Origin: Actinomycetota bacterium
GTDB taxonomy: Bacteria > Actinomycetota > Thermoleophilia > Solirubrobacterales > 70-9
Direction: 5' to 3'
DNA: 64,000 bases
NCBI GenBank assembly: GCA_018268415.1
Contig: JAFDWO010000154.1
Location: 1-64,000 of the forward strand
Numbering within the stretch: position 1 is the first letter of the stretch; each line of letters opens with the position of its first letter. The notes beneath the pieces are model-generated. The model was not told where the DNA came from. It saw nothing but the letters and a program-made list of their open reading frames with translations, and searched no databases. Shown here one piece after another: positions 1 through 64,000 of the stretch. The position numbers and the translations under genes were made by a program.

Positions 1-614
1 TCCTCGGCTTCACCGACCAGATGAGCGACTGGATGGCGGCCGCCGACGCGATGATCCACGCGACCGCCGGCCTCACCGTGCTGGAGGCCCACATCCGCGG
101 CTGCCCGGTGATCTCCTACGGCTTCCAGGCCGGTCACCTGCGCGCCAACAACGCCGCCTTCGAACGCTTCGGGATCGCCGAGGTCGTCCACTCCGAGCAC
201 GAGCTGGAGTCGGTGCTGCGGCACGTCTCCCGCGAGCGCCGCCCGCCCGACTCCTCGTTCGCCTCGCTGCCGTCGATCGCCTCGCGGGCGCTCGCGGTGC
301 GCCCGCGGGTGCGCCCGCAGGCGGCGTGGAGGTGGCGCACCTCGCAGGCTGCAACCGGGATCGCGGTGGCGTTCACCGCGGTGGCCCTCTTCGTCGGCAT
401 CAGCCTGGCCGCGGACTGGCTCACGCCGTACCGGGACGTGGTCAAGGTCGCCAGGCCGGTCACCAGCCGCATCCACTTCGGCACCGAGCCGGCCGCGGAA
501 GGCAACGCCGGGCCGAAGTCCGTCACGTCCGCGAGGCCACGGCGGGAGCGGTCGCACTCGTCGCGGGTCCTCGTCGGCGCCCCCACCGTCGAAGAAGGAG
601 CGCGGCCCCGATGA
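1..614 (+). CDS. C-terminal part of a family 28-type glycosyltransferase with a C-terminal membrane helix (5' truncated)
   Basis: The reading frame is open from the window edge, so the start lies upstream. The visible segment AGLTVLEAHIRGCPVISYG is the donor-nucleotide-binding end of MurG/MGDG-synthase-type (GT28 C-terminal) glycosyltransferases, where a conserved EA and G-P loop contact the UDP-sugar. After about 100 residues comes a basic Pro/Arg linker and one strongly hydrophobic segment (near ATGIAVAFTAVALFVGISLA) that should anchor the C-terminus in the membrane, followed by a polar tail. The stop overlaps the start of the DedA gene by 4 bp, so the two are translationally coupled with uppP in an envelope-lipid operon. 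Acceptor unknown. Confidence 0.7.
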   Translation, partial: LGFTDQMSDWMAAADAMIHATAGLTVLEAHIRGCPVISYGFQAGHLRANNAAFERFGIAEVVHSEHELESVLRHVSRERRPPDSSFASLPSIASRALAVRPRVRPQAAWRWRTSQAATGIAVAFTAVALFVGISLAADWLTPYRDVVKVARPVTSRIHFGTEPAAEGNAGPKSVTSARPRRERSHSSRVLVGAPTVEEGARPR

Positions 615-1276
615 TGAACCTCCTCCTCTACGCGACCCTCAGCGACAAGGTGCTCGAACCGGTGATCGAAGTCGCCACCGAATTCATCGGCTCGGCCGGC
701 GTCGCCGCCGTCTTCGTCCTGATGACGCTGGAGTCCGCCTGCATCCCGATCCCCAGTGAGGCGATCATGCTGTTCGCGGGCTTCGCCGTGTCCAAAGGCG
801 AACTGACCCTCTTCGGCGTCGTCGCCGCGGGCGTGCTCGGGAACCTCGCGGGCTCGTCGATCGCCTACGCGGTCGGCTACTACGGACGGCTCGACCTCCT
901 GGACCGCAACCGCCTCATCCACATCAACCAGAAGCACCTGAAGTGGGCCGACGACTGGTTCGCCCGGTACGGGACCTGGGCCGTCTTCTTCAGCCGCATG
1001 CTGCCGATCGTCCGCACCTTCATCTCGCTGCCGGCGGGCGTCGCCAGGATGCCGTTCTGGCGCTTCCTCACCGTCACCCTGCTCGGCTCGATCCCCTGGG
1101 TCCTTGCCCTGGCGCTGCTCGGCAAGGGCGTCGGCGCCAACTGGGAACACTGGCGCCACAACCTCGGTTACCTCGATTACGTGGTCGCGGCGGCGATCGT
1201 CGTCGGGATCGTCTACTGGATCGTCAAGCGGCGGCGCGCCCGCCGGGCCGACCCTGAGCCCGCCAGGACCAACTGA
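611..1276 (+). CDS. DedA family membrane protein
   Basis: This 221-residue integral membrane protein has the DedA/SNARE-associated layout: an N-terminal ESACIPIPSEAIMLFAG re-entrant segment, a GxxxG-rich helix, the conserved FFSRMLPIVRTFISLPAG segment (F/R-x-x-P-x-x-R) and a C-terminal helix followed by RRRRARR. DedA proteins are lipid scramblase or flippase-like; some recycle undecaprenyl phosphate or phosphatidylethanolamine. Two in-frame ATGs (611 and 614) overlap the upstream stop; either can be the start. The stop overlaps the uppP ATG. The pairing with UppP supports a role in recycling C55 lipid carriers; that specific role is inference. Confidence 0.9.
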   Translation: MMNLLLYATLSDKVLEPVIEVATEFIGSAGVAAVFVLMTLESACIPIPSEAIMLFAGFAVSKGELTLFGVVAAGVLGNLAGSSIAYAVGYYGRLDLLDRNRLIHINQKHLKWADDWFARYGTWAVFFSRMLPIVRTFISLPAGVARMPFWRFLTVTLLGSIPWVLALALLGKGVGANWEHWRHNLGYLDYVVAAAIVVGIVYWIVKRRRARRADPEPARTN

Positions 1277-2259
1277 TGCTGACCTACCTGCAGGCGGTCG
1301 TGATCGCCGTCGTCCAGGGCGTCACCGAGCTCTTCCCCGTCTCCAGCCTGGGCCACTCGGTCCTCGTCCCGGCCTGGATCGGCGGTGAATGGGAGACCCT
1401 GGTCACCCAGTCCTCACAGGCCGGCAGTGAGGAATCCTTCTACCTCGCCTTCATCGTCGCCCTCCACGTCGCCACCGCGCTGGCGCTGCTCTTCTTCTTC
1501 CGCGCCGACTGGGTGCGGATCGTCCGCGGCTTCTTCCGCAGCGCCGGCCGCAGCCTCCGCGAGCGCCGCTTCCTGGTGCTCGACAGCGACGAGCGGCTCG
1601 CCTGGATGATCATCCTGGCGACGATCCCCGTTGGCATCACCGGGCTGGCGCTCGAGCACGTCTTCCGCACCATCTTCGCCAAGCCGGTCGCCGCCAGCGC
1701 CTTCCTCTTCGTCAACGGCCTGATCCTCCTCGCCGGTGAGCGGCTGCGCCGGCGGGCGCAGGAAATGCCGCCGGAGAGGGTCCCGGTGGTCCCGGGACAG
1801 CCGCTGCCGAGCCACGGCGCCAGCGGTTCGCGCTCCGCCGAGGAGGTCGAGGAGGCCTATCAGTCCGACGTGCGGATCTCCGGCATGCCATACCTCGACG
1901 GGCTGATCATCGGCGCTTTCCAGACCTTCGCCCTGTTGGCCGGCATCAGTCGCTCGGGGATCACGATGGTCGCCGGGCTCTGGAAAGGCCTCTCCCACGA
2001 GGACGCCGCCCGCTTCGCCTTCCTCCTGGCCACGCCGGTGATCCTCGCCGCCGGCGTGCTCAAGGTGCCGAGCCTCTTCGGCAGCGCCGGCGAACACATC
2101 CACGGCCAGGTCGCGGTCGGCTTCGTCGTCTGTGGCATCGCCGCGTACATCTCGGTCCGCTTCCTGGTCCGCTATTTCGAGCGCTACACGCTGAGGCCGT
2201 TCGCGATCTACTGCCTGATCGCCGGCGGCGTGAGTCTGATCCGGTTCGCGATCTTTTAG
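1276..2259 (+). CDS. uppP: Undecaprenyl-diphosphatase UppP (BacA)
   Basis: This 327-residue polytopic membrane protein dephosphorylates undecaprenyl pyrophosphate so the lipid carrier can re-enter peptidoglycan and polymer synthesis. The first catalytic motif (E/Q-x-x-x-E) reads QGVTELFPVSSLGH near residue 15, and the second (PGxSRSxxT) reads AGISRSGIT near residue 223, with Ala in place of Pro. A hydrophilic insert of about 45 residues (around residues 155-200) makes it longer than the usual 270-290. The ATG overlaps the DedA stop. Family assignment is firm; bacitracin resistance is a common side effect of this family. Confidence 0.95.
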   Translation: MLTYLQAVVIAVVQGVTELFPVSSLGHSVLVPAWIGGEWETLVTQSSQAGSEESFYLAFIVALHVATALALLFFFRADWVRIVRGFFRSAGRSLRERRFLVLDSDERLAWMIILATIPVGITGLALEHVFRTIFAKPVAASAFLFVNGLILLAGERLRRRAQEMPPERVPVVPGQPLPSHGASGSRSAEEVEEAYQSDVRISGMPYLDGLIIGAFQTFALLAGISRSGITMVAGLWKGLSHEDAARFAFLLATPVILAAGVLKVPSLFGSAGEHIHGQVAVGFVVCGIAAYISVRFLVRYFERYTLRPFAIYCLIAGGVSLIRFAIF

Positions 2260-2339
2260 GGAGGGCAGCGATCTGTGGCCGGGGTGGCCGTCCGTGTTGC
2301 GACGGGGCCCCAGGCCGTCCCGCCGTCCCCGAGATCGCG

Positions 2340-2382
2340 CCGCTGTTCCTTATGCGCCTATGAGGCACATAAGGAACAGCGG
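2340..2382. repeat. Hairpin A1
   Basis: The arms CCGCTGTTCCTTATG and CATAAGGAACAGCGG pair over 15 bp; inside, one mismatch is followed by four more pairs (GCCT/AGGC) and an ATG loop. No T-tract follows, so it is not a typical intrinsic terminator. Confidence 0.85.
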
Positions 2383-2478
2383 AAGGGCGGGACCGTCGAG
2401 AGGGGCCGGGCGCGACTCGTGGGCGTGGCGCCCGTCCGAGTTGCGGCGCGACCCCGGCCCCCGCACCCGTCCGAGATG

Positions 2479-2536
2479 GTCCCGGGCGCCTCATGGCGCT
2501 CCTGGCAGGCTGTGAGCGCCATGAGGCGCCCGGGAC
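2479..2536. repeat. Hairpin A2, 22-bp perfect stem
   Basis: Positions 2479-2500 and 2515-2536 are perfect reverse complements (core CCCGGGCGCCTCATGGCGCT) around a 14-nt loop. A perfect 22-bp stem in non-coding DNA implies recent origin or selection for pairing. Confidence 0.9.
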
Positions 2537-2548
2537 GGGAGGGGGTCG

Positions 2549-2630
2549 GGGGAAGGCGGGCACAGGGACGTGAGGGGGTCGTGAAAAAGACGACACGGGG
2601 ACGTCACGAGGTCGGACTTCCGTGACGGGT
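2549..2630. repeat. Shared block shared by arrays A and B
   Basis: This block starts GGGGGAAGGCGGGCACAGGG and ends GGTCGGACTTCCGTGACGGG. A longer version lies at 13349-13480 with the same start, the same AAAAAGACGACACRGGGA centre and the same end, differing by internal duplication. It shows arrays A and B share an ancestor. Confidence 0.8.
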
Positions 2631-2747
2631 ATGCCCGAGGGTGGGGTAGGCGTGGCGGATCTCGGGTCCCGGGGACCCGAGATCTTCCGCGGAGATCCCT
2701 GATCGGTGGAGGGACCCGGGAGGGGGAGGCGTGGGCCTCCCCGACGC

Positions 2748-2794
2748 CTCCGTGGTTCGAAATGGGTGTATGGCGACCATTTCGAACCACGGAG
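2748..2794. repeat. Hairpin A3, 18-bp perfect stem
   Basis: CTCCGTGGTTCGAAATGG (2748-2765) pairs perfectly with 2777-2794 around an 11-nt loop. The flanking text ACGGAGATCC recurs after hairpin B1 in array B, so the position is homologous although the stem sequence differs completely. Confidence 0.88.
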
Positions 2795-2835
2795 ATCCCC
2801 GACCGGTGGGGCGGGTCGGAGAAGGGGGCCCGGGA

Positions 2836-2887
2836 ACGCGCTGCGTGCTTTGACCCCCCTATACGGTGGAAAACCCACGCAGCGCGT
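2836..2887. repeat. GCTGCGTG palindrome, copy 1
   Basis: ACGCGCTGCGTG pairs perfectly with CACGCAGCGCGT (12 bp) around a 28-nt centre. Preceded by GGGCCCGGGAACG and followed about 30 bp later by GGAGGCGTGGAGTTCCC. Three relatives lie at 3557, 10346 and 13589. Confidence 0.85.
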
Positions 2888-3028
2888 CCGTGACGGTTGG
2901 ACAACACGGGAGGAGGCGTGGAGTTCCCTACGTCTCCGTGACGGGGTCTCCCTTCCGTGACGGTCCCGTGACGGATCCGTGGCACTCCCGTGGATCTCAC
3001 GTGGGCCTTTCTCCACCGCTTTCATACC

Positions 3029-3080
3029 CGGCCGTCTCGGCCACGGCCACAGCCTGCCAGGGCCGTGGCCGAGACGGCCG
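3029..3080. repeat. Hairpin A5, 20-bp perfect stem
   Basis: CGGCCGTCTCGGCCACGGCC (3029-3048) pairs perfectly with 3061-3080 around the 12-nt loop ACAGCCTGCCAG. A copy with an identical loop and two right-arm substitutions lies at 14087-14138. Confidence 0.9.
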
Positions 3081-3377
3081 CATCCCTTGCCGCCATGGGA
3101 GACAGCTCGAGGGGGTTCCTGCGGCCTGGGCGCCCCTTCGCGACCGCTGCGAGCGTGAGCTCGAGGAGCTTGGCTTCCACCGTTTCTTTGCATCCATGAG
3201 ACGGCTGCCTGGCACCGTGGCGCGGTCCGTCCGTGAGTGAAAGGAAAGTCTTGATGAGGTGAAGGTCCTCGCCGCGTTCGTCGCGGCGATATTGGAGGCC
3301 GTCCGAGTCCGCGGATCCAGGCCCTCTGTGAGGGAGAGGTCACGGGTCCGTGACGAAGACGCCGGGGACGTGACACC

Positions 3378-3520
3378 TCCTGGCCCTCGCGGGCCGGGAT
3401 CGGGGGACCGGGACGTGTCACGCCCTCCTGGCCCTCGCGGGCCGGGATCGGGGACCGGGACGTGTCACGCCCTCCTGGCCGTGACGGGCCGGGATCGGGG
3501 ACCGGGACGTGTCATGCCCT
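3378..3520. repeat. Tandem array, three units of 47-48 bp
   Basis: Three consecutive units begin TCCTGGCC at 3378, 3426 and 3473 and share GGGCCGGGATCGGGG and ACCGGGACGTGTCA. Units one and two are almost identical; unit three differs by a short GTGA segment. The unit text resembles the GGCCGGGATCGGGGG blocks at 13.80 and 13.98 kb. Confidence 0.85.
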
Positions 3521-3556
3521 CCCGCCCCACGGGCCGGCGATCGATGCCTGAAAGTG

Positions 3557-3601
3557 CGCTGCGTGCATTGGGGCTCTTATGGGGCCCAAATGCACGCAGC
3601 G
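3557..3601. repeat. GCTGCGTG palindrome, copy 2
   Basis: CGCTGCGTGCATT (3557-3569) pairs with 3589-3601 over 13 bp; one mismatch, then GGGC/GCCC, closes a 9-nt loop. About 30 bp downstream is GTGGAGTTCCC, as after copies 1 and 4. Confidence 0.85.
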
Positions 3602-3756
3602 AGAACGCAAAGCATGAGGAAGACGGGGGGAATCGTGGAGTTCCCGACTTCCTCCGTCGAGGTCCCGGTTCTGGTCGGCGGCCGTTGAACCCCCTCCGTC
3701 GCCGCTGCGTATCACCCGCGTTGCGCGATTCAGATGAGCGAGTGAAAGGGGTCGTG

Positions 3757-4872
3757 ATGAGACGACTTGCTTCAGTGGCTGTGATGGCGACGCTGGGGGC
3801 CGCCGCTTTCGCTGGATCGTCGATCAGCGGTGCTGCGCCACCCGGCGGCGCCATGGGGTCGGCCTTCCTGGCGCCCCTGCGGACCGTGTCGACGATCGCC
3901 TCGACCGTCCCCGCCAACGGCGACGTGAATCCCTACGGGATCGTCCGCGTGTCGCAATCGACCGGCCGACTGCGCGCGGGCGACCTGCTGATCAGCAACT
4001 TCAACGACAAGGCGAACGCCCAGGGGACCGGCACGACGATCGTGGAGATCAGCCCGGCCGGCAAGCGGTCCCTCTTCGCCACCGTCAACGCGGCTGCCCT
4101 GCCCGGCAAGTGCCCCGGCGGGGTCGGCCTGACGACCGCGCTCACCCTGCTCCCCGGCGGTGACGTGGTGGTCGGCAGCCTGCCGACGACGAATGGCAAA
4201 TCGGCAACCGCGAACGTCGGCTGCCTGATCGTGCTCGACAGTCAGGGCAAGCCGCTCAGCACCATCTCCGGCCCGAACATCGCCGGCCCCTGGGACATGA
4301 CGTCGACGAGCAAGGGCGACACGTCCACCTTGTTCGTGAGCAACGCCCTGGTCGGCGGCCCGACCAAGGGGGTGCAGAGGAACTCGACCGTCGTGCGCCT
4401 CGAGCTGCGCACCTCCCCCGACGCCGCGCCGCAGGTGATGAACGAACAGGTCATCGCCGCGGGCATCCGGCGCCGCGTCGATCCGGAAGCGCTGGTGATC
4501 GGCCCGACCGGCCTGGCGCTCGCCAAGAACGGGACGCTCTACCTCGCCGACACCCTCTCCAACCGGATCGCCGCGATCCCTCAGGCGTCGACCCGCACGT
4601 CCCCGGTCATGGGTGGCGGTACCACCGTTACCAGCGGCGGCAAGTTGCGCTCACCACTCGGCCTCGCGCTCGCCCCCAACGGCGACATCCTCACCGCCAA
4701 TGCCGGCAACGGCAACATCGTCGAGACGACCCCCACCGGCAAGCAGCTGTCGGTCCGGACCGCCGACAAGGAAACGGGCGCCGGTTCCCTGTTCGGATTG
4801 CTGGTCAAGCCGAACGGCAAGGGAGTCTTCTACGTCGACGACGGAGACAACACGCTGCGGCTGCTGCACTGA
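3757..4872 (+). CDS. Secreted NHL/SMP-30-like beta-propeller protein
   Basis: The 371-residue product starts with a signal peptide (MRRLASVAVMATLGAAAFAG). The mature part has repeated blades of the form GD-hydrophobic-x-x-A followed by G-D (for example LRAGDLLISNFND, GGDVVVGSLP, NGTLYLADTLSNRIAAIP, NGDILTANAGNGNIVE), typical of NHL or SMP-30 propellers. ATG 3757 was chosen because AAAGGGG lies about 10 bp upstream and the signal peptide begins there; the frame continues far upstream through repeat DNA and is not coding there. Substrate or partner unknown. The gene directly follows hairpin array A, so any promoter lies inside or at the edge of that array. Confidence 0.75.
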   Translation: MRRLASVAVMATLGAAAFAGSSISGAAPPGGAMGSAFLAPLRTVSTIASTVPANGDVNPYGIVRVSQSTGRLRAGDLLISNFNDKANAQGTGTTIVEISPAGKRSLFATVNAAALPGKCPGGVGLTTALTLLPGGDVVVGSLPTTNGKSATANVGCLIVLDSQGKPLSTISGPNIAGPWDMTSTSKGDTSTLFVSNALVGGPTKGVQRNSTVVRLELRTSPDAAPQVMNEQVIAAGIRRRVDPEALVIGPTGLALAKNGTLYLADTLSNRIAAIPQASTRTSPVMGGGTTVTSGGKLRSPLGLALAPNGDILTANAGNGNIVETTPTGKQLSVRTADKETGAGSLFGLLVKPNGKGVFYVDDGDNTLRLLH

Positions 4873-4893
4873 GGCTCGGCCATCCCAAAAGCC

Positions 4894-5280
4894 CTATCGC
4901 CCTCTGGCCTGCCGGTCGCCCTCGCCGTCCCAATCCAGCGCGCGGCGGCGGGCGGCCGGCAGCTTGCTGACGATCAGGTCGTAGGAGTCCTCGATCATGT
5001 CGCGGATCGCGGGGTCGCCCAGGGCGCCGCCGATCAGGACCGTGTTCCAGTGCACCTTGTTGAGGTGATAGCCGGGCGTCACCTCCGGGTGGGCGGCGCG
5101 CAGGGACTCGGCGAGGCGAGGATCGCACTTGAGACTGACCTGGAGCGGCGCGGCGTCGAGGCGGGAGAGGGCGAACATCTTTCCCTCGACCTTGAAGACC
5201 GAGGTCAGGGGGCCGAAGGGGAAGGTCTCCTCGGCGCCGGTGAAGGTGAGGCAGTGGTCGCGCAGCTCGTCGGCGGTCAT
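4894..5280 (-). CDS. MmcQ/YjbR family protein
   Basis: This 128-residue protein has the MmcQ/YjbR (CyaY-like fold, putative DNA-binding) signature: an early CLTFTGAEETFPFGP motif, VFKVEGKMFAL, LQVSLKCDP and the C-terminal PGYHLNKVHWNTV segment with a conserved H-W pair. Its ATG overlaps the stop of the upstream UspA-like gene by 4 bp, so both are co-translated. Biochemical function of the family remains poorly defined. Confidence 0.85.
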   Translation of the reverse strand: MTADELRDHCLTFTGAEETFPFGPLTSVFKVEGKMFALSRLDAAPLQVSLKCDPRLAESLRAAHPEVTPGYHLNKVHWNTVLIGGALGDPAIRDMIEDSYDLIVSKLPAARRRALDWDGEGDRQARGR

Positions 5281-5903
5281 GGCCGCGGTCCGGCGCTCAC
5301 CACGCGGATGAAGCGGATCGGCAGGCGCCGTTCGAGGTCGGAGGCGGCGCGCGCGCCTTCCGCGTCGTCGTCGCGCGGACCGGTGGCGAGGATGACCTCG
5401 TCGGCGGGGAACTTGCGCAGCGCGTCCTCGACGGCGAGGACGAGATCGGAGTCGCCGATCGCGGTGCGCGCGTCGAGGTGCTCGCGGTGGAGGCTCTTGA
5501 CCGTCACCTCCAGAGTGTGACGCGCCTCCGCCCGGGCGCGGCCGGGGTCGCTCGTCCAGCGGGCGAGGAAGGTGGAGTGGGCCGGGGCGAGGGCGAGGAC
5601 CTGCGTCGGCCGACCGTCCGGCGCCGCTGCCGCCATCGCGATCTGATCGGCCGCCTGCACGTCGGTGACGGGCGCGCTCAGCGCCAGCAGCACGCGGTGG
5701 GTGTCGTCGAGCGCGGGCCGGGTCTCGATCGCCTCGCGCGGCCGGGTCCGGGAGGCCACCGCCACGACCGCGATCGCCAGGACGATGGCGAGGAGGACGG
5801 CGAGGCCCGGCCCGCCCACGATCGCGGCCGCGATCGTGGGCACGATGATCACCGCGACGGCGACCGGAAGCCAGAGCGGTTTGAGGATCCCGTGTGGGTC
5901 CAC
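5277..5903 (-). CDS. Membrane-anchored UspA-like protein
   Basis: The 208-residue product begins with two hydrophobic segments (about residues 10-27 and 30-50). From about residue 65 there is a cytosolic alpha/beta domain opening HRVLLALSAPVTDVQAADQIAM, with later AIGDSDLVLAVEDALRKFPADEVILAT, the pattern of universal stress protein domains. The usual ATP-binding G-2x-G-9x-G-(S/T) loop is not clear, so it may not bind nucleotide. Stop overlaps the MmcQ start. Role beyond stress-protein fold is unknown. Confidence 0.65.
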   Translation of the reverse strand: MDPHGILKPLWLPVAVAVIIVPTIAAAIVGGPGLAVLLAIVLAIAVVAVASRTRPREAIETRPALDDTHRVLLALSAPVTDVQAADQIAMAAAAPDGRPTQVLALAPAHSTFLARWTSDPGRARAEARHTLEVTVKSLHREHLDARTAIGDSDLVLAVEDALRKFPADEVILATGPRDDDAEGARAASDLERRLPIRFIRVVSAGPRP

Positions 5904-6001
5904 GGCCTCCGTGTACCCCCATCGGGGCCGGACCGAACTGGTCGCGCCGCCCGCCCCTCTCGATCGATTGCCGACCTACCCCCGCCAATCGGCAGAGGGA
6001 G

Positions 6002-7252
6002 CTACTTGTCGGGATATCCCGACACGGTGGCGACCGTCCTCGGCGACCAGGTGAGCCGGCGGACCGCGGGGACGGCAAGCAGGGCAACGATCGAGGCGAT
6101 GAAGAGCCCGAACGCGACCCAGAGCGAGGTGTGGATGCCGATCGCCCCCGACAGCGGCCCCCAGACCGCGAGCCCGACCGGGTAGAAGACGAACGAGCCG
6201 AACCAGTCGTAGGAGCTGACCCTCGACAGCGAGCTCGCCGGGACCTGGCGCTGCAACGTCGATTCCCAGACCGACATCCCGAGCATCAGGCCGACCCCCG
6301 AGAGGAACGCGGCCAGGATGAGGAGCGACACCACCGAGGTGGCGGCGAGGAAGCCGAGCGGCAGCGCGAAGAGCGCCTCGCTGAGCCCGACGAAGACCAG
6401 CGGGCGCACGGGCCTGGCCCGGGTGGCAAGCAGGCTTCCCGCCAGGGCCCCGACGCCGACCGACGCCAGGATGGTGCCCCACACCGCCGCCCCGCCGAGG
6501 TCACGATCGGCGACGACCGGGCCCAGGGCGCTCCACGCCCCCCAGAACAGGTTCGCGACGGCGAAGTAGGCGACGCACGCCCAGACCCAGGTGCGGGAGG
6601 AGAAGACGGCCCAACCGTCGCGGAGGTCGCCGAGGAAGGAGCTCGACCGGGGCATGGCCCGCCGGGGAAGGCGCAGCATCAGGAGGCAGGCGGCGCTCAC
6701 CGCGAAGGTGACGGCGTCCGCGGCGATCGCCCAGCCGGCACCGGCGCCCGCCACCAGCAGCCCCGCGAGCAGCGGCCCGAGGATTTCTCCGGCCGAGGAT
6801 CCGCTCGATCGCAACGCGTTCGCGGGCTGCAGCTCCGCGGGCGGGACCACTTCGGGGATCAGGCCGATCGAAGCCGGCCCGAAGAAGCCGCTGGCCGCGC
6901 CACCGACACCGGCCAGGAGCGCGAGCGTCCACACCTGGGCGACGTCTCCGATCAGCAGGGCCGCCATTGCTCCCTGGCTCGCGACCCGGACCAGGTCGGC
7001 GGCGACCATCACCGCGCGGCGGGACACCCGGTCGGCCACCGCGCCGCCGATCAGGGCGCAGCCCGCGGACGGGAAGATGCGGGCGGCGAGCACGATCCCG
7101 ACCGCCGAGGGCGAGCCGCCGATCTGCAGCACCGCGAAGGCGAGCGCCACCGTGACCATGCGGTCGCCGAGCACGGAGACCGACTGGGCGGTGAACAACA
7201 GCCGGAAGTCGCGCCGCCGAAGCACGTGCAGGCTCTCTGGCAGCTTTGCCAC
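6002..7252 (-). CDS. MFS transporter (MFS_3, exporter type)
   Basis: The 416-residue protein has about 12 hydrophobic helices and the N-terminal FRLLFTAQSVSVLGDRMVTVALAFAVL pattern of DUF894/MFS_3 exporters related to enterobactin exporter EntS and macrolide efflux proteins. The loop 2-3 motif ADRVSRRAVMVAADLVR is intact. It lies in a minus-strand run behind an MBL hydrolase gene, 54 bp apart. Cargo cannot be deduced; export of a hydrophobic compound is the family norm. Confidence 0.85.
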   Translation of the reverse strand: MAKLPESLHVLRRRDFRLLFTAQSVSVLGDRMVTVALAFAVLQIGGSPSAVGIVLAARIFPSAGCALIGGAVADRVSRRAVMVAADLVRVASQGAMAALLIGDVAQVWTLALLAGVGGAASGFFGPASIGLIPEVVPPAELQPANALRSSGSSAGEILGPLLAGLLVAGAGAGWAIAADAVTFAVSAACLLMLRLPRRAMPRSSSFLGDLRDGWAVFSSRTWVWACVAYFAVANLFWGAWSALGPVVADRDLGGAAVWGTILASVGVGALAGSLLATRARPVRPLVFVGLSEALFALPLGFLAATSVVSLLILAAFLSGVGLMLGMSVWESTLQRQVPASSLSRVSSYDWFGSFVFYPVGLAVWGPLSGAIGIHTSLWVAFGLFIASIVALLAVPAVRRLTWSPRTVATVSGYPDK

Positions 7253-7306
7253 AAGAAGAACCTATTGATCGACGCGCCATGCGCCGGTGAGGCGGACGCA
7301 GGGGGC

Positions 7307-8068
7307 CTACCTACCTCGCGCCTGCTCCAGGTTCGACCGGTGCGGGCCGGCGAGCCAGTCCGCGCGCTCCAGGCGCGGGTCGGCCGGCTCCTCACCCCGC
7401 CGCAGCGCGTCGACGTAGGCACGGTCGGCGGCGAGGCGCGCCGCCACCTGGGGGCCTGCGGCGACGGCACCGTGCCCGGGGACCACGATGTCGACGTCCG
7501 CGGCGGCGTCGGCCAGCCGGTCGAGCGCCGCCCCGTAGGCGCCCACCTGATCGTCCTGGCGAAAGTCGAAGAGCGGGATGAGGACGTCGGAGAGCATGTC
7601 GCCGGCAAGCAGGACGCGGCGGTCGGCGAGGAGGATCGCGGCGTGGCCGACGGCGTGCGCCCGGTGCTCGATGACCTCGCCCGGCACGGGTCCGCCGTCC
7701 GCGGGCAGCGGGGTGACGAGGGCGACCAGCTCGAGCGGGATGCCCGTCGCGCTTTCCTCCGCCATCGCCTGCGCCCGCTCTCGCGCTTCGCCGGCGAGCC
7801 GCGCACAGGCGGGGGTGCCGTAGCGGGGGACGTCGCCGAGCCGAGGGTGCCAGAGCAGGTGATCCCAGTGGGGATGGGTGGAGAACCCGGCGACCACCGG
7901 GATGCCGAGCCCGGCGACCTCGTCGGCGAGCTCGTCCAGCTCGGCGCCCTCGATGCCGGGATCGATCACGACCAGGCCCTCCTCGCCGCGCACCACGATG
8001 GAATTGGTCCAGACCCACTCGCTCTGGCGGACCCAGACGCCATCGGCCACCTGCTTCAGCTTGCTCAT
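7307..8068 (-). CDS. Metallo-beta-lactamase fold hydrolase
   Basis: The 253-residue protein carries the zinc-binding motif THPHWDH (about residues 63-69), later ligands in HAVGHAAIL and AGDMLSD, and a distal VPGHGA histidine, as in MBL-fold hydrolases of the glyoxalase II and lactonase type. The two-metal site looks complete. The neighbours are an MFS exporter and a GAP protein; no pathway follows from this. Confidence 0.85.
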   Translation of the reverse strand: MSKLKQVADGVWVRQSEWVWTNSIVVRGEEGLVVIDPGIEGAELDELADEVAGLGIPVVAGFSTHPHWDHLLWHPRLGDVPRYGTPACARLAGEARERAQAMAEESATGIPLELVALVTPLPADGGPVPGEVIEHRAHAVGHAAILLADRRVLLAGDMLSDVLIPLFDFRQDDQVGAYGAALDRLADAAADVDIVVPGHGAVAAGPQVAARLAADRAYVDALRRGEEPADPRLERADWLAGPHRSNLEQARGR

Positions 8069-8128
8069 CTCACTCCGATCGGTCGGTTGCGATGCTGGGA
8101 CTCCGGTCGACGGCCAAACTCATCGGCC

Positions 8129-8821
8129 TCAGCTCGCGAGGAGCCGCAGCACCCCGAAGGCGGTCAATGCCACCCCGAGGACGACGGCCAGCGGGGCGAC
8201 CACGACCGGCCAGCGGTTCAGGACCCTGTCCCTGATCCGGTTGAGGAAGCCGGACGCCCGGGGACCCATCACGGCGCAGACGATCGAGATCCCGATCAGC
8301 GGCAGGATGTAGACGACGTTGTAGATGCCGAGCAGCACCACCTTGCCCGGTAGGGAGGCGCTCGAGCCGACGATGATGCTGATCGCGGCGAAGTAGGGGA
8401 ACGCGGTGACCAGTTCGACGCCGGCGATCCCCGCTCCCATCAACACCGCCGATTGGCCCCCGACCGGGCTCTTCTTCTCCTTCTTCGTCCGCGGCGATCG
8501 CCGGTCCGTCAGGGCCTTGCGTTTGACCCAGATCGCCAGGCCTCCCAGGGCGAGCGACACCCCTCCGGCGATGATCAGCGCGTACTTGACCTCGGAGCTC
8601 AGCCGCGGGAGCAGCGAGCGGACGAGCTCGGCGAGCCCGAGCATGATCAGCACGCCGCCGACCAGCGTCACCGCGAACACCGACACCGCGAACATGACCG
8701 TGCGCCGCACCGGGTTCCGTCCGGCGACCAGATAGAGGTCGGCGAGGATCAGCGAGGGATTGATCGAGTCCGGCAGCGCGATCGCCGACACCACCAGCGC
8801 CAGGCTAAGGATGTCCTGCAT
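8129..8821 (-). CDS. GAP family protein (peptidoglycolipid addressing protein)
   Basis: The 230-residue membrane protein has six predicted helices split by a basic cytosolic loop (KRKALTDRRSPRTKKEKK). The start MQDILSLALVVSAIALPDSINP, with a conserved D-S-x-N-P, and the LIMLGLAELV helix match the GAP/Sap family, which helps deliver glycolipids to the surface in mycobacteria. Substrate here is unknown. Confidence 0.8.
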   Translation of the reverse strand: MQDILSLALVVSAIALPDSINPSLILADLYLVAGRNPVRRTVMFAVSVFAVTLVGGVLIMLGLAELVRSLLPRLSSEVKYALIIAGGVSLALGGLAIWVKRKALTDRRSPRTKKEKKSPVGGQSAVLMGAGIAGVELVTAFPYFAAISIIVGSSASLPGKVVLLGIYNVVYILPLIGISIVCAVMGPRASGFLNRIRDRVLNRWPVVVAPLAVVLGVALTAFGVLRLLAS

Positions 8822-8903
8822 TCGTCATGAGGTCGGGGGTCATCGGTGGTGGGGCGGGCTCGGTTGCCGGGCTCGCGTCAGGTCTATTAAATGGGATAGC
8901 GCC

Positions 8904-9212
8904 ATGGGTCCTGAACTCGTCTACGAGAAGTTCGTCCTGCGCCTCGACGGGCCGGTGCTCGAGGCGATGGGGGCGGAGATCAAGGGCGTCCTCCGCCTGC
9001 ACGTGAACTTCGCCCAGGCCTCGCTCACCCCGAAGAAGGACGGGATGCTCGAGGTGTACGTCGATGACGGCGGCGCGCTCGACCGGCCGCTGTTGCAGCC
9101 GGAGATCAGCGGGATCTGGCGGGTCTGGCGGTACGAGGTCCCGGCGGCCGAGGAAGCGGCGCTCGCCGAGTTCTTCGCCGAGGCCGAACGTCGACGGTCG
9201 ACGCCGCGGTGA
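8904..9212 (+). CDS. Conserved hypothetical protein, 102 residues
   Basis: A small acidic protein with alternating strand-like segments (YEKFVLRLDGPVLEAM, GVLRLHVNFAQASLTP, MLEVYVDDGG, GIWRVWRYEVP) and a helical C-terminus. No signal peptide or known motif. ATG 8904 has no strong Shine-Dalgarno sequence. It ends 7 bp before an SDR gene and is probably co-transcribed with it. I do not recognise the family. Confidence 0.6.
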   Translation: MGPELVYEKFVLRLDGPVLEAMGAEIKGVLRLHVNFAQASLTPKKDGMLEVYVDDGGALDRPLLQPEISGIWRVWRYEVPAAEEAALAEFFAEAERRRSTPR

Positions 9213-9219
9213 GCGGGGC

Positions 9220-10026
9220 ATGGAGCTGAACGGCAAGGTCGCGATCGTCACCGGTGGTGGTGGCGGGATCGGGTCGGCGCTGGCGCGGGCGGCGCTCGAT
9301 GCCGGGGCCAAGGTTCTGGTGGCAGACCTCGACGGCGACGCCGCGGCGGCGGCGATCGCCGGCGTCGACGGTGATCGTGCGCTCGCGGTCGGCGCCGACG
9401 TCAGTGACGAAGCGGCGCTCCAGGGGATGATCGACCGGGCCGAGGCGGAGCTCGGGCCGGTCGACGCCTTCTTCGCCAACGCCGGCGTCGCCACCGGCGC
9501 CGAGCTCGGCGCCGCGGACGAGTGGGAGCTGGCGCTCGACGTCAACCTGATCGCCCACGTGCGGGCGGCGCGACTGCTCGTGCCGCGTTGGCTCGAGCGC
9601 GGCGGCGGCTACTTCGTCACCACCGGCTCGGCGGCGGGCCTGTTGACGCAGATCGGCTCGGCACCCTACGCCGTGACCAAGCACGCGGCGGTCGGCTTCG
9701 CCGAGTGGCTCTCGGTCACCTATGGCGAGCGGGGCGTCCGGGTGAGCTGCCTCTGCCCGATGGGGGTGCGGACCGCGATGGTCGAAGACGGCTTGGCGTC
9801 CGACGATCCCGCCGCCCGCCTCGCCGCCCGTACGGTGACGACGGCGGGGGCGGTGCTGGAGCCGGAGGAGGTCGCGCGGGTGACGCTCGCCGCCATCGCC
9901 GACGAGCGCTTCCTGATCCTCCCCCACCCCGAGGTCCTCGAGTTCTACCGGCGCAAGGGCGCCGACTACGACCGCTGGCTGGACGGCATGCGCCGCCTGC
10001 AGCGCCAGGTCGACCAGGCCCCCTGA
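9220..10026 (+). CDS. Short-chain dehydrogenase/reductase
   Basis: The 268-residue protein is a classical SDR: nucleotide-binding TGGGGGIGSA near residue 12, an acidic residue after strand 2 (VADLDGD) suggesting NAD(H) preference, NAG in FANAGVA, and catalytic Ser/Tyr/Lys in TGSAAG and YAVTKHA. The C-terminus is about 20 residues longer than the family minimum. AGCGGGG lies before the ATG. Substrate unknown. Confidence 0.88.
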   Translation: MELNGKVAIVTGGGGGIGSALARAALDAGAKVLVADLDGDAAAAAIAGVDGDRALAVGADVSDEAALQGMIDRAEAELGPVDAFFANAGVATGAELGAADEWELALDVNLIAHVRAARLLVPRWLERGGGYFVTTGSAAGLLTQIGSAPYAVTKHAAVGFAEWLSVTYGERGVRVSCLCPMGVRTAMVEDGLASDDPAARLAARTVTTAGAVLEPEEVARVTLAAIADERFLILPHPEVLEFYRRKGADYDRWLDGMRRLQRQVDQAP

Positions 10027-10027
10027 T

Positions 10028-10252
10028 TCCACACTTCAGTCGGGGCATCAACACGAGGTCGCCAACTGCGGCGGCCTGATCCACGCCGACGCCGAGCGGC
10101 TCGGCGAGGGCGGCGGCGAGCACCTCGAGAGGTCGCTTGCCGAGGCGGAGCGCCGTACCCTCGACGTCCTGGCGGAGGCGATCGCCACCGATCGCCTGCC
10201 GACCGAGATCGCCGAAGAGCGGGCCTGGTCACGGATCCACGGCACCGTCTGA
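10028..10252 (+). pseudogene. Possible 3' remnant of an unidentified gene
   Basis: A frame with no start codon runs to TGA at 10250-10252 and has natural amino-acid use (HADAERLGEGGGEHLERS ... LPTEIAEERAWSRIHGTV), unlike the Arg/Pro-rich shadow frames around it. It looks like the helical end of a lost protein whose 5' part was removed. No family recognised; it could also be chance. Confidence 0.25.
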
Positions 10253-10319
10253 GAGCAGCAGCGAGGTGTGTGAGCCGGCCCGCGGGCACGGTTCTTCGGC
10301 GCGGGGCTCGAGCGGCGGG

Positions 10320-10440
10320 AGTGGGCTCAGGCCCGGAAACGCGCTGCGTGCATTTTCCACGCCATGGGGTGGAAAATGCACGCCACGTGATCACCGCGTC
10401 CGAGGGACCCGGGAGGAAGCGGAGCTCTGCCCCCGAAACC
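10320..10440. repeat. Array fragment C with GCGTGCATT palindrome, copy 3
   Basis: GCGTGCATTTTCCAC (10346-10360) pairs perfectly with 10369-10383 (15 bp, 8-nt loop). As in copies 1 and 4 it is preceded by GGCCCGGRAACG and followed by a GGGAGGAAGCGGAG stretch. The rest of 10027-10458 holds only the remnant frame and this repeat. Confidence 0.8.
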
Positions 10441-10458
10441 CTGCGGTACGGGACGCCC

Positions 10459-12540
10459 TCAGGCCGACGCGACGAGGCCGCGGCCGACGGCGACCCGCCC
10501 GAAGGCCTCGACCACCCTGGGATCGAACTGGGTGCCCGCGCCCCTCTCCAGCTCTTCCATCGCCCGGGCCGGGACCATGCCGACCGCGTGCGGCTGCTCG
10601 GAGACCATCGCCGCGTAGGCCGCGCAGACGGCGACCACGCGGGAGCCGAGCGGGATCTGCTTCTCCGCGAGGCCGTCGGGGTAGCCGCCGCCGTCCCAGC
10701 GCTCGCCGATCGAGCGCACGAGGCGGGCGACGGGGACCAGGGCCGCGGCGGAGCCGATGATCCGCTCGCCGATCAGGGGGTGGCGGCGGATGAACTCCCA
10801 CTCCGGCTCCTCGAGCGGGCCGGCCTTGTTCAGGATCGCGTCCGGGACCGCCATCTTGCCGACCTCGTGGAGCTGCGCGGCGCGGCAGGTCTCGTCGCGC
10901 TCCTCGGCGGACATCCTCAGGTCCTCGGCCACGGCAAGCGCCAGCTCGCCCAGGTCGATCGCCTGTTCGGCGAGGTCGGGCTTGCGTTCGCGCAGGGCCG
11001 TCAGCAGCACGTCGCGCGATTGGGAGCCCGCCGAGGTCCGCTCGCTCACCTTGTCGGCATACATGCGCCGGTCGGCGAGCTGCATCGCGTCTTTGACCGT
11101 TCGCGCCTCGCTCGGAATCAGGACGCTGCCCTGCGAGGCGGAGATGTCGAACCCCTCGCCGCTCTCCTTCAACGCGTCCAGGGCGCCGGCGACGATCGGA
11201 TCGACTTCTGCCGGGCTGCATTCGGCCAGCAGGCAGAACTCGTCACCGCCGAGGCGGTAGGCGCGTCCGTGTGCGCCGGCGAAGCGATCGAGGCGCGCGC
11301 CGAGGCGAGCCAGCAGGGCGTCACCGGTCGGATGGCCGAAGGTGTCGTTGTAGAGCTTGAAGCCGTCGAGGTCGAACATCGCCAGGAGGTGGGAGTTGCC
11401 CGGTGCCGGCGGCCGCGTCACCGTGGTCGTCAGGTCGGCCATCAGGGCGCGCCGGTTGGCGAGGTCGGTCAGCTCGTCGGTTGTCGCCTCGCGCTCGGAG
11501 CTGGCGAGGCTCTCGCCCGCCCGGCGCAGCGCCAGCGAGAGCCGCGCGATCACCAGCAGCAGCGTCGCGAACGCCAGTACTTCGGCGGCGGCGGGGAGGT
11601 GCGTGATCCGTTCGGCAGCCAGCACGCCCATCGCCAGGAGCGCCGCCGCGACCGGGACCGCCGCGACGCGCATGCCGCGCGGCACCACCCGCCGGGTCGC
11701 GGGCGGGCGCACCCAGGCGGCCCCGGCCAGGAGCAGCGCCCCGAACGGCCAGGCGACGTCGAGGATGCCGCCTTCGACGTAGGTGCCCTGCGCCGACTCG
11801 AGCAGGTAGGCGATGTCGGAGGCCGCCAGCACGACCATCCCCGCGCCGAGGAGCGACCAGGTGGCGCCCGGGCGCCAGCCGGTGAAGGCGGCCGCCGTGC
11901 CGACCAGCGTCAGCAGGGTCAGGTCACAGATCGGGTAGGCGAGGTTGGTCGCCGTTTCGAGGCTGGAGCCCGTATGGGATGCGGCGGCGATCGGCCCGAG
12001 CGCCAACGCCGCGGTCAGGGCGGCGACGGCGAGCCCGGCGATCAGCCCGTCGAGCCAACGGGTGAAGGGGAAGGTGCCGATCCGCTCGCGCAGGAGGACG
12101 ATCAGGCCCGCGTAGGTGAGCGGGTAGAAGAGAAGGTAGCCGGCGTCGGCCGGCGAGGGGATCGGCACCGATCCCGAGATCGAGACGGCGGCCTCGTAAT
12201 AGATTTCCCCGCCCGTCCACACAAGGAGGCCCGCCCCGATCAGGAGCCAGGCGGTGCGCTCGCGGCGCACGAGGGCCGAGCGGGCCAGGCACGAGGCAGC
12301 CGCGCCGGCCATGACCCCGCAGTAGACCCACACCGTGAAGAAGGCCGATGCCCCGGTGCCGAGGATCGTGTAGAGGGCAAAGGCGCAGAAGCCGAGCACG
12401 ATCAGGGCGCCGGCCGAGCGCAGGACCAGGCGTCGGTTTGAACTTAGTTTGACCACAGCTCTCTCTACATCGAGCCGAGCGGCCAGAAACTTGATGGTGG
12501 GACGTCTCTGGCGGGCCAAAGCCTCGAGCCGCTCAGGCAT
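10459..12540 (-). CDS. Membrane GGDEF diguanylate cyclase with degenerate HD-GYP domain
   Basis: The 693-residue protein has about nine hydrophobic helices in residues 30-350, a GGDEF domain with intact RLGGDEFCLL, then an HD-GYP-like domain. The cyclase active site looks complete; no RxxD inhibitory site is seen five residues upstream. In the second domain key metal positions are changed: HD is HE in LHEVGK, the HHE triad is SIGE before RWDGGGYPDGL, and ADxFDAM is CAAYAAM. It should therefore make c-di-GMP but probably not degrade it; that is inference. ATG 12540 was chosen because it overlaps the TMEM175-like gene end by 8 bp. Confidence 0.85.
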   Translation of the reverse strand: MPERLEALARQRRPTIKFLAARLDVERAVVKLSSNRRLVLRSAGALIVLGFCAFALYTILGTGASAFFTVWVYCGVMAGAAASCLARSALVRRERTAWLLIGAGLLVWTGGEIYYEAAVSISGSVPIPSPADAGYLLFYPLTYAGLIVLLRERIGTFPFTRWLDGLIAGLAVAALTAALALGPIAAASHTGSSLETATNLAYPICDLTLLTLVGTAAAFTGWRPGATWSLLGAGMVVLAASDIAYLLESAQGTYVEGGILDVAWPFGALLLAGAAWVRPPATRRVVPRGMRVAAVPVAAALLAMGVLAAERITHLPAAAEVLAFATLLLVIARLSLALRRAGESLASSEREATTDELTDLANRRALMADLTTTVTRPPAPGNSHLLAMFDLDGFKLYNDTFGHPTGDALLARLGARLDRFAGAHGRAYRLGGDEFCLLAECSPAEVDPIVAGALDALKESGEGFDISASQGSVLIPSEARTVKDAMQLADRRMYADKVSERTSAGSQSRDVLLTALRERKPDLAEQAIDLGELALAVAEDLRMSAEERDETCRAAQLHEVGKMAVPDAILNKAGPLEEPEWEFIRRHPLIGERIIGSAAALVPVARLVRSIGERWDGGGYPDGLAEKQIPLGSRVVAVCAAYAAMVSEQPHAVGMVPARAMEELERGAGTQFDPRVVEAFGRVAVGRGLVASA

Positions 12541-13237
12541 CCCTCCCCTCGGGGTGCGGCGCGAGCGCGAATCCCCGGGCGGTGACCACGTAGAAGAGGG
12601 CGACGAAGAGGAAGAGGCCCATCGCCAGGAGCGGGGACAGGCAGGCGACGCCGATCCCACCGGTGTAGATCGCGACTCCGAGGGCGCCACGGAGGCGCTC
12701 GCGCCGCGCCCAGGCCGCGGTGTAGGGAGGGCACAGCAGCTCCGGTCGACGCGCCAGGCGTTCCCAGAAGAGGATCCACGGGACGGTCGCCAGCATGAAG
12801 ATGAGCGCGTAGGTGGCGGTTGCCACCTTGGCGGCCTCCGAGGAGAGCCCGCCCGCCAGCGCCGCCGCGACCAGGGCGTTCGCGAACGGCGTCAGGCCGA
12901 TACCGAGCAGGATCGCGAGGTTGACCCACTGCAACTTCTGGTCGACGAGGCGCACGTGGGTGAAGAGGGCATGGTGGTTGACCCACATGTAGGCGACGGA
13001 GAGGAACGTTGCCAGGTAGGAGAGGTATGAGGGCCACTGGGCGAGGAGGGCCTGCAGCGCCCCGCCCGCCTGTTGTCGCTCGGCGGTGCCGGGCACGTGC
13101 AGGTTCAGCACGAGCAGGGTGATCACGATCGCGAAGATCCCGTCGCTGATCGTCTCGGTGCGTCCCGGCGGCGTCAGGCCCGAGTCCAGTTCCTCCTCCG
13201 ACGGGCCGGGCCCGATGACTGGCGTAAGGGAGGCCAT
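12533..13237 (-). CDS. TMEM175-family (DUF1211) putative potassium channel
   Basis: The 234-residue membrane protein begins after a short acidic leader with RTETISDGIFAIVITLLVL, matching the bacterial TMEM175 motif around R/F-S-D of the first helix (here I-S-D), then a helix with VAYMWVNHHALF. Bacterial TMEM175 proteins form potassium-permeable channels. ATG 13237 is used; the frame continues upstream only through hairpin array B. Its end overlaps the GGDEF gene start. Confidence 0.8.
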   Translation of the reverse strand: MASLTPVIGPGPSEEELDSGLTPPGRTETISDGIFAIVITLLVLNLHVPGTAERQQAGGALQALLAQWPSYLSYLATFLSVAYMWVNHHALFTHVRLVDQKLQWVNLAILLGIGLTPFANALVAAALAGGLSSEAAKVATATYALIFMLATVPWILFWERLARRPELLCPPYTAAWARRERLRGALGVAIYTGGIGVACLSPLLAMGLFLFVALFYVVTARGFALAPHPEGRDA

Positions 13238-13348
13238 GCCCCAGATAACGGCCGATCCGCAGGGTTCGTGAGACTGCGGATTCTCGTCGGGAGAGATCGC
13301 CCGGATGACGATGGAAGGGAGTCCTGCCCCGAGACGAAGCCACTCGTG

Positions 13349-13480
13349 GGGAAGGCGGGCACAGGGACGGGAGGGGGTCGTGGGGAAGGCGCCTGCCGGG
13401 ACAGGAGGGGGTCGTGAAAAAGACGACACAGGGATGAGGGGAGACACAGGGACGGGGGAGGTCGGACTTCCGTGACGGGT
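13349..13480. repeat. Shared block, longer copy in array B
   Basis: The block matches 2549-2630 at both ends and over the GTCGTGAAAAAGACGACAC core but has extra internal copies of GACAGGAGGGGGTCGTG and ACACAGGGAC. It sits immediately upstream of the TMEM175-like gene. Confidence 0.75.
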
Positions 13481-13588
13481 CCGTGCGGGAGGGGCCACAC
13501 CCCGCCCCGATCGGTGACGAAGACGCCGGGAACGTCACCCTCCCGGGACCCTTCGGTCCCTTTCCGGGCCGGAGAAGAGGGCCCGGGA

Positions 13589-13640
13589 ACGTGCTGCGTG
13601 CATTGACCCCCCTATACGGTGGAAAACCCACGCAGCGCGT
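13589..13640. repeat. GCTGCGTG palindrome, copy 4
   Basis: ACGTGCTGCGTG pairs with CACGCAGCGCGT (one G-T wobble) around 28 nt. The centre ACCCCCCTATACGGTGGAAA is identical to copy 1, 10.7 kb away. Confidence 0.85.
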
Positions 13641-13837
13641 CCGTGATGGTTGGACAGCACGGGAGGAGGCGTGGAGTTCCCTGCGCCTTCGTGACGAGGT
13701 CCCGGTCCGGTGAGGGTCCCGTCACACTCGCGACCTTCCCGACGTCTCCGTGAGCAGATCCCTCCTCCGTGACGGTCCCATCACACCTTCCGGCCCCCGG
13801 AGGCCGGGATCGGGGGGGTCCGTGGGACGCGCGTCGA

Positions 13838-13862
13838 GTTTTGGTTGCTGAGCAACCGAAAC
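13838..13862. repeat. Hairpin B1
   Basis: GTTT-T-GGTTGC, loop TGA, GCAACC-G-AAAC: 6 bp, one mismatch, 4 bp. It is followed by CACGGAGATCC, the text that also follows hairpin A3, so the slot is conserved while the stem differs. Confidence 0.65.
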
Positions 13863-14086
13863 CAAACACGGAGATCCTTGAGCAATCGGAGGGTCGGGAG
13901 GAAGGGTGACGTTCCCGGCATCTTCGTGACCAGATCCCCTTTCCGTGACGGTCCCGTCATACCTCCCGGCCCCCGGGGCCGGGATCGGGGGGATCCGTGG
14001 GAGCCCCGTGTCCCTCGGGCGAGGGATCCGCCCGCACCCTCCCCTGGGGCCTTCCGTGCTTCCCCCCGCCCCGCTCCCCGCACCCT

Positions 14087-14138
14087 CGGCCGTCTCGGCC
14101 ACGGCCACAGCCTGCCAGGGCCGTGGACGAGACGGGCG
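14087..14138. repeat. Hairpin B2, copy of hairpin A5
   Basis: The left arm CGGCCGTCTCGGCCACGGCC and the loop ACAGCCTGCCAG are identical to 3029-3060; the right arm has two changes (GGCCGTGGACGAGACGGGCG) that weaken the stem. Confidence 0.88.
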
Positions 14139-14239
14139 CATCCCTTTCCGCGGCGGGCGGCAGCTTCAGGGGTCTCGCCCCTTCCGCCGTGGGCGACAGC
14201 TCGAGGGGACCGGGGCCGGCCCACCGGCGCGATGTTGCG

Positions 14240-14800
14240 GGACGGACCTGATCGCCGATGGCGACGTGTACACCTGGAGTGAGCACATGGTGACCTTCGC
14301 CGACAAGGTCGTCCCGATGCCGGCGTCGGACCCCACCGACATCACCTGCCTGATCGGCTGTGCCGTCCTGACCGGGGCCGGTGCCGTGCTGCACACCGCG
14401 GAAGTCGAGGCCGGCCGATCGGTGGCCGTGATCGGTGCCGGCGGCGTCGCCCTCGACGCGGTCGGCGCCCCGACGACCGTCCTCCAGATCCTCGAAGCGC
14501 TCAAGCAAGGCGGGCGCGAGAGCGGACAACCAAGGCGGCGCCGCGGTCCTCCTCGGCGTCCCCGTCGCCGACGTCTCAATCGGCCTGAACACCATCCTCC
14601 TCTGCCAACGGCACTACTGTGGAAGCCTCGGTGCCACCGACCCGGACGCCGACTCCCCCTCTTCCTCGACTGGGTGCGGGAAGGCAAGTTCCCCCTCGCG
14701 AAGCTGGTGACCAACCGCTACTCCCTGGACCAGGTCGATGAGGGCCGCCTCGCCCCTGGAAGACGGACAGATCCCCGGCCGCGCGATCATCGAGTTCTGA
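14240..14800 (+). pseudogene. Decayed zinc-type alcohol dehydrogenase
   Basis: Fragments of a medium-chain alcohol dehydrogenase are spread over three frames: VYTWSEHMVTFADK then CLIGCAVLTGAGAVLHTAEV and VAVIGAGGV (frame 1), a jump to ALDAVGAPTTVLQILEAL without the intervening coenzyme domain, then NQGGAAVLLGVPVADVSIGL (frame 2), FLDWVREGKFPLAKLVTNRY (frame 1) and GQIPGRAIIEF to the stop at 14798 (frame 2). The N-terminal catalytic part is missing, there is an internal deletion and at least three frameshifts. The 5' break coincides with the end of hairpin array B. Confidence 0.85.
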
Positions 14801-14869
14801 GGGTCGTCCCGCACGGCTTGAGTCTGCCCGACCAACTGGGGAGAGGTGGAGCGGGCTTGTCGGTGCGGA

Positions 14870-16609
14870 TCAGTCGGTCGCGGGTGGCGTGACCGGGCCG
14901 AGCGGGACCGAGGTGGACGAAGATGCCGTGGCCGGTCTGGCGCTTGCGCGGATGACGGTGAGGGGGAGCGACTTGGTGAGTGCTTTTTCGCCCCGTGGTT
15001 GGAAGGTGGCGGCAAGCTTGTAGGCGCCGGGTCGGAGTGCCTTCGGGACCTTCAGGGCGAGGCCCGCGGTGCCGGGCTTGGTGGCGACGAGGGTCCCGCG
15101 GGAGATCCGCGCGGAGCCTTTCAGGAGGGTCAACTTGAGCGAGCCGGGGCGGCCGAAGGTCACGTTGAGCTTGAGTGGGGACTGGCCGGCGCGGAACGAC
15201 TTCGGCGCCGTGATCTTGAGCTTGCCCAGCGTCGCCGATCGGGTCCCGCCGCCGCCCGCCTGACTGATCGCGCCCGGCGAGAGGGGTGCGACGGCACTCG
15301 CCGCACCACCGGCGGTGACCTGGCCGGAATCGAGCGCGGGGGAGCCCGGCGGCGTCCACGTCCCGGCACCCGTCCCCGGGAGCGGGGAGCCGCCGCTCCC
15401 TTTCGTGCCGCCTTCGCCTTTCGTGCCCCCGCCGCTCCCACCGCTCGAGCCGCTGCCGGGCGCGCTGACCGTGATCGTCACCGCGGCGCTGCCGCTGTTG
15501 CCGACGCCGTCGGCCGTGGTGGCCCGGGCGGTGAACGTACCCGCCTGCGTATAGGTGTGGGTCGGGGCGGCACCCGAGCCGTGTCCGGTGTTGTCGCCGA
15601 AGTCCCAGTCGTAGTTGCCGCTCGTCCCGGCCGGGTCGGTGGCGGACGCCCCGAACTTGACGAGCTGCCCGGTCGTCACGCTTGCCGCGTCCGCCGTCAC
15701 CGTCACGGCCGGCCCGGTCGTGTCCACGGTGACGTCGTCGCAGGCAGGCGCCGAGAGGTTGGCCGTGGTGGAGTTCGCGGTGCCGTTCCAGGCGATGGTG
15801 GGGCTGTCGGGGACCGCCGAGTCGGCGCTGATCGCGCAGACGGTATAGCGGCCCTCGCCGGGCACGTTCAGCGTGCAGGAGAAGGTGTTGGTGAGGTTGG
15901 CCGGGTAGTGCCCCATGTCGTTGGGGACGGTCGGCACGCTGCACACGGAGGACACTTCGTTGGGGCTGCACTGGGTCGGGTAGGTCGCGGCGCAGACCCA
16001 GTTGGAAGCGGTCCCGTTCGGGCCCTGCCAGGGCGGGCTGATCGCGTCCTGATAATCGATGCGGACGGGGACCGAGAGGGTGTTGACGCGCGCCGCGTCC
16101 GCCGCCAGATGGACCCCGATCGAGGGTTTCGAGCGGTCGATCGTGCTGGTCGGGCAGAGCACGTACTGGCCACCGGCCTGGGGCTCGGTCTGCCAGATCA
16201 CTCCGCCGGTGTTGTGGTAGGCGGCCAGGCAGACCCGGTAGGTGTTGCCGTCCGGGGGGATCCAGCCTTCCGAGTAGACGACCTCGTTGAAGGCTTTCGT
16301 GCCCGCCGGCAGGTTCGCGGTGCAAAGCGAGCCCGAGACGCCCGGCCCGCCGAAGGCGCCCTCGAGGACCTGTTCGCCGCCCGGAACCACCTGGGTGGTC
16401 ACGATGCACGCCCGGTATTCGGTGTAGTAGGTCGGCTTTTCCACCGAGAAGTAGAAGTGGTTGTTGCCGGCGGTCTTCGTGAACACCGGCTCCGGCGCGG
16501 CGGTGACCGTCGCCGAGGCCGCCGGGACGAACGCGGCCAGAGCGAGGCAGCAGATGAGGAGCGCCGCCGGGAGGCGGCCGATCGATCTTTGGACGAGCAC
16601 ACGGCGCAC
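14870..16609 (-). CDS. Secreted PKD-domain protein
   Basis: The 579-residue protein has a signal peptide (residues 1-33), a Cys-rich N-terminal region (about 40-310), a PKD domain with the diagnostic NYDWDFGDNTG and THTYTQAGTFTARATTAD motifs (about 330-390), a Gly/Ser linker (GSGSSGGSGGGTKGEGG) and a C-terminal beta-sandwich-like part (about 470-550). PKD domains usually mediate surface adhesion or spacing of enzymes; no catalytic domain is visible. Confidence 0.75.
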   Translation of the reverse strand: MRRVLVQRSIGRLPAALLICCLALAAFVPAASATVTAAPEPVFTKTAGNNHFYFSVEKPTYYTEYRACIVTTQVVPGGEQVLEGAFGGPGVSGSLCTANLPAGTKAFNEVVYSEGWIPPDGNTYRVCLAAYHNTGGVIWQTEPQAGGQYVLCPTSTIDRSKPSIGVHLAADAARVNTLSVPVRIDYQDAISPPWQGPNGTASNWVCAATYPTQCSPNEVSSVCSVPTVPNDMGHYPANLTNTFSCTLNVPGEGRYTVCAISADSAVPDSPTIAWNGTANSTTANLSAPACDDVTVDTTGPAVTVTADAASVTTGQLVKFGASATDPAGTSGNYDWDFGDNTGHGSGAAPTHTYTQAGTFTARATTADGVGNSGSAAVTITVSAPGSGSSGGSGGGTKGEGGTKGSGGSPLPGTGAGTWTPPGSPALDSGQVTAGGAASAVAPLSPGAISQAGGGGTRSATLGKLKITAPKSFRAGQSPLKLNVTFGRPGSLKLTLLKGSARISRGTLVATKPGTAGLALKVPKALRPGAYKLAATFQPRGEKALTKSLPLTVIRASARPATASSSTSVPLGPVTPPATD

Positions 16610-16707
16610 GCTCCCTATCCGAGCACGCCGACGCCCGAGCGCGCATCGGTGGAACCACGGGTCTACGAGGACGGCCTCATGGCCGTGACATCGGGTACAT
16701 TCGGCGC

Positions 16708-16998
16708 GTGCTGTCCGTCCAAGGTGAAAGCAACGAGGCGCTCGTCCTCGACGGCGAGTGGTTCGAAAAGCAGCGCGGCGGTGACCCCAAGAGCCGCCTT
16801 CCGACCGCCTCCTTCAAGAGCGCCGAGTGGAAGGAATTCGAGAAGCGCACGAAGTTGATCGGCGGCAAGAAGGTCAAGATGGTCCAGGTCACCCTCACCT
16901 TCGAGCAGCCGCCCTTCGTCGGCTTCGTCACCGAGGCCGAGAAGCGCCCCCAGCTCGAGGCGATCGTCGCCGAGCTGGAAGCCGCGGGCGCGGGCTGA
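16708..16998 (+). CDS. Small conserved hypothetical protein, 96 residues
   Basis: A GTG start gives a charged 96-residue protein with KSRLPTASFKSAEWKEFEKR and a strand pair KKVKMVQVTLTFEQPPFVGFV, ending in an amphipathic helix. No signal peptide or known motif. It is a single gene divergent from the PKD protein; function unknown. Confidence 0.55.
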   Translation: MLSVQGESNEALVLDGEWFEKQRGGDPKSRLPTASFKSAEWKEFEKRTKLIGGKKVKMVQVTLTFEQPPFVGFVTEAEKRPQLEAIVAELEAAGAG

Positions 16999-17108
16999 GC
17001 GCGGGCCTGCGGGGCCTCATCCCCGGGGGTCTGGACTTGACCCGACGCCGGTGAGATAGTCGAACCCGGTGAGCGCGGGGCAGGCGCCCTGCGGCTCCCT
17101 CTCATGCG

Positions 17109-18536
17109 ATGGCTCAGACCGCGACCAGAACCCCACCGGTGAACCTGGATTCCGCGGCCGCGGAAAGGGCGGCCGCAGGTGGCGCGGCCCGCAAGCAGAC
17201 GCCTCGCTCCAGCCACGCGGAGTGGCAGCCCGCGAAGGGTCGGAAGGATCCGGTGAAGGTGCTCGAAGGCCAGGCCGAGAACCGGCTCCCGGAGCTGGTG
17301 CCGATCCGCTATGGGAGGATGCTCGCCTCGCCCTTCGCCTTCTTCCGGGGCGCCGCGGCGATCATGGCGATGGACCTCGCGAAGACCCCCGACTCGGGAT
17401 TCCGCGTCCAGGCATGCGGCGATGCGCACCTTTCCAACTTCGGCGTCTTCGCCGCCCCGGATCGCCGTCTGGTCCTCGACGTCAACGACTTCGACGAGAC
17501 CCTGCCGGCACCTTGGGAGTGGGATGTGAAGCGCCTTGCCGCCAGCTTCGAGATCGCCGGGCGCGACCGTAACTTCACCCCGAAGCAGACGCGAAAAGCC
17601 GTCCTCAGCGCGGCGCGCGAATACCGCGAGTCCATGCTGCGCTTCGCGCCGATGGGAAATCTCGACGTCTGGTACGCACGCCTCGACATCGATTCCCTGC
17701 TCTCCGATCTGGCGACGGTCGCCAACCGCAAGCAGATGAAGTCGGTGGAAAAGAACATCGCCAAGGCCCACAAGAAGAACAGCCTCCGGGCCTTCGATCG
17801 CCTGGTCCACATGGTCGACGGGGAGCCGCGCATCATCAGTGACCCGCCGCTGCTCGTGCCGGCCCGGGACCTGGTCGCCGACGACCAGCGCCATGAACTC
17901 GAAGACCGGATCCAGGAGATGCTGGGTCGCTATCGACAGAGCCTCAGGGGAGACCACCGCGACCTGTTCGACAGCTACCGGTTCGTCGACATGGCGCGCA
18001 AGGTGGTCGGGGTGGGCAGCGTCGGGACCCGCTGCTGGGTCCTTCTGATGATGGGTCGCGACGGCCAGGATCCGCTCTTCATGCAGGCCAAGGAGGCCGA
18101 GGCCTCGGTGCTCGAGCAGTACGTCGGGGCAAGCGAGTTCGGCAACCACGGCGAGCGGGTGGTCGAGGGCCAGTGGCTGATGCAGGCGGCCAGCGACATC
18201 CTGCTGGGCTGGCTGCCCGCCTTCGGTATCGACGAAAGAGACCGGGACTTCTACGTGCGCCAGCTCTGGGACGGGAAGCGGTCGGTCGATGTGGAAAACC
18301 TGGCGCCAAAAGGACTGGACGTCTACGGCCGAGTGTGCGGTTGGGCGCTCGCCCGCGCCCACGCCCGGTCCGGCGATCGGATCGCGATCGCCGCCTACCT
18401 CGGCAAGGGCGAAAGCTTCGACCAGGCGATCGCCGACTTCTCCGAGCGCTATGCCGATCAGAACGAGCTCGACTACGCGGCGCTCGCCGACGCGGCGAAG
18501 TCGGGCCGGATCGAAGTCGAGACGGACCTCGTCTGA
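17109..18536 (+). CDS. DUF2252 family protein
   Basis: The 475-residue protein matches DUF2252: PIRYGRMLASPFAFFRGAA near residue 70, CGDAHLSNFGVF near 100 and VLDVNDFDETLPAPWEWDVK near 120. The G-D-x-H-x-x-N and D-V-N-D-F-D pair resembles the catalytic and metal-binding loops of aminoglycoside-phosphotransferase-like kinases, and the family is thought to have a kinase-like fold; the substrate is unknown. ATG 17109 follows a short Gly-rich leader. Length is normal for the family. Confidence 0.85.
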   Translation: MAQTATRTPPVNLDSAAAERAAAGGAARKQTPRSSHAEWQPAKGRKDPVKVLEGQAENRLPELVPIRYGRMLASPFAFFRGAAAIMAMDLAKTPDSGFRVQACGDAHLSNFGVFAAPDRRLVLDVNDFDETLPAPWEWDVKRLAASFEIAGRDRNFTPKQTRKAVLSAAREYRESMLRFAPMGNLDVWYARLDIDSLLSDLATVANRKQMKSVEKNIAKAHKKNSLRAFDRLVHMVDGEPRIISDPPLLVPARDLVADDQRHELEDRIQEMLGRYRQSLRGDHRDLFDSYRFVDMARKVVGVGSVGTRCWVLLMMGRDGQDPLFMQAKEAEASVLEQYVGASEFGNHGERVVEGQWLMQAASDILLGWLPAFGIDERDRDFYVRQLWDGKRSVDVENLAPKGLDVYGRVCGWALARAHARSGDRIAIAAYLGKGESFDQAIADFSERYADQNELDYAALADAAKSGRIEVETDLV

Positions 18537-18555
18537 ACTACGACCGTCGAGCGGT

Positions 18556-18576
18556 CCGGTGGGCGCGGCTCACCGG
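18556..18576. terminator. Hairpin between convergent genes
   Basis: CCGGTGGG and CTCACCGG form an 8-bp stem (one wobble) with a 5-nt loop between the DUF2252 stop and the end of the minus-strand LuxR gene; no T-tract. Possible bidirectional terminator. Confidence 0.4.
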
Positions 18577-18579
18577 CAA

Positions 18580-19695
18580 CTACCGATGCGGCGGCCCGGC
18601 GGCGAGCCGCGGGGCGTAGTGGCGGAAGAAGAGTTGGGCGACCACCTCGCCGCGGGAGCCGACGCCGAGCTTCTCGAAGACCGCCTTCAGGTGATCCTGG
18701 ACGGTGTAGGTGGAGAGGTGGAGTCGTAGGGCGATCTCGTTGGTCGACCGACCTTGGGCGACGAGCTCGGTCACCGCCCGCTCGCGGTCGGTGAGGCCGT
18801 AGGCAGCGGCGATCAGCGGGGCCAACTGGGTGGCGGCGGCGGGTTCGATCGTCACCGCCGTGCGGGCCCGCTCACCGTCGCCGAGGACGGAGCCGCGCAG
18901 GGTCAGCCAGCGGCCCGAGCGAGCGGGGACCCGGACGCTCGCCGCCTGGCGCGGAGCGTCCCCGACGACGGCCGCGCTGATGAGGCGGCGCGCCTGTCCG
19001 GCCACCGCACGCACCGCCACCGGCACCGGTCCGGAGCCGGTGAGGCCGAGGTCCGCGAGCCAGTGCCACGCGTTCCCGTCGGCTTCCGCGACCGAGCCGT
19101 CGGCGGCGAGCAGCAGCATGCCGACCTCGGTGTCACCGGCGGCGTCCTCGGCGTTCGTGGCGGCGGCGAGCAGGACCGTCTGCCGCAGGCCTTCGGCAAG
19201 CACGGGCGAGAGGGAGGCGAGCAGGTCGGCGTCGTCGCGGTCGAAGCGCCGCTCGCCCGCTCCGCGCTGCAGTGCGATCGCCCCCCAGGCGCCGCCGGGG
19301 CCGACGATCGCCGCCCGCAGCTCGTCGTCGAAGCCGTGCGGTCGCATCAGCTCCCGGTGGCGGCGACTGCGATCGAGATCGCGGCCGGTCGCCTCACTCA
19401 GGGTCGCGGCCGGTCGCCCTGCCCGGGCGAGCGCGCGGAACTTGTTGAAGTCCGGCTCGCCGACCTCGATCTCGCCCAGCCGCGGCGTCGCCTCGGCCGG
19501 GAGGGCGTCCTCGATCAGCGTCTCGGCGGTCGGCAGGAGGGTCGCCGGATCGAGGGTCAGCACGCAGACGCCGTCGAAGGGGACGCGACGGCGGATCGCC
19601 CGGGCGGCGGCGCGGGAGAACGCCTCGGCGTCCAGCCCGCGGTGACCGATCTCGATCAGGTCCTCGCGCACTCGTCGGGCGGATGGGGTTGCCAC
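18580..19695 (-). CDS. GAF-like sensor LuxR-family regulator
   Basis: The 371-residue protein has an N-terminal GAF-like region (about residues 15-170), a PAS-like middle (about 190-290, GMLLLAADGSVAEADGNAWHWL) and a C-terminal LuxR helix-turn-helix (about 308-360) with LTDRERAVTELVAQGRSTNEI and LHLSTYTVQDHLKAVFEKLG. It should be a DNA-binding sensor of an unknown signal. It is divergent from the DUF4440 gene at 19799, its most likely target. Confidence 0.85.
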   Translation of the reverse strand: MATPSARRVREDLIEIGHRGLDAEAFSRAAARAIRRRVPFDGVCVLTLDPATLLPTAETLIEDALPAEATPRLGEIEVGEPDFNKFRALARAGRPAATLSEATGRDLDRSRRHRELMRPHGFDDELRAAIVGPGGAWGAIALQRGAGERRFDRDDADLLASLSPVLAEGLRQTVLLAAATNAEDAAGDTEVGMLLLAADGSVAEADGNAWHWLADLGLTGSGPVPVAVRAVAGQARRLISAAVVGDAPRQAASVRVPARSGRWLTLRGSVLGDGERARTAVTIEPAAATQLAPLIAAAYGLTDRERAVTELVAQGRSTNEIALRLHLSTYTVQDHLKAVFEKLGVGSRGEVVAQLFFRHYAPRLAAGPPHR

Positions 19696-19798
19696 TACTC
19701 AATTCTTGCACCAGGCAGACCCCAGAAATCTGGGATGGGCGGGGCCCCGCCGCTGCGGCATCGTGGGCTCACCCACCGGAGCCAGGAGGAAGGAAACG

Positions 19799-20173
19799 AT
19801 GCGAGCAGACATCCCGGAGGAGCTCCACGCGCTCCTCGCCGAGGCCTTCAACCGCGGCGACGTCGAGGCGTTCCTCGCGGTCTACGAGCCGGATGCGGTG
19901 ATGCTGATGCCTCCCGACGGGCAGGTGATCCGCGGGACGGACGCGCTCCGGGCGGCGGTCGCCCCCCTGTTCGCGGCGCGCCCGCGGTTCGCAAGTCAGG
20001 TTGTCGGCAAGCTCGAAGCCGACGGGATCGCGATGACCCACGCCCGCTGGACGCTCCTTGCCGGGGCCGAAGGTGAGAGGCACGAGGAATCGGGCGTCGG
20101 CACCGTCCTCTCGCGACGGCAGCCCGACGGCAGGTGGCTGATCGCCCTCGACAACCCGCTCACGCCGCCGTGA
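19799..20173 (+). CDS. SnoaL-like/DUF4440 family protein
   Basis: The 124-residue protein has the cone-shaped NTF2-like pattern: HALLAEAFNRGDVEAFLAVYEPDAVMLMPP, GTDALRAAV and a C-terminal RRQPDGRWLIALDNP. ATG 19799 has a strong GGAGGAAGGAAACG Shine-Dalgarno region. Members bind small ligands or act as isomerases; the ligand is unknown. Its stop overlaps the next gene's GTG. Confidence 0.8.
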   Translation: MRADIPEELHALLAEAFNRGDVEAFLAVYEPDAVMLMPPDGQVIRGTDALRAAVAPLFAARPRFASQVVGKLEADGIAMTHARWTLLAGAEGERHEESGVGTVLSRRQPDGRWLIALDNPLTPP

Positions 20174-20436
20174 CCCGGGACGCGCGCGGCGCGGATCCCT
20201 CGCTGGGGGAGGGCGGGTCGGGCGCGGCGCCCGGCCGGAGGCGGCGGGCGCCCTGGTGGGCCTACCTGTTCCCGATCGTCGCCCTCAACTACCTGCGCCA
20301 GGCGCTGGTCGACGTGGGCGACGCGCTCGGCATCGCGCTGTTCCTCGGCGTGACGGCTGCCGTGGCCGCCGTCGTGACGCTCGGCTACCGCCTCTTTTTG
20401 CCAACCGACGGAGAAGAAAGGCAGCACTCCAGATGA
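20170..20436 (+). CDS. Small membrane protein, 88 residues
   Basis: GTG at 20170 overlaps the preceding stop (GTGA). The protein has a basic leader (APGRRRRAPWW) and two hydrophobic segments (AYLFPIVALNYLRQALV and ALFLGVTAAVAAVVTLGYRLFL). Its stop overlaps the next ATG (ATGA), so it is coupled to both neighbours. Function unknown. Confidence 0.6.
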   Translation: MTRDARGADPSLGEGGSGAAPGRRRRAPWWAYLFPIVALNYLRQALVDVGDALGIALFLGVTAAVAAVVTLGYRLFLPTDGEERQHSR

Positions 20437-21761
20437 GCTTCGACAGCATCCGGCGGCGGACCGCCGCCGCCCTCGCCCTGGCGCTGGCGGCGCTCCTTCT
20501 CGGCCTCGCGGCCGAGGCGAGCCCCGCCCAGGCCTCGTCCCTGCGCTATTTCGGCTACTTCGCGGCCCGGCTGACGCAGGCCGACGGTAACCACCTGGAC
20601 GAGGTTGCCGGCCGCAGCAATCTCAACTGGGTTCAGATCTCCGACCCCGATCGCTACCGGCCGGAAGTGCTCGACGCCTGTGCCCCGGCCGGCTGCATCG
20701 TCTCGACCGGCAACGAGTTCTTCCGCGACTGCACGGCCGTCCACGACCCCGAATGCGAGCTCTACCCCAACTACCGGGAACGCTGGGCGCACCTGGCCGA
20801 AGCGGTCGGCACCCGGATCGACAAGGTCGGTGCCTTCTACCTGATGGACGAGCCGCAGTACCGGGGCGCCACCCCGGCCGAGCTGGAAACCGCGGCGAAG
20901 ACGATCAAGGCGACCTTTCCGACGATCCCGGTGATGATGGTGGAGGCCGGTCCCCAGGTCACCTCCGCGCTGCAGGTGCCGGCGTCGGTCGACTGGGTCG
21001 GTTTCGATTGGTACTGCCGGCCGTTCAAGACGATCGAAGAAAAGCTCGCCGTCCTGACCGACCGGATCGGCGCGGCGCAGTCACTGTTCCTCGTCCCCGA
21101 GGCGGCCCCGCTCGAAGCCTGCGGCGGCTCCGCCGGTCACGCCACCGACGCCGAGATCGCCGCGTTGCAGTACCGGTACTACGACCTGGCGCTGAGCAAC
21201 CCGCGGGTGATCGGGCTGCTCGCCTTCGGCTTCTGGACCAGCGGCTACGGCTCGGCACAGCTGCCGCAGACCGTCGCCGCCCACCAGGCCATCTTCGCCG
21301 CGATCCAGCCGTCGCCGCCTCCACCCGCGCCGGCCCCTCCGACCCCCCCGACCCCCCCGACCCCTCCCCCGGCCGTTCCTCCGGCACCTCCTCTGCCGCG
21401 GCCGGATCGTGTCGTGCGGATCCAGGGGAAGGAGGTCAGGGTCGGCCGTCGCGGACCCGTCGCGATCCACCTCGGTTGCCCGCAGGCGAATGCCGCTCCC
21501 TGTACGGGTGAGCTCTCGCTGCGAATGCCACGGCGAGGGCATCGTCCGACCGCGGCGCCGCACGGCAACCGGGGTTTGATCGGCTCGAGTCGGTTCAACC
21601 TCGATCCCGGTCGGGCCGGCGTCGTGCGGGTGGGCGTCGTCGGGCGCCTCCGTGCTCCTCTGTTGCGCCTCGCGCGTCGGGGGCACGCGGGCCGGATCCG
21701 GGTGCGGGTGACGACGGCCGCCGGTGTCGCGACTCGGAATCCGTTTGCTCGGTTCGGTTGA
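20433..21761 (+). CDS. Secreted glycosidase-like TIM-barrel protein with Pro-rich linker
   Basis: The 442-residue product has a signal peptide (about residues 1-34), a catalytic-like domain (35-290) with strand-end acidic residues such as GAFYLMDEPQYRG and VDWVGFDWYC, a long Pro-rich linker (PPPPAPAPPTPPTPPTPP) and a C-terminal beta-domain with two Cys (IHLGCPQANAAPCTGEL). The D-E-P after a hydrophobic strand resembles the acid/base position of GH-A-type glycosidases; that assignment is inference. Confidence 0.6.
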   Translation: MSFDSIRRRTAAALALALAALLLGLAAEASPAQASSLRYFGYFAARLTQADGNHLDEVAGRSNLNWVQISDPDRYRPEVLDACAPAGCIVSTGNEFFRDCTAVHDPECELYPNYRERWAHLAEAVGTRIDKVGAFYLMDEPQYRGATPAELETAAKTIKATFPTIPVMMVEAGPQVTSALQVPASVDWVGFDWYCRPFKTIEEKLAVLTDRIGAAQSLFLVPEAAPLEACGGSAGHATDAEIAALQYRYYDLALSNPRVIGLLAFGFWTSGYGSAQLPQTVAAHQAIFAAIQPSPPPPAPAPPTPPTPPTPPPAVPPAPPLPRPDRVVRIQGKEVRVGRRGPVAIHLGCPQANAAPCTGELSLRMPRRGHRPTAAPHGNRGLIGSSRFNLDPGRAGVVRVGVVGRLRAPLLRLARRGHAGRIRVRVTTAAGVATRNPFARFG

Positions 21762-21796
21762 GGAGTGAGTTCTCTCGCGATCCGTATGGCGGCGTC

Positions 21797-22165
21797 TCAG
21801 GCCTTGCTGTGCAGGGTTATCTGGTACCCGTCCGGGTCCGCGAACGTGAAGGTCCGCCCGAACGGCCCGTCGAACGGCTCGGTCGTGATCGTGACCCCAT
21901 CCTCGGCGAGCACGTCGTGGACCTGCTGTGCGTCGGGTGCGTGCAGCCACACCGCGATGCCCTCCCCGGGCCGCTCGATCGCGTTCAGGTCGACTCCGGG
22001 CAGTGGATCGCGGACGGCGAAGGCGACCGGCTCGGTGTCGAAGACGACGGCGTGCGGCGGGCCCGCGGGGTTGCGGGTCAGACCGAGATACCGCTCGTAG
22101 AAGGCGGCTGAGCTTTCGAGGTCGCGGACTTGAAGTGAGATGAAGTCGGGCCCGATGGCGGGCAT
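21797..22165 (-). CDS. VOC (glyoxalase/bleomycin resistance) protein
   Basis: The 122-residue protein is a one-module-pair VOC enzyme: FISLQVRDLESSAAFYERYLGLT at the N-terminus and GRTFTFADPDGYQITLHSKA at the end, with a metal-position Glu apparently replaced by Gln (DGYQ). It lies downstream of a perfect palindromic operator that also resembles a site at the MarR gene, so it is probably MarR-controlled. Confidence 0.85.
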   Translation of the reverse strand: MPAIGPDFISLQVRDLESSAAFYERYLGLTRNPAGPPHAVVFDTEPVAFAVRDPLPGVDLNAIERPGEGIAVWLHAPDAQQVHDVLAEDGVTITTEPFDGPFGRTFTFADPDGYQITLHSKA

Positions 22166-22206
22166 CGCAGGCTCCTTTCGAAGGCGGTTGTCGCCGTCGA
22201 GCTTAC

Positions 22207-22238
22207 GTCAAGGTCTTGACATTTGTCAAGACCTTGAC
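22207..22238. promoter_or_regulatory. MarR-type operator upstream of the VOC gene
   Basis: GTCAAGGTCTTGAC and its exact reverse complement GTCAAGACCTTGAC are separated by ATTT. The site is 42 bp upstream of the VOC start. A near match (GTCAAGATCCTGAC) sits at 22751-22764, directly before the marR-like start codon. Confidence 0.8.
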
Positions 22239-22261
22239 GCCACCTGGTGTCTGCGCCGCGT

Positions 22262-22320
22262 CGGAGGGATGCCGGGGACGTCACCCTTTCGGGAACCTTC
22301 GGTAGCGGCCCTCGGCCGGG
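22262..22320. repeat. Array fragment D
   Basis: CGGAGGGATGCCGGGGACGT then CACCCTTTCGGGAACCTTCGG matches the segments at 3352-3400 and 13517-13560 (GACGCCGGGRACGT ... CGGGACCCTTCGG). A short stray piece of the hairpin-array family. Confidence 0.6.
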
Positions 22321-22324
22321 GCAG

Positions 22325-22750
22325 TCAGTCCTCGCCGAGGGCGGCGGTGCACCGCTCCAGGTCGCTGTGCAGACGCTCGCGCTCCGATGCCCGCAGGCCG
22401 GACAGCATCTGCTCCTCCACGGCCGCGACCGCCGCCGAGGCGGCCACGATGAGTCGCCTCCCCTTGGGGGTCAAGGAGTAGCGCTGGACGCGCCCCTCGC
22501 CGCCGGCGCCGACCAGCTCGGCTTCCTGGAGCCCGCCGAGGAGCTGGTGCATCGCCTGCCGGGTCACGAACACCCCCCGGGCCAGGTCCGCGTTTGAGAT
22601 GCCGGGACGGGCGTTGAGGATCTCCAGGCACGAATACTGGGGTACGCTCAGACCGAGGGGTCGCAGCGACGCTTCCATCGCCGTCCGCAACGCGGTGGCG
22701 GTCCGTTTCAGGGCGTAACCAACCGAGGTGTCGACGTCCACTTGCCGCAC
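22325..22750 (-). CDS. MarR family transcriptional regulator
   Basis: The 141-residue protein has the MarR winged-helix: LGLSVPQYSCLEILNARPGISNADLARGVFVTRQAMHQLLGGLQ then the wing GGEGRVQRYSLTPKGRRL. Start is GTG 22750. A palindrome-like GTCAAGATCCTGAC lies just before the start and a perfect version before the divergent-reading VOC gene, so it likely represses both itself and the VOC gene. Inducer unknown. Confidence 0.88.
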   Translation of the reverse strand: MRQVDVDTSVGYALKRTATALRTAMEASLRPLGLSVPQYSCLEILNARPGISNADLARGVFVTRQAMHQLLGGLQEAELVGAGGEGRVQRYSLTPKGRRLIVAASAAVAAVEEQMLSGLRASERERLHSDLERCTAALGED

Positions 22751-22764
22751 GTCAAGATCCTGAC
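22751..22764. promoter_or_regulatory. Second MarR operator half-pair
   Basis: GTCAAGATCCTGAC differs from the palindrome arm at 22225 by two bases and abuts the regulator's GTG, fitting autorepression. Confidence 0.5.
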
Positions 22765-22804
22765 ACAGATGGGAGCGACCCCCGTCGGCGGCACGCCAGT
22801 GAGC

Positions 22805-23212
22805 TCAGTCCGACAGGGCCGGGCTCAACTGTGGCCCGACCTCCTCGAGGGCGCGACGCACCCGCCGGTCGAAGCTGGCCAGGTCCGCCTCGAGGCGCTC
22901 GGCGGTCGCGATGGCGAAGCCGTCGGCCAGGCTGACGCCGAGTCCCCGACGTCGCGCCGCGAGGCGGGCCGTCGCGCCATCGGGAGACGACGTCCGGATG
23001 CCCAGCGAGGCCATGGCGCCGACCGCTGCGCGGAGGGTGCGCTCGTCCTCGGCCGGGCGCACCAGAGCCTCCGCGTAGTTGATCGTGCAGATCACCAGCT
23101 CGGTCCCCGTGGATGTGAACCGGGCGAAGGTCTCGCGCGCGGCGGGGTGGTGTGCGTCGGCCCGATCGAGAGCGGCGATCACGACATCGGTGTCGAGGAC
23201 GCAGATCGCCAC
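22805..23212 (-). CDS. PIN-domain (VapC-type) toxin
   Basis: The 135-residue protein opens ICVLDTDVVIAALDRAD with the first catalytic Asp pair, has the conserved Glu in TINYAEALVRP, and the C-terminal acidic cluster in GVSLADGFAIATAERL. These residues coordinate Mg2+ in PIN ribonucleases. GTG start, 16 bp after the AbrB-type antitoxin gene. Confidence 0.85.
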   Translation of the reverse strand: MAICVLDTDVVIAALDRADAHHPAARETFARFTSTGTELVICTINYAEALVRPAEDERTLRAAVGAMASLGIRTSSPDGATARLAARRRGLGVSLADGFAIATAERLEADLASFDRRVRRALEEVGPQLSPALSD

Positions 23213-23228
23213 CGGGCCGACTCCGTGC

Positions 23229-23447
23229 TCAGCTGCGCTCTTCGGAGCGGAGCTTCTCCAGGTGGCCCGGCTCGTAAAGTCCGTCGAAGACCCCCAGCGC
23301 GGACTCCAGGTCCGGGGCCGCGCGGTGCACGACGATGCGGTCGACGCCCTCGGCCTCGATCACGACCTCGTCCCCAGGCCGCAGGCCCGCCGCCTCGAGA
23401 CTCTCGACCGGCAGGGTCACCTGATGCTTCGAGGAGATACGTGGCAT
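23229..23447 (-). CDS. AbrB/SpoVT-type antitoxin
   Basis: The 72-residue protein has the swapped-hairpin AbrB pattern (MPRISSKHQVTLPVESLEAAGLRPGDEVVI) and a C-terminal toxin-binding tail (GVFDGLYEPGHLEKLRSEERS). It precedes the PIN toxin, the usual order for such modules, and has an inverted repeat just before its ATG. Confidence 0.85.
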   Translation of the reverse strand: MPRISSKHQVTLPVESLEAAGLRPGDEVVIEAEGVDRIVVHRAAPDLESALGVFDGLYEPGHLEKLRSEERS

Positions 23448-23448
23448 G

Positions 23449-23468
23449 CCTTTACTCTATCGTAAAGG
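23449..23468. promoter_or_regulatory. Toxin-antitoxin operator
   Basis: CCTTTAC-TCTATC-GTAAAGG is a 7-bp inverted repeat directly 5' of the antitoxin start on the minus strand, placed for autorepression by the AbrB-type antitoxin. Confidence 0.55.
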
Positions 23469-23480
23469 GAGTTGTTCGCC

Positions 23481-23624
23481 ATGGGCGGCGGCGCCAGGTC
23501 GGCGATCGCGATCACCGGAGTCCCCACCGGTCGCTACAAGGTCACGGTGACGGTGAAGCTGAGCGACGGTCGGTCGGTGGCGCTGTCGCAGACCTATCGG
23601 GGTTGCCCGTCACCGCGGGGCTGA
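23481..23624 (+). pseudogene. Probable C-terminal fragment of a surface protein
   Basis: ATG 23481 opens a 47-residue frame reading IAITGVPTGRYKVTVTVKL and SDGRSVALSQTYRGC, the look of the last Ig-like strand pair and Cys of larger secreted actinobacterial proteins. There is no signal peptide and no upstream domain, so it is likely a remnant. Confidence 0.4.
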
Positions 23625-23675
23625 CCGCGCGGTGTTGGGGTAGGCTCGACGGAGTCATCACCGAAGGGGGATCCC

Positions 23676-24233
23676 GTGGGACGCTTCTCCAGGTTGGCAG
23701 TCGGGTCGGGTGTCGCGGCGCTGCTCCTCGCCGGGGTCGGTGCGTACGCGCTCGCCTCCTCAGGCGGGGCCACGATCACCGTGTGCGTCACGCGCCACGG
23801 CGGCGCGCTCTACAAGGCGAGGAAGTGCGCCAAGGGCGACCGCACGCTCAGCTGGGCGAGACAGGGACAGCCGGGTCCCGCCGGAGAACCCGGTCCGCGC
23901 GGGATCCAGGGTGAGACGGGCGTCCAGGGAGCGCCGGGGACCCCGGGGGCTCCGGGCGCCCCGGGGGTCAGCAACTACCAGGTCGTCACCGGCACCCCCG
24001 TCGCAAGCTCGGGCGGTGGGATCAACCTGGACTCCGCCTTCGCCTACTGCCCACCGGGAACGAGCCCGCTCGGGGGAGGCTTCTCGTCCGCCGGTGAAAA
24101 CAACAAGACCTACGTGAGGGAAGACCGGCCGCTCGGCTCCAACCCGGGCGCGTGGTACGTGCAGACGACCAGCGCGTCGGAAGCGCCGTACACGATCACC
24201 CCGTACGCCGTCTGCGCGGCCGTCTCCGGCTGA
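23676..24233 (+). CDS. Secreted collagen-like protein
   Basis: GTG start, 185 residues. Signal/anchor helix (LAVGSGVAALLLAGVGAYALA), a CVTRHGGALYKARKC segment with two Cys, then about 13 Gly-X-Y triplets (GQPGPAGEPGPRGIQGETG, GAPGTPGAPGAPG), and a globular C-terminus with paired Cys (FAYCPPGTSP, YAVCAAVSG). Triplet stretches probably trimerise; the tail domain is common in Thermoleophilia secreted proteins. Function unknown. Confidence 0.75.
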   Translation: MGRFSRLAVGSGVAALLLAGVGAYALASSGGATITVCVTRHGGALYKARKCAKGDRTLSWARQGQPGPAGEPGPRGIQGETGVQGAPGTPGAPGAPGVSNYQVVTGTPVASSGGGINLDSAFAYCPPGTSPLGGGFSSAGENNKTYVREDRPLGSNPGAWYVQTTSASEAPYTITPYAVCAAVSG

Positions 24234-24285
24234 CCGCACTCCCGTCCCGTTGGGCCGGGGCCCCGCTGCTTGTAGGGGCTCCGGT

Positions 24286-24447
24286 CTAAGGCTTCCCATC
24301 GGCGAGCTGGGTGTCGAGCTGTTGGCGCACCTTGTCGCAGACTGCCTGCGCCTCGGCGTTGTGGCGCTCGATGCTCAACACGCCGAGCAGCACCTCGGCG
24401 TCGGAATGGGTGAGCGTGACGGTGATCGTCTCCGCGGCCATCTTCAT
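24286..24447 (-). CDS. Small hypothetical protein, 53 residues
   Basis: Starts MKMAAETITVTLTHSDAEVL with AAGGGAG before the ATG; helical C-terminus. Its ATG overlaps the stop of the upstream secreted-protein gene by 4 bp, which supports translation. No family recognised. Confidence 0.5.
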   Translation of the reverse strand: MKMAAETITVTLTHSDAEVLLGVLSIERHNAEAQAVCDKVRQQLDTQLADGKP

Positions 24448-25070
24448 CTCCCTTCGGTCGGGGGCGGCGGCAGTTCCGCCAGCCGCCAGAGTCGGAGCAT
24501 GCCGACGTTGATCCGTTCGAGCCCGGCCGGGACCGGCGCGAAGGCCTTTTCGACCCCCTGGGTCGCCGCTCCGCATTCGTGTGCCTTCCAGCTCCCGAAT
24601 GGCGTCGCCAGGCCGTCGACCGCCTTGCGCATGGTCGCGATCCCGCGGCGCGTCTCGCGGACCCCACGGCGCAGTTCGCGCAGGCGGGTGGGCGCGCCGG
24701 CCAGCGGCCCTTCGTACTTCTTGCGCAGGTCCCGCAACACCGAGTCGGCGTTGGCGAAGGCGACCTCGACCCGCCGGGACTCGCCCGCCGCCACCTGATC
24801 GACGAGCTGGCCCAGCGTCGTCCAGTCGGCCGCTGCCAGGTCGGCTTCCTGTCGCGACACGGCTCGTTCGCCCAGCCCGCAGACAAGGTCCGCCGCGCGC
24901 AGGGATTCGCCCAGTTCTTCGGGCGCGAATTCGATCGCGATCCGGAGGTGCCCGTTGACCACCCCGAGGTCGTGGCGCAGTTCGTTCGGCGCTCCCGCCG
25001 CGATCGACGGGGCGGCAAGGACGGCAGCCACGACGAGAGGCGCGAGGAGGCGAGTCCCGGCGATCACCAT
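24444..25070 (-). CDS. Secreted helical hypothetical protein, 208 residues
   Basis: ATG 25070 begins a signal peptide (MVIAGTRLLAPLVVAAVLAA). The mature part is Arg/Glu-rich and helical (LRELRRGVRETRRGIATMRKA) with two Cys (ADLVCGLG, AHECGA). It is coupled at both ends: its start overlaps the stop of a short upstream frame and its stop overlaps the next ATG. No family recognised. Confidence 0.5.
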   Translation of the reverse strand: MVIAGTRLLAPLVVAAVLAAPSIAAGAPNELRHDLGVVNGHLRIAIEFAPEELGESLRAADLVCGLGERAVSRQEADLAAADWTTLGQLVDQVAAGESRRVEVAFANADSVLRDLRKKYEGPLAGAPTRLRELRRGVRETRRGIATMRKAVDGLATPFGSWKAHECGAATQGVEKAFAPVPAGLERINVGMLRLWRLAELPPPPTEGR

Positions 25071-25223
25071 CGCGAGTGCAGCCGGTCGATCTCGCGGCGG
25101 ACCTTGGCCTCGGTGATCGGCGCCCGCCGGTAGACGTTCCCCGGCGTTGAGGATCGGGCCGATCGCCCAGCCCCCGGTCACCCGGGCCGTCCCGGTCTCC
25201 TCGATCTGCCTGTCACCGGCCAT
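25064..25223 (-). pseudogene. Small frame-shifted gene upstream of the secreted helical protein
   Basis: From ATG 25223 the frame reads AGDRQIEETGTARVTGGWAI then GPILNAG; after one extra base in the GGGG run at 25140-25143 it continues NVYRRAPITEAKVRREIDRL HSRW to a TGA that overlaps the next ATG. Both halves look like natural protein, so a single-base insertion (mutation or assembly error) splits a roughly 52-residue gene. Confidence 0.35.
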
Positions 25224-25457
25224 GCCGCGATTCTCGGCGCCGCCACAGGGCGCGCCATCCGTGACTCGCCGCGCTCGCCGATGTGGTGCTCGCAGGATCC
25301 ACCGCCGGGCGGGTAGGCAGGTGGTCGACGCTTCCGGATCCGTCAGGAATCGAGAAGCCACCGTGCTCGGTGGGGATTAGCGTCGCGACCGAGGTCGGAT
25401 GACCGAGGAGCCGGTCGAGTTCGAGCCGACCCACGGTCCACGAAAGGAGAGAGATCG

Positions 25458-25685
25458 ATGAAGACGATGACGTGCAGGCAACTGGGCGGTCCCTGTGACC
25501 ACGCCCATCACGGCGAGAACGCGAACGAGGTGATCAAGGCCCAGGATCGTCACCTCAAAGAGGTGGTCGCGGAAGGCGATACGGCGCACGAGCAGGCACT
25601 CGCGGAGATGAAGAACCGCTGGAAGCACCCGATCTCGGGGATGGGGTGGTACCGGAAGGCCAAACGGGACTTCGCGAACCTATAG
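25458..25685 (+). CDS. DUF1059 family small protein
   Basis: The 75-residue protein opens MKTMTCRQLGGPCDHAHHG and contains ANEVIKAQDRHLKEVV and NRWKHPISGMGWYRK, the DUF1059 pattern (CRxLGGxCD, metal-binding Cys/His). GAAAGGAGAGAG precedes the ATG. Function of the family is unknown. Confidence 0.85.
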   Translation: MKTMTCRQLGGPCDHAHHGENANEVIKAQDRHLKEVVAEGDTAHEQALAEMKNRWKHPISGMGWYRKAKRDFANL

Positions 25686-25853
25686 CCCTGAGGCGGCGGC
25701 AATCGCGGTCCCCGGGCGGGGCGTCACGACCTGCCGAGGTCCATCGCGGTCACGACGGCGTCGAAACTCGGGGAGGCCGAACCGGCGGCCCGCTCAATCT
25801 CCTGGTTGAGGGCGCAGATGGCGCCGGACACCGCAAGAAAAGGAGAAACAACG

Positions 25854-26129
25854 ATGCCGGAACTGCTTCCAGACGGACTTCCCGATCGCCCGGGGCGCTC
25901 GGGTGCCGACTTCAGCCGGTGGGCCGACGGACAGGCGTGGCAGTTCGTCCGCGGTGAGGACTACACGAGCACCACGGAAAGCTTCCGCTACCTGATCCGC
26001 AGGTGGGCGAAGGCGAACGGGTTCAACGCCGAAACGCGGCCGTTGCCGGCGACCGACGCGGACGGCGAGCCGATTCCGGTGTCCAAGCAGGAGCCGGTCG
26101 GGATCGCCGTGCGCTTCGCCTCGATATAG
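25854..26129 (+). CDS. Hypothetical protein, 91 residues
   Basis: AAAAGGAGAAACAACG precedes ATG 25854. The protein has a W-rich middle (FSRWADGQAWQFVRGEDY), a helix SFRYLIRRWAKANGF and a short C-terminal strand. Soluble, no known motif; runs in the same direction as the DUF1059 gene 168 bp upstream. Confidence 0.55.
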   Translation: MPELLPDGLPDRPGRSGADFSRWADGQAWQFVRGEDYTSTTESFRYLIRRWAKANGFNAETRPLPATDADGEPIPVSKQEPVGIAVRFASI

Positions 26130-26164
26130 GCCCGGGGACGCCGGGATGGGTAGCCGCTTCAGGC

Positions 26165-29100
26165 TCAGAGGCCGATGCCCGTCCCGACGTCCGCGGTCTG
26201 CCGCGCCTGGGCGAGCTCACGTTGCTGCAGCTCCACGAAGGCGGCGTCGTACGCCGCCGCGTGGGGGTTCTTCGTGGCGAAGCGCTCCGCCTCCAGGCCG
26301 TCGGCTTCGCGGCGCGCCACCTCGATCCTCGCGTCGATCTCCATCAGCTCCCCGCGCAGACGCTTCGTGTCATCGCTGAAGGCATCGTGCCGTTTGCTCG
26401 CCCGGTGCGCTCGACCCGCGTCCTGCTCCGCCTCGGCTGCCTTGGAGGCCTCCACCTCGCGGCCGGCGAGGTACTCGGCATTGAGCAGGTCCTTCAACTT
26501 GCCTGCGCGCCGCTCTTCGAGGCCCGCGTGGGACCACCCCGCCTGCTGGTCGAGGTTTCGCCACGGGTCCCCCAGCTCATGGAAGAGGGCACGGAGCTGC
26601 TCCGGGCGCAGCTCGGCGACCTCCGGCGCGAGTGCCTTCGAGTAGCGCCTCAGCGCTCTCGCCCGGCGCCCGAGGGAGCGCCTGAACCTCTCGACCGGTT
26701 GCTTCGCCGGCTCCATGCGGGAGTCGTGGGTAGGCACCTCGGGCGGCGGTCGCTCTCCCGCGGGCGTCACCGCGCGGGCCCGCTCGAAGAGCTCCCGGCG
26801 ATCGATCTCCCGACGCGCGGCGATCGCCTTCGCCAGTCCCTCGACCCTGCCGACGGCAGTCTCCAGCTCCCGCAGCGGATCGGCGTCGAACTGCCTCAGG
26901 CTCTGGGCGAAGGCGGCATCGGCGCTCGCGCGCCCCAGCAGCCTGGCGGCTCGGCCGAGAAGGGCCCGCCCGCGCTCCTCGCCGAGCAGCAGCCGGCGCC
27001 CCGGCGAGAGGGGGGCCCAAGGATCGCGCTTGATCGTGCCCGGATCCCGCAGCCACGCGGCGGCGACCTGCGAGGCCGCGGCCTCCCCCCGCGCGCTCCA
27101 CCAGCCGCTCGCTTCCCCGCAGGCGATGCCGAGCTCGTCGCGGGCCGCGGTCTCCCCCGCGGCGATCGCCGCCAGGTCGTCCGCCGTGGCGACCATTCCC
27201 GGCGCCTTCTCGAGCGCCCTCATCTCGACCCCCGCCAGCACCATCGGCGAGGGCTCCTCGGGCGGATGCGTCGCGACCCCGGGCTGGGCCGTGGTGCGCG
27301 CGAAGGCCCGGTCGAGAACGGCTTTGGCCGCGTCTTCGCCGTTGCGGCTCACCGCCGACATGGTCTTTACCCGCGCCGGCGAGTTGAGCTTCTTCCCCCC
27401 GCGGGCGACGCCGACGCCGATGCCCGATATACGCAGAGCGCTCTCCGCCTCCGGGGCATCGGGCGGCGGGCGCATCAGGACCGCGGCGGCGGCGAATCCA
27501 TGACCCGGTTCGGTCGTTTTCGTCGCCCGTGCCATCGCTGCCGTGGCCGCGTCCCAGAACGCGGCCTCCAGCTCCGCCCGCTGCGCCTCGGTTCCCGCTC
27601 GCCACCGTCTCATCAAGGCGGGCGATGCGGTCAGCTGCCACTCGAGGTTGAGGACGCCGCGGACCTTCGCCTGCTTCGGGTTGTCGTTCTCGCCGAGGAC
27701 GACGTTCACCTCGGCGGCGGTCCTCACCCGCCGGCCGGAAGTCGTGTGCTCGCCGCGCATCGCCCGGGCCAACTCGTCGGCCCCGACCGGGGCGCCCGCG
27801 GTGACTCCGAGCTTCGCCAGCGCCTCGGGGGCACCGAACCAGATCGCCTCGGGGGCGCCGGCGAGCCACCTGGCGCCGGGCCTGCCGAACTCCTCCATCG
27901 CCGCCAGCGGCGTCCCCACCTGGCCGACGTCGAAGCTGGGAGGAAGGCGGGCGACGATCGTCTCCCAGTCGAGCCCGCCCAATTGGAGCCGCCTGCCCAG
28001 GTCGACGAGGGCCTTGGGGTCGGCGAGGCGCCGCCAGCTGTGGCGCTCCAGCTCGAGGCCCCTTTTCGCCACCGTGCGGAGGCGCATCAGGTCTCCGGCC
28101 TCCTGGTTGAGACCGCCTTTGTCCTGCCAGTTGGAGGTCTTGCCGAAGTTCTCCTTCACGGTGTGGTTCTGGCCCTCGACGAGAACGTTGGTCGAGCGCA
28201 GCTGCTTGCGCAGCTCGCCCTTCAGGCCGAGTCTCTGGGTCACGACCATCCCCTGCTTGTGGTCCCTCAGGGAGTTCGCCTGCCGCAGGTGTCCCCGCTC
28301 GCGCAGCTCGGCCTCCACCGCGTCGAGCCTCGCCAGGGCGACGTCCTCCGCGTCCGCCGCCAGTGCCGCGTAGATCTTCAGGCGGAATCGCTCCTCGATC
28401 TTCTTGTCGGGAAGCTTCTTGGTCGCGTTGCCGACCCCGTGCGTGGTGCAGGTCCCGACGTTCTTGGCTCCGATCTTCTTCAGCGCCGCCTGGATCCCGG
28501 CGCCCGAGTCCGCGACCCAGTAGACGTCGGGGCTGATCCCCTTCTCGACCAGGCGCCGGAGCCGCGGGGTGATATCCGGCTCCGACTCGTGCTGCGCGAC
28601 AAACGTGTCGAGGAGCCACCGCGACCCGTCCGCCTTGACCCCGACGACCACCATCACCGTGCGCGTCCCGCCGGTGTTCCCGACCGCCGTGCCGTCGAGC
28701 GAGACCGCGACGATCGGCGGCCGGCCGTGGTACGTCCGGTCCTCGAGCACCTTCAGCGCGTCTTCACCCGCATCGACGTCCAGGCGTGAGACGCTCGAAG
28801 GCGACGTCCCGCGCACGCGGCGGCCGTAGAACGCCCGGTGGACCTTCTCGACGTTGCGGGTGGTGACGCCGACGCGACGCAGCAGCTCGATCTGCTGTGG
28901 GTCCTCGTTCAGCTCCTCGAACCAGGGCGGGAAGCAGAACTTGCCGTCCGGCAGCTTCAGGCGCGGGACTTTCAGGTCCAGCTGGAACCCTTCGTAGCCG
29001 ATCGTGCGGCGCACGTGCGGTGCCCACCGCAGCCTCAGATCCTTCTTGGCGAGGAGGACCTCCACTTCCTCCTTGAACGCGTTCTCCAGCTCCTGCTCGA

Positions 29101-29215
29101 GCTTCTCCGTCGCCAACCGCTTGACCTCCGCGATGTTCCTGCCGGCGCGGTTGCGGGGATTGTCTGGGGAGTCCGACTCGGCGATCTCGGTTACCTCGCG
29201 GGGTTCGTGCCGCAC
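26165..29215 (-). CDS. IS256-type DDE transposase fused to a degenerate MobF/TrwC relaxase-like domain
   Basis: The GTG start gives 1016 residues. Residues about 70-400 follow IS256/Mutator transposases: VSLDGTAV (D174), VADSGAGIQAA (D236), then CTTHGVGNA, and STNVLVEGQNHTVKENF (E347) ending at SWRRLA, so a DDE triad is present. Residues about 445-640 resemble the N-terminal half of MobF/TrwC relaxases (PGARWLAGAPEAI, GEHTTSGRRVR, WQLTASPALMRRW, GHGFAAAAVLM), but the His triad expected near residue 595 reads SALRISG. The remainder is helical and charged like relaxase C-termini. No terminal inverted repeats were seen. Usual IS256 transposases have about 400 residues. Domain calls are by motif reading only. 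Confidence 0.65.
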   Translation of the reverse strand: MRHEPREVTEIAESDSPDNPRNRAGRNIAEVKRLATEKLEQELENAFKEEVEVLLAKKDLRLRWAPHVRRTIGYEGFQLDLKVPRLKLPDGKFCFPPWFEELNEDPQQIELLRRVGVTTRNVEKVHRAFYGRRVRGTSPSSVSRLDVDAGEDALKVLEDRTYHGRPPIVAVSLDGTAVGNTGGTRTVMVVVGVKADGSRWLLDTFVAQHESEPDITPRLRRLVEKGISPDVYWVADSGAGIQAALKKIGAKNVGTCTTHGVGNATKKLPDKKIEERFRLKIYAALAADAEDVALARLDAVEAELRERGHLRQANSLRDHKQGMVVTQRLGLKGELRKQLRSTNVLVEGQNHTVKENFGKTSNWQDKGGLNQEAGDLMRLRTVAKRGLELERHSWRRLADPKALVDLGRRLQLGGLDWETIVARLPPSFDVGQVGTPLAAMEEFGRPGARWLAGAPEAIWFGAPEALAKLGVTAGAPVGADELARAMRGEHTTSGRRVRTAAEVNVVLGENDNPKQAKVRGVLNLEWQLTASPALMRRWRAGTEAQRAELEAAFWDAATAAMARATKTTEPGHGFAAAAVLMRPPPDAPEAESALRISGIGVGVARGGKKLNSPARVKTMSAVSRNGEDAAKAVLDRAFARTTAQPGVATHPPEEPSPMVLAGVEMRALEKAPGMVATADDLAAIAAGETAARDELGIACGEASGWWSARGEAAASQVAAAWLRDPGTIKRDPWAPLSPGRRLLLGEERGRALLGRAARLLGRASADAAFAQSLRQFDADPLRELETAVGRVEGLAKAIAARREIDRRELFERARAVTPAGERPPPEVPTHDSRMEPAKQPVERFRRSLGRRARALRRYSKALAPEVAELRPEQLRALFHELGDPWRNLDQQAGWSHAGLEERRAGKLKDLLNAEYLAGREVEASKAAEAEQDAGRAHRASKRHDAFSDDTKRLRGELMEIDARIEVARREADGLEAERFATKNPHAAAYDAAFVELQQRELAQARQTADVGTGIGL

Positions 29216-29346
29216 TCGGCGCGGCTTCAGGTGATCGGTTGAGCGGGCGGGCGAGGTTGCCCCCGAGGCCGGCCTGCCGTGAGAACGAGATGCCGCCCCG
29301 CGGAAAAGGTCCCGTCCTCGATCGGCCTCTTGACGGACCAGAGGTT

Positions 29347-29363
29347 AAGTGATTGGATCACTT
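29347..29363. promoter_or_regulatory. Candidate operator of the first GntR regulator at the HisD-like promoter
   Basis: AAGTGAT-TGG-ATCACTT is a perfect 7-bp inverted repeat. TTGACG (29330-29335) and TTGGAT (29353-29358) with 17-bp spacing form a possible promoter, so the site covers the -10. Its core TGATTGGATCA recurs as TGATTGGATGA at the start of the GntR gene (36742-36756, minus strand). Confidence 0.55.
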
Positions 29364-29376
29364 TCATTCGCCTCCT

Positions 29377-29414
29377 GCGGGTCGCGCGGCGAGGACCTCG
29401 GCTGCGCGACCCGC
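29377..29414 (+). other. Leader hairpin before the HisD-like gene
   Basis: GCGGGTCGCGC (29377-29387) and GCGCGACCCGC (29404-29414) pair perfectly over 11 bp around 16 nt, 29 bp upstream of the start codon and downstream of the operator. Without a U-tract it is more likely an mRNA leader element than a terminator. Confidence 0.55.
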
Positions 29415-29443
29415 CCACCCTCGAGAGGAATCCACAGAGCAAT

Positions 29444-30685
29444 ATGGCCGAGATTCAATCCACCGTCGCGTCCATCATCGAAGCAGTCCGCGAGCGCGGA
29501 GATACGGCCGTTCGCGAGTACTCCGAGCAGTTCGACCGCTGGGCTCCGCAGAGCTTCCGTCTTGATGAGGAAGAGGTCGAGCGCCTTGTGGCCGGGGTGG
29601 ACGAGCAGACGCTTGAGGACATCCGTTTCGCCCAGAAGCAGGTTCGCTGCTTCGCCGAAGCCCAGAGAGCTTCAATGACGGATGTCGAGGTCGAGGTTCT
29701 CCCTGATGTCTTTCTTGGACACCGGCACCTGCCGATTTCCGACGTGGGCGCCTATGTCCCCGGCGGCCGTTATCCGATGGTCGCGTCCGCGCACATGAGC
29801 GTTGTGACCGCGAAGGTCGCGGGCGTCCCCCGGGTCGCCTCCTGCACCCCGCCGTTCGACGGTCGGCCGACGCCCGCGACGATCGCCGCCATGCATCTCG
29901 CGGGCGCCGACGAGATCTACGTGCTCGGCGGCGTGCAGGCGCTCGCCGCCCTGGCGATCGGCACCGACACGATCCCCCGCGTCAGCATGCTGGTCGGCCC
30001 CGGCAACTCCTACGTCGCCGAGGCCAAGCGCCAGCTGTTCGGAGAAGTCGGCATCGACCTGTTGGCCGGCCCCACTGAGATCCTCGTCGTCGCCGACGAG
30101 TCGGCCGACCCGCGGATCGTTGCCGCCGACCTGATCGGACAGGCTGAGCACGGCCCCACCTCGCCCGGCGCCCTGATCACCACCTCGCCCGATCTCGCGG
30201 AGCGGGTCGAGTCCGAGATCGAGCGTCAGCTGGGGGGCGATCTTGCGACCGCCGAGACCGCCTCGAAGGCCTGGTCTGACCACGGCAAGGTCTACGTTGT
30301 CGAGAGTCCCGAGCAGGCGATCGCCAAGGCTGACGAGCTGGCCTACGAGCATGTCGAGATCCTCACCGAGGATCCGCGCTTCTACCTCGAGCGAATGACC
30401 AATTACGGCGCACTCTTCCTGGGCGAAGGGACCACCGTCGCCTACGGCGACAAGACGATCGGCACCAACCACGTCCTGCCCACCTCTGGCGCGGCCCGCT
30501 ACACCGGTGGCCTGTGGGTCGGCAAATTCCTGAAGACGGTGACCCATCAGGAAGTCCGCCACCCCACGTCGAGCGCGAGGATCGGCGAGATCTGCGCCCG
30601 TCAGTGCAGGGTCGAGGGCTTCGAGGGGCACGCGCGCAGTTGCGACCTGCGGGTCGAGAAGTTCGGCGCCGCCGCTTCCGTCTAG
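29444..30685 (+). CDS. HisD-family dehydrogenase, HpsN-like (not histidine biosynthesis)
   Basis: The 413-residue protein is a histidinol-dehydrogenase-fold enzyme. Zinc ligands are present in LIGQAEHGP (Gln, His), YGDKTIGTNHVLPT (Asp) and GFEGHARS (His). Segments such as LGHRHLPISDVGAYVPGGRYP and SAHMSVVTAKVAGVPRV match the subgroup that includes sulfopropanediol 3-dehydrogenase HpsN, which oxidises a primary or secondary alcohol to an acid or ketone with NAD+. It heads an operon with two SDRs in a catabolic cluster and no other his genes are near. ATG 29444 gives the family-length N-terminus. Exact substrate unknown. Confidence 0.8.
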   Translation: MAEIQSTVASIIEAVRERGDTAVREYSEQFDRWAPQSFRLDEEEVERLVAGVDEQTLEDIRFAQKQVRCFAEAQRASMTDVEVEVLPDVFLGHRHLPISDVGAYVPGGRYPMVASAHMSVVTAKVAGVPRVASCTPPFDGRPTPATIAAMHLAGADEIYVLGGVQALAALAIGTDTIPRVSMLVGPGNSYVAEAKRQLFGEVGIDLLAGPTEILVVADESADPRIVAADLIGQAEHGPTSPGALITTSPDLAERVESEIERQLGGDLATAETASKAWSDHGKVYVVESPEQAIAKADELAYEHVEILTEDPRFYLERMTNYGALFLGEGTTVAYGDKTIGTNHVLPTSGAARYTGGLWVGKFLKTVTHQEVRHPTSSARIGEICARQCRVEGFEGHARSCDLRVEKFGAAASV

Positions 30686-30698
30686 GTCCGGGCCCCGA

Positions 30699-31463
30699 AT
30701 GGGACTCCCAAGCGAGCGTCTCGACGGACGACACGCGGTCGTGACCGGCGCCGGTCGTGGCCTCGGCAGGGCGTGCGCAGTGGCGCTCGCCGACGCCGGT
30801 GCCATTGTGACGTTGATTGCCCGCTCGGAGCCCGAGCTTCGGGCAGTTGCCTCGGAGATCGAACTCCTGGGCGGAAGCGCGAGCGTCGCAAGCGCTGACG
30901 TAAGCGACAGGGATGAGATCGAGGCCGCGGTCGCCACCGCCGAGCGCCGCGCGCCGATCGCCGTCCTCGTGACCGCGGCGGGTCTCAACCGGACCGGGCC
31001 GACCGCCGACTATCCCCTCTCCGACTGGGACCTTCTCATGGAGGTCAATCTCAGAGGCACCTTCTTGGCCTGTCGAGCGGTCGGAAGCGCGATGCTGGAG
31101 CGCGAGGAAGGTGGGAGGATCGTGACGATGAGCTCCCAGATGGGCACCGTCGGCTACCCGGGACGAGCCGCCTACTGCGCCTCCAAGCATGCAGTCAACG
31201 GGCTCACCAAGGCGCTCGCCGTCGAGTGGGCGTCGCGCGGGATCGGGGTGAACGCGGTCGCGCCGACCTTTGTCGACACTCCATTGACCAGGCCGATGTT
31301 CGAGGACCCCGAGTTCGCCGCCGACATCGAGCGCCGGATTCCAGGAGGGAGGATCGCGACCACCGAGGATGTCGCGGCCGCGGTCCTCTATCTCGCCTCC
31401 GACCGCTCGCGATCGGTGACCGGGCACATCCTCGCGGTCGATGCCGGCTGGACGGCCTGGTAG
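30699..31463 (+). CDS. SDR family oxidoreductase (first of pair)
   Basis: The 254-residue classical SDR has TGAGRGLG near residue 17, an Arg after strand 2 (LIARSEPE) suggesting NADP(H), AAGLN in place of NAG, MSSQMG serine, YCASKHA catalytic Tyr/Lys and the C-terminal [13 protein letters not shown]. Starts 13 bp after the HisD-like gene. Most similar by eye to gluconate 5-dehydrogenase and 3-oxoacyl reductase types; substrate unknown. Confidence 0.88.
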
Positions 31464-31470
31464 CAGGGAC

Positions 31471-32277
31471 TTGACCGGCGGCAGAGATCTGGAGGGCAGG
31501 CTCGCGCTCGTGACCGGCGCCGGAGTCGGCATCGGCCAGGAGATCGCGGTGGAGTTGGCCCGCCAGGGTGCGCGAGTGGTCGTCCACTCGGCCTCCAGCG
31601 ATCCCGCCGAGACCATCCGCCGGGTCGAGGATTCCGGTGGGGAGGCCACCCCGATGCACGCGGACCTTCGCGATGCGGCCGGCTGCGCCCGGCTCGTGGC
31701 CGCCGCCGCTGAGGAATTGGGCGGACTGGACATCCTCGTCAACAACGCAGGTAGGACCCTCGAGCGGCCTTTCCTCGAGACCTCGATCGAGGAACTTCAG
31801 GATCTCATGGCGCTGAACCTGCAGGGCTACTTCGCCTGCGCGCAGGCGGCGACCGCGTTGATGGAGGAAGGAGCGGCGATCGTCAACATCTCCTCGATCC
31901 ACGGGCGGGACGCCTTGCCGCGCTTCGCCGCCTATGCGGCGACCAAAGGTGGCATCGACGCTCTCACGAGAGCGCTTGCGATCGAGCTCGCGCCGTCGGG
32001 GATCACGGTGAACGGCGTCGCCCCCGGCGTGGTCGAGGTACCGCGGTATCTCGACCGGCCGGGATACCACCACGACCTCTACGCCGGCGCGATTCCGGCC
32101 GGGAGGGTTGGCGCCCCCGCCGACGTGGCCCCGATGGTCGCGTTGCTCTGCTCGCCCGCGTCGCGGTGGACGACCGGCCAGGTGATCTACGTGGATGGCG
32201 GGACGAGTGCCCGGTCAAGCTTCATCCGGGCATCGCTGGACGAAGGTCCTCAGCCGCCGAACGACAGTAGCGGCTGA
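31471..32277 (+). CDS. SDR family oxidoreductase (second of pair)
   Basis: The 268-residue SDR has [27 protein letters not shown] and a GQVIYVDGG end. TTG 31471 is the favoured start, 7 bp after the previous stop with GCAGGGA upstream; ATG 31441 would overlap the previous gene by 23 bp. The 3' end overlaps the convergent lactonase gene by 28 bp. Confidence 0.85.
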
Positions 32278-33125
32278 GCGAGGACCCCGACCTCGGCAAG
32301 GAAGACGTGGCCGGCCAAGGGCCACCGCTCACGCTCGACCAGCTCGAGGCGGTGCCGGGTCGTGGTCACGAAGAGCTCGGTGCCTCTCTCGCCTCCGAGG
32401 CAGGGGCTGGTGGGGTGTGGCACCGGCACGGCGAGCCTCCCCACCTGTCGGCCTGAGCGGTCGTAGCGCCGCACCTCACCGCCACCGAATAGGGCGACCC
32501 AGGTGCAGTCCTCCGCGTCGATGCACAGGCCGTCCGGCGAGCCGTCTGCGGCGTCTACTTCGGCCAGCGTCCGTCGACCGCCGAGCCGACCCGCGTCGAT
32601 CTCGACGTCGAACGCCTCGAGGCGTTGCGTGGGGGAGTCGATGAAGTGGAGGGTCGCGCCATCGTCGAGCCAGCCGATCCCGTTCGAGATCGTCAGGCCG
32701 GAGAGGACGAGCTCCGTTGCGCCGTCGGGATCGATCCGGTAGAGATTCGCCGCGCCTTGACGACGGTCACGGGCGAAGGTCCCGGCCCAGAGGCGTCCCT
32801 GCTGGTCGCAGACCGCATCGTTGAAGCGGTTCTCCGGTCGCTCGTCCAGCTCAAGCAGCTGGTGCCGGCCGCCGTCGTCGTCGACCAACCACAGCTCCCG
32901 CTCGACGCCGACGACCGCACCGCCGCCGCGCCGCGGGATCGCGAATCCGACCTCGCCTTCGAAAGATTCGCGACGGACCTCCGGTGCCGCCGCGGTTGGA
33001 TTCCTTGCTCGGTAGGCGCATCCGGCGACGATGTCGACCCGCCAGAGCTCCCGGTCGGCTTCGACCCAGCGTGCGCACTCGCCGAGCTCGTCGGGGCCGA
33101 GCGCCAACGGCTGCATCGCGCTCAT
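32250..33125 (-). CDS. SMP-30/gluconolactonase-like protein
   Basis: The 291-residue beta-propeller has the three metal ligands of SMP-30 lactonases: Glu in LGECARWVE, Asn in [11 protein letters not shown] and Asp in GSPDGLCID, plus [17 protein letters not shown]. It probably hydrolyses a sugar or cyclitol lactone. ATG 33125 overlaps the upstream dehydrogenase stop. Last gene of a minus-strand operon gntR-iolD-dehydrogenase-lactonase. Confidence 0.85.
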
Positions 33126-34084
33126 GCGCGCCCGGCGGCGGACTCCAGTGCCGCCGCGTCGACGACGTTGACCGGGGCCTCGTCCCGGAGGCATCGCTCG
33201 ACGTCGGCGGCGAGGGCGGAGAAGACGCGCTCGTTCCAGCTGATCGTGAGTCCGATCGAGTGCGGCGTGCAGATCACCCGGGGGTCGTGCAGCAAGGGGT
33301 TGCTCGGCGCCGGCGGCTCGACGGCGAAGACATCGAGGGCCACGGCGCTCAACTGCCCGCGGTCGAGCGCCTCGATCAGCAGCCGCTGGTCGGCGATGAT
33401 CTCGCCGCGGGCGACGTTGACCAGCACCGCGCCTCGCTTCATCCGGTCGAGCGCCCCGGCATCGATCAGGCCGCGCGTCTCGCTGGTGAGCGGGCAATGG
33501 AGGGTGACCACGTCAGAGCGCCCGAGCAGGGCGCCCAGCTCAAGAAGCTCGATGTCGCCCTCGTCGCCGTCGGCGGCGATCGGATCGTGGGAGACGACGG
33601 TCATGCCGAGCGCCGCTGCCAGCTGCGCCACCTCCCGGCCGATGCGACCGAGGCCAACCACACCCAAGGTCGCACCTCGGACATCGGCGATCTCGATCTC
33701 ATAGCGCTGCGGCCACGCGCCACTCTCCAGCGTGCCGTGCAGCTGCCCGAGCCGCTTCATTGCGGCGAGCATCAGCGCGATCGTTCCCTCGGCGACCGGG
33801 CGACTGCCGGCTGCGGGTGCGTAGACGACGGGGACCCCGCGTTCGGTCGCCGCCGCGACGTCGACGTTGTCGACGCCCGAGCCGGTGCGGGCGATGACGC
33901 GCAACGACGTCGCCCGCCGGATCTCTGCGGCACGTAGCTCCTCGGCCCGAACCAGGAGCACCTCAGCCTGGTCAAGATCAGACCAGTCGGGCGCCAGTAA
34001 CTGCACCGGGCCGAGCGAATCGAAGGCGCGCTGGGCGGCAGCCGGCACCGGCGCGGTGGCGTAGACGCGGGTCAACCGAACCAC
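33122..34084 (-). CDS. D-isomer-specific 2-hydroxyacid dehydrogenase
   Basis: The 320-residue protein has the NAD-binding VVGLGRIGREVA loop and the catalytic triad Arg (VNVARGE), Glu (FAVEPP) and His (CTPHSIGLT) of phosphoglycerate/hydroxypyruvate-type dehydrogenases. Asp after strand 2 (SHDPIA) suggests NAD(H). GTG start overlaps the iolD end by 13 bp. Likely reduces or oxidises a 2-oxo acid formed in the pathway. Confidence 0.88.
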   Translation of the reverse strand: MVRLTRVYATAPVPAAAQRAFDSLGPVQLLAPDWSDLDQAEVLLVRAEELRAAEIRRATSLRVIARTGSGVDNVDVAAATERGVPVVYAPAAGSRPVAEGTIALMLAAMKRLGQLHGTLESGAWPQRYEIEIADVRGATLGVVGLGRIGREVAQLAAALGMTVVSHDPIAADGDEGDIELLELGALLGRSDVVTLHCPLTSETRGLIDAGALDRMKRGAVLVNVARGEIIADQRLLIEALDRGQLSAVALDVFAVEPPAPSNPLLHDPRVICTPHSIGLTISWNERVFSALAADVERCLRDEAPVNVVDAAALESAAGRA

Positions 34085-35943
34085 CGCATGCGCTTCCGCC
34101 CGGCGATCGTCTCGGCGGCCTGCTGTTCACTCTCCGGCCTGCTCGACACCTCGGGGACACCGACGTCCCACCAGCATTCCGAGTCGAGGATCAGGCGGTA
34201 GGGCTCGGTGTGGCAGACGATCACGCTCGGGCGCTCCTCGGCACGGGCCGCCTCCAGCGCCGCGACCACCTCGGCCGGCGTGCGCACCTCGAAGGCGGCG
34301 CAGCCATAGGACTGCGCATTGGCCACGTAATCGACGGGGACAAACTCGCCGTCCAGCGCTCCGTCGTCGGAGCGGCGTCGGAACTCCAGACCAAAGGAGC
34401 GGGCGATGCGGCCGCGCTGCAGCGCGTGGATCGACTGGAACCCGTGGTTGTCGACGAGGACGACCGTGATCTTGAGGCCCTCCTGGACAGCGGTGACGAG
34501 CTCGGTGTGACCCATCAGGTAAGTGCCGTCGCCAATCAGGACGTAGACCTCGCCGTCGGCGCCCTTTGCCATCCGAGCCCCGAGCGCCGCCGGGATCTCG
34601 TGTCCCATGGTCGAGAACCCGACCTCCATCTGCACTTCGGCTCCCTGCGAGGTGTCCCACGCCTTGTGGATGTCGACGTGGGGGGTCCCCGAGGCGACGA
34701 CCAGGACGTCGTCGGAAGCGGCTGCGCCATTCAGCGCGTGAAGTACCTGGTGTTGGCTCATCGCCTCGCCCTCGTGCTCGTCGCGATCGGCGGCCAGGTC
34801 CTCCTGCCAGCGCCGCCGGCGCTCCGCCGTCTCCTCGGGCCAGCTCGGTGCGGAGCGGTACTCGCCGAGCAGCCGGTGGAGAGATTCGAGGGCAAGGCGG
34901 GCGTCGGCACGGACCGGCGTGGCGCCGAGCTTGTGGGCGTCGAACTGGTCGAGGTTGATCGCCCCGAAGCGGACCTCGGGACGGGCGAAGAGGGTGTTCG
35001 AGCCGGTGGTCAGATCAATCAGCCGGGTGCCGATGCTGAGGATGAAGTCGGCCTCGCCTGCGAGGTGGTTGGCGGCCCGGGTGCCCGAGTGTCCGATCGC
35101 GCCGACCGACATCTCGCTGGCCGGCAGCACTCCCTTGCCGGCCGAGGTCTCGGCGACCGGGATGTCGTGGGCCTCGGCCAGCTTGCGAAGTGCCTCGCCT
35201 GCCCCGGAGTAACGGACGCCACCGCCGGCGATGATGAGCGGACGCTCGCTCGCCCGCATCGAATCGACCAGCGCCGCCATCTCCTCCTCGGCCGGCGGGC
35301 GTCGGGCGACGAGCCAGGTGCGAGGCTCGAACATCCCCGCCGGGAACTCGTAGCTCTCACCCTGGACGTCCTGGTGCAAGGAGAGGGTCACGGCCCCGGC
35401 GCGCTCTGGGTCGATCAGCGCCGCGATGGCGGCCGGCAGGGCGCTCAGCAGCTGCTCTGGGCGGCTGATCCGGTCGAAGAAGACCGAGACAGGCCGGAAA
35501 CAATCGTTCACCGATTGGTCGCCCCGCGAGGCATCGTCGAGCGCCTGCATCGGTGGTCCCTGCAGCCGCGTCGCGAAGGTGTCGGAGGGGAGGAGAAGGA
35601 CCGGGACCCTGTTCACGGTGGCCGCCGCGGCGCCGGTGACCATGTTCGTCGAGCCGGGCCCGATCGAAGCCGAGCAGGCGAGCGTCGCCAGCCGTCGATT
35701 GGCGCGGGCGAAGCCAATCGCTGTGTGGACCATCGCCTGCTCGTTCTTCGGCTGCAGGAACGGCATCAGCTCGGGTTCCTGCTCGAGGGCCTGGCCCACG
35801 CCGCACACGTTGCCGTGGCCAAAGATGCCGAACATCGCCGGGATCAGGCGGCGGGTCACCCCGTCTTGGCAGGTCGATTGGACGGCCAGGTATCGGACGA
35901 CGGCCTGGCCCACGGTCAGGCGTACGACATCGCGTTCGCTCAC
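34072..35943 (-). CDS. iolD: 3D-(3,5/4)-trihydroxycyclohexane-1,2-dione hydrolase (IolD)
   Basis: The 623-residue ThDP enzyme shows the IolD layout: FGIFGHGNVCGVGQAL, catalytic Glu in PKNEQAMVH, CSASIGPGSTNMVTGAAAAT, LSLHQDVQGESYEFP, IIAGGGVRYS and the ThDP/Mg2+ motif GDGTY with NHG about 28 residues later. In inositol breakdown IolD opens the diketone ring to 5-deoxyglucuronate. GTG 35943 was preferred over ATG 35964 because GGAGGAGGGAAC lies directly before it. A paralogue acting on another cyclic diketone is possible since iolB/C/J are absent here. Confidence 0.85.
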   Translation of the reverse strand: MSERDVVRLTVGQAVVRYLAVQSTCQDGVTRRLIPAMFGIFGHGNVCGVGQALEQEPELMPFLQPKNEQAMVHTAIGFARANRRLATLACSASIGPGSTNMVTGAAAATVNRVPVLLLPSDTFATRLQGPPMQALDDASRGDQSVNDCFRPVSVFFDRISRPEQLLSALPAAIAALIDPERAGAVTLSLHQDVQGESYEFPAGMFEPRTWLVARRPPAEEEMAALVDSMRASERPLIIAGGGVRYSGAGEALRKLAEAHDIPVAETSAGKGVLPASEMSVGAIGHSGTRAANHLAGEADFILSIGTRLIDLTTGSNTLFARPEVRFGAINLDQFDAHKLGATPVRADARLALESLHRLLGEYRSAPSWPEETAERRRRWQEDLAADRDEHEGEAMSQHQVLHALNGAAASDDVLVVASGTPHVDIHKAWDTSQGAEVQMEVGFSTMGHEIPAALGARMAKGADGEVYVLIGDGTYLMGHTELVTAVQEGLKITVVLVDNHGFQSIHALQRGRIARSFGLEFRRRSDDGALDGEFVPVDYVANAQSYGCAAFEVRTPAEVVAALEAARAEERPSVIVCHTEPYRLILDSECWWDVGVPEVSSRPESEQQAAETIAGRKRMRWFG

Positions 35944-35994
35944 GTTCCCTCCTCCGAAGTTCATCGGGGAGGAACTGTAGCGCAGGTTGTCTAA

Positions 35995-36762
35995 TCAGTT
36001 AATCACTGGCGCGGAAGCAGTCTCCAAGCCTTCCGCGGAGGCAAACTCGGCGTCCAGATACTCCTTGACGGTGGACAGGTGGGCGCGCATCGCCTCGCGC
36101 GCGGCGGTCGCGTCGCCGGCGATAATCGCGGCGGCGATCCGCTCGTGCTCGGGGATCGCCCGTTCCAGCCGGTACTGCGGTCGTGCGGTCGGATACCGGG
36201 CCTCCAGGAGGGCCGCGTGGATGCGCTCGATCAGGCCGGCCAACGCCGAGTTTCCGGTCGCGTCGATGATCGCCCGGTGGAAGGCGATGTCGGCCTGGTG
36301 GAAGCGGCGCTCGGCCGACGGGCTAGATGAGCGCTCCGCCGATTTGCGCAGTTCATCGAGCGCGGCCTCAAGGGCCTCGCCTGCTGCCGCACCGGTTCGT
36401 TCGGCGGCCAGGCCCGATGCCTCGATCTCGACCAGTTGGCGACACTCGAGGAAGTCACGCAGGATCTGGCGACGCCCCTCGCCGGAGAGCTGGGCACCGA
36501 GCACATCCACGTCGAACATGTCCCAGTGCGACGACGGCGTGATCTGGGCGCCGCGGCCGTGAAAGACCTTGACGAGCCCCCGCTCCTCGAGGCCCCGGAT
36601 GACTTCCCGCGCAACTCCGCGCGACACCGAGTATTTGGCCGCGATGTCGGTCTCCCGCGGCAGCCAACTCTCGGGCTCCATCTCGCCGGAGACGATCAGC
36701 GAGATGAGGTCCTGCATCGCCTCTCGGTGCAGACGGGCCAAGGTCATCCAATCATAGGACAC
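35995..36762 (-). CDS. GntR/FadR-family (FCD) regulator of the IolD cluster
   Basis: The 255-residue protein has an N-terminal winged helix (LPRETDIAAKYSVSRGVAREVIRGLEERGLVKVFHGRGAQI) and an all-helical FCD domain with metal/ligand residues in DIAFHRAIIDATGN and PEHERIAAAIIAGD. GTG 36762 or ATG 36747 can start it. It sits between divergent catabolic operons, and TGATTGGAT-type sites occur at its own start and at the HisD-like promoter, so it is likely their repressor. Effector unknown. Confidence 0.85.
   Translation of the reverse strand: MSYDWMTLARLHREAMQDLISLIVSGEMEPESWLPRETDIAAKYSVSRGVAREVIRGLEERGLVKVFHGRGAQITPSSHWDMFDVDVLGAQLSGEGRRQILRDFLECRQLVEIEASGLAAERTGAAAGEALEAALDELRKSAERSSSPSAERRFHQADIAFHRAIIDATGNSALAGLIERIHAALLEARYPTARPQYRLERAIPEHERIAAAIIAGDATAAREAMRAHLSTVKEYLDAEFASAEGLETASAPVIN
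36742..36756. promoter_or_regulatory. Candidate operator at the GntR start
   Basis: On the minus strand TATGATTGGATGACC shares TGATTGGATSA with the perfect palindrome at 29347-29363. It overlaps the first codons of the GntR gene. Confidence 0.35.
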
Positions 36763-36824
36763 CTACCTGGAGACCCCAACCGAGGATGTTTATTGCGCTG
36801 CGTCTGGCAACGCGGCCAGGCATT

Positions 36825-36840
36825 GAGTGATTAAATCTCC
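36825..36840. promoter_or_regulatory. Weak candidate operator before the TIM-barrel gene
   Basis: GAGTGATTAAATCTCC has one AGTGAT half-site like the 29347 palindrome and a degenerate second half. It is 57 bp upstream of the start at 36897. Confidence 0.3.
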
Positions 36841-36896
36841 GATATGAGAGAGAGAACGTCGCTTGGCGACAGAATCCGCGTCGGGAAGCACAGCTG

Positions 36897-37829
36897 ATGC
36901 CGGCTCGACTCGCCATCGCTCCGGGGTCCTGGGGTGTAGAGCCGCCCGGAAATCCGGCCGAACCCCCCTACGGCTCCGTACTCGACGAGATCGGCGAGGC
37001 CGGTTACCGCAATGTCGAGCTCGGCCCGGTCGGCTACCTGCCCGAGCAGCCGGACCGTCTGCGCGACGAGCTCGGGCAACGCCAACTGCAGCTTGTCGCC
37101 GGCTACGCGATGGAGCCCTTCCATCGCGCCGACAGGCAGGCCGAGGTCATCGCGGTGGTGGAGCGCACCTGTCGCGCCTTGGCAGGCGGCGGGGCGTCCT
37201 GTCTTGTGCTCATCGAGGCCCTCGTCCCGGAGCGCTCGCGGACGGTCGGCAGGGAGAGTGACGCCGGGCGACTCGACGACCCGACCTGGCGCGGCATGAT
37301 CGAGACTCTTCTCCGCGCCACCGAGATCGCGCGCAACTCCGGGCTTGTGGTCACTTTCCATCCCCACGCCGGCACGGTGGTGGAGTTCCGCGATGAGGTC
37401 GACAGGCTGATGTCAGATCTCGACCCGGACCTGGTTGGCCTCTGCGTCGACTCCGGTCACTCGGTGATCGGGGGCATCGACCCCGTCAAGCTGGTGAACG
37501 ATTACGGGAGGCGCGTCAATCACGTCCATCTCAAGGACGTCGACCACAGCGCGCTTGAGGCGTTGCGCAAGGCGGAGGCGAGCTTCGAGGAGATGGTGGC
37601 CGCCGATGTGTTTGCGCCACTCGGTCAGGGCTGCGTGGACCTTCCGGGTTTTGCCTCGGCGCTCGCCGACCTCGATTTCGACGGGTGCGCGACGGTCGAG
37701 CAGGACCGTTTGATCGGCGATCCGGCGGCGCTGGAGGACGCGGCCGCCTCCCTGCGCTTCGCGGTCCGGTCGGGTTTCTCTGCCGAGCAGGCGCCGATCG
37801 CGAGGAATCCGTCTGGAGCTCGAAGTTGA
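36897..37829 (+). CDS. IolE-like sugar phosphate isomerase/epimerase-fold enzyme
   Basis: The 310-residue TIM barrel starts RLAIAPGSWGVEPPGNPAEP, close to 2-keto-myo-inositol dehydratase IolE. Metal-site residues appear in YRNVELGPVG (Glu), TFHPHAG (His), LCVDSGHSV (Asp, His), NHVHLKDVD (His, Asp) and CATVEQD (Glu). It is the first of three overlapping genes with two Gfo/Idh/MocA dehydrogenases, divergent from gntR/iolD. Dehydratase or isomerase action on a keto-cyclitol or keto-sugar is inferred. Confidence 0.78.
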   Translation: MPARLAIAPGSWGVEPPGNPAEPPYGSVLDEIGEAGYRNVELGPVGYLPEQPDRLRDELGQRQLQLVAGYAMEPFHRADRQAEVIAVVERTCRALAGGGASCLVLIEALVPERSRTVGRESDAGRLDDPTWRGMIETLLRATEIARNSGLVVTFHPHAGTVVEFRDEVDRLMSDLDPDLVGLCVDSGHSVIGGIDPVKLVNDYGRRVNHVHLKDVDHSALEALRKAEASFEEMVAADVFAPLGQGCVDLPGFASALADLDFDGCATVEQDRLIGDPAALEDAAASLRFAVRSGFSAEQAPIARNPSGARS

Positions 37830-38884
37830 GCATTTCCTGGGGAATCCTTTCGACCGCACGCATCAACGACTGGGTGCTTGAGGCGACGCGAGACTCTGCG
37901 ACACTCGAGTTCGCGGCAGTCGGCGGCCGCGATCGAGCGCGGACCGAGCGCTGGGCGGCCGACCGGCAGATCCAACGTGCCCACGGCTCATATGCCGAGT
38001 TGTTGGCCGACCCGGCGATCGAAGCCGTCTACGTCAGTCTCCCCAACGCCCTGCACGCCGAGTGGTCGCTTGCTGCCCTGGAAGCCGGCAGGCATGTGCT
38101 GTGCGAGAAGCCGATCGGCCGCGACCCGCTCGCGGTCGAGCGGCTGGCAGAGGTGGCCCGAGAGAAGGGCTTGGTCTTTGCAGAGGCCTTCATGTACCGG
38201 TACCACCCACAGACGATGCTCGCCCTCGAGCTCGTTGCCGGGGGACGGATCGGAAGGTTGCGTAACGTCAGCGCGACCCTCAGCTTCCCGATGGCGGGAG
38301 TCGGCGACGATCCGCGCCTCGATTCCGGGATGGAAGGCGGGGCGCTGATGGATGTGGGTTGTTACTGCGTGAGCGCCGCTCGCCTCTTTGCTGGTGAGCC
38401 GGTGGCCGCCTTCGCCGAGTACGGATACGACGGCGCCCAGGTGGACCTCCGGGTCAACGGACTACTCGAGTTCCGCGATGGTGTCCGAGCACAGTTCGAC
38501 GCGGGGATGAATCTGCCGCGCAGAGACCGGCTGGAGCTCGTCGGCGAGGAGGGCACCATCACGATCCAGGACCCGTGGCACTGTCGACTGCCTGTGATCG
38601 AGGTACGGCGGCCACCGGTGCGAGATTACGGACCGCCGAGCCCGGGCGAAGGAGTCGAGTCCGTCCCCATCGACCCAGAGGGCTCGGCCGGGCTCACCGG
38701 CGACCTGGTGGACGCCTACCGCCTCGAGTTCGAGGCGGTCTCGGCGGCGATCGAGGCCGGGGTGGAGCCGGGCTTCAGCGCCGCCGACGCCGTCGCGCAG
38801 TCCCGTGTCATCGACGCTCTCCATCGTTCAGCAACTACCGGCATGCCTGTCACGCTTGCCGCTCCCGAGGAGGTTCAGCCTTGA
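37826..38884 (+). CDS. Gfo/Idh/MocA oxidoreductase (first)
   Basis: The 352-residue protein has a Rossmann start (SWGILSTARIND), AVYVSLPNALHAEW and the signature CEKPIG with catalytic Lys, then EAFMYRYHPQ and the C-terminal beta-sheet domain (DVGCYCVSAARLFAG). TTG 37826 overlaps the previous stop (TTGA) and has GGAG upstream. Likely oxidises a sugar or cyclitol hydroxyl with NAD(P)+. Confidence 0.87.
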   Translation: MSISWGILSTARINDWVLEATRDSATLEFAAVGGRDRARTERWAADRQIQRAHGSYAELLADPAIEAVYVSLPNALHAEWSLAALEAGRHVLCEKPIGRDPLAVERLAEVAREKGLVFAEAFMYRYHPQTMLALELVAGGRIGRLRNVSATLSFPMAGVGDDPRLDSGMEGGALMDVGCYCVSAARLFAGEPVAAFAEYGYDGAQVDLRVNGLLEFRDGVRAQFDAGMNLPRRDRLELVGEEGTITIQDPWHCRLPVIEVRRPPVRDYGPPSPGEGVESVPIDPEGSAGLTGDLVDAYRLEFEAVSAAIEAGVEPGFSAADAVAQSRVIDALHRSATTGMPVTLAAPEEVQP

Positions 38885-40056
38885 CTCAACGTGAGATCGG
38901 CATCGGACTGATCGGTGCCGGCTGGATGGGGTCCCTTCATGCCCAGGCCTACCGGAGAGTCGGGGATCACTACCCGGAGTTGCCGGTCAGGCCGCGGCTC
39001 TTGGTGGCCGCCGACGTCGACCCCCAGCGGGCCGAGGCGGCGCGGCGAATGGGATTCGAGTCGACGACGACCGATCCGTACGCGGTGATCGCCGATTCAC
39101 AAGTCGAGGCCGTCAGCATCACCGCGACCAACGATGTCCACGTCGAGCTGATACGTGCTGCAGCCGAGGCTGGTAAGCACGTTTGGGTCGAGAAGCCGGT
39201 CGGTCGCTTCCCTGAGGAGACGGCAGCAGCAGCTGCGGCCGTGGAGGCGGCCGGCGTCTACTCGACGGTGGGCTTCAACTATCGCCAGGTTCCTCTGGTC
39301 GTCCATGCTCAGAATCTGGTCGCCGCCGGGAAGCTCGGATCGGTCCGCAACTATCGTGGCCGTTTCTTTGTCGACTACGCGAGCAATGTCGCCCGCGCGT
39401 TCAGTTGGCGATTCGCGCGCGACGTTGCAGGCCTCGGAGCCCTTGGCGACATCATGTCTCATGTGATTGACCAGGCGCATCAGATGGTCGGGCCGATTGC
39501 CTCCGTCTGTGCACATCAAGAGATTCAGATCGCCGAACGACCCGCAGCCGAGGGGGCGACGCAGTTCGCGATCGCCGCGGAGGGAAGCAAGATGCGCGCC
39601 GTGGAGAACGACGATTACGCCGTCTCACTGGTTCACTTCGAGAACGGTGCGCGGGGGGTCTTCGAGGTCTGCCGCACCATGGTCGGGCGCCATTGTGACC
39701 TCGGCTTCGAGCTCCACGGCACCGAAGGCGCGCTTGGTTGGAGCTTCCAACGGATGAACGAGCTCGAGCTGTACCTGCCGTCGCAGGAGGGTGAGGATGT
39801 CGGCTACAGGACCGTCTTCGCCGGACCTCAGCACGGAGACCACGGTCGCTTCGAGCCAGACACCGGCGTCGGTCTCGGCTACAGCCAACTGAAGGTCAGC
39901 GAGGCCAACGGCTTCCTCGCGTCGATCACGGATGGCAAACAGCGCCGGCCCGGTATCGCAGAGGCCTTGGCGAGTGCCCGCGTAGTCGACGCCATGCTCC
40001 GCTCCGCCGAGTCTGGCTCGTGGACGAGCGTTGGCGAAGCGATTGCTCACACCTGA
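38881..40056 (+). CDS. Gfo/Idh/MocA oxidoreductase (second)
   Basis: The 391-residue protein has GIGLIGAGWMGSLHAQAYR, VSITATNDVHVELI, VWVEKPVGR with catalytic Lys and GDIMSHVIDQAHQMVG (Asp, His). TTG 38881 overlaps the previous stop and follows GAGGAGG. Longer than its neighbour, with a roughly 30-residue insert near VFAGPQHGDHGRFEPDTG, as in inositol-dehydrogenase-like proteins. Substrate inferred to be a cyclitol or sugar. Confidence 0.87.
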   Translation: MTQREIGIGLIGAGWMGSLHAQAYRRVGDHYPELPVRPRLLVAADVDPQRAEAARRMGFESTTTDPYAVIADSQVEAVSITATNDVHVELIRAAAEAGKHVWVEKPVGRFPEETAAAAAAVEAAGVYSTVGFNYRQVPLVVHAQNLVAAGKLGSVRNYRGRFFVDYASNVARAFSWRFARDVAGLGALGDIMSHVIDQAHQMVGPIASVCAHQEIQIAERPAAEGATQFAIAAEGSKMRAVENDDYAVSLVHFENGARGVFEVCRTMVGRHCDLGFELHGTEGALGWSFQRMNELELYLPSQEGEDVGYRTVFAGPQHGDHGRFEPDTGVGLGYSQLKVSEANGFLASITDGKQRRPGIAEALASARVVDAMLRSAESGSWTSVGEAIAHT

Positions 40057-40089
40057 GCGGGTGGAGTCAAACCTCGGCCCAGGCTCGCT

Positions 40090-40109
40090 CTCGCCGCTAT
40101 CGCGGCGAG
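40090..40109 (+). terminator. Hairpin after the dehydrogenase operon
   Basis: CTCGCCGC-TATC-GCGGCGAG, an 8-bp stem with a 4-nt loop, 34 bp past the stop and before the next promoter; no U-tract. Confidence 0.5.
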
Positions 40110-40138
40110 CGACGGACGAACCGGAACCAAACAGACCC

Positions 40139-40189
40139 TTGACAAGCGACCCGCGACGGGCGTAGGTTAGAGAGGTCGACCGGTCCACC
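40139..40189 (+). promoter_or_regulatory. Promoter with operator site 1 (Pot-type importer)
   Basis: TTGACA (40139) and TAGGTT (40163) spaced by 18 bp; GGTCGACCGGTCCACC at 40174-40189 (15 of 16 matches to the palindrome GGTCGACCGGTCGACC) covers the expected start of transcription, a repressor position. Confidence 0.75.
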
Positions 40190-40212
40190 ACTGGGATTGG
40201 AGAGAGATAGAA

Positions 40213-41385
40213 ATGTCCAACGGGATAAGCGATCGCGGCGATGGAAAGCCCGATCCAGGAGCGCGCGGGCTGTCGCGCAGGCAATTCATCGGGCGCTCAG
40301 CTGGGGTGGCGCTCGCGCTCGGCGGCGCCGGCGGTGTCATCAGCGCCTGTGGCGGCGGCGGCGCCGATGAGGTGGTGGTCGTCAATTGGGCGGGCGACTA
40401 CCTGAGCCCGGTCTTCTCAGAGATTCTGAAGGAAGAAACGGGGCTGACCATGAAGGCAGTCCCCAGCGAAAACGATCAGGCGATGTTCACCAAGGTCAAG
40501 GCCGGAGGTGGCGGACAGTACGACATCGTCTTTGCGAACTGCGGCTGGGCTCCTACCTACTACAAAAACGGTCTGACCGAAGCATTCGATGTCGACGAGA
40601 TCAAGAACGGGCACCAGATCTGGCCAATATTTCGCGAAGATACCTCGCTACCTTACGTGCTCGAACCCAATCGTCTAACTCTCTTTCCGAACATGTGGGA
40701 TGCGCTGACGATGATGTGGAACACGGAAGTGTCCTATCAGCCGAGAGCGCCGTATCGCTGGAAAGATCTCTGGAGTTCGGAAGTTCCAAGTGGCAAGGTC
40801 CTCTTCAAAGGATCTTCGGAAACGTTCTTGGCAATCGCCGGACTCTCGCTCGGCGTCCCGAAGGACAAGATCTATGAAATGGACGGCTCGCAGCTCGAAG
40901 AAGTCGCGCAGCATCTAGCCGAACTGAAGCCATTCCAGATAGCCAACACCGACACCCTGTTCGCGCAGGCCTTCGAATCCCAGAAAGCATGGATCGGGCA
41001 GAGCGTTAGCCAAGCGGCCGAATCGCAGATCAACAAAGAAGCCGGAAAGAACGTAGTCGAGGCGCAGATTCCAACCGAAGGCTCGCTTGGGTGGATCGAT
41101 GGACCGCAGATTGTGAAGGGCACTAAGCATCGGGAAAACGCGATCAAGTTCATCGAAACTTGGAACGGCCAGCGCTGGCAGAGCTGGCTCTTCAACAAGC
41201 TGGGATATGCCCAGTGCAATGAGGTGTCAACGAAACGTGTACTCGCGGAAGGCGGCGAAGCGGCGGAAACCGTTCGCAACCACGGGGGCGCCGAACCCGA
41301 CCGGGCAACCCAGTTGCTCTTCGAAGGGCCGCCAAAGAACCCGGCTGCCTGGACCGAAGCCTACGACGAAGTCGTCGCGGCATAG
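40213..41385 (+). CDS. Pot-type ABC substrate-binding lipoprotein with Tat signal
   Basis: The 390-residue protein has a twin-arginine leader (LSRRQFIGRSAG) followed by a lipobox (VISACGGGG). The mature part (VVVVNWAGDYLSPVFSEILK, YDIVFANCGWAPTYY, GSLGWIDGPQIVKGTKHREN) follows spermidine/putrescine and related PotD-type binding proteins. It opens an importer operon; ligands of this family are usually cationic or amine-like. Codon use is less GC-rich than in the flanking genes. Confidence 0.85.
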   Translation: MSNGISDRGDGKPDPGARGLSRRQFIGRSAGVALALGGAGGVISACGGGGADEVVVVNWAGDYLSPVFSEILKEETGLTMKAVPSENDQAMFTKVKAGGGGQYDIVFANCGWAPTYYKNGLTEAFDVDEIKNGHQIWPIFREDTSLPYVLEPNRLTLFPNMWDALTMMWNTEVSYQPRAPYRWKDLWSSEVPSGKVLFKGSSETFLAIAGLSLGVPKDKIYEMDGSQLEEVAQHLAELKPFQIANTDTLFAQAFESQKAWIGQSVSQAAESQINKEAGKNVVEAQIPTEGSLGWIDGPQIVKGTKHRENAIKFIETWNGQRWQSWLFNKLGYAQCNEVSTKRVLAEGGEAAETVRNHGGAEPDRATQLLFEGPPKNPAAWTEAYDEVVAA

Positions 41386-41419
41386 AGCGCGTAGGTGAGC
41401 TGCCGGGAGAACTAGCATT

Positions 41420-43192
41420 ATGCCGCAGATCGAGCGACCATCAGCGGCCGACATGGGTAGCCCACCTAGTGTCGGTAATACCAGGCGCCGCAGGCGGGGC
41501 CTGCATCTTGACTTGGAGAGTCCGCTGCTTTCGCTGCCGGCGGTACTCCTCGTCATCGGCGGCTTTTTTGTACCGCTATCTGTCCTCGCCGTATATTCGT
41601 TCTGGCCAACGGTTGAAGGCGTGATCGTCCATACGTGGACGCTCGAAAATTACACCAAATTCTTTAGCCACTATGCCTACTGGCATACGTTGCTCCAGTC
41701 CTCGCTCTTCGTCGGAATCGCGTCAGCGCTGACGGTCGGGCTCACCTTTCCGTTCGCATACTTTGTGGCGACTAAAGTGAGGCCTGAGCGTCGCCTGGTC
41801 TGGATCGTGCTTGCGGTCCTGCCGTTCTGGACGAGCTATCTGATCCGCGTCTTCGCGTGGATGAACCTCCTCGGCGAAGCTGGGGCGATCAACCATCTCC
41901 TGATCGACGTTGGGGCTCCCGGGGCCCCCTTCGGCCTCTTTGGGGACAACAAGGACGGCATCGTCATCACTTTCGTCTACCTCATGTTCCCCCTCTCGTT
42001 TCTCACCTCGTACATAACGATCGAGAGAATGAACCCGGCGATGCTGGAGGCAGCTGCCGACCTCGGCGGCAAGCCGTGGCAAGCACTCGTACGAATCACG
42101 TTGCCCGTTGCCAGAATGGGTCTTATTGCGGGCTTCATCTTCTGCTTCATCAGCATGATGGGTGACTACGTGACTCCACAACTGATCGGTGGGACGGAAG
42201 GTTTCTTGTACTCCACCCTCATCACGAATCAGTTCGGTAGCTCCATACAGTGGGGATTCGGCGCGGCGCTTGCCCTGATCTTCGCCGTGGCAGTGTTCGT
42301 CCTCCTGCTGGTGATGAAAGCGGCCAGCGGGGGTACGCAGGAGGTCGGCGAGTACACCCGGGCCTACAGCGAAAGACGAGCGCCCTTTCTACGCCTGTAT
42401 TCGGTCTTCTTTCTGTGTTTCTTGTACATGCCGATAGTGGTTCTTGTTCTGCTCGCCTTCAATAGCAGCAGTTCGATCGGCTTCCCGATCAGAGGGATCA
42501 CGACCCATTGGTTTGCCGGCGTGTTCGAAGATCCGCTACTGATCGAAAGTCTTGAAACCAGTCTCGTCGTTGCGGTGACCGCTGTCGGAACCAGCGTCGT
42601 ACTCGGAACGTTGGCGGCCATACAACTATCTCGTAGTCGGGGGCGCTGGCGCTCCCTGAATCTCGGGATACTGACGATCCCGCTGTTCCTTCCGCCGCTG
42701 CTTCTCGGCTTGGCCATCATCATCGGGCTAAATGCAATCGGAATCGAGCGGGGATTGTGGACCATCCTCTTAGGGCACGTACTACTCACCCTGCCGATCG
42801 TCACTCTGATGGTCGTGATACGACTCGAGGGCCTGGACCGTAACCAGGAGCTTGCCGCGGCGGATCTTGGTGCCCGGCCGCTTCAGGCGCTGTTGCGAGT
42901 GTCTGTGCCTCAGGCGGCACCCGGCATCATTGCGGCAGCCCTCATCGCGTTCGCGGTGTCCATGGACGAGTTCATCCTCACGTATCTGGTGACGGGGACG
43001 AACGCGACGCTGCCGCTCTATATCTTCGGCGCGTTGAGGTTCTCCCTGAGTCCCTCGATTGCGGCGCTCTCCGTGCTGCTGCTCGGCTTTTCGTTCGTCC
43101 TCGTGATCTGCGGGCTGATCGTCGCGACGACAGGAAGTCGACGAAACCGGCGCAATGCTGGAGTGGCAGTGACGGCTGTCCCCATGGGATGA
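41420..43192 (+). CDS. Fused Pot-type ABC permease (PotB-PotC in one chain)
   Basis: The 590-residue protein contains two complete permease halves. The first (about residues 35-310) has the EAA loop MLEAAADLGGKPWQALVRITLP; the second (about 325-575) has ELAAADLGARPLQALLRVSVP. Each half has about six helices. Pot-type importers normally use two separate permeases of about 280 residues, so this is a fusion. Its end overlaps the ATPase start. Confidence 0.85.
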   Translation: MPQIERPSAADMGSPPSVGNTRRRRRGLHLDLESPLLSLPAVLLVIGGFFVPLSVLAVYSFWPTVEGVIVHTWTLENYTKFFSHYAYWHTLLQSSLFVGIASALTVGLTFPFAYFVATKVRPERRLVWIVLAVLPFWTSYLIRVFAWMNLLGEAGAINHLLIDVGAPGAPFGLFGDNKDGIVITFVYLMFPLSFLTSYITIERMNPAMLEAAADLGGKPWQALVRITLPVARMGLIAGFIFCFISMMGDYVTPQLIGGTEGFLYSTLITNQFGSSIQWGFGAALALIFAVAVFVLLLVMKAASGGTQEVGEYTRAYSERRAPFLRLYSVFFLCFLYMPIVVLVLLAFNSSSSIGFPIRGITTHWFAGVFEDPLLIESLETSLVVAVTAVGTSVVLGTLAAIQLSRSRGRWRSLNLGILTIPLFLPPLLLGLAIIIGLNAIGIERGLWTILLGHVLLTLPIVTLMVVIRLEGLDRNQELAAADLGARPLQALLRVSVPQAAPGIIAAALIAFAVSMDEFILTYLVTGTNATLPLYIFGALRFSLSPSIAALSVLLLGFSFVLVICGLIVATTGSRRNRRNAGVAVTAVPMG

Positions 43193-44355
43193 GAGAGCTG
43201 AGAAAGGTAGAGATGGAGAACGCGTTGGAATGTAGGAACCTCCGGAAGCAGTACCCGGGGCAGTCGAGTTACGCACTTGGCGACGCAGACCGTGGCGTCT
43301 CGGTTGACGTGAAGCAGGGGGAGCTGTTCGCCCTATTGGGTCCCAGCGGGTGTGGAAAGACCACGACGCTCCGTATCGTCGGAGGATTCGCGGAGCCGGA
43401 CGACGGCGAAGTGGTGATCAACGGCGAGGAGGTGACGAGCCTGCCTCCGTATGGGCGCCGAACCAACACGGTGTTCCAGAGCTATGCCCTGTTCCCGCAT
43501 ATGAGGGTGGGGGCCAATGTCGGATTCGGCCTCAAGATGGGTGGGGTGGGGAAGGCCGAGCGGGAGGCACGGGTCCGGGCTGTGCTGGAGCAGGTCGGTC
43601 TGGCTGACTTCGAGCGCCGACGCGTCACTGAGTTGTCGGGCGGGCAGCAGCAGCGAGCCGCGCTCGCCCGGGCGATGGTGAACGAGCCCGCGATCCTGCT
43701 CCTCGACGAGCCGTTGGGCGCTCTCGACCTGAAGCTGCGTCGGGAAATGCAGGACGAGCTGGTTCGTCTGAAGGGACGTACCAAGATGACGTTCGTTCAT
43801 GTTACCCACGACCAGGAGGAGGCTTGCGCGATCGCCGATCGCATCGCGATCATGGATCGCGGCCACATCATCCAGGTGGACACTCCGGTCGCGCTCTATC
43901 GTGAGCCGCGCACAAGTTACGTCGCCGAGTTCATCAATATCGGCACGGTTGTGCGTGGGCGTGCCCAGAGGAGTGCCGACTGGATAGAGGTTGAGGGTGA
44001 GAATGTCAGGATCGAGGGCCGCCCTCCGGCTTGGCTCAACGGCCACGCGGATGTCGCGGCCGTACTCCCCCATAGTCGGGCTCGCATTGATCCGAGCGAC
44101 GCCGATGAGATCGCCGGATCGTGCGGCATGGTGGGTGTTATCGATCGCGTGACTTTCACGGGGTCGGTCTTTGAGATTGTCGCGCGGACCGAGGAGGGAT
44201 TCGAGGTCCGCGCCGAGATGTCGGAGGATGACACCAGCAGCTGGATAAGGCCGGGGACGAGCGCGAGGATCTGGTGGCCAAATAAGGACATTCTTTTCGT
44301 GAAGGATTCGAACGCCGGTACTTCGGGGCAACAACGGTGGACGACCGAGGTCTAG
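43189..44355 (+). CDS. Pot-type ABC ATPase
   Basis: The 388-residue protein has Walker A (GPSGCGKTT), Q-loop (VFQSYALFPHM), signature (LSGGQQQR), Walker B (ILLLDEPLGALD), H-loop (VTHDQEEA) and a TOBE domain from about residue 270, as in PotA/CysA types. ATG 43189 overlaps the permease stop; ATG 43213 with AAAGG upstream is an alternative. Confidence 0.9.
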   Translation: MRELRKVEMENALECRNLRKQYPGQSSYALGDADRGVSVDVKQGELFALLGPSGCGKTTTLRIVGGFAEPDDGEVVINGEEVTSLPPYGRRTNTVFQSYALFPHMRVGANVGFGLKMGGVGKAEREARVRAVLEQVGLADFERRRVTELSGGQQQRAALARAMVNEPAILLLDEPLGALDLKLRREMQDELVRLKGRTKMTFVHVTHDQEEACAIADRIAIMDRGHIIQVDTPVALYREPRTSYVAEFINIGTVVRGRAQRSADWIEVEGENVRIEGRPPAWLNGHADVAAVLPHSRARIDPSDADEIAGSCGMVGVIDRVTFTGSVFEIVARTEEGFEVRAEMSEDDTSSWIRPGTSARIWWPNKDILFVKDSNAGTSGQQRWTTEV

Positions 44356-44403
44356 AGGTCGAACAGGCTCCAAGCGGGCGCGCTACTTCCAGAAACCCGT
44401 ACT

Positions 44404-44419
44404 GGCCTACCGGTCGACC
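44404..44419. promoter_or_regulatory. Operator site 2
   Basis: GGCCTACCGGTCGACC matches the 16-bp palindrome at 14 positions, upstream of a TAGGCT -10 (44427) for the transaminase gene. Confidence 0.65.
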
Positions 44420-44472
44420 AATCTGCTAGGCTCGACTTGACTGTTTCGGAACTCGCGGAGGAGGGTGCGCTG

Positions 44473-45390
44473 ATGCTTGCTTACGTTAATGGGGACTTTC
44501 TCGCCGACGGCGATGCGAAGGTCTCCGTACGCGACCGTGGCTTCATGCTCGGGGACGGCGTCTTCGAGGTATGGCGCACCTATGGCGGCACGACTTCCGC
44601 CGACATGATCGAGAAGAACCTGGCCCGACTCACGAAGAGCTTGCGCTACATGGAGTTGGACCCCGGTCCCATTATCGGCGAGGTCAGGACGGCCACTCAC
44701 GAGGTAGTCGAGCGCAATCGACCGGAGATCGAGGCGATTGGAGACGACGTTCTGGTCTTCGTGATCGTCACGAGGGGCACGGTCGACGAGTTGGCCGGAG
44801 GAGAGGCAACGCCGACGATCACCGTGTTCCTTAATCCCATCCCTGCCCGCGCGGTGTACGGCGACGATCTGTACGGGAACGGCGCACGCCTCACCACGTC
44901 ATTGATGTACCGCGACCCTTGGGGGGCGATGGACCCGCGCGTGAAGAGCATCAGTCGCTTCGCCTACGCACGTGCGGAGCGAAAAATGGCGCGGGCGGGA
45001 TCTCGCACCTGGACTTTGTTCTGTGACAACGACGGCAATCCGACCGAGGTCTCCGGGGCAAACTTGCTGCTCATCAACGGGATGACCGTCTGTCGGCCGC
45101 CGCGTCACACCGTCTTGGGTGGAATCAACATGACGACCTTTCTCGAGCTGGCCAAAGGGCTCGGCGCTGAGATCGAAGAGAGGCCGCTGACGATGTACGA
45201 CTACCTCAACGCGGACGAGGTTGTCCTGACGACCACGAGTGTCTGTGCGGTTCGGGTTACCGAGATCGACGAAATTCGACTGGAGTCCCGCGGAGAGCTC
45301 TACGATCGGGTGATCGGTGAGTGGATCAAGTACGTCGATTTTGATTTCGTAGCCCGTGCAAAAGAACGCGCTGGACTTGTCTCGGCCTGA
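44473..45390 (+). CDS. Fold-type IV (class IV) aminotransferase, 305 residues
   Basis: It opens LAYVNGDFLADGDAKVSVRD and RGFMLGDGVFE, the class IV start, with the PLP Lys in DPRVKSISRFAYARAERKM and the PLP-site NPTEVSGANLLLI. This group includes branched-chain and D-amino-acid transaminases and (R)-amine transaminases. ATG 44473 follows GGAGGAGGG by 7 bp. It is co-directional with the aldolase gene and carries operator site 2. Confidence 0.85.
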   Translation: MLAYVNGDFLADGDAKVSVRDRGFMLGDGVFEVWRTYGGTTSADMIEKNLARLTKSLRYMELDPGPIIGEVRTATHEVVERNRPEIEAIGDDVLVFVIVTRGTVDELAGGEATPTITVFLNPIPARAVYGDDLYGNGARLTTSLMYRDPWGAMDPRVKSISRFAYARAERKMARAGSRTWTLFCDNDGNPTEVSGANLLLINGMTVCRPPRHTVLGGINMTTFLELAKGLGAEIEERPLTMYDYLNADEVVLTTTSVCAVRVTEIDEIRLESRGELYDRVIGEWIKYVDFDFVARAKERAGLVSA

Positions 45391-45421
45391 ATAGGCGCGA
45401 TCAAGGTCGAGAGGCGACGAA

Positions 45422-46237
45422 ATGCCACCGCGCCAGTCGACGCGAGTAGCTCAAGCAGGCAGGGACTCGCGTCTTGGTCTGATCGTCAAGATGCCATCCG
45501 CGGCCACCGTGGAAGCTGCCGGCCATGTCGGTTTCGACTTCGTCCTGCTGGATACCGAGCATGGTTCATCCGACATGCTTGAACTCGAGCACCATATTCG
45601 AGCAGCCGACAGTGCTGGTATCGGCGCTCTTGTGCGCGTAAGCTCGGTTGGGAGCCCGGACATCCTCCGGGCCCTGGATGCGGGAGCCGAGGGGATCGTG
45701 GTCCCACACGTCTCTGTAGTTCAGGATGCCGAGCGCGCCGTGGCAGAGACGCATTATCCGCCGCTGGGTCGGCGCAGCTTGGCGCTCTCCACCCGGGCCG
45801 GACGACAGTCGACCAGCCGCCTCGCGAGTCATCTGGGGACCGCCGAAGAGAAGATCCTCCTGATTGCACAGGTGGAGGACGCCGAAGGGCTTGAGAACAT
45901 CGATCGGATTCTCGAGTGCGACGACCTTGACGGGATCTTCATCGGCCCGGCCGATCTGTCCGCATCACTTGGCCATCCCGGTCAATTCGACCATCCACTC
46001 GTTCGCTCAGGCATCAATCAGATAGTCGAGGCGGTCAAGGGAAAGAGTGGCTCTCGTCTCTGCGTTCTGGCCGAGAGTGAGAAAGACCTCACCTATTGGG
46101 TCGACCAAGGTGCCGGCTTGGTGTTCGTCAACGCGCCTGCCTTGATTGCGGGAAGCCTGAGGCGTATGGCGGAAGCGTTTGCGAGCAGTCGGGTCGACCA
46201 AGACCTGGATGGCGTGCCTTCGGCAGCTACTGACTAG
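45422..46237 (+). CDS. HpcH/HpaI-type class II aldolase
   Basis: The 271-residue TIM barrel has FDFVLLDTEHG, EGIVVPHVSVVQDAERAV, YPPLGRRSL (base Arg-region), IAQVEDAEG (metal Glu) and IGPADLSASLGHPG (metal Asp), the pattern of 2-keto-3-deoxy-acid aldolases that release pyruvate. It is 31 bp after the transaminase and probably cleaves its 2-oxo product or a related keto acid. Confidence 0.88.
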   Translation: MPPRQSTRVAQAGRDSRLGLIVKMPSAATVEAAGHVGFDFVLLDTEHGSSDMLELEHHIRAADSAGIGALVRVSSVGSPDILRALDAGAEGIVVPHVSVVQDAERAVAETHYPPLGRRSLALSTRAGRQSTSRLASHLGTAEEKILLIAQVEDAEGLENIDRILECDDLDGIFIGPADLSASLGHPGQFDHPLVRSGINQIVEAVKGKSGSRLCVLAESEKDLTYWVDQGAGLVFVNAPALIAGSLRRMAEAFASSRVDQDLDGVPSAATD

Positions 46238-46260
46238 CAGGGTCGAGAAGCCCCTCCTGC

Positions 46261-46281
46261 GTCGCGGCGAATCGCCGCGAC
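46261..46281. terminator. Bidirectional hairpin between aldolase and GntR genes
   Basis: GTCGCGGCGA-A-TCGCCGCGAC is a perfect inverted repeat directly between two convergent stops. Confidence 0.6.
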
Positions 46282-47076
46282 CTAGCCTCGTCCCGGTGAG
46301 GTATCTCGGTTGCCGAGCCCGGCCGTCTCCGACGCCAGGGCCTCTCGCAGCCTGTCGTCGGCGCTTTCCATGTGCAATCTCATCGCGGCCCGAGCTTGGT
46401 CGGCGTTTCGAGCGACGATGGCCGTCACGATTGGTTCGTGGAGTGCAAAAGAGGTGTCGGTGCTTCCCGCCTGTCGCAGGACCTGGGTCACCCAGACGCG
46501 CAGAAGCGATCGCATGCTGCCGACGAGGTTGGCGAAGACCTCATTCCCGCTGGCCCTGGCGATCTCGAGGTGGAAGCCGATGTCTGCTTCTACGTAAGCA
46601 TCGACGTCGGAGCCGGCGTCACGCATCTCGTCGAGCCTCGCGCCGAGGTTGCGCTTGGCTTCCGCGTCTGCTCGGGCGGCGGCGAATCCTGCCGCCGCGA
46701 CCTCGATCTCGGCTCTTGCCTCCAGAAGGTCGACGATGCTGGGGACGTTCAGAAATAGCCCCCACTCGATGACTTTCGGCAGAAGGTCGGATCCTGAACG
46801 ACTCAGATAGGTCCCGTCGCCTTGCCGGACATCCAAGAGTCCCAGCAGGCTGAGGGACTTGATCGCCTCGCGAACAGACGATCGGCCGATGCCGAGAGCC
46901 TCGGCGAGGTGTCGCTCCCCTGGGATCTTTTCCCCGGGCGCGATCGCTCCCGAGAGAAGGTAGTCGATCAGCTTGCGCGTAATCTCGGCGAGGGGCGTTT
47001 CTCGTGGAGGGAGGCGGAGGCTAGACGGTAGGGCGGGATTGGCTTCTGGCGTCAATTCTCTCTGGGTCCTCCGCAA
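46282..47076 (-). CDS. GntR/FadR-family (FCD) regulator of the seven-site regulon
   Basis: The 264-residue protein has a winged helix (IPGERHLAEALGIGRSSVREAIKSLSLLGLLDVRQGDGTYL) and an FCD domain with ADIGFHLEIARASGN and LHEPIVTAIVARN. TTG 47076 or TTG 47055 (after GGAGG) starts it. Operator site 3 lies just upstream, and six more sites lie in front of the surrounding genes. FadR-group proteins bind palindromes of TGGTnnnACCA type, which GGTCGACC fits. It is the only regulator inside the regulon. Confidence 0.88.
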   Translation of the reverse strand: MRRTQRELTPEANPALPSSLRLPPRETPLAEITRKLIDYLLSGAIAPGEKIPGERHLAEALGIGRSSVREAIKSLSLLGLLDVRQGDGTYLSRSGSDLLPKVIEWGLFLNVPSIVDLLEARAEIEVAAAGFAAARADAEAKRNLGARLDEMRDAGSDVDAYVEADIGFHLEIARASGNEVFANLVGSMRSLLRVWVTQVLRQAGSTDTSFALHEPIVTAIVARNADQARAAMRLHMESADDRLREALASETAGLGNRDTSPGRG

Positions 47077-47092
47077 TCGATTTTTAGCTCTT

Positions 47093-47108
47093 GGTCGACC
47101 GGTCGCTG
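47093..47108. promoter_or_regulatory. Operator site 3 (autoregulation)
   Basis: GGTCGACCGGTCGCTG (13 of 16), 17 bp upstream of the GntR start; on the minus strand a TAAAAAT -10-like box follows it. Confidence 0.65.
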
Positions 47109-47146
47109 ACTCACATCATATCTGCGAACCGGCTTTAAGGGTTCGC

Positions 47147-47177
47147 GGTTGACCGGTTGACCTTCCCGTCATAGACT
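47147..47177 (+). promoter_or_regulatory. Promoter with operator site 4 (VOC gene)
   Basis: GGTTGACCGGTTGACC (47147-47162, 14 of 16) contains the -35 TTGACC (47149); TAGACT (47172) is 17 bp downstream. ATG 47188 is about 10 bp after the -10, so the mRNA is probably nearly leaderless. Confidence 0.72.
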
Positions 47178-47187
47178 CTTTGACACC

Positions 47188-47679
47188 ATGACCTGCTCGA
47201 TGACAGTTGGACATATCGGCCTCTGCGTGCCGGACATCGATGCGGCACTCCTCTGGTATGAGCAGGCGCTTGGCCTTGCGGTGTTGGACGGGCCACGAGA
47301 GCTCGTGCTCAACGAAGGCACCGCCGAGACGCTGTCCGATGTCTTTGGTCCTTCGTTTCGGCGCGCGCGGATCGCCCACCTCGGGACCGGCGGTGAGTGT
47401 GGTCTAGAGCTCTTCCAGTTCCTCGAGCCGCCGACCGACTCCGATTCGCCGCCCTCCTATTTTCACGCGGGCTTTTCTCATCTCTGCTTCGTCACCGAGG
47501 ACATCGATGCCGCTGTCGCCAGGGTTCGACAAGCCGGGGGTCGGATTCGAACTGCGATATGGCCGGAGTATCCGGGGCTGCCCTATCGCTTCGTACACTT
47601 CGAGGATCCGTTCGGCAATCTGCTCGAGTTTCATTCACATCCTCATCGGGAGACCCTTGAGGCCCGACCAGGCGAGTAG
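47188..47679 (+). CDS. VOC superfamily protein, 163 residues
   Basis: It has MTVGHIGLCVPDIDAALLWY, GLELFQFLEPP (metal Glu) and SHLCFVTEDIDAAVARVRQ then DPFGNLLEFHSH (metal Glu), so the His/Glu metal set of glyoxalase I and methylmalonyl-CoA epimerase-like VOC enzymes is present. It converges on alr with 12 bp between stops. Its role in the pathway (isomerase or dioxygenase-like) is unknown. Confidence 0.85.
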   Translation: MTCSMTVGHIGLCVPDIDAALLWYEQALGLAVLDGPRELVLNEGTAETLSDVFGPSFRRARIAHLGTGGECGLELFQFLEPPTDSDSPPSYFHAGFSHLCFVTEDIDAAVARVRQAGGRIRTAIWPEYPGLPYRFVHFEDPFGNLLEFHSHPHRETLEARPGE

Positions 47680-47691
47680 TCAGCCGGAAAC

Positions 47692-48807
47692 TCAACGGCG
47701 TGAGGTCGTCTCGAGGTATCTCCGGACCACCCGTTGCGAGAGGCCACACGTGATCTCGTAGTTGATGGTGTCAAGCCGGCCGGCCATCTCCTCGACGGAG
47801 ACGCTGGGCCCGATGAGCTCGACGGTGTCTCCGAGGCCGACCTCCGCAGCGCCGATGTCGACAGCGAGCATGTCCATGCTGACCCTGCCGATGATTGGGT
47901 GGCGCTGATCGGCGATGGCCACCACCCCCCGTCCGCCGAGCGAACGCCGTACCCCGTCGGCATAGCCGATCGGGACCGTCGCGATTCTGGTGGAGCGACG
48001 CGCGACGAAGGCTTGACCGTAGCCGACGCTATCGCCCGGTTCGCACGCCTTGATGTCCGCGACATAGGAAGTCAGCCGGAGCGCAGGCGCGAGTCCCCAG
48101 TCCTCCGGGTCATTCTGGAACGGATCCAATCCGTAGATGGCGATCCCGACCCGGACCATGTCGAGGCGAGAGGCGGGAAGGGCCAGCGTCGCGGCGCTGT
48201 TCGCAGCATGGAGGAGAAGCCCGGGCTCTTCCTCCTTCAGCGGATCCGTCCAGTCTTTGAACCGTGCCAGCTGTTCTCGGGCGAAGCTTGATCCGGGCTG
48301 GTCGGCAGTGGCCAGATGGGTCATCGCACCGACGAGGTCTACTCCCCCGCTGTTGGCAAGGAATCGGACCAGCCGGGTCGCCGCTGCTGGATCGCGAAGG
48401 CCGATGCGCCCCATACCGGTGTCAAGCTTCACGTGAACCCTTCCACCGGTGCGAGCCACGTGACGGGCAAAAGCATCGGACCAGACGACAACCTCGGCGC
48501 TGCAGCCGTTCGCGCGTTCAAGCTCCTCCGGCGTGAGTGGTCCGAGGATCAAGATCGACGCTCCGACCCCTCCCTCACGCAGTAGCTCAGCCTCGGCGAC
48601 GGTCGCGACCGCCAGCAGATCGGCTCCGGCGCGGAGCGCCTCTCGTCCCACGGGTAGGGCGCCGTGCCCGTAGGCGTTGGCCTTGACCACCGCACAGAGA
48701 AATACCCCGGTGCGTAGCCGCGCCCGAACTGCACGGACATTGGCGGCGATCGCCCCGAGGTCGACGGCGGCGACCGCACGGTGGGAGGTGTCGGCTCGCG
48801 GATTCAT
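47692..48807 (-). CDS. alr: Alanine racemase
   Basis: The 371-residue fold-type III PLP enzyme has the PLP Lys in AVVKANAYGHG (about residue 43), KLDTGMGRIGL, HAANSAAT, MVRVGIAIYG and the second catalytic Tyr in GDSVGYGQAF, followed by IPIGYADG-like PIGYADGVRR and GRVSMDM. It interconverts L- and D-alanine, possibly other amino acids. It is divergent from a fold IV transaminase and shares operator site 5, so here it looks catabolic rather than a housekeeping wall gene. Confidence 0.93.
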   Translation of the reverse strand: MNPRADTSHRAVAAVDLGAIAANVRAVRARLRTGVFLCAVVKANAYGHGALPVGREALRAGADLLAVATVAEAELLREGGVGASILILGPLTPEELERANGCSAEVVVWSDAFARHVARTGGRVHVKLDTGMGRIGLRDPAAATRLVRFLANSGGVDLVGAMTHLATADQPGSSFAREQLARFKDWTDPLKEEEPGLLLHAANSAATLALPASRLDMVRVGIAIYGLDPFQNDPEDWGLAPALRLTSYVADIKACEPGDSVGYGQAFVARRSTRIATVPIGYADGVRRSLGGRGVVAIADQRHPIIGRVSMDMLAVDIGAAEVGLGDTVELIGPSVSVEEMAGRLDTINYEITCGLSQRVVRRYLETTSRR

Positions 48808-48839
48808 GTAGAGGTCGACCGGTCGGCCTCTACATTATC
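48808..48839. promoter_or_regulatory. Operator site 5 in a divergent promoter
   Basis: GGTCGACCGGTCGGCC (48813-48828, 15 of 16) lies within a larger palindrome whose outer arms GTAGAGG (48808) and CCTCTAC (48827) also pair. CATTAT (48834) may be the -10 of the transaminase gene, whose ATG at 48848 would then be leaderless. The alr ATG (48807) touches the palindrome. Confidence 0.75.
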
Positions 48840-48847
48840 CTAAGGCC

Positions 48848-49666
48848 ATGGAAAATTTGCCCGCTGTCGCAAACGGTGTACTGACCACCGCTGACGATGT
48901 ACGCATCGACGTCCGCGACGAAGGCTTTCTGCGCGGGGACGGCGTCTTTGAGGTCATTCGTCTCTACGCTGGACGACCCTTTGCCTTCGCCGAGCATCTC
49001 GCCCGAATGCGCCGCTCCGCTGAGCGCTTGCGCCTACCCTTTTCGCCTGAAGTGGTCGAGCAAGATGTCGATCTGGTTCTCTCGGCTGCAGGCCCGATCG
49101 ACGGCGCCCTACGCCTTGTCGCAACGCGTGGCGGGTTTCGACTTGCTGTCGTCGAGCACATCCAAGAGCTGCCGCCGACGCTTTCACTCGCGACCGTCCT
49201 CTGCCGGCCGACGCTCCTCATGGACGGTGTGAAGTCGTTGAGCTATGCCGGCAACATGCTTGCCCGACGGCTGGCGGCAGAGCAAGGTGCTGACGACGCG
49301 CTGCTGGTGCGGCCAGACGGCGTAGTCCTCGAGGCTCCGACATCCTCCTTCTTCTATGTCCGGCATGGCGAGCTATTCACGCCGCCTTTGTCCGAGGGCA
49401 TCCTGGCTTCGATCACGCGTGAGCATCTACTCGCGATCACGGACGCGACCGAGCGATCGATTGCCAGTCGCGACCTTCCCCTGATCGAAGAGGCCTTTCT
49501 TGCGTCGACGCTGCGGGAGGTGCATCCCGTTCATCGCCTGGATGACAATCTTCTCCCAGGTGAGAGAGGCAAGCTCACTGCAAATGTGGCACGAGCGATG
49601 GGCACCCACGTCAAGGGCTCGGTCGAGCCCTCCGTGGGCCAGGGGCCTGGCGGTCGGAAGCGCTGA
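48848..49666 (+). CDS. Fold-type IV aminotransferase, 272 residues
   Basis: Class IV features: NGVLTTADDVRIDVRDEGFL, RGDGVFEVIRLYAGRPF, PLP Lys in MDGVKSLSYAGNMLARRLA and PDGVVLEAPTSSFFYV. Shorter than its paralogue at 44473. Next to alr, the pattern suits a D-amino-acid transaminase, but aminodeoxychorismate lyase-like and amine transaminases share these motifs. Controlled by operator site 5. Confidence 0.83.
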   Translation: MENLPAVANGVLTTADDVRIDVRDEGFLRGDGVFEVIRLYAGRPFAFAEHLARMRRSAERLRLPFSPEVVEQDVDLVLSAAGPIDGALRLVATRGGFRLAVVEHIQELPPTLSLATVLCRPTLLMDGVKSLSYAGNMLARRLAAEQGADDALLVRPDGVVLEAPTSSFFYVRHGELFTPPLSEGILASITREHLLAITDATERSIASRDLPLIEEAFLASTLREVHPVHRLDDNLLPGERGKLTANVARAMGTHVKGSVEPSVGQGPGGRKR

Positions 49667-49851
49667 AGACTGTGAGTGCGGGTCTACGGTCGCCCCGGAC
49701 TCAGCCCCGACGGTGCTGGAGCAGATTACCCCCCTTCAGCATCTCGGCGAGGGCGGTCTTCGGTCGAAACGTCGCCCTATCGACACTCCGTTCGCCTCCT
49801 TAGTCTCACCCCGAGGCGATTGCATCGCGGTCACCCATACGATACCGTAAA

Positions 49852-49867
49852 CATCTACCGGTCGACC
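49852..49867. promoter_or_regulatory. Operator site 6
   Basis: CATCTACCGGTCGACC (13 of 16 matches), 17 bp upstream of the TTG start of the amidase-like gene; the -10/-35 are not clear. Confidence 0.6.
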
Positions 49868-49884
49868 ACTTAGGAGCTAAGACC

Positions 49885-51525
49885 TTGAAAGACGACAGCG
49901 GAGAATTTGTCGGGTACTGCAATGAGTTGAGTGTTGCGGCTGGGGATCCGCTTCAGGTTCACGTGGCCACCGCGACCTCAGGGCAGGACTGTTGGGTTGA
50001 CATCTACCGCGTTCGCGGCTGCGCAGATGCCCAAGACCTACCGGACTTGGAATTCATCGAGCGCGCCGGACCGGTACAGGTGTTGGCCTATCCACCGTCG
50101 GCAGCCGGTACTCGCTTGGGGCCGGGTGATGCCGACGTGGCGGGGTGTGGGTGGCCCGAGAGCACTGTGCAAGCCTCCATTCCCAGCACCTGGACCAGCG
50201 GGGTCTACCTGGCGCAGTTTACGTCCGCGAGTGATCCGACAAATCGACCTAGCTCAAGATATGGCCAAGACGCGCTGTTCATTGTCCGCCCAGCCGCTGG
50301 CAAGCCGAGCTCCAAAATCCTGGTGCAACTCGGCGTTGCGACCTGGAACGCGTACCATATTTGGCAGAATCGAAACCTCTATATCGGTGATATCGGTGAT
50401 CCCACCGGAACGCATAGCGGCGGCCTTCGCGCCCATAAGGTGTCGTTTCATCGGCCGGCGGTCGGTCTGTCACCCAGGCAGAAAGTCAGCACCTTTCCGC
50501 CTACGGCGTACATGTACACGCTCCCCTTCATTCAGTGGCTAAACGAAGAGAACCTGACTGTCGACTACTGCGCCGGGACGGACATCGATCGGGGTCTCGT
50601 AGACCTCGCTGACTATCGCCTGCTGGTGACGATCGGTCACGACGAGTACTGGAGCAAGCGTCAGCGCGACGCGGTCGAGGGATTCGTCAGCCGAGGTGGA
50701 AATGCTGCGTTTCTCGGCGGTAACCTTGCCTATTGGCAAGTCCGGCTCGCTGAGGAGGGACGCGTAGTCGAATGCTATAAGCGTGCCATGGGGCACGAGT
50801 GGAGCGCGGGCTGGGCTCCGCCGCCACTTGATCCCCTCTATCGAGACCCGCATGCCTATCCCGGTCACGACAATTCAGAAGTAACTGTCGAGTATCACTC
50901 GCCGCCGTTGCACCGGTCGCCCGTGACCCTTACCGGAGCCTCGATGAGAAACGATGAAGGTGCGCCCGCCGGAGAAGATGAAGGCGTCTACTGTGGTGCC
51001 GGCTGGTGGTGGGAGAATTTCGGGGGTCCCCCCCGTCCCGCGAAGGGCTTCACCGTCCTGTCCGCCGAGCACTGGGTCTTCGACGGCACGGGACTCTCAA
51101 GTGGGGACGTCTTCGGCGAAGACAAGAAGATCGTCGGATTTGAGGCGGACGGAATCGACGTCGAATTCTCAGCCGGAGTGCCCAGGCCGACGTTCCGGGA
51201 TGGAGCGCCGAACAACGTCGAGATCATTGCATTTGCGGATTGTTCAGACTGGTCCGAAATTGACTACAGCAAGAAACCGCCCGTTTTCGAGCCTGGCCGC
51301 AGGGCAAACGATGCGACGCTAGGCGCCGTCGTAACGATGATCTCCTGGTCTAGCGGGCAGGGTCGGGTAGTCACCGCTCCAGTCACTGACTGGCCGCGAG
51401 CTCTGGTGGACCTCGTTGATTACACGGACATCTATTCCGGGTCGCGGCGCGTCGTTCCCGCATGTCCGGAGGCGAGGATGATCACCAAGAATATTCTCGT
51501 GCGGCTGGGCGAGCTTGAGGGCTGA
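49885..51525 (+). CDS. N,N-dimethylformamidase large-subunit-like protein
   Basis: The 546-residue protein has an N-terminal beta-domain (about residues 10-140) and a glutaminase-amidotransferase-like domain with ATWNAYHIWQNRNLYIG, MYTLPFIQWLNEENLTVDYC, LLVTIGHDEYWSKRQRDAVE and NAAFLGGNLAYWQVR, the pattern of the dimethylformamidase beta-subunit family. The Tyr-rich HDEYW and following Glu may contribute to the mononuclear iron site; not verified. The true enzyme has about 760 residues and a small alpha subunit; no alpha gene is adjacent. TTG start with TAGGAG upstream. Soluble, no signal peptide. Likely hydrolyses an amide. Confidence 0.72.
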   Translation: MKDDSGEFVGYCNELSVAAGDPLQVHVATATSGQDCWVDIYRVRGCADAQDLPDLEFIERAGPVQVLAYPPSAAGTRLGPGDADVAGCGWPESTVQASIPSTWTSGVYLAQFTSASDPTNRPSSRYGQDALFIVRPAAGKPSSKILVQLGVATWNAYHIWQNRNLYIGDIGDPTGTHSGGLRAHKVSFHRPAVGLSPRQKVSTFPPTAYMYTLPFIQWLNEENLTVDYCAGTDIDRGLVDLADYRLLVTIGHDEYWSKRQRDAVEGFVSRGGNAAFLGGNLAYWQVRLAEEGRVVECYKRAMGHEWSAGWAPPPLDPLYRDPHAYPGHDNSEVTVEYHSPPLHRSPVTLTGASMRNDEGAPAGEDEGVYCGAGWWWENFGGPPRPAKGFTVLSAEHWVFDGTGLSSGDVFGEDKKIVGFEADGIDVEFSAGVPRPTFRDGAPNNVEIIAFADCSDWSEIDYSKKPPVFEPGRRANDATLGAVVTMISWSSGQGRVVTAPVTDWPRALVDLVDYTDIYSGSRRVVPACPEARMITKNILVRLGELEG

Positions 51526-51779
51526 GATCGAAATGCGTGTGGAGGAGAACTAGCCGGCCGCCCAGGCGCGGGTGGTAGGAGAAGGTTGTCCTCGCTCGTC
51601 GTCGGAATGGGGTTGACCGCCGTCGTGCGGCGTGAAAACGAGGAGCCCTCCAGAAGTGCTCCGTTCAAGGGCGCGGAACTCGAGGCTTTGGATTGCTCCC
51701 GAGATTTGGGGGCACAGGTGGGTTTGGGCCGGCATCTGACCGGCAGCAGATCCGGGGTGTCTCGATCGTTCTTCAAGGA

Positions 51780-51810
51780 GGTTGACCGGTAGACCAATGT
51801 GCGATAGCGT
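51780..51810 (+). promoter_or_regulatory. Promoter with operator site 7 (Rbs/Frc-type importer)
   Basis: GGTTGACCGGTAGACC (51780-51795, 14 of 16) contains the -35 TTGACC (51782); TAGCGT (51805) is 17 bp away. The geometry is the same as at site 4. Confidence 0.7.
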
Positions 51811-51894
51811 AGCGCCGGGTTCACGTATCTGGCTGGTCGATTAGCGATTGAGAGGGAAGAGGGTTTGAGTAACGGCATTTCGCGGTTCGGTGCA

Positions 51895-51976
51895 CGCCTG
51901 AGACGATCAGGCGGAGAGCTCGGGCCGACGCTCGTAAAGTGCTTCAGGGTCCGACAAGGCGGAGGCCGGCCTCCGC
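51895..51976 (+). other. Leader hairpins before the permease gene
   Basis: CGCCTGA-GACGA-TCAGGCG (51895-51913) and the self-complementary GCGGAGGCCGGCCTCCGC (51959-51976). CCTCCG (51970-51975) can pair either with its own left arm or with the Shine-Dalgarno CGGAGG (51996-52001), so two exclusive structures are possible. Confidence 0.45.
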
Positions 51977-52007
51977 AGCGGTCCGCCGAACCCCTCGGAG
52001 GCGGTCG

Positions 52008-53120
52008 ATGACGGCCGAGGGGAAAGACGTCCTGACGCAGTCTGCGCACCCGGATTCGTCTTGGTCGGTCGCTGAGGGAGATGCCGGGCAGCTTGCGGCG
52101 CCGCCGGAGTCTCCCGTCTCGTCCTCCAAGGCGATACGGGCCGGCCTGGTGATAGTTCGCTTGGGGCCGGTGGTGATGCTCGTAGCCCTCGTAATCGTCA
52201 TGGCGTTTCTCACGCCGCTGTTCCTGACGGAACGCAACCTGACCAACATCGGCTTCCAGGTGTGCGCGATCGGCTGCCTTGCACTCGGTGAGGCGGTCGT
52301 GATCCTCACCCGGGGCATCGACATATCGGTGGGCTCGATCATCGGAATAGTCGTAGCGTCAAGCTCGGTCCTCTACCTCCACGGCTGGGACCCGATCTTT
52401 GTGATTCTCGCGGTGCTCGGAATCGGGATGTGCGTGGGGTTGGCGAATGGTGCGCTGTATGTGAAGGGCCGTCTTCCCCACCCGTTCATCGTCACCCTGG
52501 CAACGCTGGGTGTCGTGCGAGGTCTCGCCTTCCTGATCACCGGCGGGAACATCAAGCCCGGCCAGCCGGCCGCCTTGGAAACCCTTGGTAACGGCCAGGT
52601 CGGACCCATCCCTTATGCGGCGCTGTTGCTGGCCGGCTTGGCCATCGCAACCTGGGTCTTCACCAAACGGATGAAGTGGGGACGTTGGATCTACGCGATC
52701 GGAGGGAATCCTGAGGGTGCGAAGCGAGTCGGAATTCCGGTCGATGCCGTTCTGATCTCCGTCTACATCTTCTCGGGACTGCTTGCTGCTATCGCGGGTC
52801 TCATTACTGCGGGGCAGATCGGAGTGGGCGACGCAAACGCCGGAAATCTCTATGAACTTAATGCCATCGCCGCGGTGATGATCGGTGGCCTGAGCTACCT
52901 CGGCGGACGGGGCGGCGTGTCGAACGCGATCGTCGGAGCCCTCACCGTCACGGTAATCACCAACGGTCTCCAGCTCCTTTCGGTCAGCGGCTACTGGGTC
53001 GAGATCGTAACCGGGCTCGTGATCATCGCGGCGGTCGAGCTCAATGTCCTCCGTGAGCACATCGAGGACAGGTTCCGTCTCGTACAAGCAATGTCCGAGG
53101 CTGAGGGAGACCCGTCATGA
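52008..53120 (+). CDS. Rbs/Frc-type ABC permease
   Basis: The 370-residue protein has about ten helices and the RbsC hallmarks GEAVVILTRGIDISVGSIIGI (the ILTGGIDLSVG motif), GRLPHPFIVTLATLGVVRGLAF, IYAIGGNPEGAKRVGI and GGLSYLGGRGGV. Unusually long hydrophilic N-terminus of about 45 residues. ATG 52008 has GGAGG 6 bp upstream. Its stop overlaps the ATPase ATG. Confidence 0.9.
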   Translation: MTAEGKDVLTQSAHPDSSWSVAEGDAGQLAAPPESPVSSSKAIRAGLVIVRLGPVVMLVALVIVMAFLTPLFLTERNLTNIGFQVCAIGCLALGEAVVILTRGIDISVGSIIGIVVASSSVLYLHGWDPIFVILAVLGIGMCVGLANGALYVKGRLPHPFIVTLATLGVVRGLAFLITGGNIKPGQPAALETLGNGQVGPIPYAALLLAGLAIATWVFTKRMKWGRWIYAIGGNPEGAKRVGIPVDAVLISVYIFSGLLAAIAGLITAGQIGVGDANAGNLYELNAIAAVMIGGLSYLGGRGGVSNAIVGALTVTVITNGLQLLSVSGYWVEIVTGLVIIAAVELNVLREHIEDRFRLVQAMSEAEGDPS

Positions 53121-53926
53121 GCCAGGGAGCAGGTGGTCAGCACGTGAGCCTTCTGGAGGTTCGGGGCGCGACCAAACATTTCGGGGCAGTACTCGCGCTC
53201 GACAGAGTGGATCTACGACTCGAGGCTGGTGAGGTTCTTGCACTCCTGGGGGACAACGGGGCGGGGAAGTCGACTCTTATCAAGGCCTTGAGCGGAGTCC
53301 ACAAGCTCGACGCCGGCCAGATCGTGCTTGCGGGCGAAGAGGTCGTCATCAAAAGTCCTGCGGAAGCGCGGGCTGCCGGAATTGAGACCGTCTACCAGGA
53401 CCTCGCCCTCTTCGACAACCTGAGCGCAACCGAGAATTTCTTCGCGGGCCGCGAGATGTCCAAGTTCAATTGGCTCCGGGGGTTCGCCTTCGTGCGCGAC
53501 AGGCAGATGGAGCGTGAAGCAACCAATCTGCTCGACTCGCTCGAGGTGAAGCTGCGGATCGACAAGCGATCCGCCGTCGGACTCATGTCGGGAGGGCAAC
53601 GACAGGCTGTCGCGGTCGCCAGGGCGGCCGCTTTCGCCTCTCGTATCGTCATCCTGGACGAGCCCACGGCTGCGCTCGGGGTTCGCGAGACGCGGAACGT
53701 TCTGGAGCTCATCAAGAAGCTCGCCGGGAGAGGGATCGGGGTAATCCTGATCTCCCACAACTTGGAGGACGTGACTGCAGTGGCCGACCGAGCCATGGTG
53801 CTCCGCCAGGGCAAATTTATCGGAGAAGCTGAGGCCACAGGCGCGAACCACGAGGCGCTCGTCGGAATGATTGTCGGCGCAAGCCGCTACGCCGTTGCAG
53901 GTCGATCTGGAACGGCGCCACAGTAA
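53117..53926 (+). CDS. Rbs/Frc-type ABC ATPase with a single nucleotide-binding domain
   Basis: The 269-residue protein has Walker A GDNGAGKST, signature MSGGQRQAVAVARA, Walker B IVILDEPTAAL and H-loop LISHNLEDV. RbsA/MglA proteins carry two such domains (about 500 residues); this single-domain form is like FrcA, so the complex would need a homodimer. Confidence 0.9.
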   Translation: MSQGAGGQHVSLLEVRGATKHFGAVLALDRVDLRLEAGEVLALLGDNGAGKSTLIKALSGVHKLDAGQIVLAGEEVVIKSPAEARAAGIETVYQDLALFDNLSATENFFAGREMSKFNWLRGFAFVRDRQMEREATNLLDSLEVKLRIDKRSAVGLMSGGQRQAVAVARAAAFASRIVILDEPTAALGVRETRNVLELIKKLAGRGIGVILISHNLEDVTAVADRAMVLRQGKFIGEAEATGANHEALVGMIVGASRYAVAGRSGTAPQ

Positions 53927-53958
53927 CGGGTCACCAACGTAAAGGAGCTAAACACTCG

Positions 53959-54978
53959 ATGAGAACACTCCCGAAGGCCGGCGCAGGTGCCGTCCTGTGC
54001 AGTCTCGCCATCGTGCTCGGGGTTCTGCTGTTGACGGGCTGTGGAGGATCCGGCAGTAGTAGTAGCGGCAGCAACGCCGGTTCGTCAGGTACCGAAAGCG
54101 CCGGCGCCGATGGAAACGAATACACGATCGGTTTTGTTCAGCCAGGACCGGACGCGCCATTTTGGGTCGAAACCAGAGAAGGCGCGGAAGAAGCCAAACT
54201 CAGCGAGGCGACGGTCTCCTATGGCAGCGGCACCCACTCCGAGAACGTCACGGAATGGATTCCAGTGATCGAAAACCTGATTACCCAGGAAGTTGATGCA
54301 ATGGTCGTTCCTGGCGTCGAACAGATCATTCCGGCACTAAAGAAAGTGCAGGCCGCCGACATCCCGATCATCTTCTACGCCGATGGGATTCCTGGGAGTG
54401 ACCTGGCGACGTCGACGGTCAATACCGACTCCGTGAAGAGTGGGGAATTGGCCGGTGAGTACATCAAGGAACAGACGAATGGAGGCGAAGGCTCCCTCGC
54501 GATCATTCGGTATCCGAAGGGGGAGTACCCGCTGATCGATGAACGTGTCGAAGGCGTCGAAAATGGCCTCAAAGGTACGAAGATGGCAAGCGAAATCGAA
54601 TATTCGGATGTCGGGTGTGAAGAGGCCCCGGCCATGCACGCAACCCAGAACATCTTGACGAAGAACCCCGAAATCTCCGCGATCTTCGGGGAGTGCGGTG
54701 CCCCCATTCTCGGGGCGCAGCAGGCGATCAAGCAGGCCAACGTACCGCCCGGTCAGATCGTGACCGCTGCGATCGACGGGTCTGAACCGGAGATCGAAGC
54801 GATTATCGCGGGTGAACAGGGCGCCACCGTCGCTCAATACCCTCACAAAATGGGTCGTATGGCAGTCGAAACCGCCGAAAAGGTGTTGAAAGGCGAATCG
54901 GTGCCGTCCTTCATACCGACGGGCAGCTTGTTGATTACGAAAGAGAACGCCAAGGAAGCACTACACGAGAAGCGCTAG
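53959..54978 (+). CDS. Rbs-type periplasmic-binding lipoprotein
   Basis: The 339-residue protein has a lipoprotein signal (VLGVLLLTGCGGSG), a Ser/Gly linker and a type I binding fold: YTIGFVQPGPDAPFWVETRE, VDAMVVPGVEQIIPALKKV, DIPIIFYADGIPGS, GQIVTAAIDGSEPEIEAIIAG. The RbsB/YtfQ pattern suggests a sugar or other polyol-like ligand. AAAGGAGC precedes the ATG. Two Cys may form a disulfide (VGCEEA, GECGAP). Confidence 0.87.
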   Translation: MRTLPKAGAGAVLCSLAIVLGVLLLTGCGGSGSSSSGSNAGSSGTESAGADGNEYTIGFVQPGPDAPFWVETREGAEEAKLSEATVSYGSGTHSENVTEWIPVIENLITQEVDAMVVPGVEQIIPALKKVQAADIPIIFYADGIPGSDLATSTVNTDSVKSGELAGEYIKEQTNGGEGSLAIIRYPKGEYPLIDERVEGVENGLKGTKMASEIEYSDVGCEEAPAMHATQNILTKNPEISAIFGECGAPILGAQQAIKQANVPPGQIVTAAIDGSEPEIEAIIAGEQGATVAQYPHKMGRMAVETAEKVLKGESVPSFIPTGSLLITKENAKEALHEKR

Positions 54979-55083
54979 CCGAAGATCGGACCGGAGGCAC
55001 GGGGCGGGGCCTCGTCTCGTCTCGTGCCCACGGCAATCTGCTCTTAGGCCGCTCCTTGCGGAAACGACGGAGGGTGATCACGC

Positions 55084-56673
55084 GTGAAAGGCAAAGTCGA
55101 TGCGGCACGCTACGAGGAGTTGCGGTCCGGCCACCGGTGGGAGGTGCCGGCGAGTTACAACCTCGCCGCCGACATCTGCGATCGCCACCCGGCCGACGCC
55201 CTGGCTCTGATCCACGAGCATCACGACGGGACCGTCCGCGACGTCCACTGGGGGGAGGTGCAGGCGCTCTCCAATCAGGCGGCCAACCTGCTCGGGGGGT
55301 TAGGCGTCGAGCGGGGCGATCGCGTCGCGGTGGTCCTGCCGCCGACCCCGGAGACCGCCGCGATCTTCTTCGGCACCTGGAAGCTCGGTGCGATCCTGCT
55401 CTCGATGTCGGTCCTCTACGGCGACGAGGGGATCGCTCATCGCGTCGGTGACTCCGAACCGAAGGTTCTGGTCACCGACGCCGCCAATGCCGGCCGCTTC
55501 GCCGGGCTCGAGGGACCGCGGCTGGTCGTCCTCGAGCCGGCCCTGCTGAGCGCCGAGTCCGATCGCGCGGAGACCGCGATGACGTCTGCCGACGACCCGG
55601 CCCAGCTCTATTACACCTCCGGCACCACGGGCCTTGCCAAGGGCATCGTCCATGCCCACCGCTACATCCTCGCCCACAACGAGTTCGAGCTCTGTCATGA
55701 AGTGCAACCGGGTGAGCGCTTCCATGGGATGGGGGAGTGGGCCTGGGCTGCGGGGATCGTGCCCCTCCTTGGTCCCTGGCGGCTGGGCGCGACCCAGCTC
55801 GTCCTTCAGCGCGAGGGCGGTTTCGACCCCCACCGCCAGCTCGACTTCCTCTCCCGCCATGAGGCCTCCAACGTCTTCGCCACGCCCACGGCGATCCGCT
55901 CGATGATGGGCATCGCCGACGCGCGGGAGCGTTATCCGCAGCGGTTTCGGATCGTCTGCAGCGCCGGTGAGCCTCTCAACCCCGAGGCGATCCGCTGGTT
56001 CCGGGATCAGTACGACGTAACCGTTCTCGACTACTACGGCCTCACCGAGTCCTACCCCCTGTGCGGCAACTTCCCGTGGATGGAGGTGAGGGAGGGCTCG
56101 ATGGGTAAACCGCTGCCCGGGTGGGAGGTCGCGATCCTCGACGAGGACGAGAAGCCGGTGGCCCAGGGGGACCGCGGCGAGATCTGCCTCCGCGCCCGCT
56201 CCAACCCGAGTTACCCGCTCGGCTACTGGCGCCAGCGCCAGGCATCGGAGGAGACCTTCGGCGGCGAGTGGTTCCACTCCAAGGATGCCGCCCGCATGGA
56301 CGAGGACGGATATGTCTGGTACGAGGGGCGCGCCGACGACGTGATCATCGCCGCCGGCTATCGGATCGGCCCCTTCGAGGTCGAGTCGGTCTGCCTCGAG
56401 CATCCGGCCGTGGCCGAGGCGGCGGCGGTCGCCTCCCCCGACGAGCGTCGCGGGTCGGTTGTGAAGGCCTTCGTCGTCCTTGTCGCCGGCCAGGAGCCTT
56501 CGGAGGAGCTCGCGGGCGAGATCAAGGCCTTCGTCCGCGATCGTCTCTCGGCCTACGCATACCCGCGGCGGATCGAGTTCGTCGATGACCTGCCAAAGAC
56601 CCTGACCGGGAAGATTCGGCGGATCGAGCTGCGCCGGCGCGAGGAGGAGCGCCATCGGGAGGAGGTTGCGTGA
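55084..56673 (+). CDS. Acyl-CoA synthetase (acetyl/medium-chain type)
   Basis: The 529-residue AMP-forming ligase has the phosphate-binding loop [26 protein letters not shown], the A8 hinge [23 protein letters not shown] and the C-terminal [10 protein letters not shown] with catalytic Lys. [11 protein letters not shown] resembles medium-chain acyl-CoA synthetases. GTG start. Overlaps the next ligase gene by GTGA. Confidence 0.88.
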
Positions 56674-58304
56674 CCGGCGTGGCTTCGGTCAGGCGCCGCT
56701 CCTACGCGAGCGGGGGCTCCGGCGCCCCGCTGCTCGGCGAGACGATCGGCGAGAACCTGCGGGCAACGGCCATGCGATGGGCCGAACGGCCCGCGCTGAC
56801 CAGCTGTGAGCAGGGCATCCGCTGGTCCTACCGGGAACTCGACGAACGTGTCGACCAACTCGCGACCGGTCTGCTCGCCGAGGGGCTCGAGAAGGGTGAC
56901 CGCGTCGGCCTCTGGGCGCCAAACCGCGCCGAGTGGACGCTGGTCCAGTACGCGAGCGCCCGGGTGGGGGCGATCCTCGTCAACCTCAACCCCGCCTATC
57001 GCACGCACGAGCTCGCCTACGCGCTGCGCCAGTCCGGCTTGAAGCTCCTGATCGCCGCGCCCGAGTTCAAGGGAAGCGACTACCGCGCGATGGCGGCGGC
57101 CGTCTCCACCGATTGCCCGGCCTTGGAGTCGACGATCTTCCTCGGCGACCGTGAGTGGGATGCGCTCGCCGAAGCCGACCCGGATGCGGACGCCCTCAAC
57201 GAACGCGCGGCCGCGCTCTCCTTCGACGACCCGATCAACATCCAGTACACCTCCGGCACCACGGGCGCGCCGAAGGGCGCGACGCTCAGCCACCACAACA
57301 TCCTCAACAACGCCTACCTCTGCGGCGCCCTGCTCGGTTACACCGAGCGGGACTCGGTCTGCATCCCGGTCCCGTTCTACCACTGCTTCGGCATGGTGAT
57401 GGGCAACCTCGCCGCCACGGCCCGCGGGGCCTGCATGGTGATCCCGGCGCCGTCCTTCGAGGCCGAGGCGACGCTCGGGGCGGTCCAGTCGGAGCGCTGT
57501 ACCTCTCTTTACGGGGTGCCGACGATGTTCATTGCCGAGCTCGAGCATCCGCGCTTCTCCGACTTCGACCTGCGGACCCTGCGGACCGGGATCATGGCCG
57601 GCTCGCCCTGCCCGATCGAGGTGATGCGGCGCGTCGTCGACGAGATGCACATGCCCGAGGTCTCGATCGCCTACGGGATGACCGAGACCTCGCCGGTCTC
57701 CACCCAGACCCGCCGCGACGACGAGCTGGAGCTGCGCGTCGGCACGGTCGGGCGAGCGGTCGACCACGTCGAGGTGAAGATCGTCGACCCGGAGGCCGGG
57801 CTGACCGTCCCGCGCGGGGAGGCGGGCGAGCTCTGCACCCGCGGCTACAGCGTCATGCTCGGCTACTGGGAGGACCCCGACCGCACCGCCGAGGCGATCG
57901 ACGCCGCCGGCTGGATGCATACCGGGGACCTCGCGACGATGGACGAGGACGGTTACTGCCGCATCGTGGGGCGGATCAAGGACATGGTGATCCGCGGTGG
58001 TGAGAACGTCTATCCGCGCGAGGTCGAGGAGTTCCTCTACGCACATCCGGACATCGTCGACGCGCAGATCGTCGGGGTCCCGGACTCTCGCTACGGCGAG
58101 GAGCTCTGCGCCTGGGTGCGCCTCCGCGATGGCGCCTCGCTCGGCGAGGAGGAGGTGCGCGAGCACTGTCGCGGCAGCCTTGCCCACTTCAAGGTGCCGC
58201 GCTACGTCATCTTCGTCGACGAGTTCCCGCTGACCGTGACCGGCAAGGTCCAGAAGTTCAAGATGCGGGAGGAGTCGATTCGCAGGCTCGGTCTAGATCC
58301 GTAG
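56670..58304 (+). CDS. Fatty acyl-CoA synthetase (FadD-like)
   Basis: The 544-residue AMP-forming ligase has [49 protein letters not shown] and the terminal [14 protein letters not shown] Lys. [13 protein letters not shown] is typical of the long/medium-chain fatty-acid ligases of actinobacteria. GTG start overlaps the upstream stop. Whether the ligases belong to the seven-site regulon is unclear: no operator precedes 55084. Confidence 0.9.
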
Positions 58305-58339
58305 TGGATCGTGCTTGCTTACAGACTAGACGGACAGGT

Positions 58340-58381
58340 GCCGCCCCGCGCTCGTGGTCGGTTCGCTGAGCGCGGGGCGGC
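58340..58381. terminator. Bidirectional 14-bp terminator hairpin
   Basis: GCCGCCCCGCGCTC (58340-58353) and GAGCGCGGGGCGGC (58368-58381) pair perfectly around 14 nt between convergent stops at 58304 and 58388. Confidence 0.65.
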
Positions 58382-58387
58382 GGTAGG

Positions 58388-59728
58388 TCAGAGGGCAGCG
58401 TCGGGTACCGGTGGCGTCTCGGCCACTGGTTCGTAGTCGGCGGTCATGACGTGGCCGATGTGGTGGACGACCTTCGCCACGGCATCCACGTACTGATGCA
58501 TCAGACTTGGGTCTTGTACGTGCAGGGGTGTGCGCACGTTGCACAGGTTCAGGGACTCATCCAAGAGGCGCGAGGCTTCGGGGAAGATCTGGCGGTCCCA
58601 CGGCTTGAGGGACGGCGCCGGGCGGCCGGGCCTCCACGGCGCGGGCGTGTGGAGGCGGAACGCCGGTTGCGCCGGAACGGGGCGGCGCTGCCAGGTACCC
58701 GCAACGATCCCTTCGGCGGACAGGGCGTAGATCAGTCGGTCTCGCAGCTCGGCGGGCTGACCAGTCCACCCGAAGTAGGCGGGATCGAAGCGCACGCGAT
58801 ACCAGCAGTAGACGCTTTCGCGTCCTTCGGGGATGGCCGGAGGTTGGAGGCCGGGAATCTGCGATAGCCCGGCATCGAGGATCTTGGCGTTCGCTTGCGC
58901 CGTGCGGTTGTGGTCGTCCAGGTGCGGGAGCCGCGCCCGGACGAAGGCGGCGGTCAGCTCGGGCATTCGGTAGTTCCAGCCGGTGCCATGCCCCCAGAAC
59001 GCGCGTGTATGACCGGGGCCGAGCGGCGGGGTGTCCTCCCCGAACACGGCCAGTCGGCGCGCGGCGATCAGCGCCTCTTCGTTGTCCGTGACGAAGAGGC
59101 CGCCCTCACCGCCCGACAGGTTCTTCGCGCCGTTGACGCTTGAGCCCGACGCGAAGCCGAACGTTCCGGCCTTGTGGCCGTCGTAGGTTGCGCCGTGAGC
59201 TTGCGCGAAGTCCTCGATCAGCGCGAGGTCATGGCGGGCCGCCATCGCGGTGAAGGCGTCCATGTCCGCCATGAGGCCGCCGATGTGCACGGGCATGATG
59301 GCCTTGGTTCGGTGTGAGACGAGCCGTTCGGCAAGCGCTGGGTCGAGGGTGTACGTGCGCGGGTCGATATCGCAGAACACCGGCGTGGCCCCTGCGTGCA
59401 GGACCGCGTGGGCGCTCGCCCCCATGGTGTACGCGGGGACGATCACCTCATCCCCCGGGCCGACGCCCGAGGCGACGATGGCGCAATGCAGGGCCGCCGT
59501 ACCGCTGTTGACTGTGTGGCAGTAGCGCACGCCGCAGTATTCGGCGTACTCCTCCTGCAAAGCGCGGACCTGCGGGCCGCTGTCGCTCCAGACGTCGCGG
59601 CTGTCCAGCACGGCGAGGATCGCGGCACGATCGGTGGCGCGGATGTCCGGCCAGGTCTGATGCAACCCAGGGGCGATGACGGGATCTCCTCCCGCGATGG
59701 CCAAGGCGGAGTGGTCAGCGTGCGTCAT
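58388..59728 (-). CDS. DegT/DnrJ/StrS-type PLP aminotransferase
   Basis: The 446-residue protein has NSGTAALHCAIVASGVGPGDEVI, PVHIGGLMADMDAF, LALIEDFAQAHGATYDG (PLP Asp) and the PLP Lys in SSVNGAKNLSGGEGGLFVT, as in sugar and cyclitol transaminases such as StsC/BtrS. The C-terminus is about 50 residues longer than usual. Start overlaps the GNAT gene by 14 bp. With the cyclase upstream it probably aminates a cyclitol ketone. Confidence 0.88.
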   Translation of the reverse strand: MTHADHSALAIAGGDPVIAPGLHQTWPDIRATDRAAILAVLDSRDVWSDSGPQVRALQEEYAEYCGVRYCHTVNSGTAALHCAIVASGVGPGDEVIVPAYTMGASAHAVLHAGATPVFCDIDPRTYTLDPALAERLVSHRTKAIMPVHIGGLMADMDAFTAMAARHDLALIEDFAQAHGATYDGHKAGTFGFASGSSVNGAKNLSGGEGGLFVTDNEEALIAARRLAVFGEDTPPLGPGHTRAFWGHGTGWNYRMPELTAAFVRARLPHLDDHNRTAQANAKILDAGLSQIPGLQPPAIPEGRESVYCWYRVRFDPAYFGWTGQPAELRDRLIYALSAEGIVAGTWQRRPVPAQPAFRLHTPAPWRPGRPAPSLKPWDRQIFPEASRLLDESLNLCNVRTPLHVQDPSLMHQYVDAVAKVVHHIGHVMTADYEPVAETPPVPDAAL

Positions 59729-60536
59729 CGTCGGCCCCCCACACGAACACGTCGTAGTCGTACATCGTGTGCCATCCGAGTTTGGCCCACACCGGACCGC
59801 CCATCGGGGACGCGGTGCCGCTTGCGGTCAGGCATCCGCGCTTGCGCGCGTCGGCAAGCGCAGCCGAGAGGAGGCGGGGCGCGATACGGCGACCGCGCGC
59901 TTCGGGGAGGGTGGCGGCCCAATGCGCGGTGCAGTCGCGGGCGTCGAATTGGTCGAGCGTGGCGAGCATCGAGACGACTTCACCGTTGAGGCGGGCCTGA
60001 TAGATCCGCAGGTCCATATCAGCCGGTGTCTGGACCATGGCCGCCGACAGCCCATGGCCGTTCGGATAGGCGCGCCCGTTGATTTCGCCGAGGGTGGCCA
60101 TGTCGCCGCCATCGTCGTAGTCGAGATCACCGAGGTCGGGGTCGAAGTCGGTGAGGTCGAACATGATCGCCGGTTCGGTGCTGGCGAGGTCGTATCCGGC
60201 GGCGGTGAGTTGGTCGCGGGTCTCGTTGTGCCTCTCGGTCCAGATCGACCACTTCCGGACGCCCGCCGCCTGATACTGCACGGCGATCTGGGGAAGGTGG
60301 CGGACCAGTGCACGGCCCGACGTCGTGATGACGCGGTTGGCCATCGGCTGATCGGGAGTTGCGGGGACGATTGCCGCCGACAGCGCGCCGCGTTCCCACA
60401 GCCGGGAGCCGGGAGCCGAGCCCGCGAGCATGCGGACCGTGAGCGGCAGATAGCCGCGCTGGATGGTCCTCGCGTCTTCGAGGTTCATGCGCCTGCCTTG
60501 GCGAGGTTTGCCCGCTGGATCGTGATCGAAGGTCAT
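59715..60536 (-). CDS. GNAT-like acetyltransferase, 273 residues
   Basis: The C-terminal half has a GNAT core: EVVSMLATLDQFDARDCTAHW then LPEARGRRIAPRLLSAALADA (the Q/RxxGxG/A acetyl-CoA loop, here ARGRRIA) and GTASPMGGPVWAKLGW. The N-terminal half (about residues 1-120) may be a second degenerate GNAT fold. ATG 60536 overlaps the cyclase stop (ATGA). Could acylate the aminocyclitol made by its neighbours. Confidence 0.75.
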   Translation of the reverse strand: MTFDHDPAGKPRQGRRMNLEDARTIQRGYLPLTVRMLAGSAPGSRLWERGALSAAIVPATPDQPMANRVITTSGRALVRHLPQIAVQYQAAGVRKWSIWTERHNETRDQLTAAGYDLASTEPAIMFDLTDFDPDLGDLDYDDGGDMATLGEINGRAYPNGHGLSAAMVQTPADMDLRIYQARLNGEVVSMLATLDQFDARDCTAHWAATLPEARGRRIAPRLLSAALADARKRGCLTASGTASPMGGPVWAKLGWHTMYDYDVFVWGADDDAR

Positions 60537-61678
60537 GCAGATGCCCCTGTCAGGTCTCGAAGGGTGTCGGCCGCCGAGCGGAGTTCGGCGGGGGTTGCGT
60601 CCTCGATGAAGCGGTGTCCGCGTTCCGTGATCGCGGGTACCGGCCAGTGTTGAGCGCCGCCACGTGTGAGGACCGTCGAGGCCAGCGCGTTGGTCACGAA
60701 CTCGGGTTCGTGTAGGAGTGGGTGATAGGTCGGCAGGCCGAGGCTGTGACTCAGAACTGCCATATCCCGGGGGTAGTCGTTGCGCACGTAGCCGCGTTGC
60801 GCGGCTAGCACGCCCGAGAACGAAGAGTCGATGTTGACCGCCTCGCCATGGTTGACCTTGCCGTCCGTCGCCATTTCCACGGCCGGTGAGATCGTGTGGC
60901 CATAGTCGGGCCAGCGGCACAACTGCTCTTCGTAAAGATCGTCGGCGAGGTGATCGAGGATGCCGCCGATTGAGAGCCGCAGTACCTCGTCGGCGGCCCC
61001 GTGATCGAATGCGCTCTCAATCAAGTCCGCGCCGTGCTCATGGAGCAGGGCGAGAAGCTGAGGTGACACCATTTCGGCCACCTTCTTGATCTCCGCCAGG
61101 CCGGCCTGGATCTCACGCCTGTCGAGGGTGGCGAGCCATCCAGGATCGAGCAGGACCGTGCGGGCCGGGTGATAGGCCCCGAGGTAGTTCTTCCGCCCAC
61201 ACTGGTTTATCCCCCGTTTGCTTCCGACTGAGGCGTCGATCAGGCCAACGAGGGTGGTGGGGATCGCGGCGTAGGGCGTGCCCTTGCGCAGCTCCGCCGC
61301 CGCGAACCCCGCGAGGTCGAGCACAATCCCCCCGCCAATGGCGATGATCTCGTCGCGGCGCGCGAGGTTCATGCGGGACGCGGTTGCGTGGATCTCATCG
61401 ACCGTCGCGCGGTTCTTAGTGGTCTCGGTTGGCGTGATCACGACCGTCTCGAACGGCGTCCCCAGGCGATGAAGCCAGGGGGTGATGCGGTCGCCGTATA
61501 AGCGGTTGACCTTCGCGTCGAGCACCACGAGGCGGCGGGCCGGTTGGTTGCCGTGGTGGTAAGCGAGTAGCGCGCCCGGGTCTGCCTGGTCGAGCAGCCC
61601 CGGGCAGCGCGTCAGGTTGTAGTTGGTGGCACGGTGTGTGTCTACGTACCAGCCGTGATCGTGCTCGGAGAGCGGCAC
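60533..61678 (-). CDS. Sedoheptulose-7-phosphate cyclase (2-epi-5-epi-valiolone synthase family)
   Basis: The 381-residue sugar phosphate cyclase has AIGGGIVLDLAGFAAAELRK, IPTTLVGLIDASVGSKRGIN, KNYLGAYHPARTVLLDP, GLAEIKKVAEM, PDYGHTISPAVEM, NHGEAVNID and LGLPTYHPLL. The PTTLVGLIDA, LGAYHP and D-Y/F-GHT-x-SP segments are those of EEVS-type enzymes rather than 3-dehydroquinate synthase (which has QVDSSVGGKTGIN and IGAFHQP). GTG start after GGGAGGCGAAC. Expected product from sedoheptulose 7-phosphate is a valiolone isomer; the exact member (EEVS, EVS or another) cannot be fixed by eye. Confidence 0.8.
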   Translation of the reverse strand: MPLSEHDHGWYVDTHRATNYNLTRCPGLLDQADPGALLAYHHGNQPARRLVVLDAKVNRLYGDRITPWLHRLGTPFETVVITPTETTKNRATVDEIHATASRMNLARRDEIIAIGGGIVLDLAGFAAAELRKGTPYAAIPTTLVGLIDASVGSKRGINQCGRKNYLGAYHPARTVLLDPGWLATLDRREIQAGLAEIKKVAEMVSPQLLALLHEHGADLIESAFDHGAADEVLRLSIGGILDHLADDLYEEQLCRWPDYGHTISPAVEMATDGKVNHGEAVNIDSSFSGVLAAQRGYVRNDYPRDMAVLSHSLGLPTYHPLLHEPEFVTNALASTVLTRGGAQHWPVPAITERGHRFIEDATPAELRSAADTLRDLTGASA

Positions 61679-61840
61679 CGTTCGCCTCCCGTGTCAGCGG
61701 TGAGCTGGGCGTGAAAGGCGTCGGGCGCGGCGGGATACCCCGCTGGCATTGGTGCGACGCCTCGGGTACTCAGCGTACGCCGGTCGTCGCTCAGGGGGTT
61801 ACGAGTTGCGGAATCTCATCTGGAAGATCTCGTCTCGGGG

Positions 61841-62032
61841 TCATCCGAAACCGCCTTGCTTGATGGTGGCTATGAAGTCCGTCCAGGCAGGCCGATCGAA
61901 GCTCAGGACGGGGCCGGTGTGATCCTTGCTATCTCGCAGGTCGATTCCCTCGGACGTGTCCGCGATCTCGACGCATTGACCGTCGGGAGTGCTGTACGAG
62001 GACTTCCGCCAGGCGCGACGGGTGTGATTCAT
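61841..62032 (-). CDS. DUF397 family protein
   Basis: The 63-residue protein has the DUF397 motifs WRKSSYSTPDGQCVEIAD, IDLRDSKDHTGPVLSFD and W-x-x-F-I. Such proteins are nearly always encoded next to a Scr1/DUF5753-type regulator and act as its small partner. Its ATG overlaps the regulator's stop. Confidence 0.93.
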   Translation of the reverse strand: MNHTRRAWRKSSYSTPDGQCVEIADTSEGIDLRDSKDHTGPVLSFDRPAWTDFIATIKQGGFG

Positions 62033-62913
62033 GCGTTCTCTTCCTTATGGGCGAACTTGATGGTGGCGGTGGCGATCAGAGCCAGCGAGTCATCAGGAGT
62101 CAGGGCAACGCGTTGAAGGTCCGCGAACGTCGCGCTGTAGCGCAGCAGGTCCGCGTCGCCGTCGAGGAAGAACGGCGTTTCCATGCTGCTGTCGATGTAG
62201 GCGACATCAGGGTCGTCGGGGTCCGGGAAGCGGAGGACGGCAAACGTTCCGATCATGCCCGGATGCGCCCCGGCGCTGTATGGCACGACCTGCAATGTGA
62301 TGTTGGGCTGTGCTGCCGCCTCGCGCAGGTGCCGCAGTTGCGCGCACATGACCAGCGGTCCGCCGACCTCTCGCCACAGCGCGGCTTCGTCCATGATCAC
62401 GGCTAGCTGCAACGGGTGGTCTCCCGTGAGTCGCGCCTGTCGTTTCACCCTGGCCTCGACCCGGCGATGCAAGGTCGGCGGTGAGATGGTTGGACGGACA
62501 CCTTGGATCGTGGCGCGGGTGTACTCGGGCGTCTGGAGTAGGCCGGGGACAAACTGTGCCTCAAAGTTCAGGAGCTGTCGCGCTGCGGCCTCGTACGTCA
62601 TGTACGTGACGTACTGCGCGGGGAGGTCCGGAGGGTAGTTGCGTAGTTCGGCCTGCTCCATCATTGCCTTGGCGTGCAGCGCAAAGATGGCGTTGCGCCG
62701 TAGCTCTCCCGTGCCGTAGGTGTCGAGCAGGGCTACGACCGTGCGGCGTTGTGGGCAGGTCCGGGCGGTCAGGACCCGGTGCAGGGTGGCCGGGCTCACG
62801 CCGGTCTGCTGCTTGAGCTGATCGGCCCCGATCTTGGCCGCCGTGTGGAGTTGGGACAGCTCGGCGGCGAAGCGCCGCAGGTGCGGGGTCGGCATGTACC
62901 TGGATGCGGTCAC
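62029..62913 (-). CDS. Scr1/DUF5753-family helix-turn-helix regulator
   Basis: The 294-residue protein has an N-terminal HTH (TAAKIGADQLKQQTGVSPATLHRVLTAR) and a DUF5753 domain (FEAQFVPGLLQTPEYTRATI, QLAVIMDEAALWREVGG, HLREAAAQPNITLQVVP, FAVLRFPDPDDPDVAYID). GTG 62913 is used because GGAGG lies 8 bp upstream. Pairs with the DUF397 protein; divergent from the ATP-binding protein gene. Confidence 0.9.
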   Translation of the reverse strand: MTASRYMPTPHLRRFAAELSQLHTAAKIGADQLKQQTGVSPATLHRVLTARTCPQRRTVVALLDTYGTGELRRNAIFALHAKAMMEQAELRNYPPDLPAQYVTYMTYEAAARQLLNFEAQFVPGLLQTPEYTRATIQGVRPTISPPTLHRRVEARVKRQARLTGDHPLQLAVIMDEAALWREVGGPLVMCAQLRHLREAAAQPNITLQVVPYSAGAHPGMIGTFAVLRFPDPDDPDVAYIDSSMETPFFLDGDADLLRYSATFADLQRVALTPDDSLALIATATIKFAHKEENA

Positions 62914-63160
62914 GCTCACTCCCTCCGTGTGATTGAGCGTTGAGGGTGAGTGTGGACCATGCGACGGCCAGTCGCCAAGTGGCGTCGCAGATGACAAATC
63001 TCATCCGTTCTCTTGCACGCGATCAGGAGGCGGGCCATGCTGGGACGCGGCGCGGCATTCCCGTGAACACGATTCGTCGCGTGCCCTTGGCCAGGCCGTC
63101 AATGTATCCCCACGTCGGGCGGCCCCTATCCCGGGAGGGACCTTGGCTTACCTTGCCGCG

Positions 63161-63694
63161 ATGCGAACGCCGCTGGCCGCGACGAACCGGGCGGCTGGCC
63201 GAGCGCGGTCGGCTGTCACCGAGGCGCTCAGAGCGTGGGGCATAGGCGATGACCTCACGCAGGCGGCGGTCCTTCTCGCCTCCGAGCTGGTGACCAACGC
63301 CGTGAAGGTGAGCGGGGCGGATGACTCCGGACCCGCCCCGGTGGCGCCGGAAGGACTGCCGGTAATCGGCTTGCAGGTCTGGGTTGCTCCTGGTCTGTTG
63401 ACGCTTGAGGTGTGGGACAGCAGTCCCGAGGTGCCGAGCGAGTCACATCCCGAGGCCGAGGCGGAGGGAGGCCGGGGCCTCTGGCTCGTGACGTTGTACG
63501 GCTGGCGCTGGGGTGTCGTTGCGGGTCGTCGCGGCAAGGTCGTGTATGCCGAACGTGAGGCCGAGGTGATCTCGGCGCGGGCCAGCGACCGGTTGCGGCT
63601 GCCGGAACGAGTCTGTACGGGGACGGTCTGCGGGGCCGGACAGTGGCATCACGACATGCACGCCGCGTTTGACGCAAGGCTGTTAGCCGAGTGA
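63161..63694 (+). CDS. ATP-binding (HATPase/anti-sigma-like) regulator
   Basis: About 177 residues from ATG 63161 (a TTG at 63143 behind GGGAGGG is an alternative). It has the N-box ELVTNAVKVSG, LTLEVWDSSPEVPS (G1-like box, D-x-S) and GGRGLWLVTLYGWRWG, as in SpoIIAB/RsbW-type proteins of streptomycetes, often encoded beside DUF397/Scr1 pairs. The C-terminal tail (about 50 residues) is extra. Confidence 0.82.
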   Translation: MRTPLAATNRAAGRARSAVTEALRAWGIGDDLTQAAVLLASELVTNAVKVSGADDSGPAPVAPEGLPVIGLQVWVAPGLLTLEVWDSSPEVPSESHPEAEAEGGRGLWLVTLYGWRWGVVAGRRGKVVYAEREAEVISARASDRLRLPERVCTGTVCGAGQWHHDMHAAFDARLLAE

Positions 63695-63779
63695 CTGGTG
63701 TTGCGGGTGGCTGACGGCCAGGCGAAGGATGAAAGCGAGGGCTGAGCAGTCGATCAGCCGCGAGGAGTGAAGAGGAGTC

Positions 63780-64000
63780 ATGGCGAGTCTGAAGAGCGAA
63801 TTTACGGTTCACGAGCGGGCGGCTGTACGGAATCACGTCAGCGCGCCGCCGCGTCGCCGGTTGGGCGTGGCGGGCATCATGCTGGACGAAGAGGGCCGCG
63901 TGCTGCTGTGCGAGAAGCCGTTGAACCAGAAGGGACCTGTCCCCCTGTATCACCCGGGAGGCGTGCTGGAGTCGAACGAGGACATGCGCGCCGGTTTGAG
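63780..64000 (+). CDS. NUDIX hydrolase (3' truncated by window end)
   Basis: GAGGAGTGAAGAGGAGTC precedes ATG 63780. The visible part reads RRLGVAGIMLDEEGRVLLCEKP and YHPGGVLESNEDMRAGL, the start of the NUDIX box (G-x5-E-x7). Substrate unknown. Confidence 0.75.
   Translation, partial: MASLKSEFTVHERAAVRNHVSAPPRRRLGVAGIMLDEEGRVLLCEKPLNQKGPVPLYHPGGVLESNEDMRAGL

Follow-up and report, generated by a model that had tools for sequence, protein, structure and literature searches.

What does a protein do that begins as an insertion-sequence transposase and continues as a conjugative relaxase? The question is raised by a single uninterrupted frame of 1016 residues on the minus strand of a 64,000-nucleotide stretch of actinomycetote DNA (hereafter the window; its genome is G000), in which a Mutator/IS256-type DDE transposase is followed by a degenerate TrwC/MobF relaxase domain (about residues 427-647) and a tail. 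The first-pass annotation had read the frame as two different DNA-processing folds in one chain, a reading that homology and the predicted fold bear out. The fusion is genuine, with both domains in one protein, and is present as one full-length copy in its own genome. Its features are listed in Table 1.

The opposite strand of the gene is also open, for 943 codons, and the local DNA is 73% G+C, so the open frame by itself is weak evidence of coding. Amino-acid homology with the sister protein of genome G008 extends across about 950 columns. Between these two genes the 4-fold sites are 49% identical, with 41% expected from composition, and are therefore near saturation; second codon positions are 57-62% identical against 26% expected, and alike in the DDE, relaxase-like and C-terminal segments. 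Since second positions are conserved while third positions are near random, all three segments are under selection as protein. The ratio dN/dS is unusable because the synonymous sites are saturated.

Table 1. Features of the fusion gene and its neighbour in the window
Feature	Position	Strand	Remarks
Small conserved gene, 96 aa	25839..26129	plus	convergent with the fusion, ends 35 bases from it; no Pfam match
Fusion gene	26165..29215	minus	GTG start; 1016 aa; single uninterrupted frame of 1016 codons
N-terminal region of IS256 transposases, residues 1-165	28721..29215	minus	Pfam colinear match; domain assignment by colinearity, hence putative
DDE catalytic (RNase H-like) domain with helical insertion, residues 166-365	28121..28720	minus	Pfam, NCBIfam and 6xg8 profile match
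D174, first catalytic Asp	28694..28696	minus	kept in 4/4 members
D236, second catalytic Asp	28508..28510	minus	kept in 4/4 members
C256-x-x-H259, C/DxxH signature of Mutator-type transposases	28439..28450	minus	alignments; motif from PMC3942029 and PMC7780238
E347, catalytic Glu	28175..28177	minus	kept in 4/4 members
Linker between transposase and relaxase-like domain, residues 366-426	27938..28120	minus	conserved in G008, partly in G190
Degenerate TrwC/MobF relaxase (HUH) domain, residues 427-647	27275..27937	minus	sequence comparison, relaxase HMM, predicted fold
W450, at catalytic-Tyr position (Y23 of element relaxases)	27866..27868	minus	alignments
R595-I-S597 in place of HxH metal motif	27425..27433	minus	alignment; RVS in G008, RVD in G190
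Helical region, residues 648-830	26726..27274	minus	initially TrwC-end-like (WW motif near 705); without helicase domain
Tail, residues 831-1016	26168..26725	minus	homologous to G008 and G243 tails, which match the C-terminal tail of the element relaxase
C-terminal GIGL	26168..26179	minus	GxG-hydrophobic end in 4/4 members and several relaxases

The transposase and relaxase-like parts

Residues 78-354 of the fusion match Pfam Transposase_mut (2.1e-17, 63.5 bits against a cut-off of 21). The IS256 equivalog of NCBIfam is matched at 7.5e-26 but with 90.9 bits, under its 150-bit cut-off. The closest solved relative of this part is the ISCth4 transposase 6xg8 (profile match 8e-13), whose residue numbers (D175, D241, E348 and C262/H265) and domain limits have been published and whose N-terminal region consists of dimerisation, N-terminal DNA-binding and HTH domains (PMC7780238). 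In the alignment, D236, E347 and C256/H259 fall on D241, E348 and C262/H265; D174 is printed two residues out of register with D175, in an equivalent motif (LDG against IDA). The IS256-like core with D174, D236 and E347 that had been recognized from the letters is confirmed by the Pfam match and by this alignment. Across the four diverged members of the family, the DDE triad and CxxH are in register. The members of G008 and G243 are missing the IS256 N-terminal part up to about residue 108. An ordinary insertion-sequence copy is rejected: the gene is single copy and no terminal repeats were found near it, the best ungapped inverted-repeat arm within 600 or 1500 bases of the window fusion being no better than in shuffled sequence.

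Profile searches matched IS256 with the library profiles, whereas relaxase similarity of the window fusion was missed by direct Pfam or NCBIfam search and emerged with an HMM built from true element relaxases only. This model finds the fusions of G000 (1.9e-14), G190 (5.1e-11) and G008 (7.7e-6), the best of 2,000 shuffled decoy sequences reaching 0.028. In pairwise comparison the relaxase-like part is 29% identical to a relaxase on the same contig (E 4e-13) and 33% identical to the relaxase adjoining the sister fusion (E 1e-13). Both relaxases farther along the window's contig match the fusion and are themselves true MobF proteins (TrwC, 1e-38 to 1e-42). A model of residues 396-745, predicted from an alignment that included six true relaxases and thus not independent of them, has a mean pLDDT of 69, with about 88-93 across much of the core, and is predicted to have the MobF fold. 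The first 20 rows of a fold search with it are solved structures of MobF relaxases (Z 12.3-15.2; F TraI, 15.2) and the next row falls to 6.3, and in Foldseek TrwC and TraI were the only matches under 0.001. The full-length model made with no true relaxases in the alignment (pLDDT 40) was too poor for use. A chance likeness to relaxases is rejected by the decoys and the fold comparison, and the MobF similarity first suspected from short motifs stands.

The HxH metal site had been described as replaced at SALRISG, and the alignments agree: the place of LHVH in the relaxases is taken by LRIS in the window fusion, LRVS in G008 and VRVD in G190. In addition, the tyrosine kept in 7/7 aligned relaxases is a tryptophan in the window fusion (W450) and in G008. 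With the HxH and the catalytic tyrosine both lost, the relaxase part, judged from its residues, cannot nick DNA by known chemistry. An SF1 helicase is absent from the window fusion (AAA matches occur in P0003 and P0005 and in neither P0001 nor P0002). The helical region, residues 648-830, is common to the window, G008 and G243 members.

On sequence comparison the tail is demonstrably relaxase-derived in three members (G243, G190 and G008). Residues 634-760 of the G190 fusion match the tail of a G207 relaxase (964-1103; E 3e-9), and a relaxase-tail profile matches G243 at 9.4e-8, G190 at 8.5e-7 and G008 at 4.3e-5. The tail of the window fusion has no direct match to this profile and is linked to it only through its sisters. 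The four fusions end in GIGL, GIGA, GAGM or GAGL. Ends of this GxG-hydrophobic type are found in 4/4 fusions, 3/5 element relaxases, 5/16 other MobF relaxases and 5/176 other genes; the motif was picked after the first cases had been seen and is a lead, not proof. The G-hydrophobic-G/E end seen in five of the 16 ordinary MobF relaxases of the order (L065-L084) may serve such relaxases generally as a C-terminal signal. To our knowledge, no translocation signal is known for these MobF relaxases.

The fusion family and its conjugative element

The survey of homologues found three more members carrying the same fusion, not two separate genes, for a family of four members in four genomes. The G008 member is from the same genus and is 42% identical to the window fusion (record JAFDWF010000093.1, a metagenome-assembled actinomycetote). 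The G190 member comes from a genome of another family and has lost its N-terminus at a contig end; the G243 member comes from a third family and a 9-contig assembly. The domain order is the same in the window, G008 and G190 members. The G243 member matches that of G008 in the DDE domain (1e-18) and in the C-terminal part (1e-12), with no recognisable HUH core, and the DDE domain, the tail and the GxG-hydrophobic C-terminus are common to all four. The three fusions with a relaxase domain form one clade in the relaxase-domain tree (support 99/99) and all four form one clade in the transposase tree (support 100/99), which fits a single origin of the fusion. In the relaxase tree, which is unrooted and gives the fusions long branches, the ordinary TrwC of the order are parted from the element relaxases and the fusions by a long branch with full support. 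Searches of plasmids, phages and viral contigs found no further fusions. A pattern scan of genome contigs gave no match with the window protein (P0001) and only the G008 record with a two-member alignment, and PADLOC gave no defence-family match.

The fusion-bearing genomes all carry a divergent MobF conjugative element. TrwC is present in 38 of the 131 genomes of the order, and two intact TrwC genes lie within a few kb only in G000, G008 and G190; exactly these three also have the fusion, a co-occurrence with a chance of 1 in C(131,3), or about 3e-6. Genome G207 has a relaxase of the element clade, and no fusion was detected in it. In G000 the two relaxase genes are in tandem (L003 4756-8199 and 8244-9497; contig C60:64755-69496), one with helicase and one HUH-only, and similar tandem pairs occur in G008 and G190. 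In G008 a 1194-aa relaxase-helicase is followed by the fusion on the other strand, a 402-aa HUH-only relaxase and then T4SS genes (TcpC, TcpE, a VirB4-like ATPase and a transglycosylase). In G243 the fusion lies between coupling protein and relaxase genes, with more T4SS genes farther along. In both G008 and G243 the transposase gene is part of an element that also encodes relaxase, coupling protein and T4SS components; the window fusion is 35 kb from the relaxases and shares only a contig with them. The contigs of G000 (a 160-contig assembly), G008 and G190 are fragments. The small gene convergent with the window fusion has relatives inside the G008 and G243 elements (63% and 60% identical, respectively), adjoining a sigma-factor gene; it was not found when searched on plasmids. 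That the fusion belongs to the conjugative element, and lies inside it in G008 and G243, is well supported.

Several other features of these loci were observed. In G008 the fusion and relaxase genes converge on a 27-base inverted repeat (81%, arms 179 bases apart; L016 11144-11376), a possible oriT or terminator. Window positions 45395-61693 encode aldolase-like, GntR-type regulator, ABC transporter, DegT-like aminotransferase and DHQ-synthase-like genes; many of these genes have relatives that adjoin the related relaxase in G207, and they may be cargo of the element. The G+C content of the window drops to 59-64% at 40-56 kb. The window also encodes a short collagen-repeat protein (Pfam Collagen) with a signal-like N-terminus (23625-24233) and a PIN-domain (VapC-like) protein (22805-23359), with no obvious antitoxin gene called beside the latter.

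In ordinary MobF loci of the same genomes (G000 C48 and C59; G190 C98 and C102), relaxase and PF00589 integrase are 4-6 kb apart, whereas the search of the four genomes for PF00589 tyrosine integrases found none near the fusion elements: there is none on C60, C219, C124 and C262, and none within about 1 Mb of the G243 locus. It is thus possible that the fusion serves in place of the integrase. Serine recombinases were looked for among the open frames scanned with Pfam. Flanking repeats, as envisaged by the first-pass annotation, were found neither around the window gene nor in the G243 and C60 regions: across 80 kb of G243 and 88 kb of C60, no inverted repeat accompanied by a target duplication of 8-9 bases stood out convincingly from shuffles, so no element end is defined.

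Possible roles of the fusion

We read the fusion, at a little short of an even chance, as the enzyme that integrates, and probably also excises, the DNA of a family of MobF conjugative elements. An integrase of this kind, with relaxase parts retained for docking and possibly export, is the simplest way to read the domain layout. In what was apparently a single event, a Mutator/IS256-type DDE transposase would have been linked to a copy of the relaxase of the element itself, one already without helicase and unable to nick. Cutting and joining of the element ends would fall to the DDE domain, and the relaxase-derived parts, a dead HUH domain and the C-terminal tail, would dock the enzyme on the relaxosome or on the coupling protein/T4SS; docking would couple insertion to transfer, and the enzyme would perhaps be exported via the T4SS to the recipient along with the transferred strand. 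Transposition of the element, docking and export by the fusion are steps that we infer. The specific mechanism in which a DDE integrase fused to relaxase remains rides the relaxosome/T4SS and inserts the incoming element on arrival, that is, a protein-delivered, transfer-coupled transposition, is possible but rather doubtful.

The integrase reading is supported by the co-occurrence with two-TrwC genomes, the location inside the G008 and G243 elements and the 96-aa marker gene. It also draws support from the lack of a nearby PF00589 integrase, the retention of the DDE triad, CxxH and relaxase tail, and the shared C-terminal motif, and from known parallels in TnGBS, mycoplasma ICEs and VbhT. Counted against it are the lack of terminal repeats or target duplication, the missing IS256 N-terminal DNA-binding part in G008 and G243, the 35 kb gap to the relaxases in the window, the fragmentary contigs and the failure of the relaxase-tail profile to match the window tail.

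Alternatively, the protein may belong to the element and no longer move it. As a decoy relaxase or regulator it would bind oriT, the element ends or the coupling protein and restrain transfer, for fertility control or exclusion of competitors, and its DDE domain would only bind DNA. The loss of both relaxase active sites, the transcription of the G008 fusion against the relaxases and the failure to find element ends are consistent with such a role. However, the four members, at 30-40% identity, still have an intact DDE triad and CxxH, which is needless for a pure binding protein, and the G243 member has lost the relaxase core; we consider this role unlikely. The first-pass annotation had itself suggested a transposase that uses the relaxase fold only to hold DNA. 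Such a working transposase might be aimed by the dead fold at, for example, oriT-like or single-stranded DNA and would be a parasite of the element, not its integrase. Predicted retention of the relaxase fold from the first strand onward, co-occurrence with relaxases and the existence of members without the IS256 N-terminal DNA-binding part agree with this suggestion, which is weakened by the single copy without terminal repeats, when some IS256 copies in related genomes are multiple and near-identical, and by the G243 member, which lacks the relaxase core yet has the tail. We regard it as conceivable but improbable. Because the G243 tail survives though the HUH core is lost, docking is favoured over DNA holding, and the retention of the DDE domain with a relaxase-derived tail points to docking or transport through the tail.

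A domesticated host protein, the other role initially proposed, is not favoured, since the fusion goes with the conjugative element and is inside it in two genomes. It is very improbable, and largely refuted, that the gene arose by accident, through read-through or recombination where an IS256 copy had inserted into a relaxase gene, and is now functionless and in decay. Relaxase residues have been lost and long open frames arise easily in this DNA, but three members have the same domain order, amino acids are conserved in all segments at synonymous saturation, and the fusions are one clade in both trees. An assembly or annotation artefact merging two genes might be suspected in a genome of 160 contigs; it is refuted by the same junction and architecture in independent assemblies and by the DDE-plus-tail form in the nine contigs of G243.

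Known relatives and significance

The fusion resembles IS256/ISCth4 transposases (p-MULT 1) in having the DDE triad and CxxH at the same positions. These proteins have about 400 residues and come with terminal repeats, whereas the fusion has about 600 extra relaxase-derived or relaxase-attached residues, and is single copy with no terminal repeats found. With MobF relaxases such as TrwC and F TraI it shares the predicted HUH-domain fold (Z 12-15) and, in three members, a tail resembling that of the element relaxase; unlike them, it has no HxH, catalytic tyrosine or helicase and carries a transposase at its N-terminus. Mutator-type transposases use circular intermediates and drive TnGBS and mycoplasma ICEs (PMC3942029), in which a transposase of this type is likewise tied to conjugation machinery, although the p-MULT families are others and the hosts are streptococci and mycoplasmas. 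The words relaxase and fusion are absent from the text of that paper. In VbhT of Bartonella, a relaxase's BID secretion signal is joined to a toxin and the protein is exported (PMC5675462), and here too a relaxase-derived part sits on an unrelated enzyme beside conjugation genes; however, VbhT combines a BID domain with a FIC toxin, not a MobF tail with a transposase, and its export has been shown, whereas export of the fusion is a possibility. More generally, export by conjugation systems delivers element proteins that are active in the recipient (PMC8406263).

Both protein families and DDE-driven ICEs are already known. No precedent was found in the accessible literature for the fusion, for its association with a MobF element that has two relaxases or for its apparent use in place of the integrase; nor was any report of a transposase-relaxase fusion found there, subscription papers lying outside our coverage. 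The MobF element family apparently uses DDE transposition instead of a tyrosine integrase, for which we found no report in this bacterial lineage, and the fusion joins VbhT as a second apparent example of an enzyme that has taken over parts of a relaxase. A conjugation-delivered transposase would also be of interest as a possible tool. Every integrating conjugative element needs its integrase in the recipient at the right time. If our reading is true, a transposase carrying relaxase parts would meet this need by travelling with the transferred strand, and two otherwise separate chemistries would be physically coupled.
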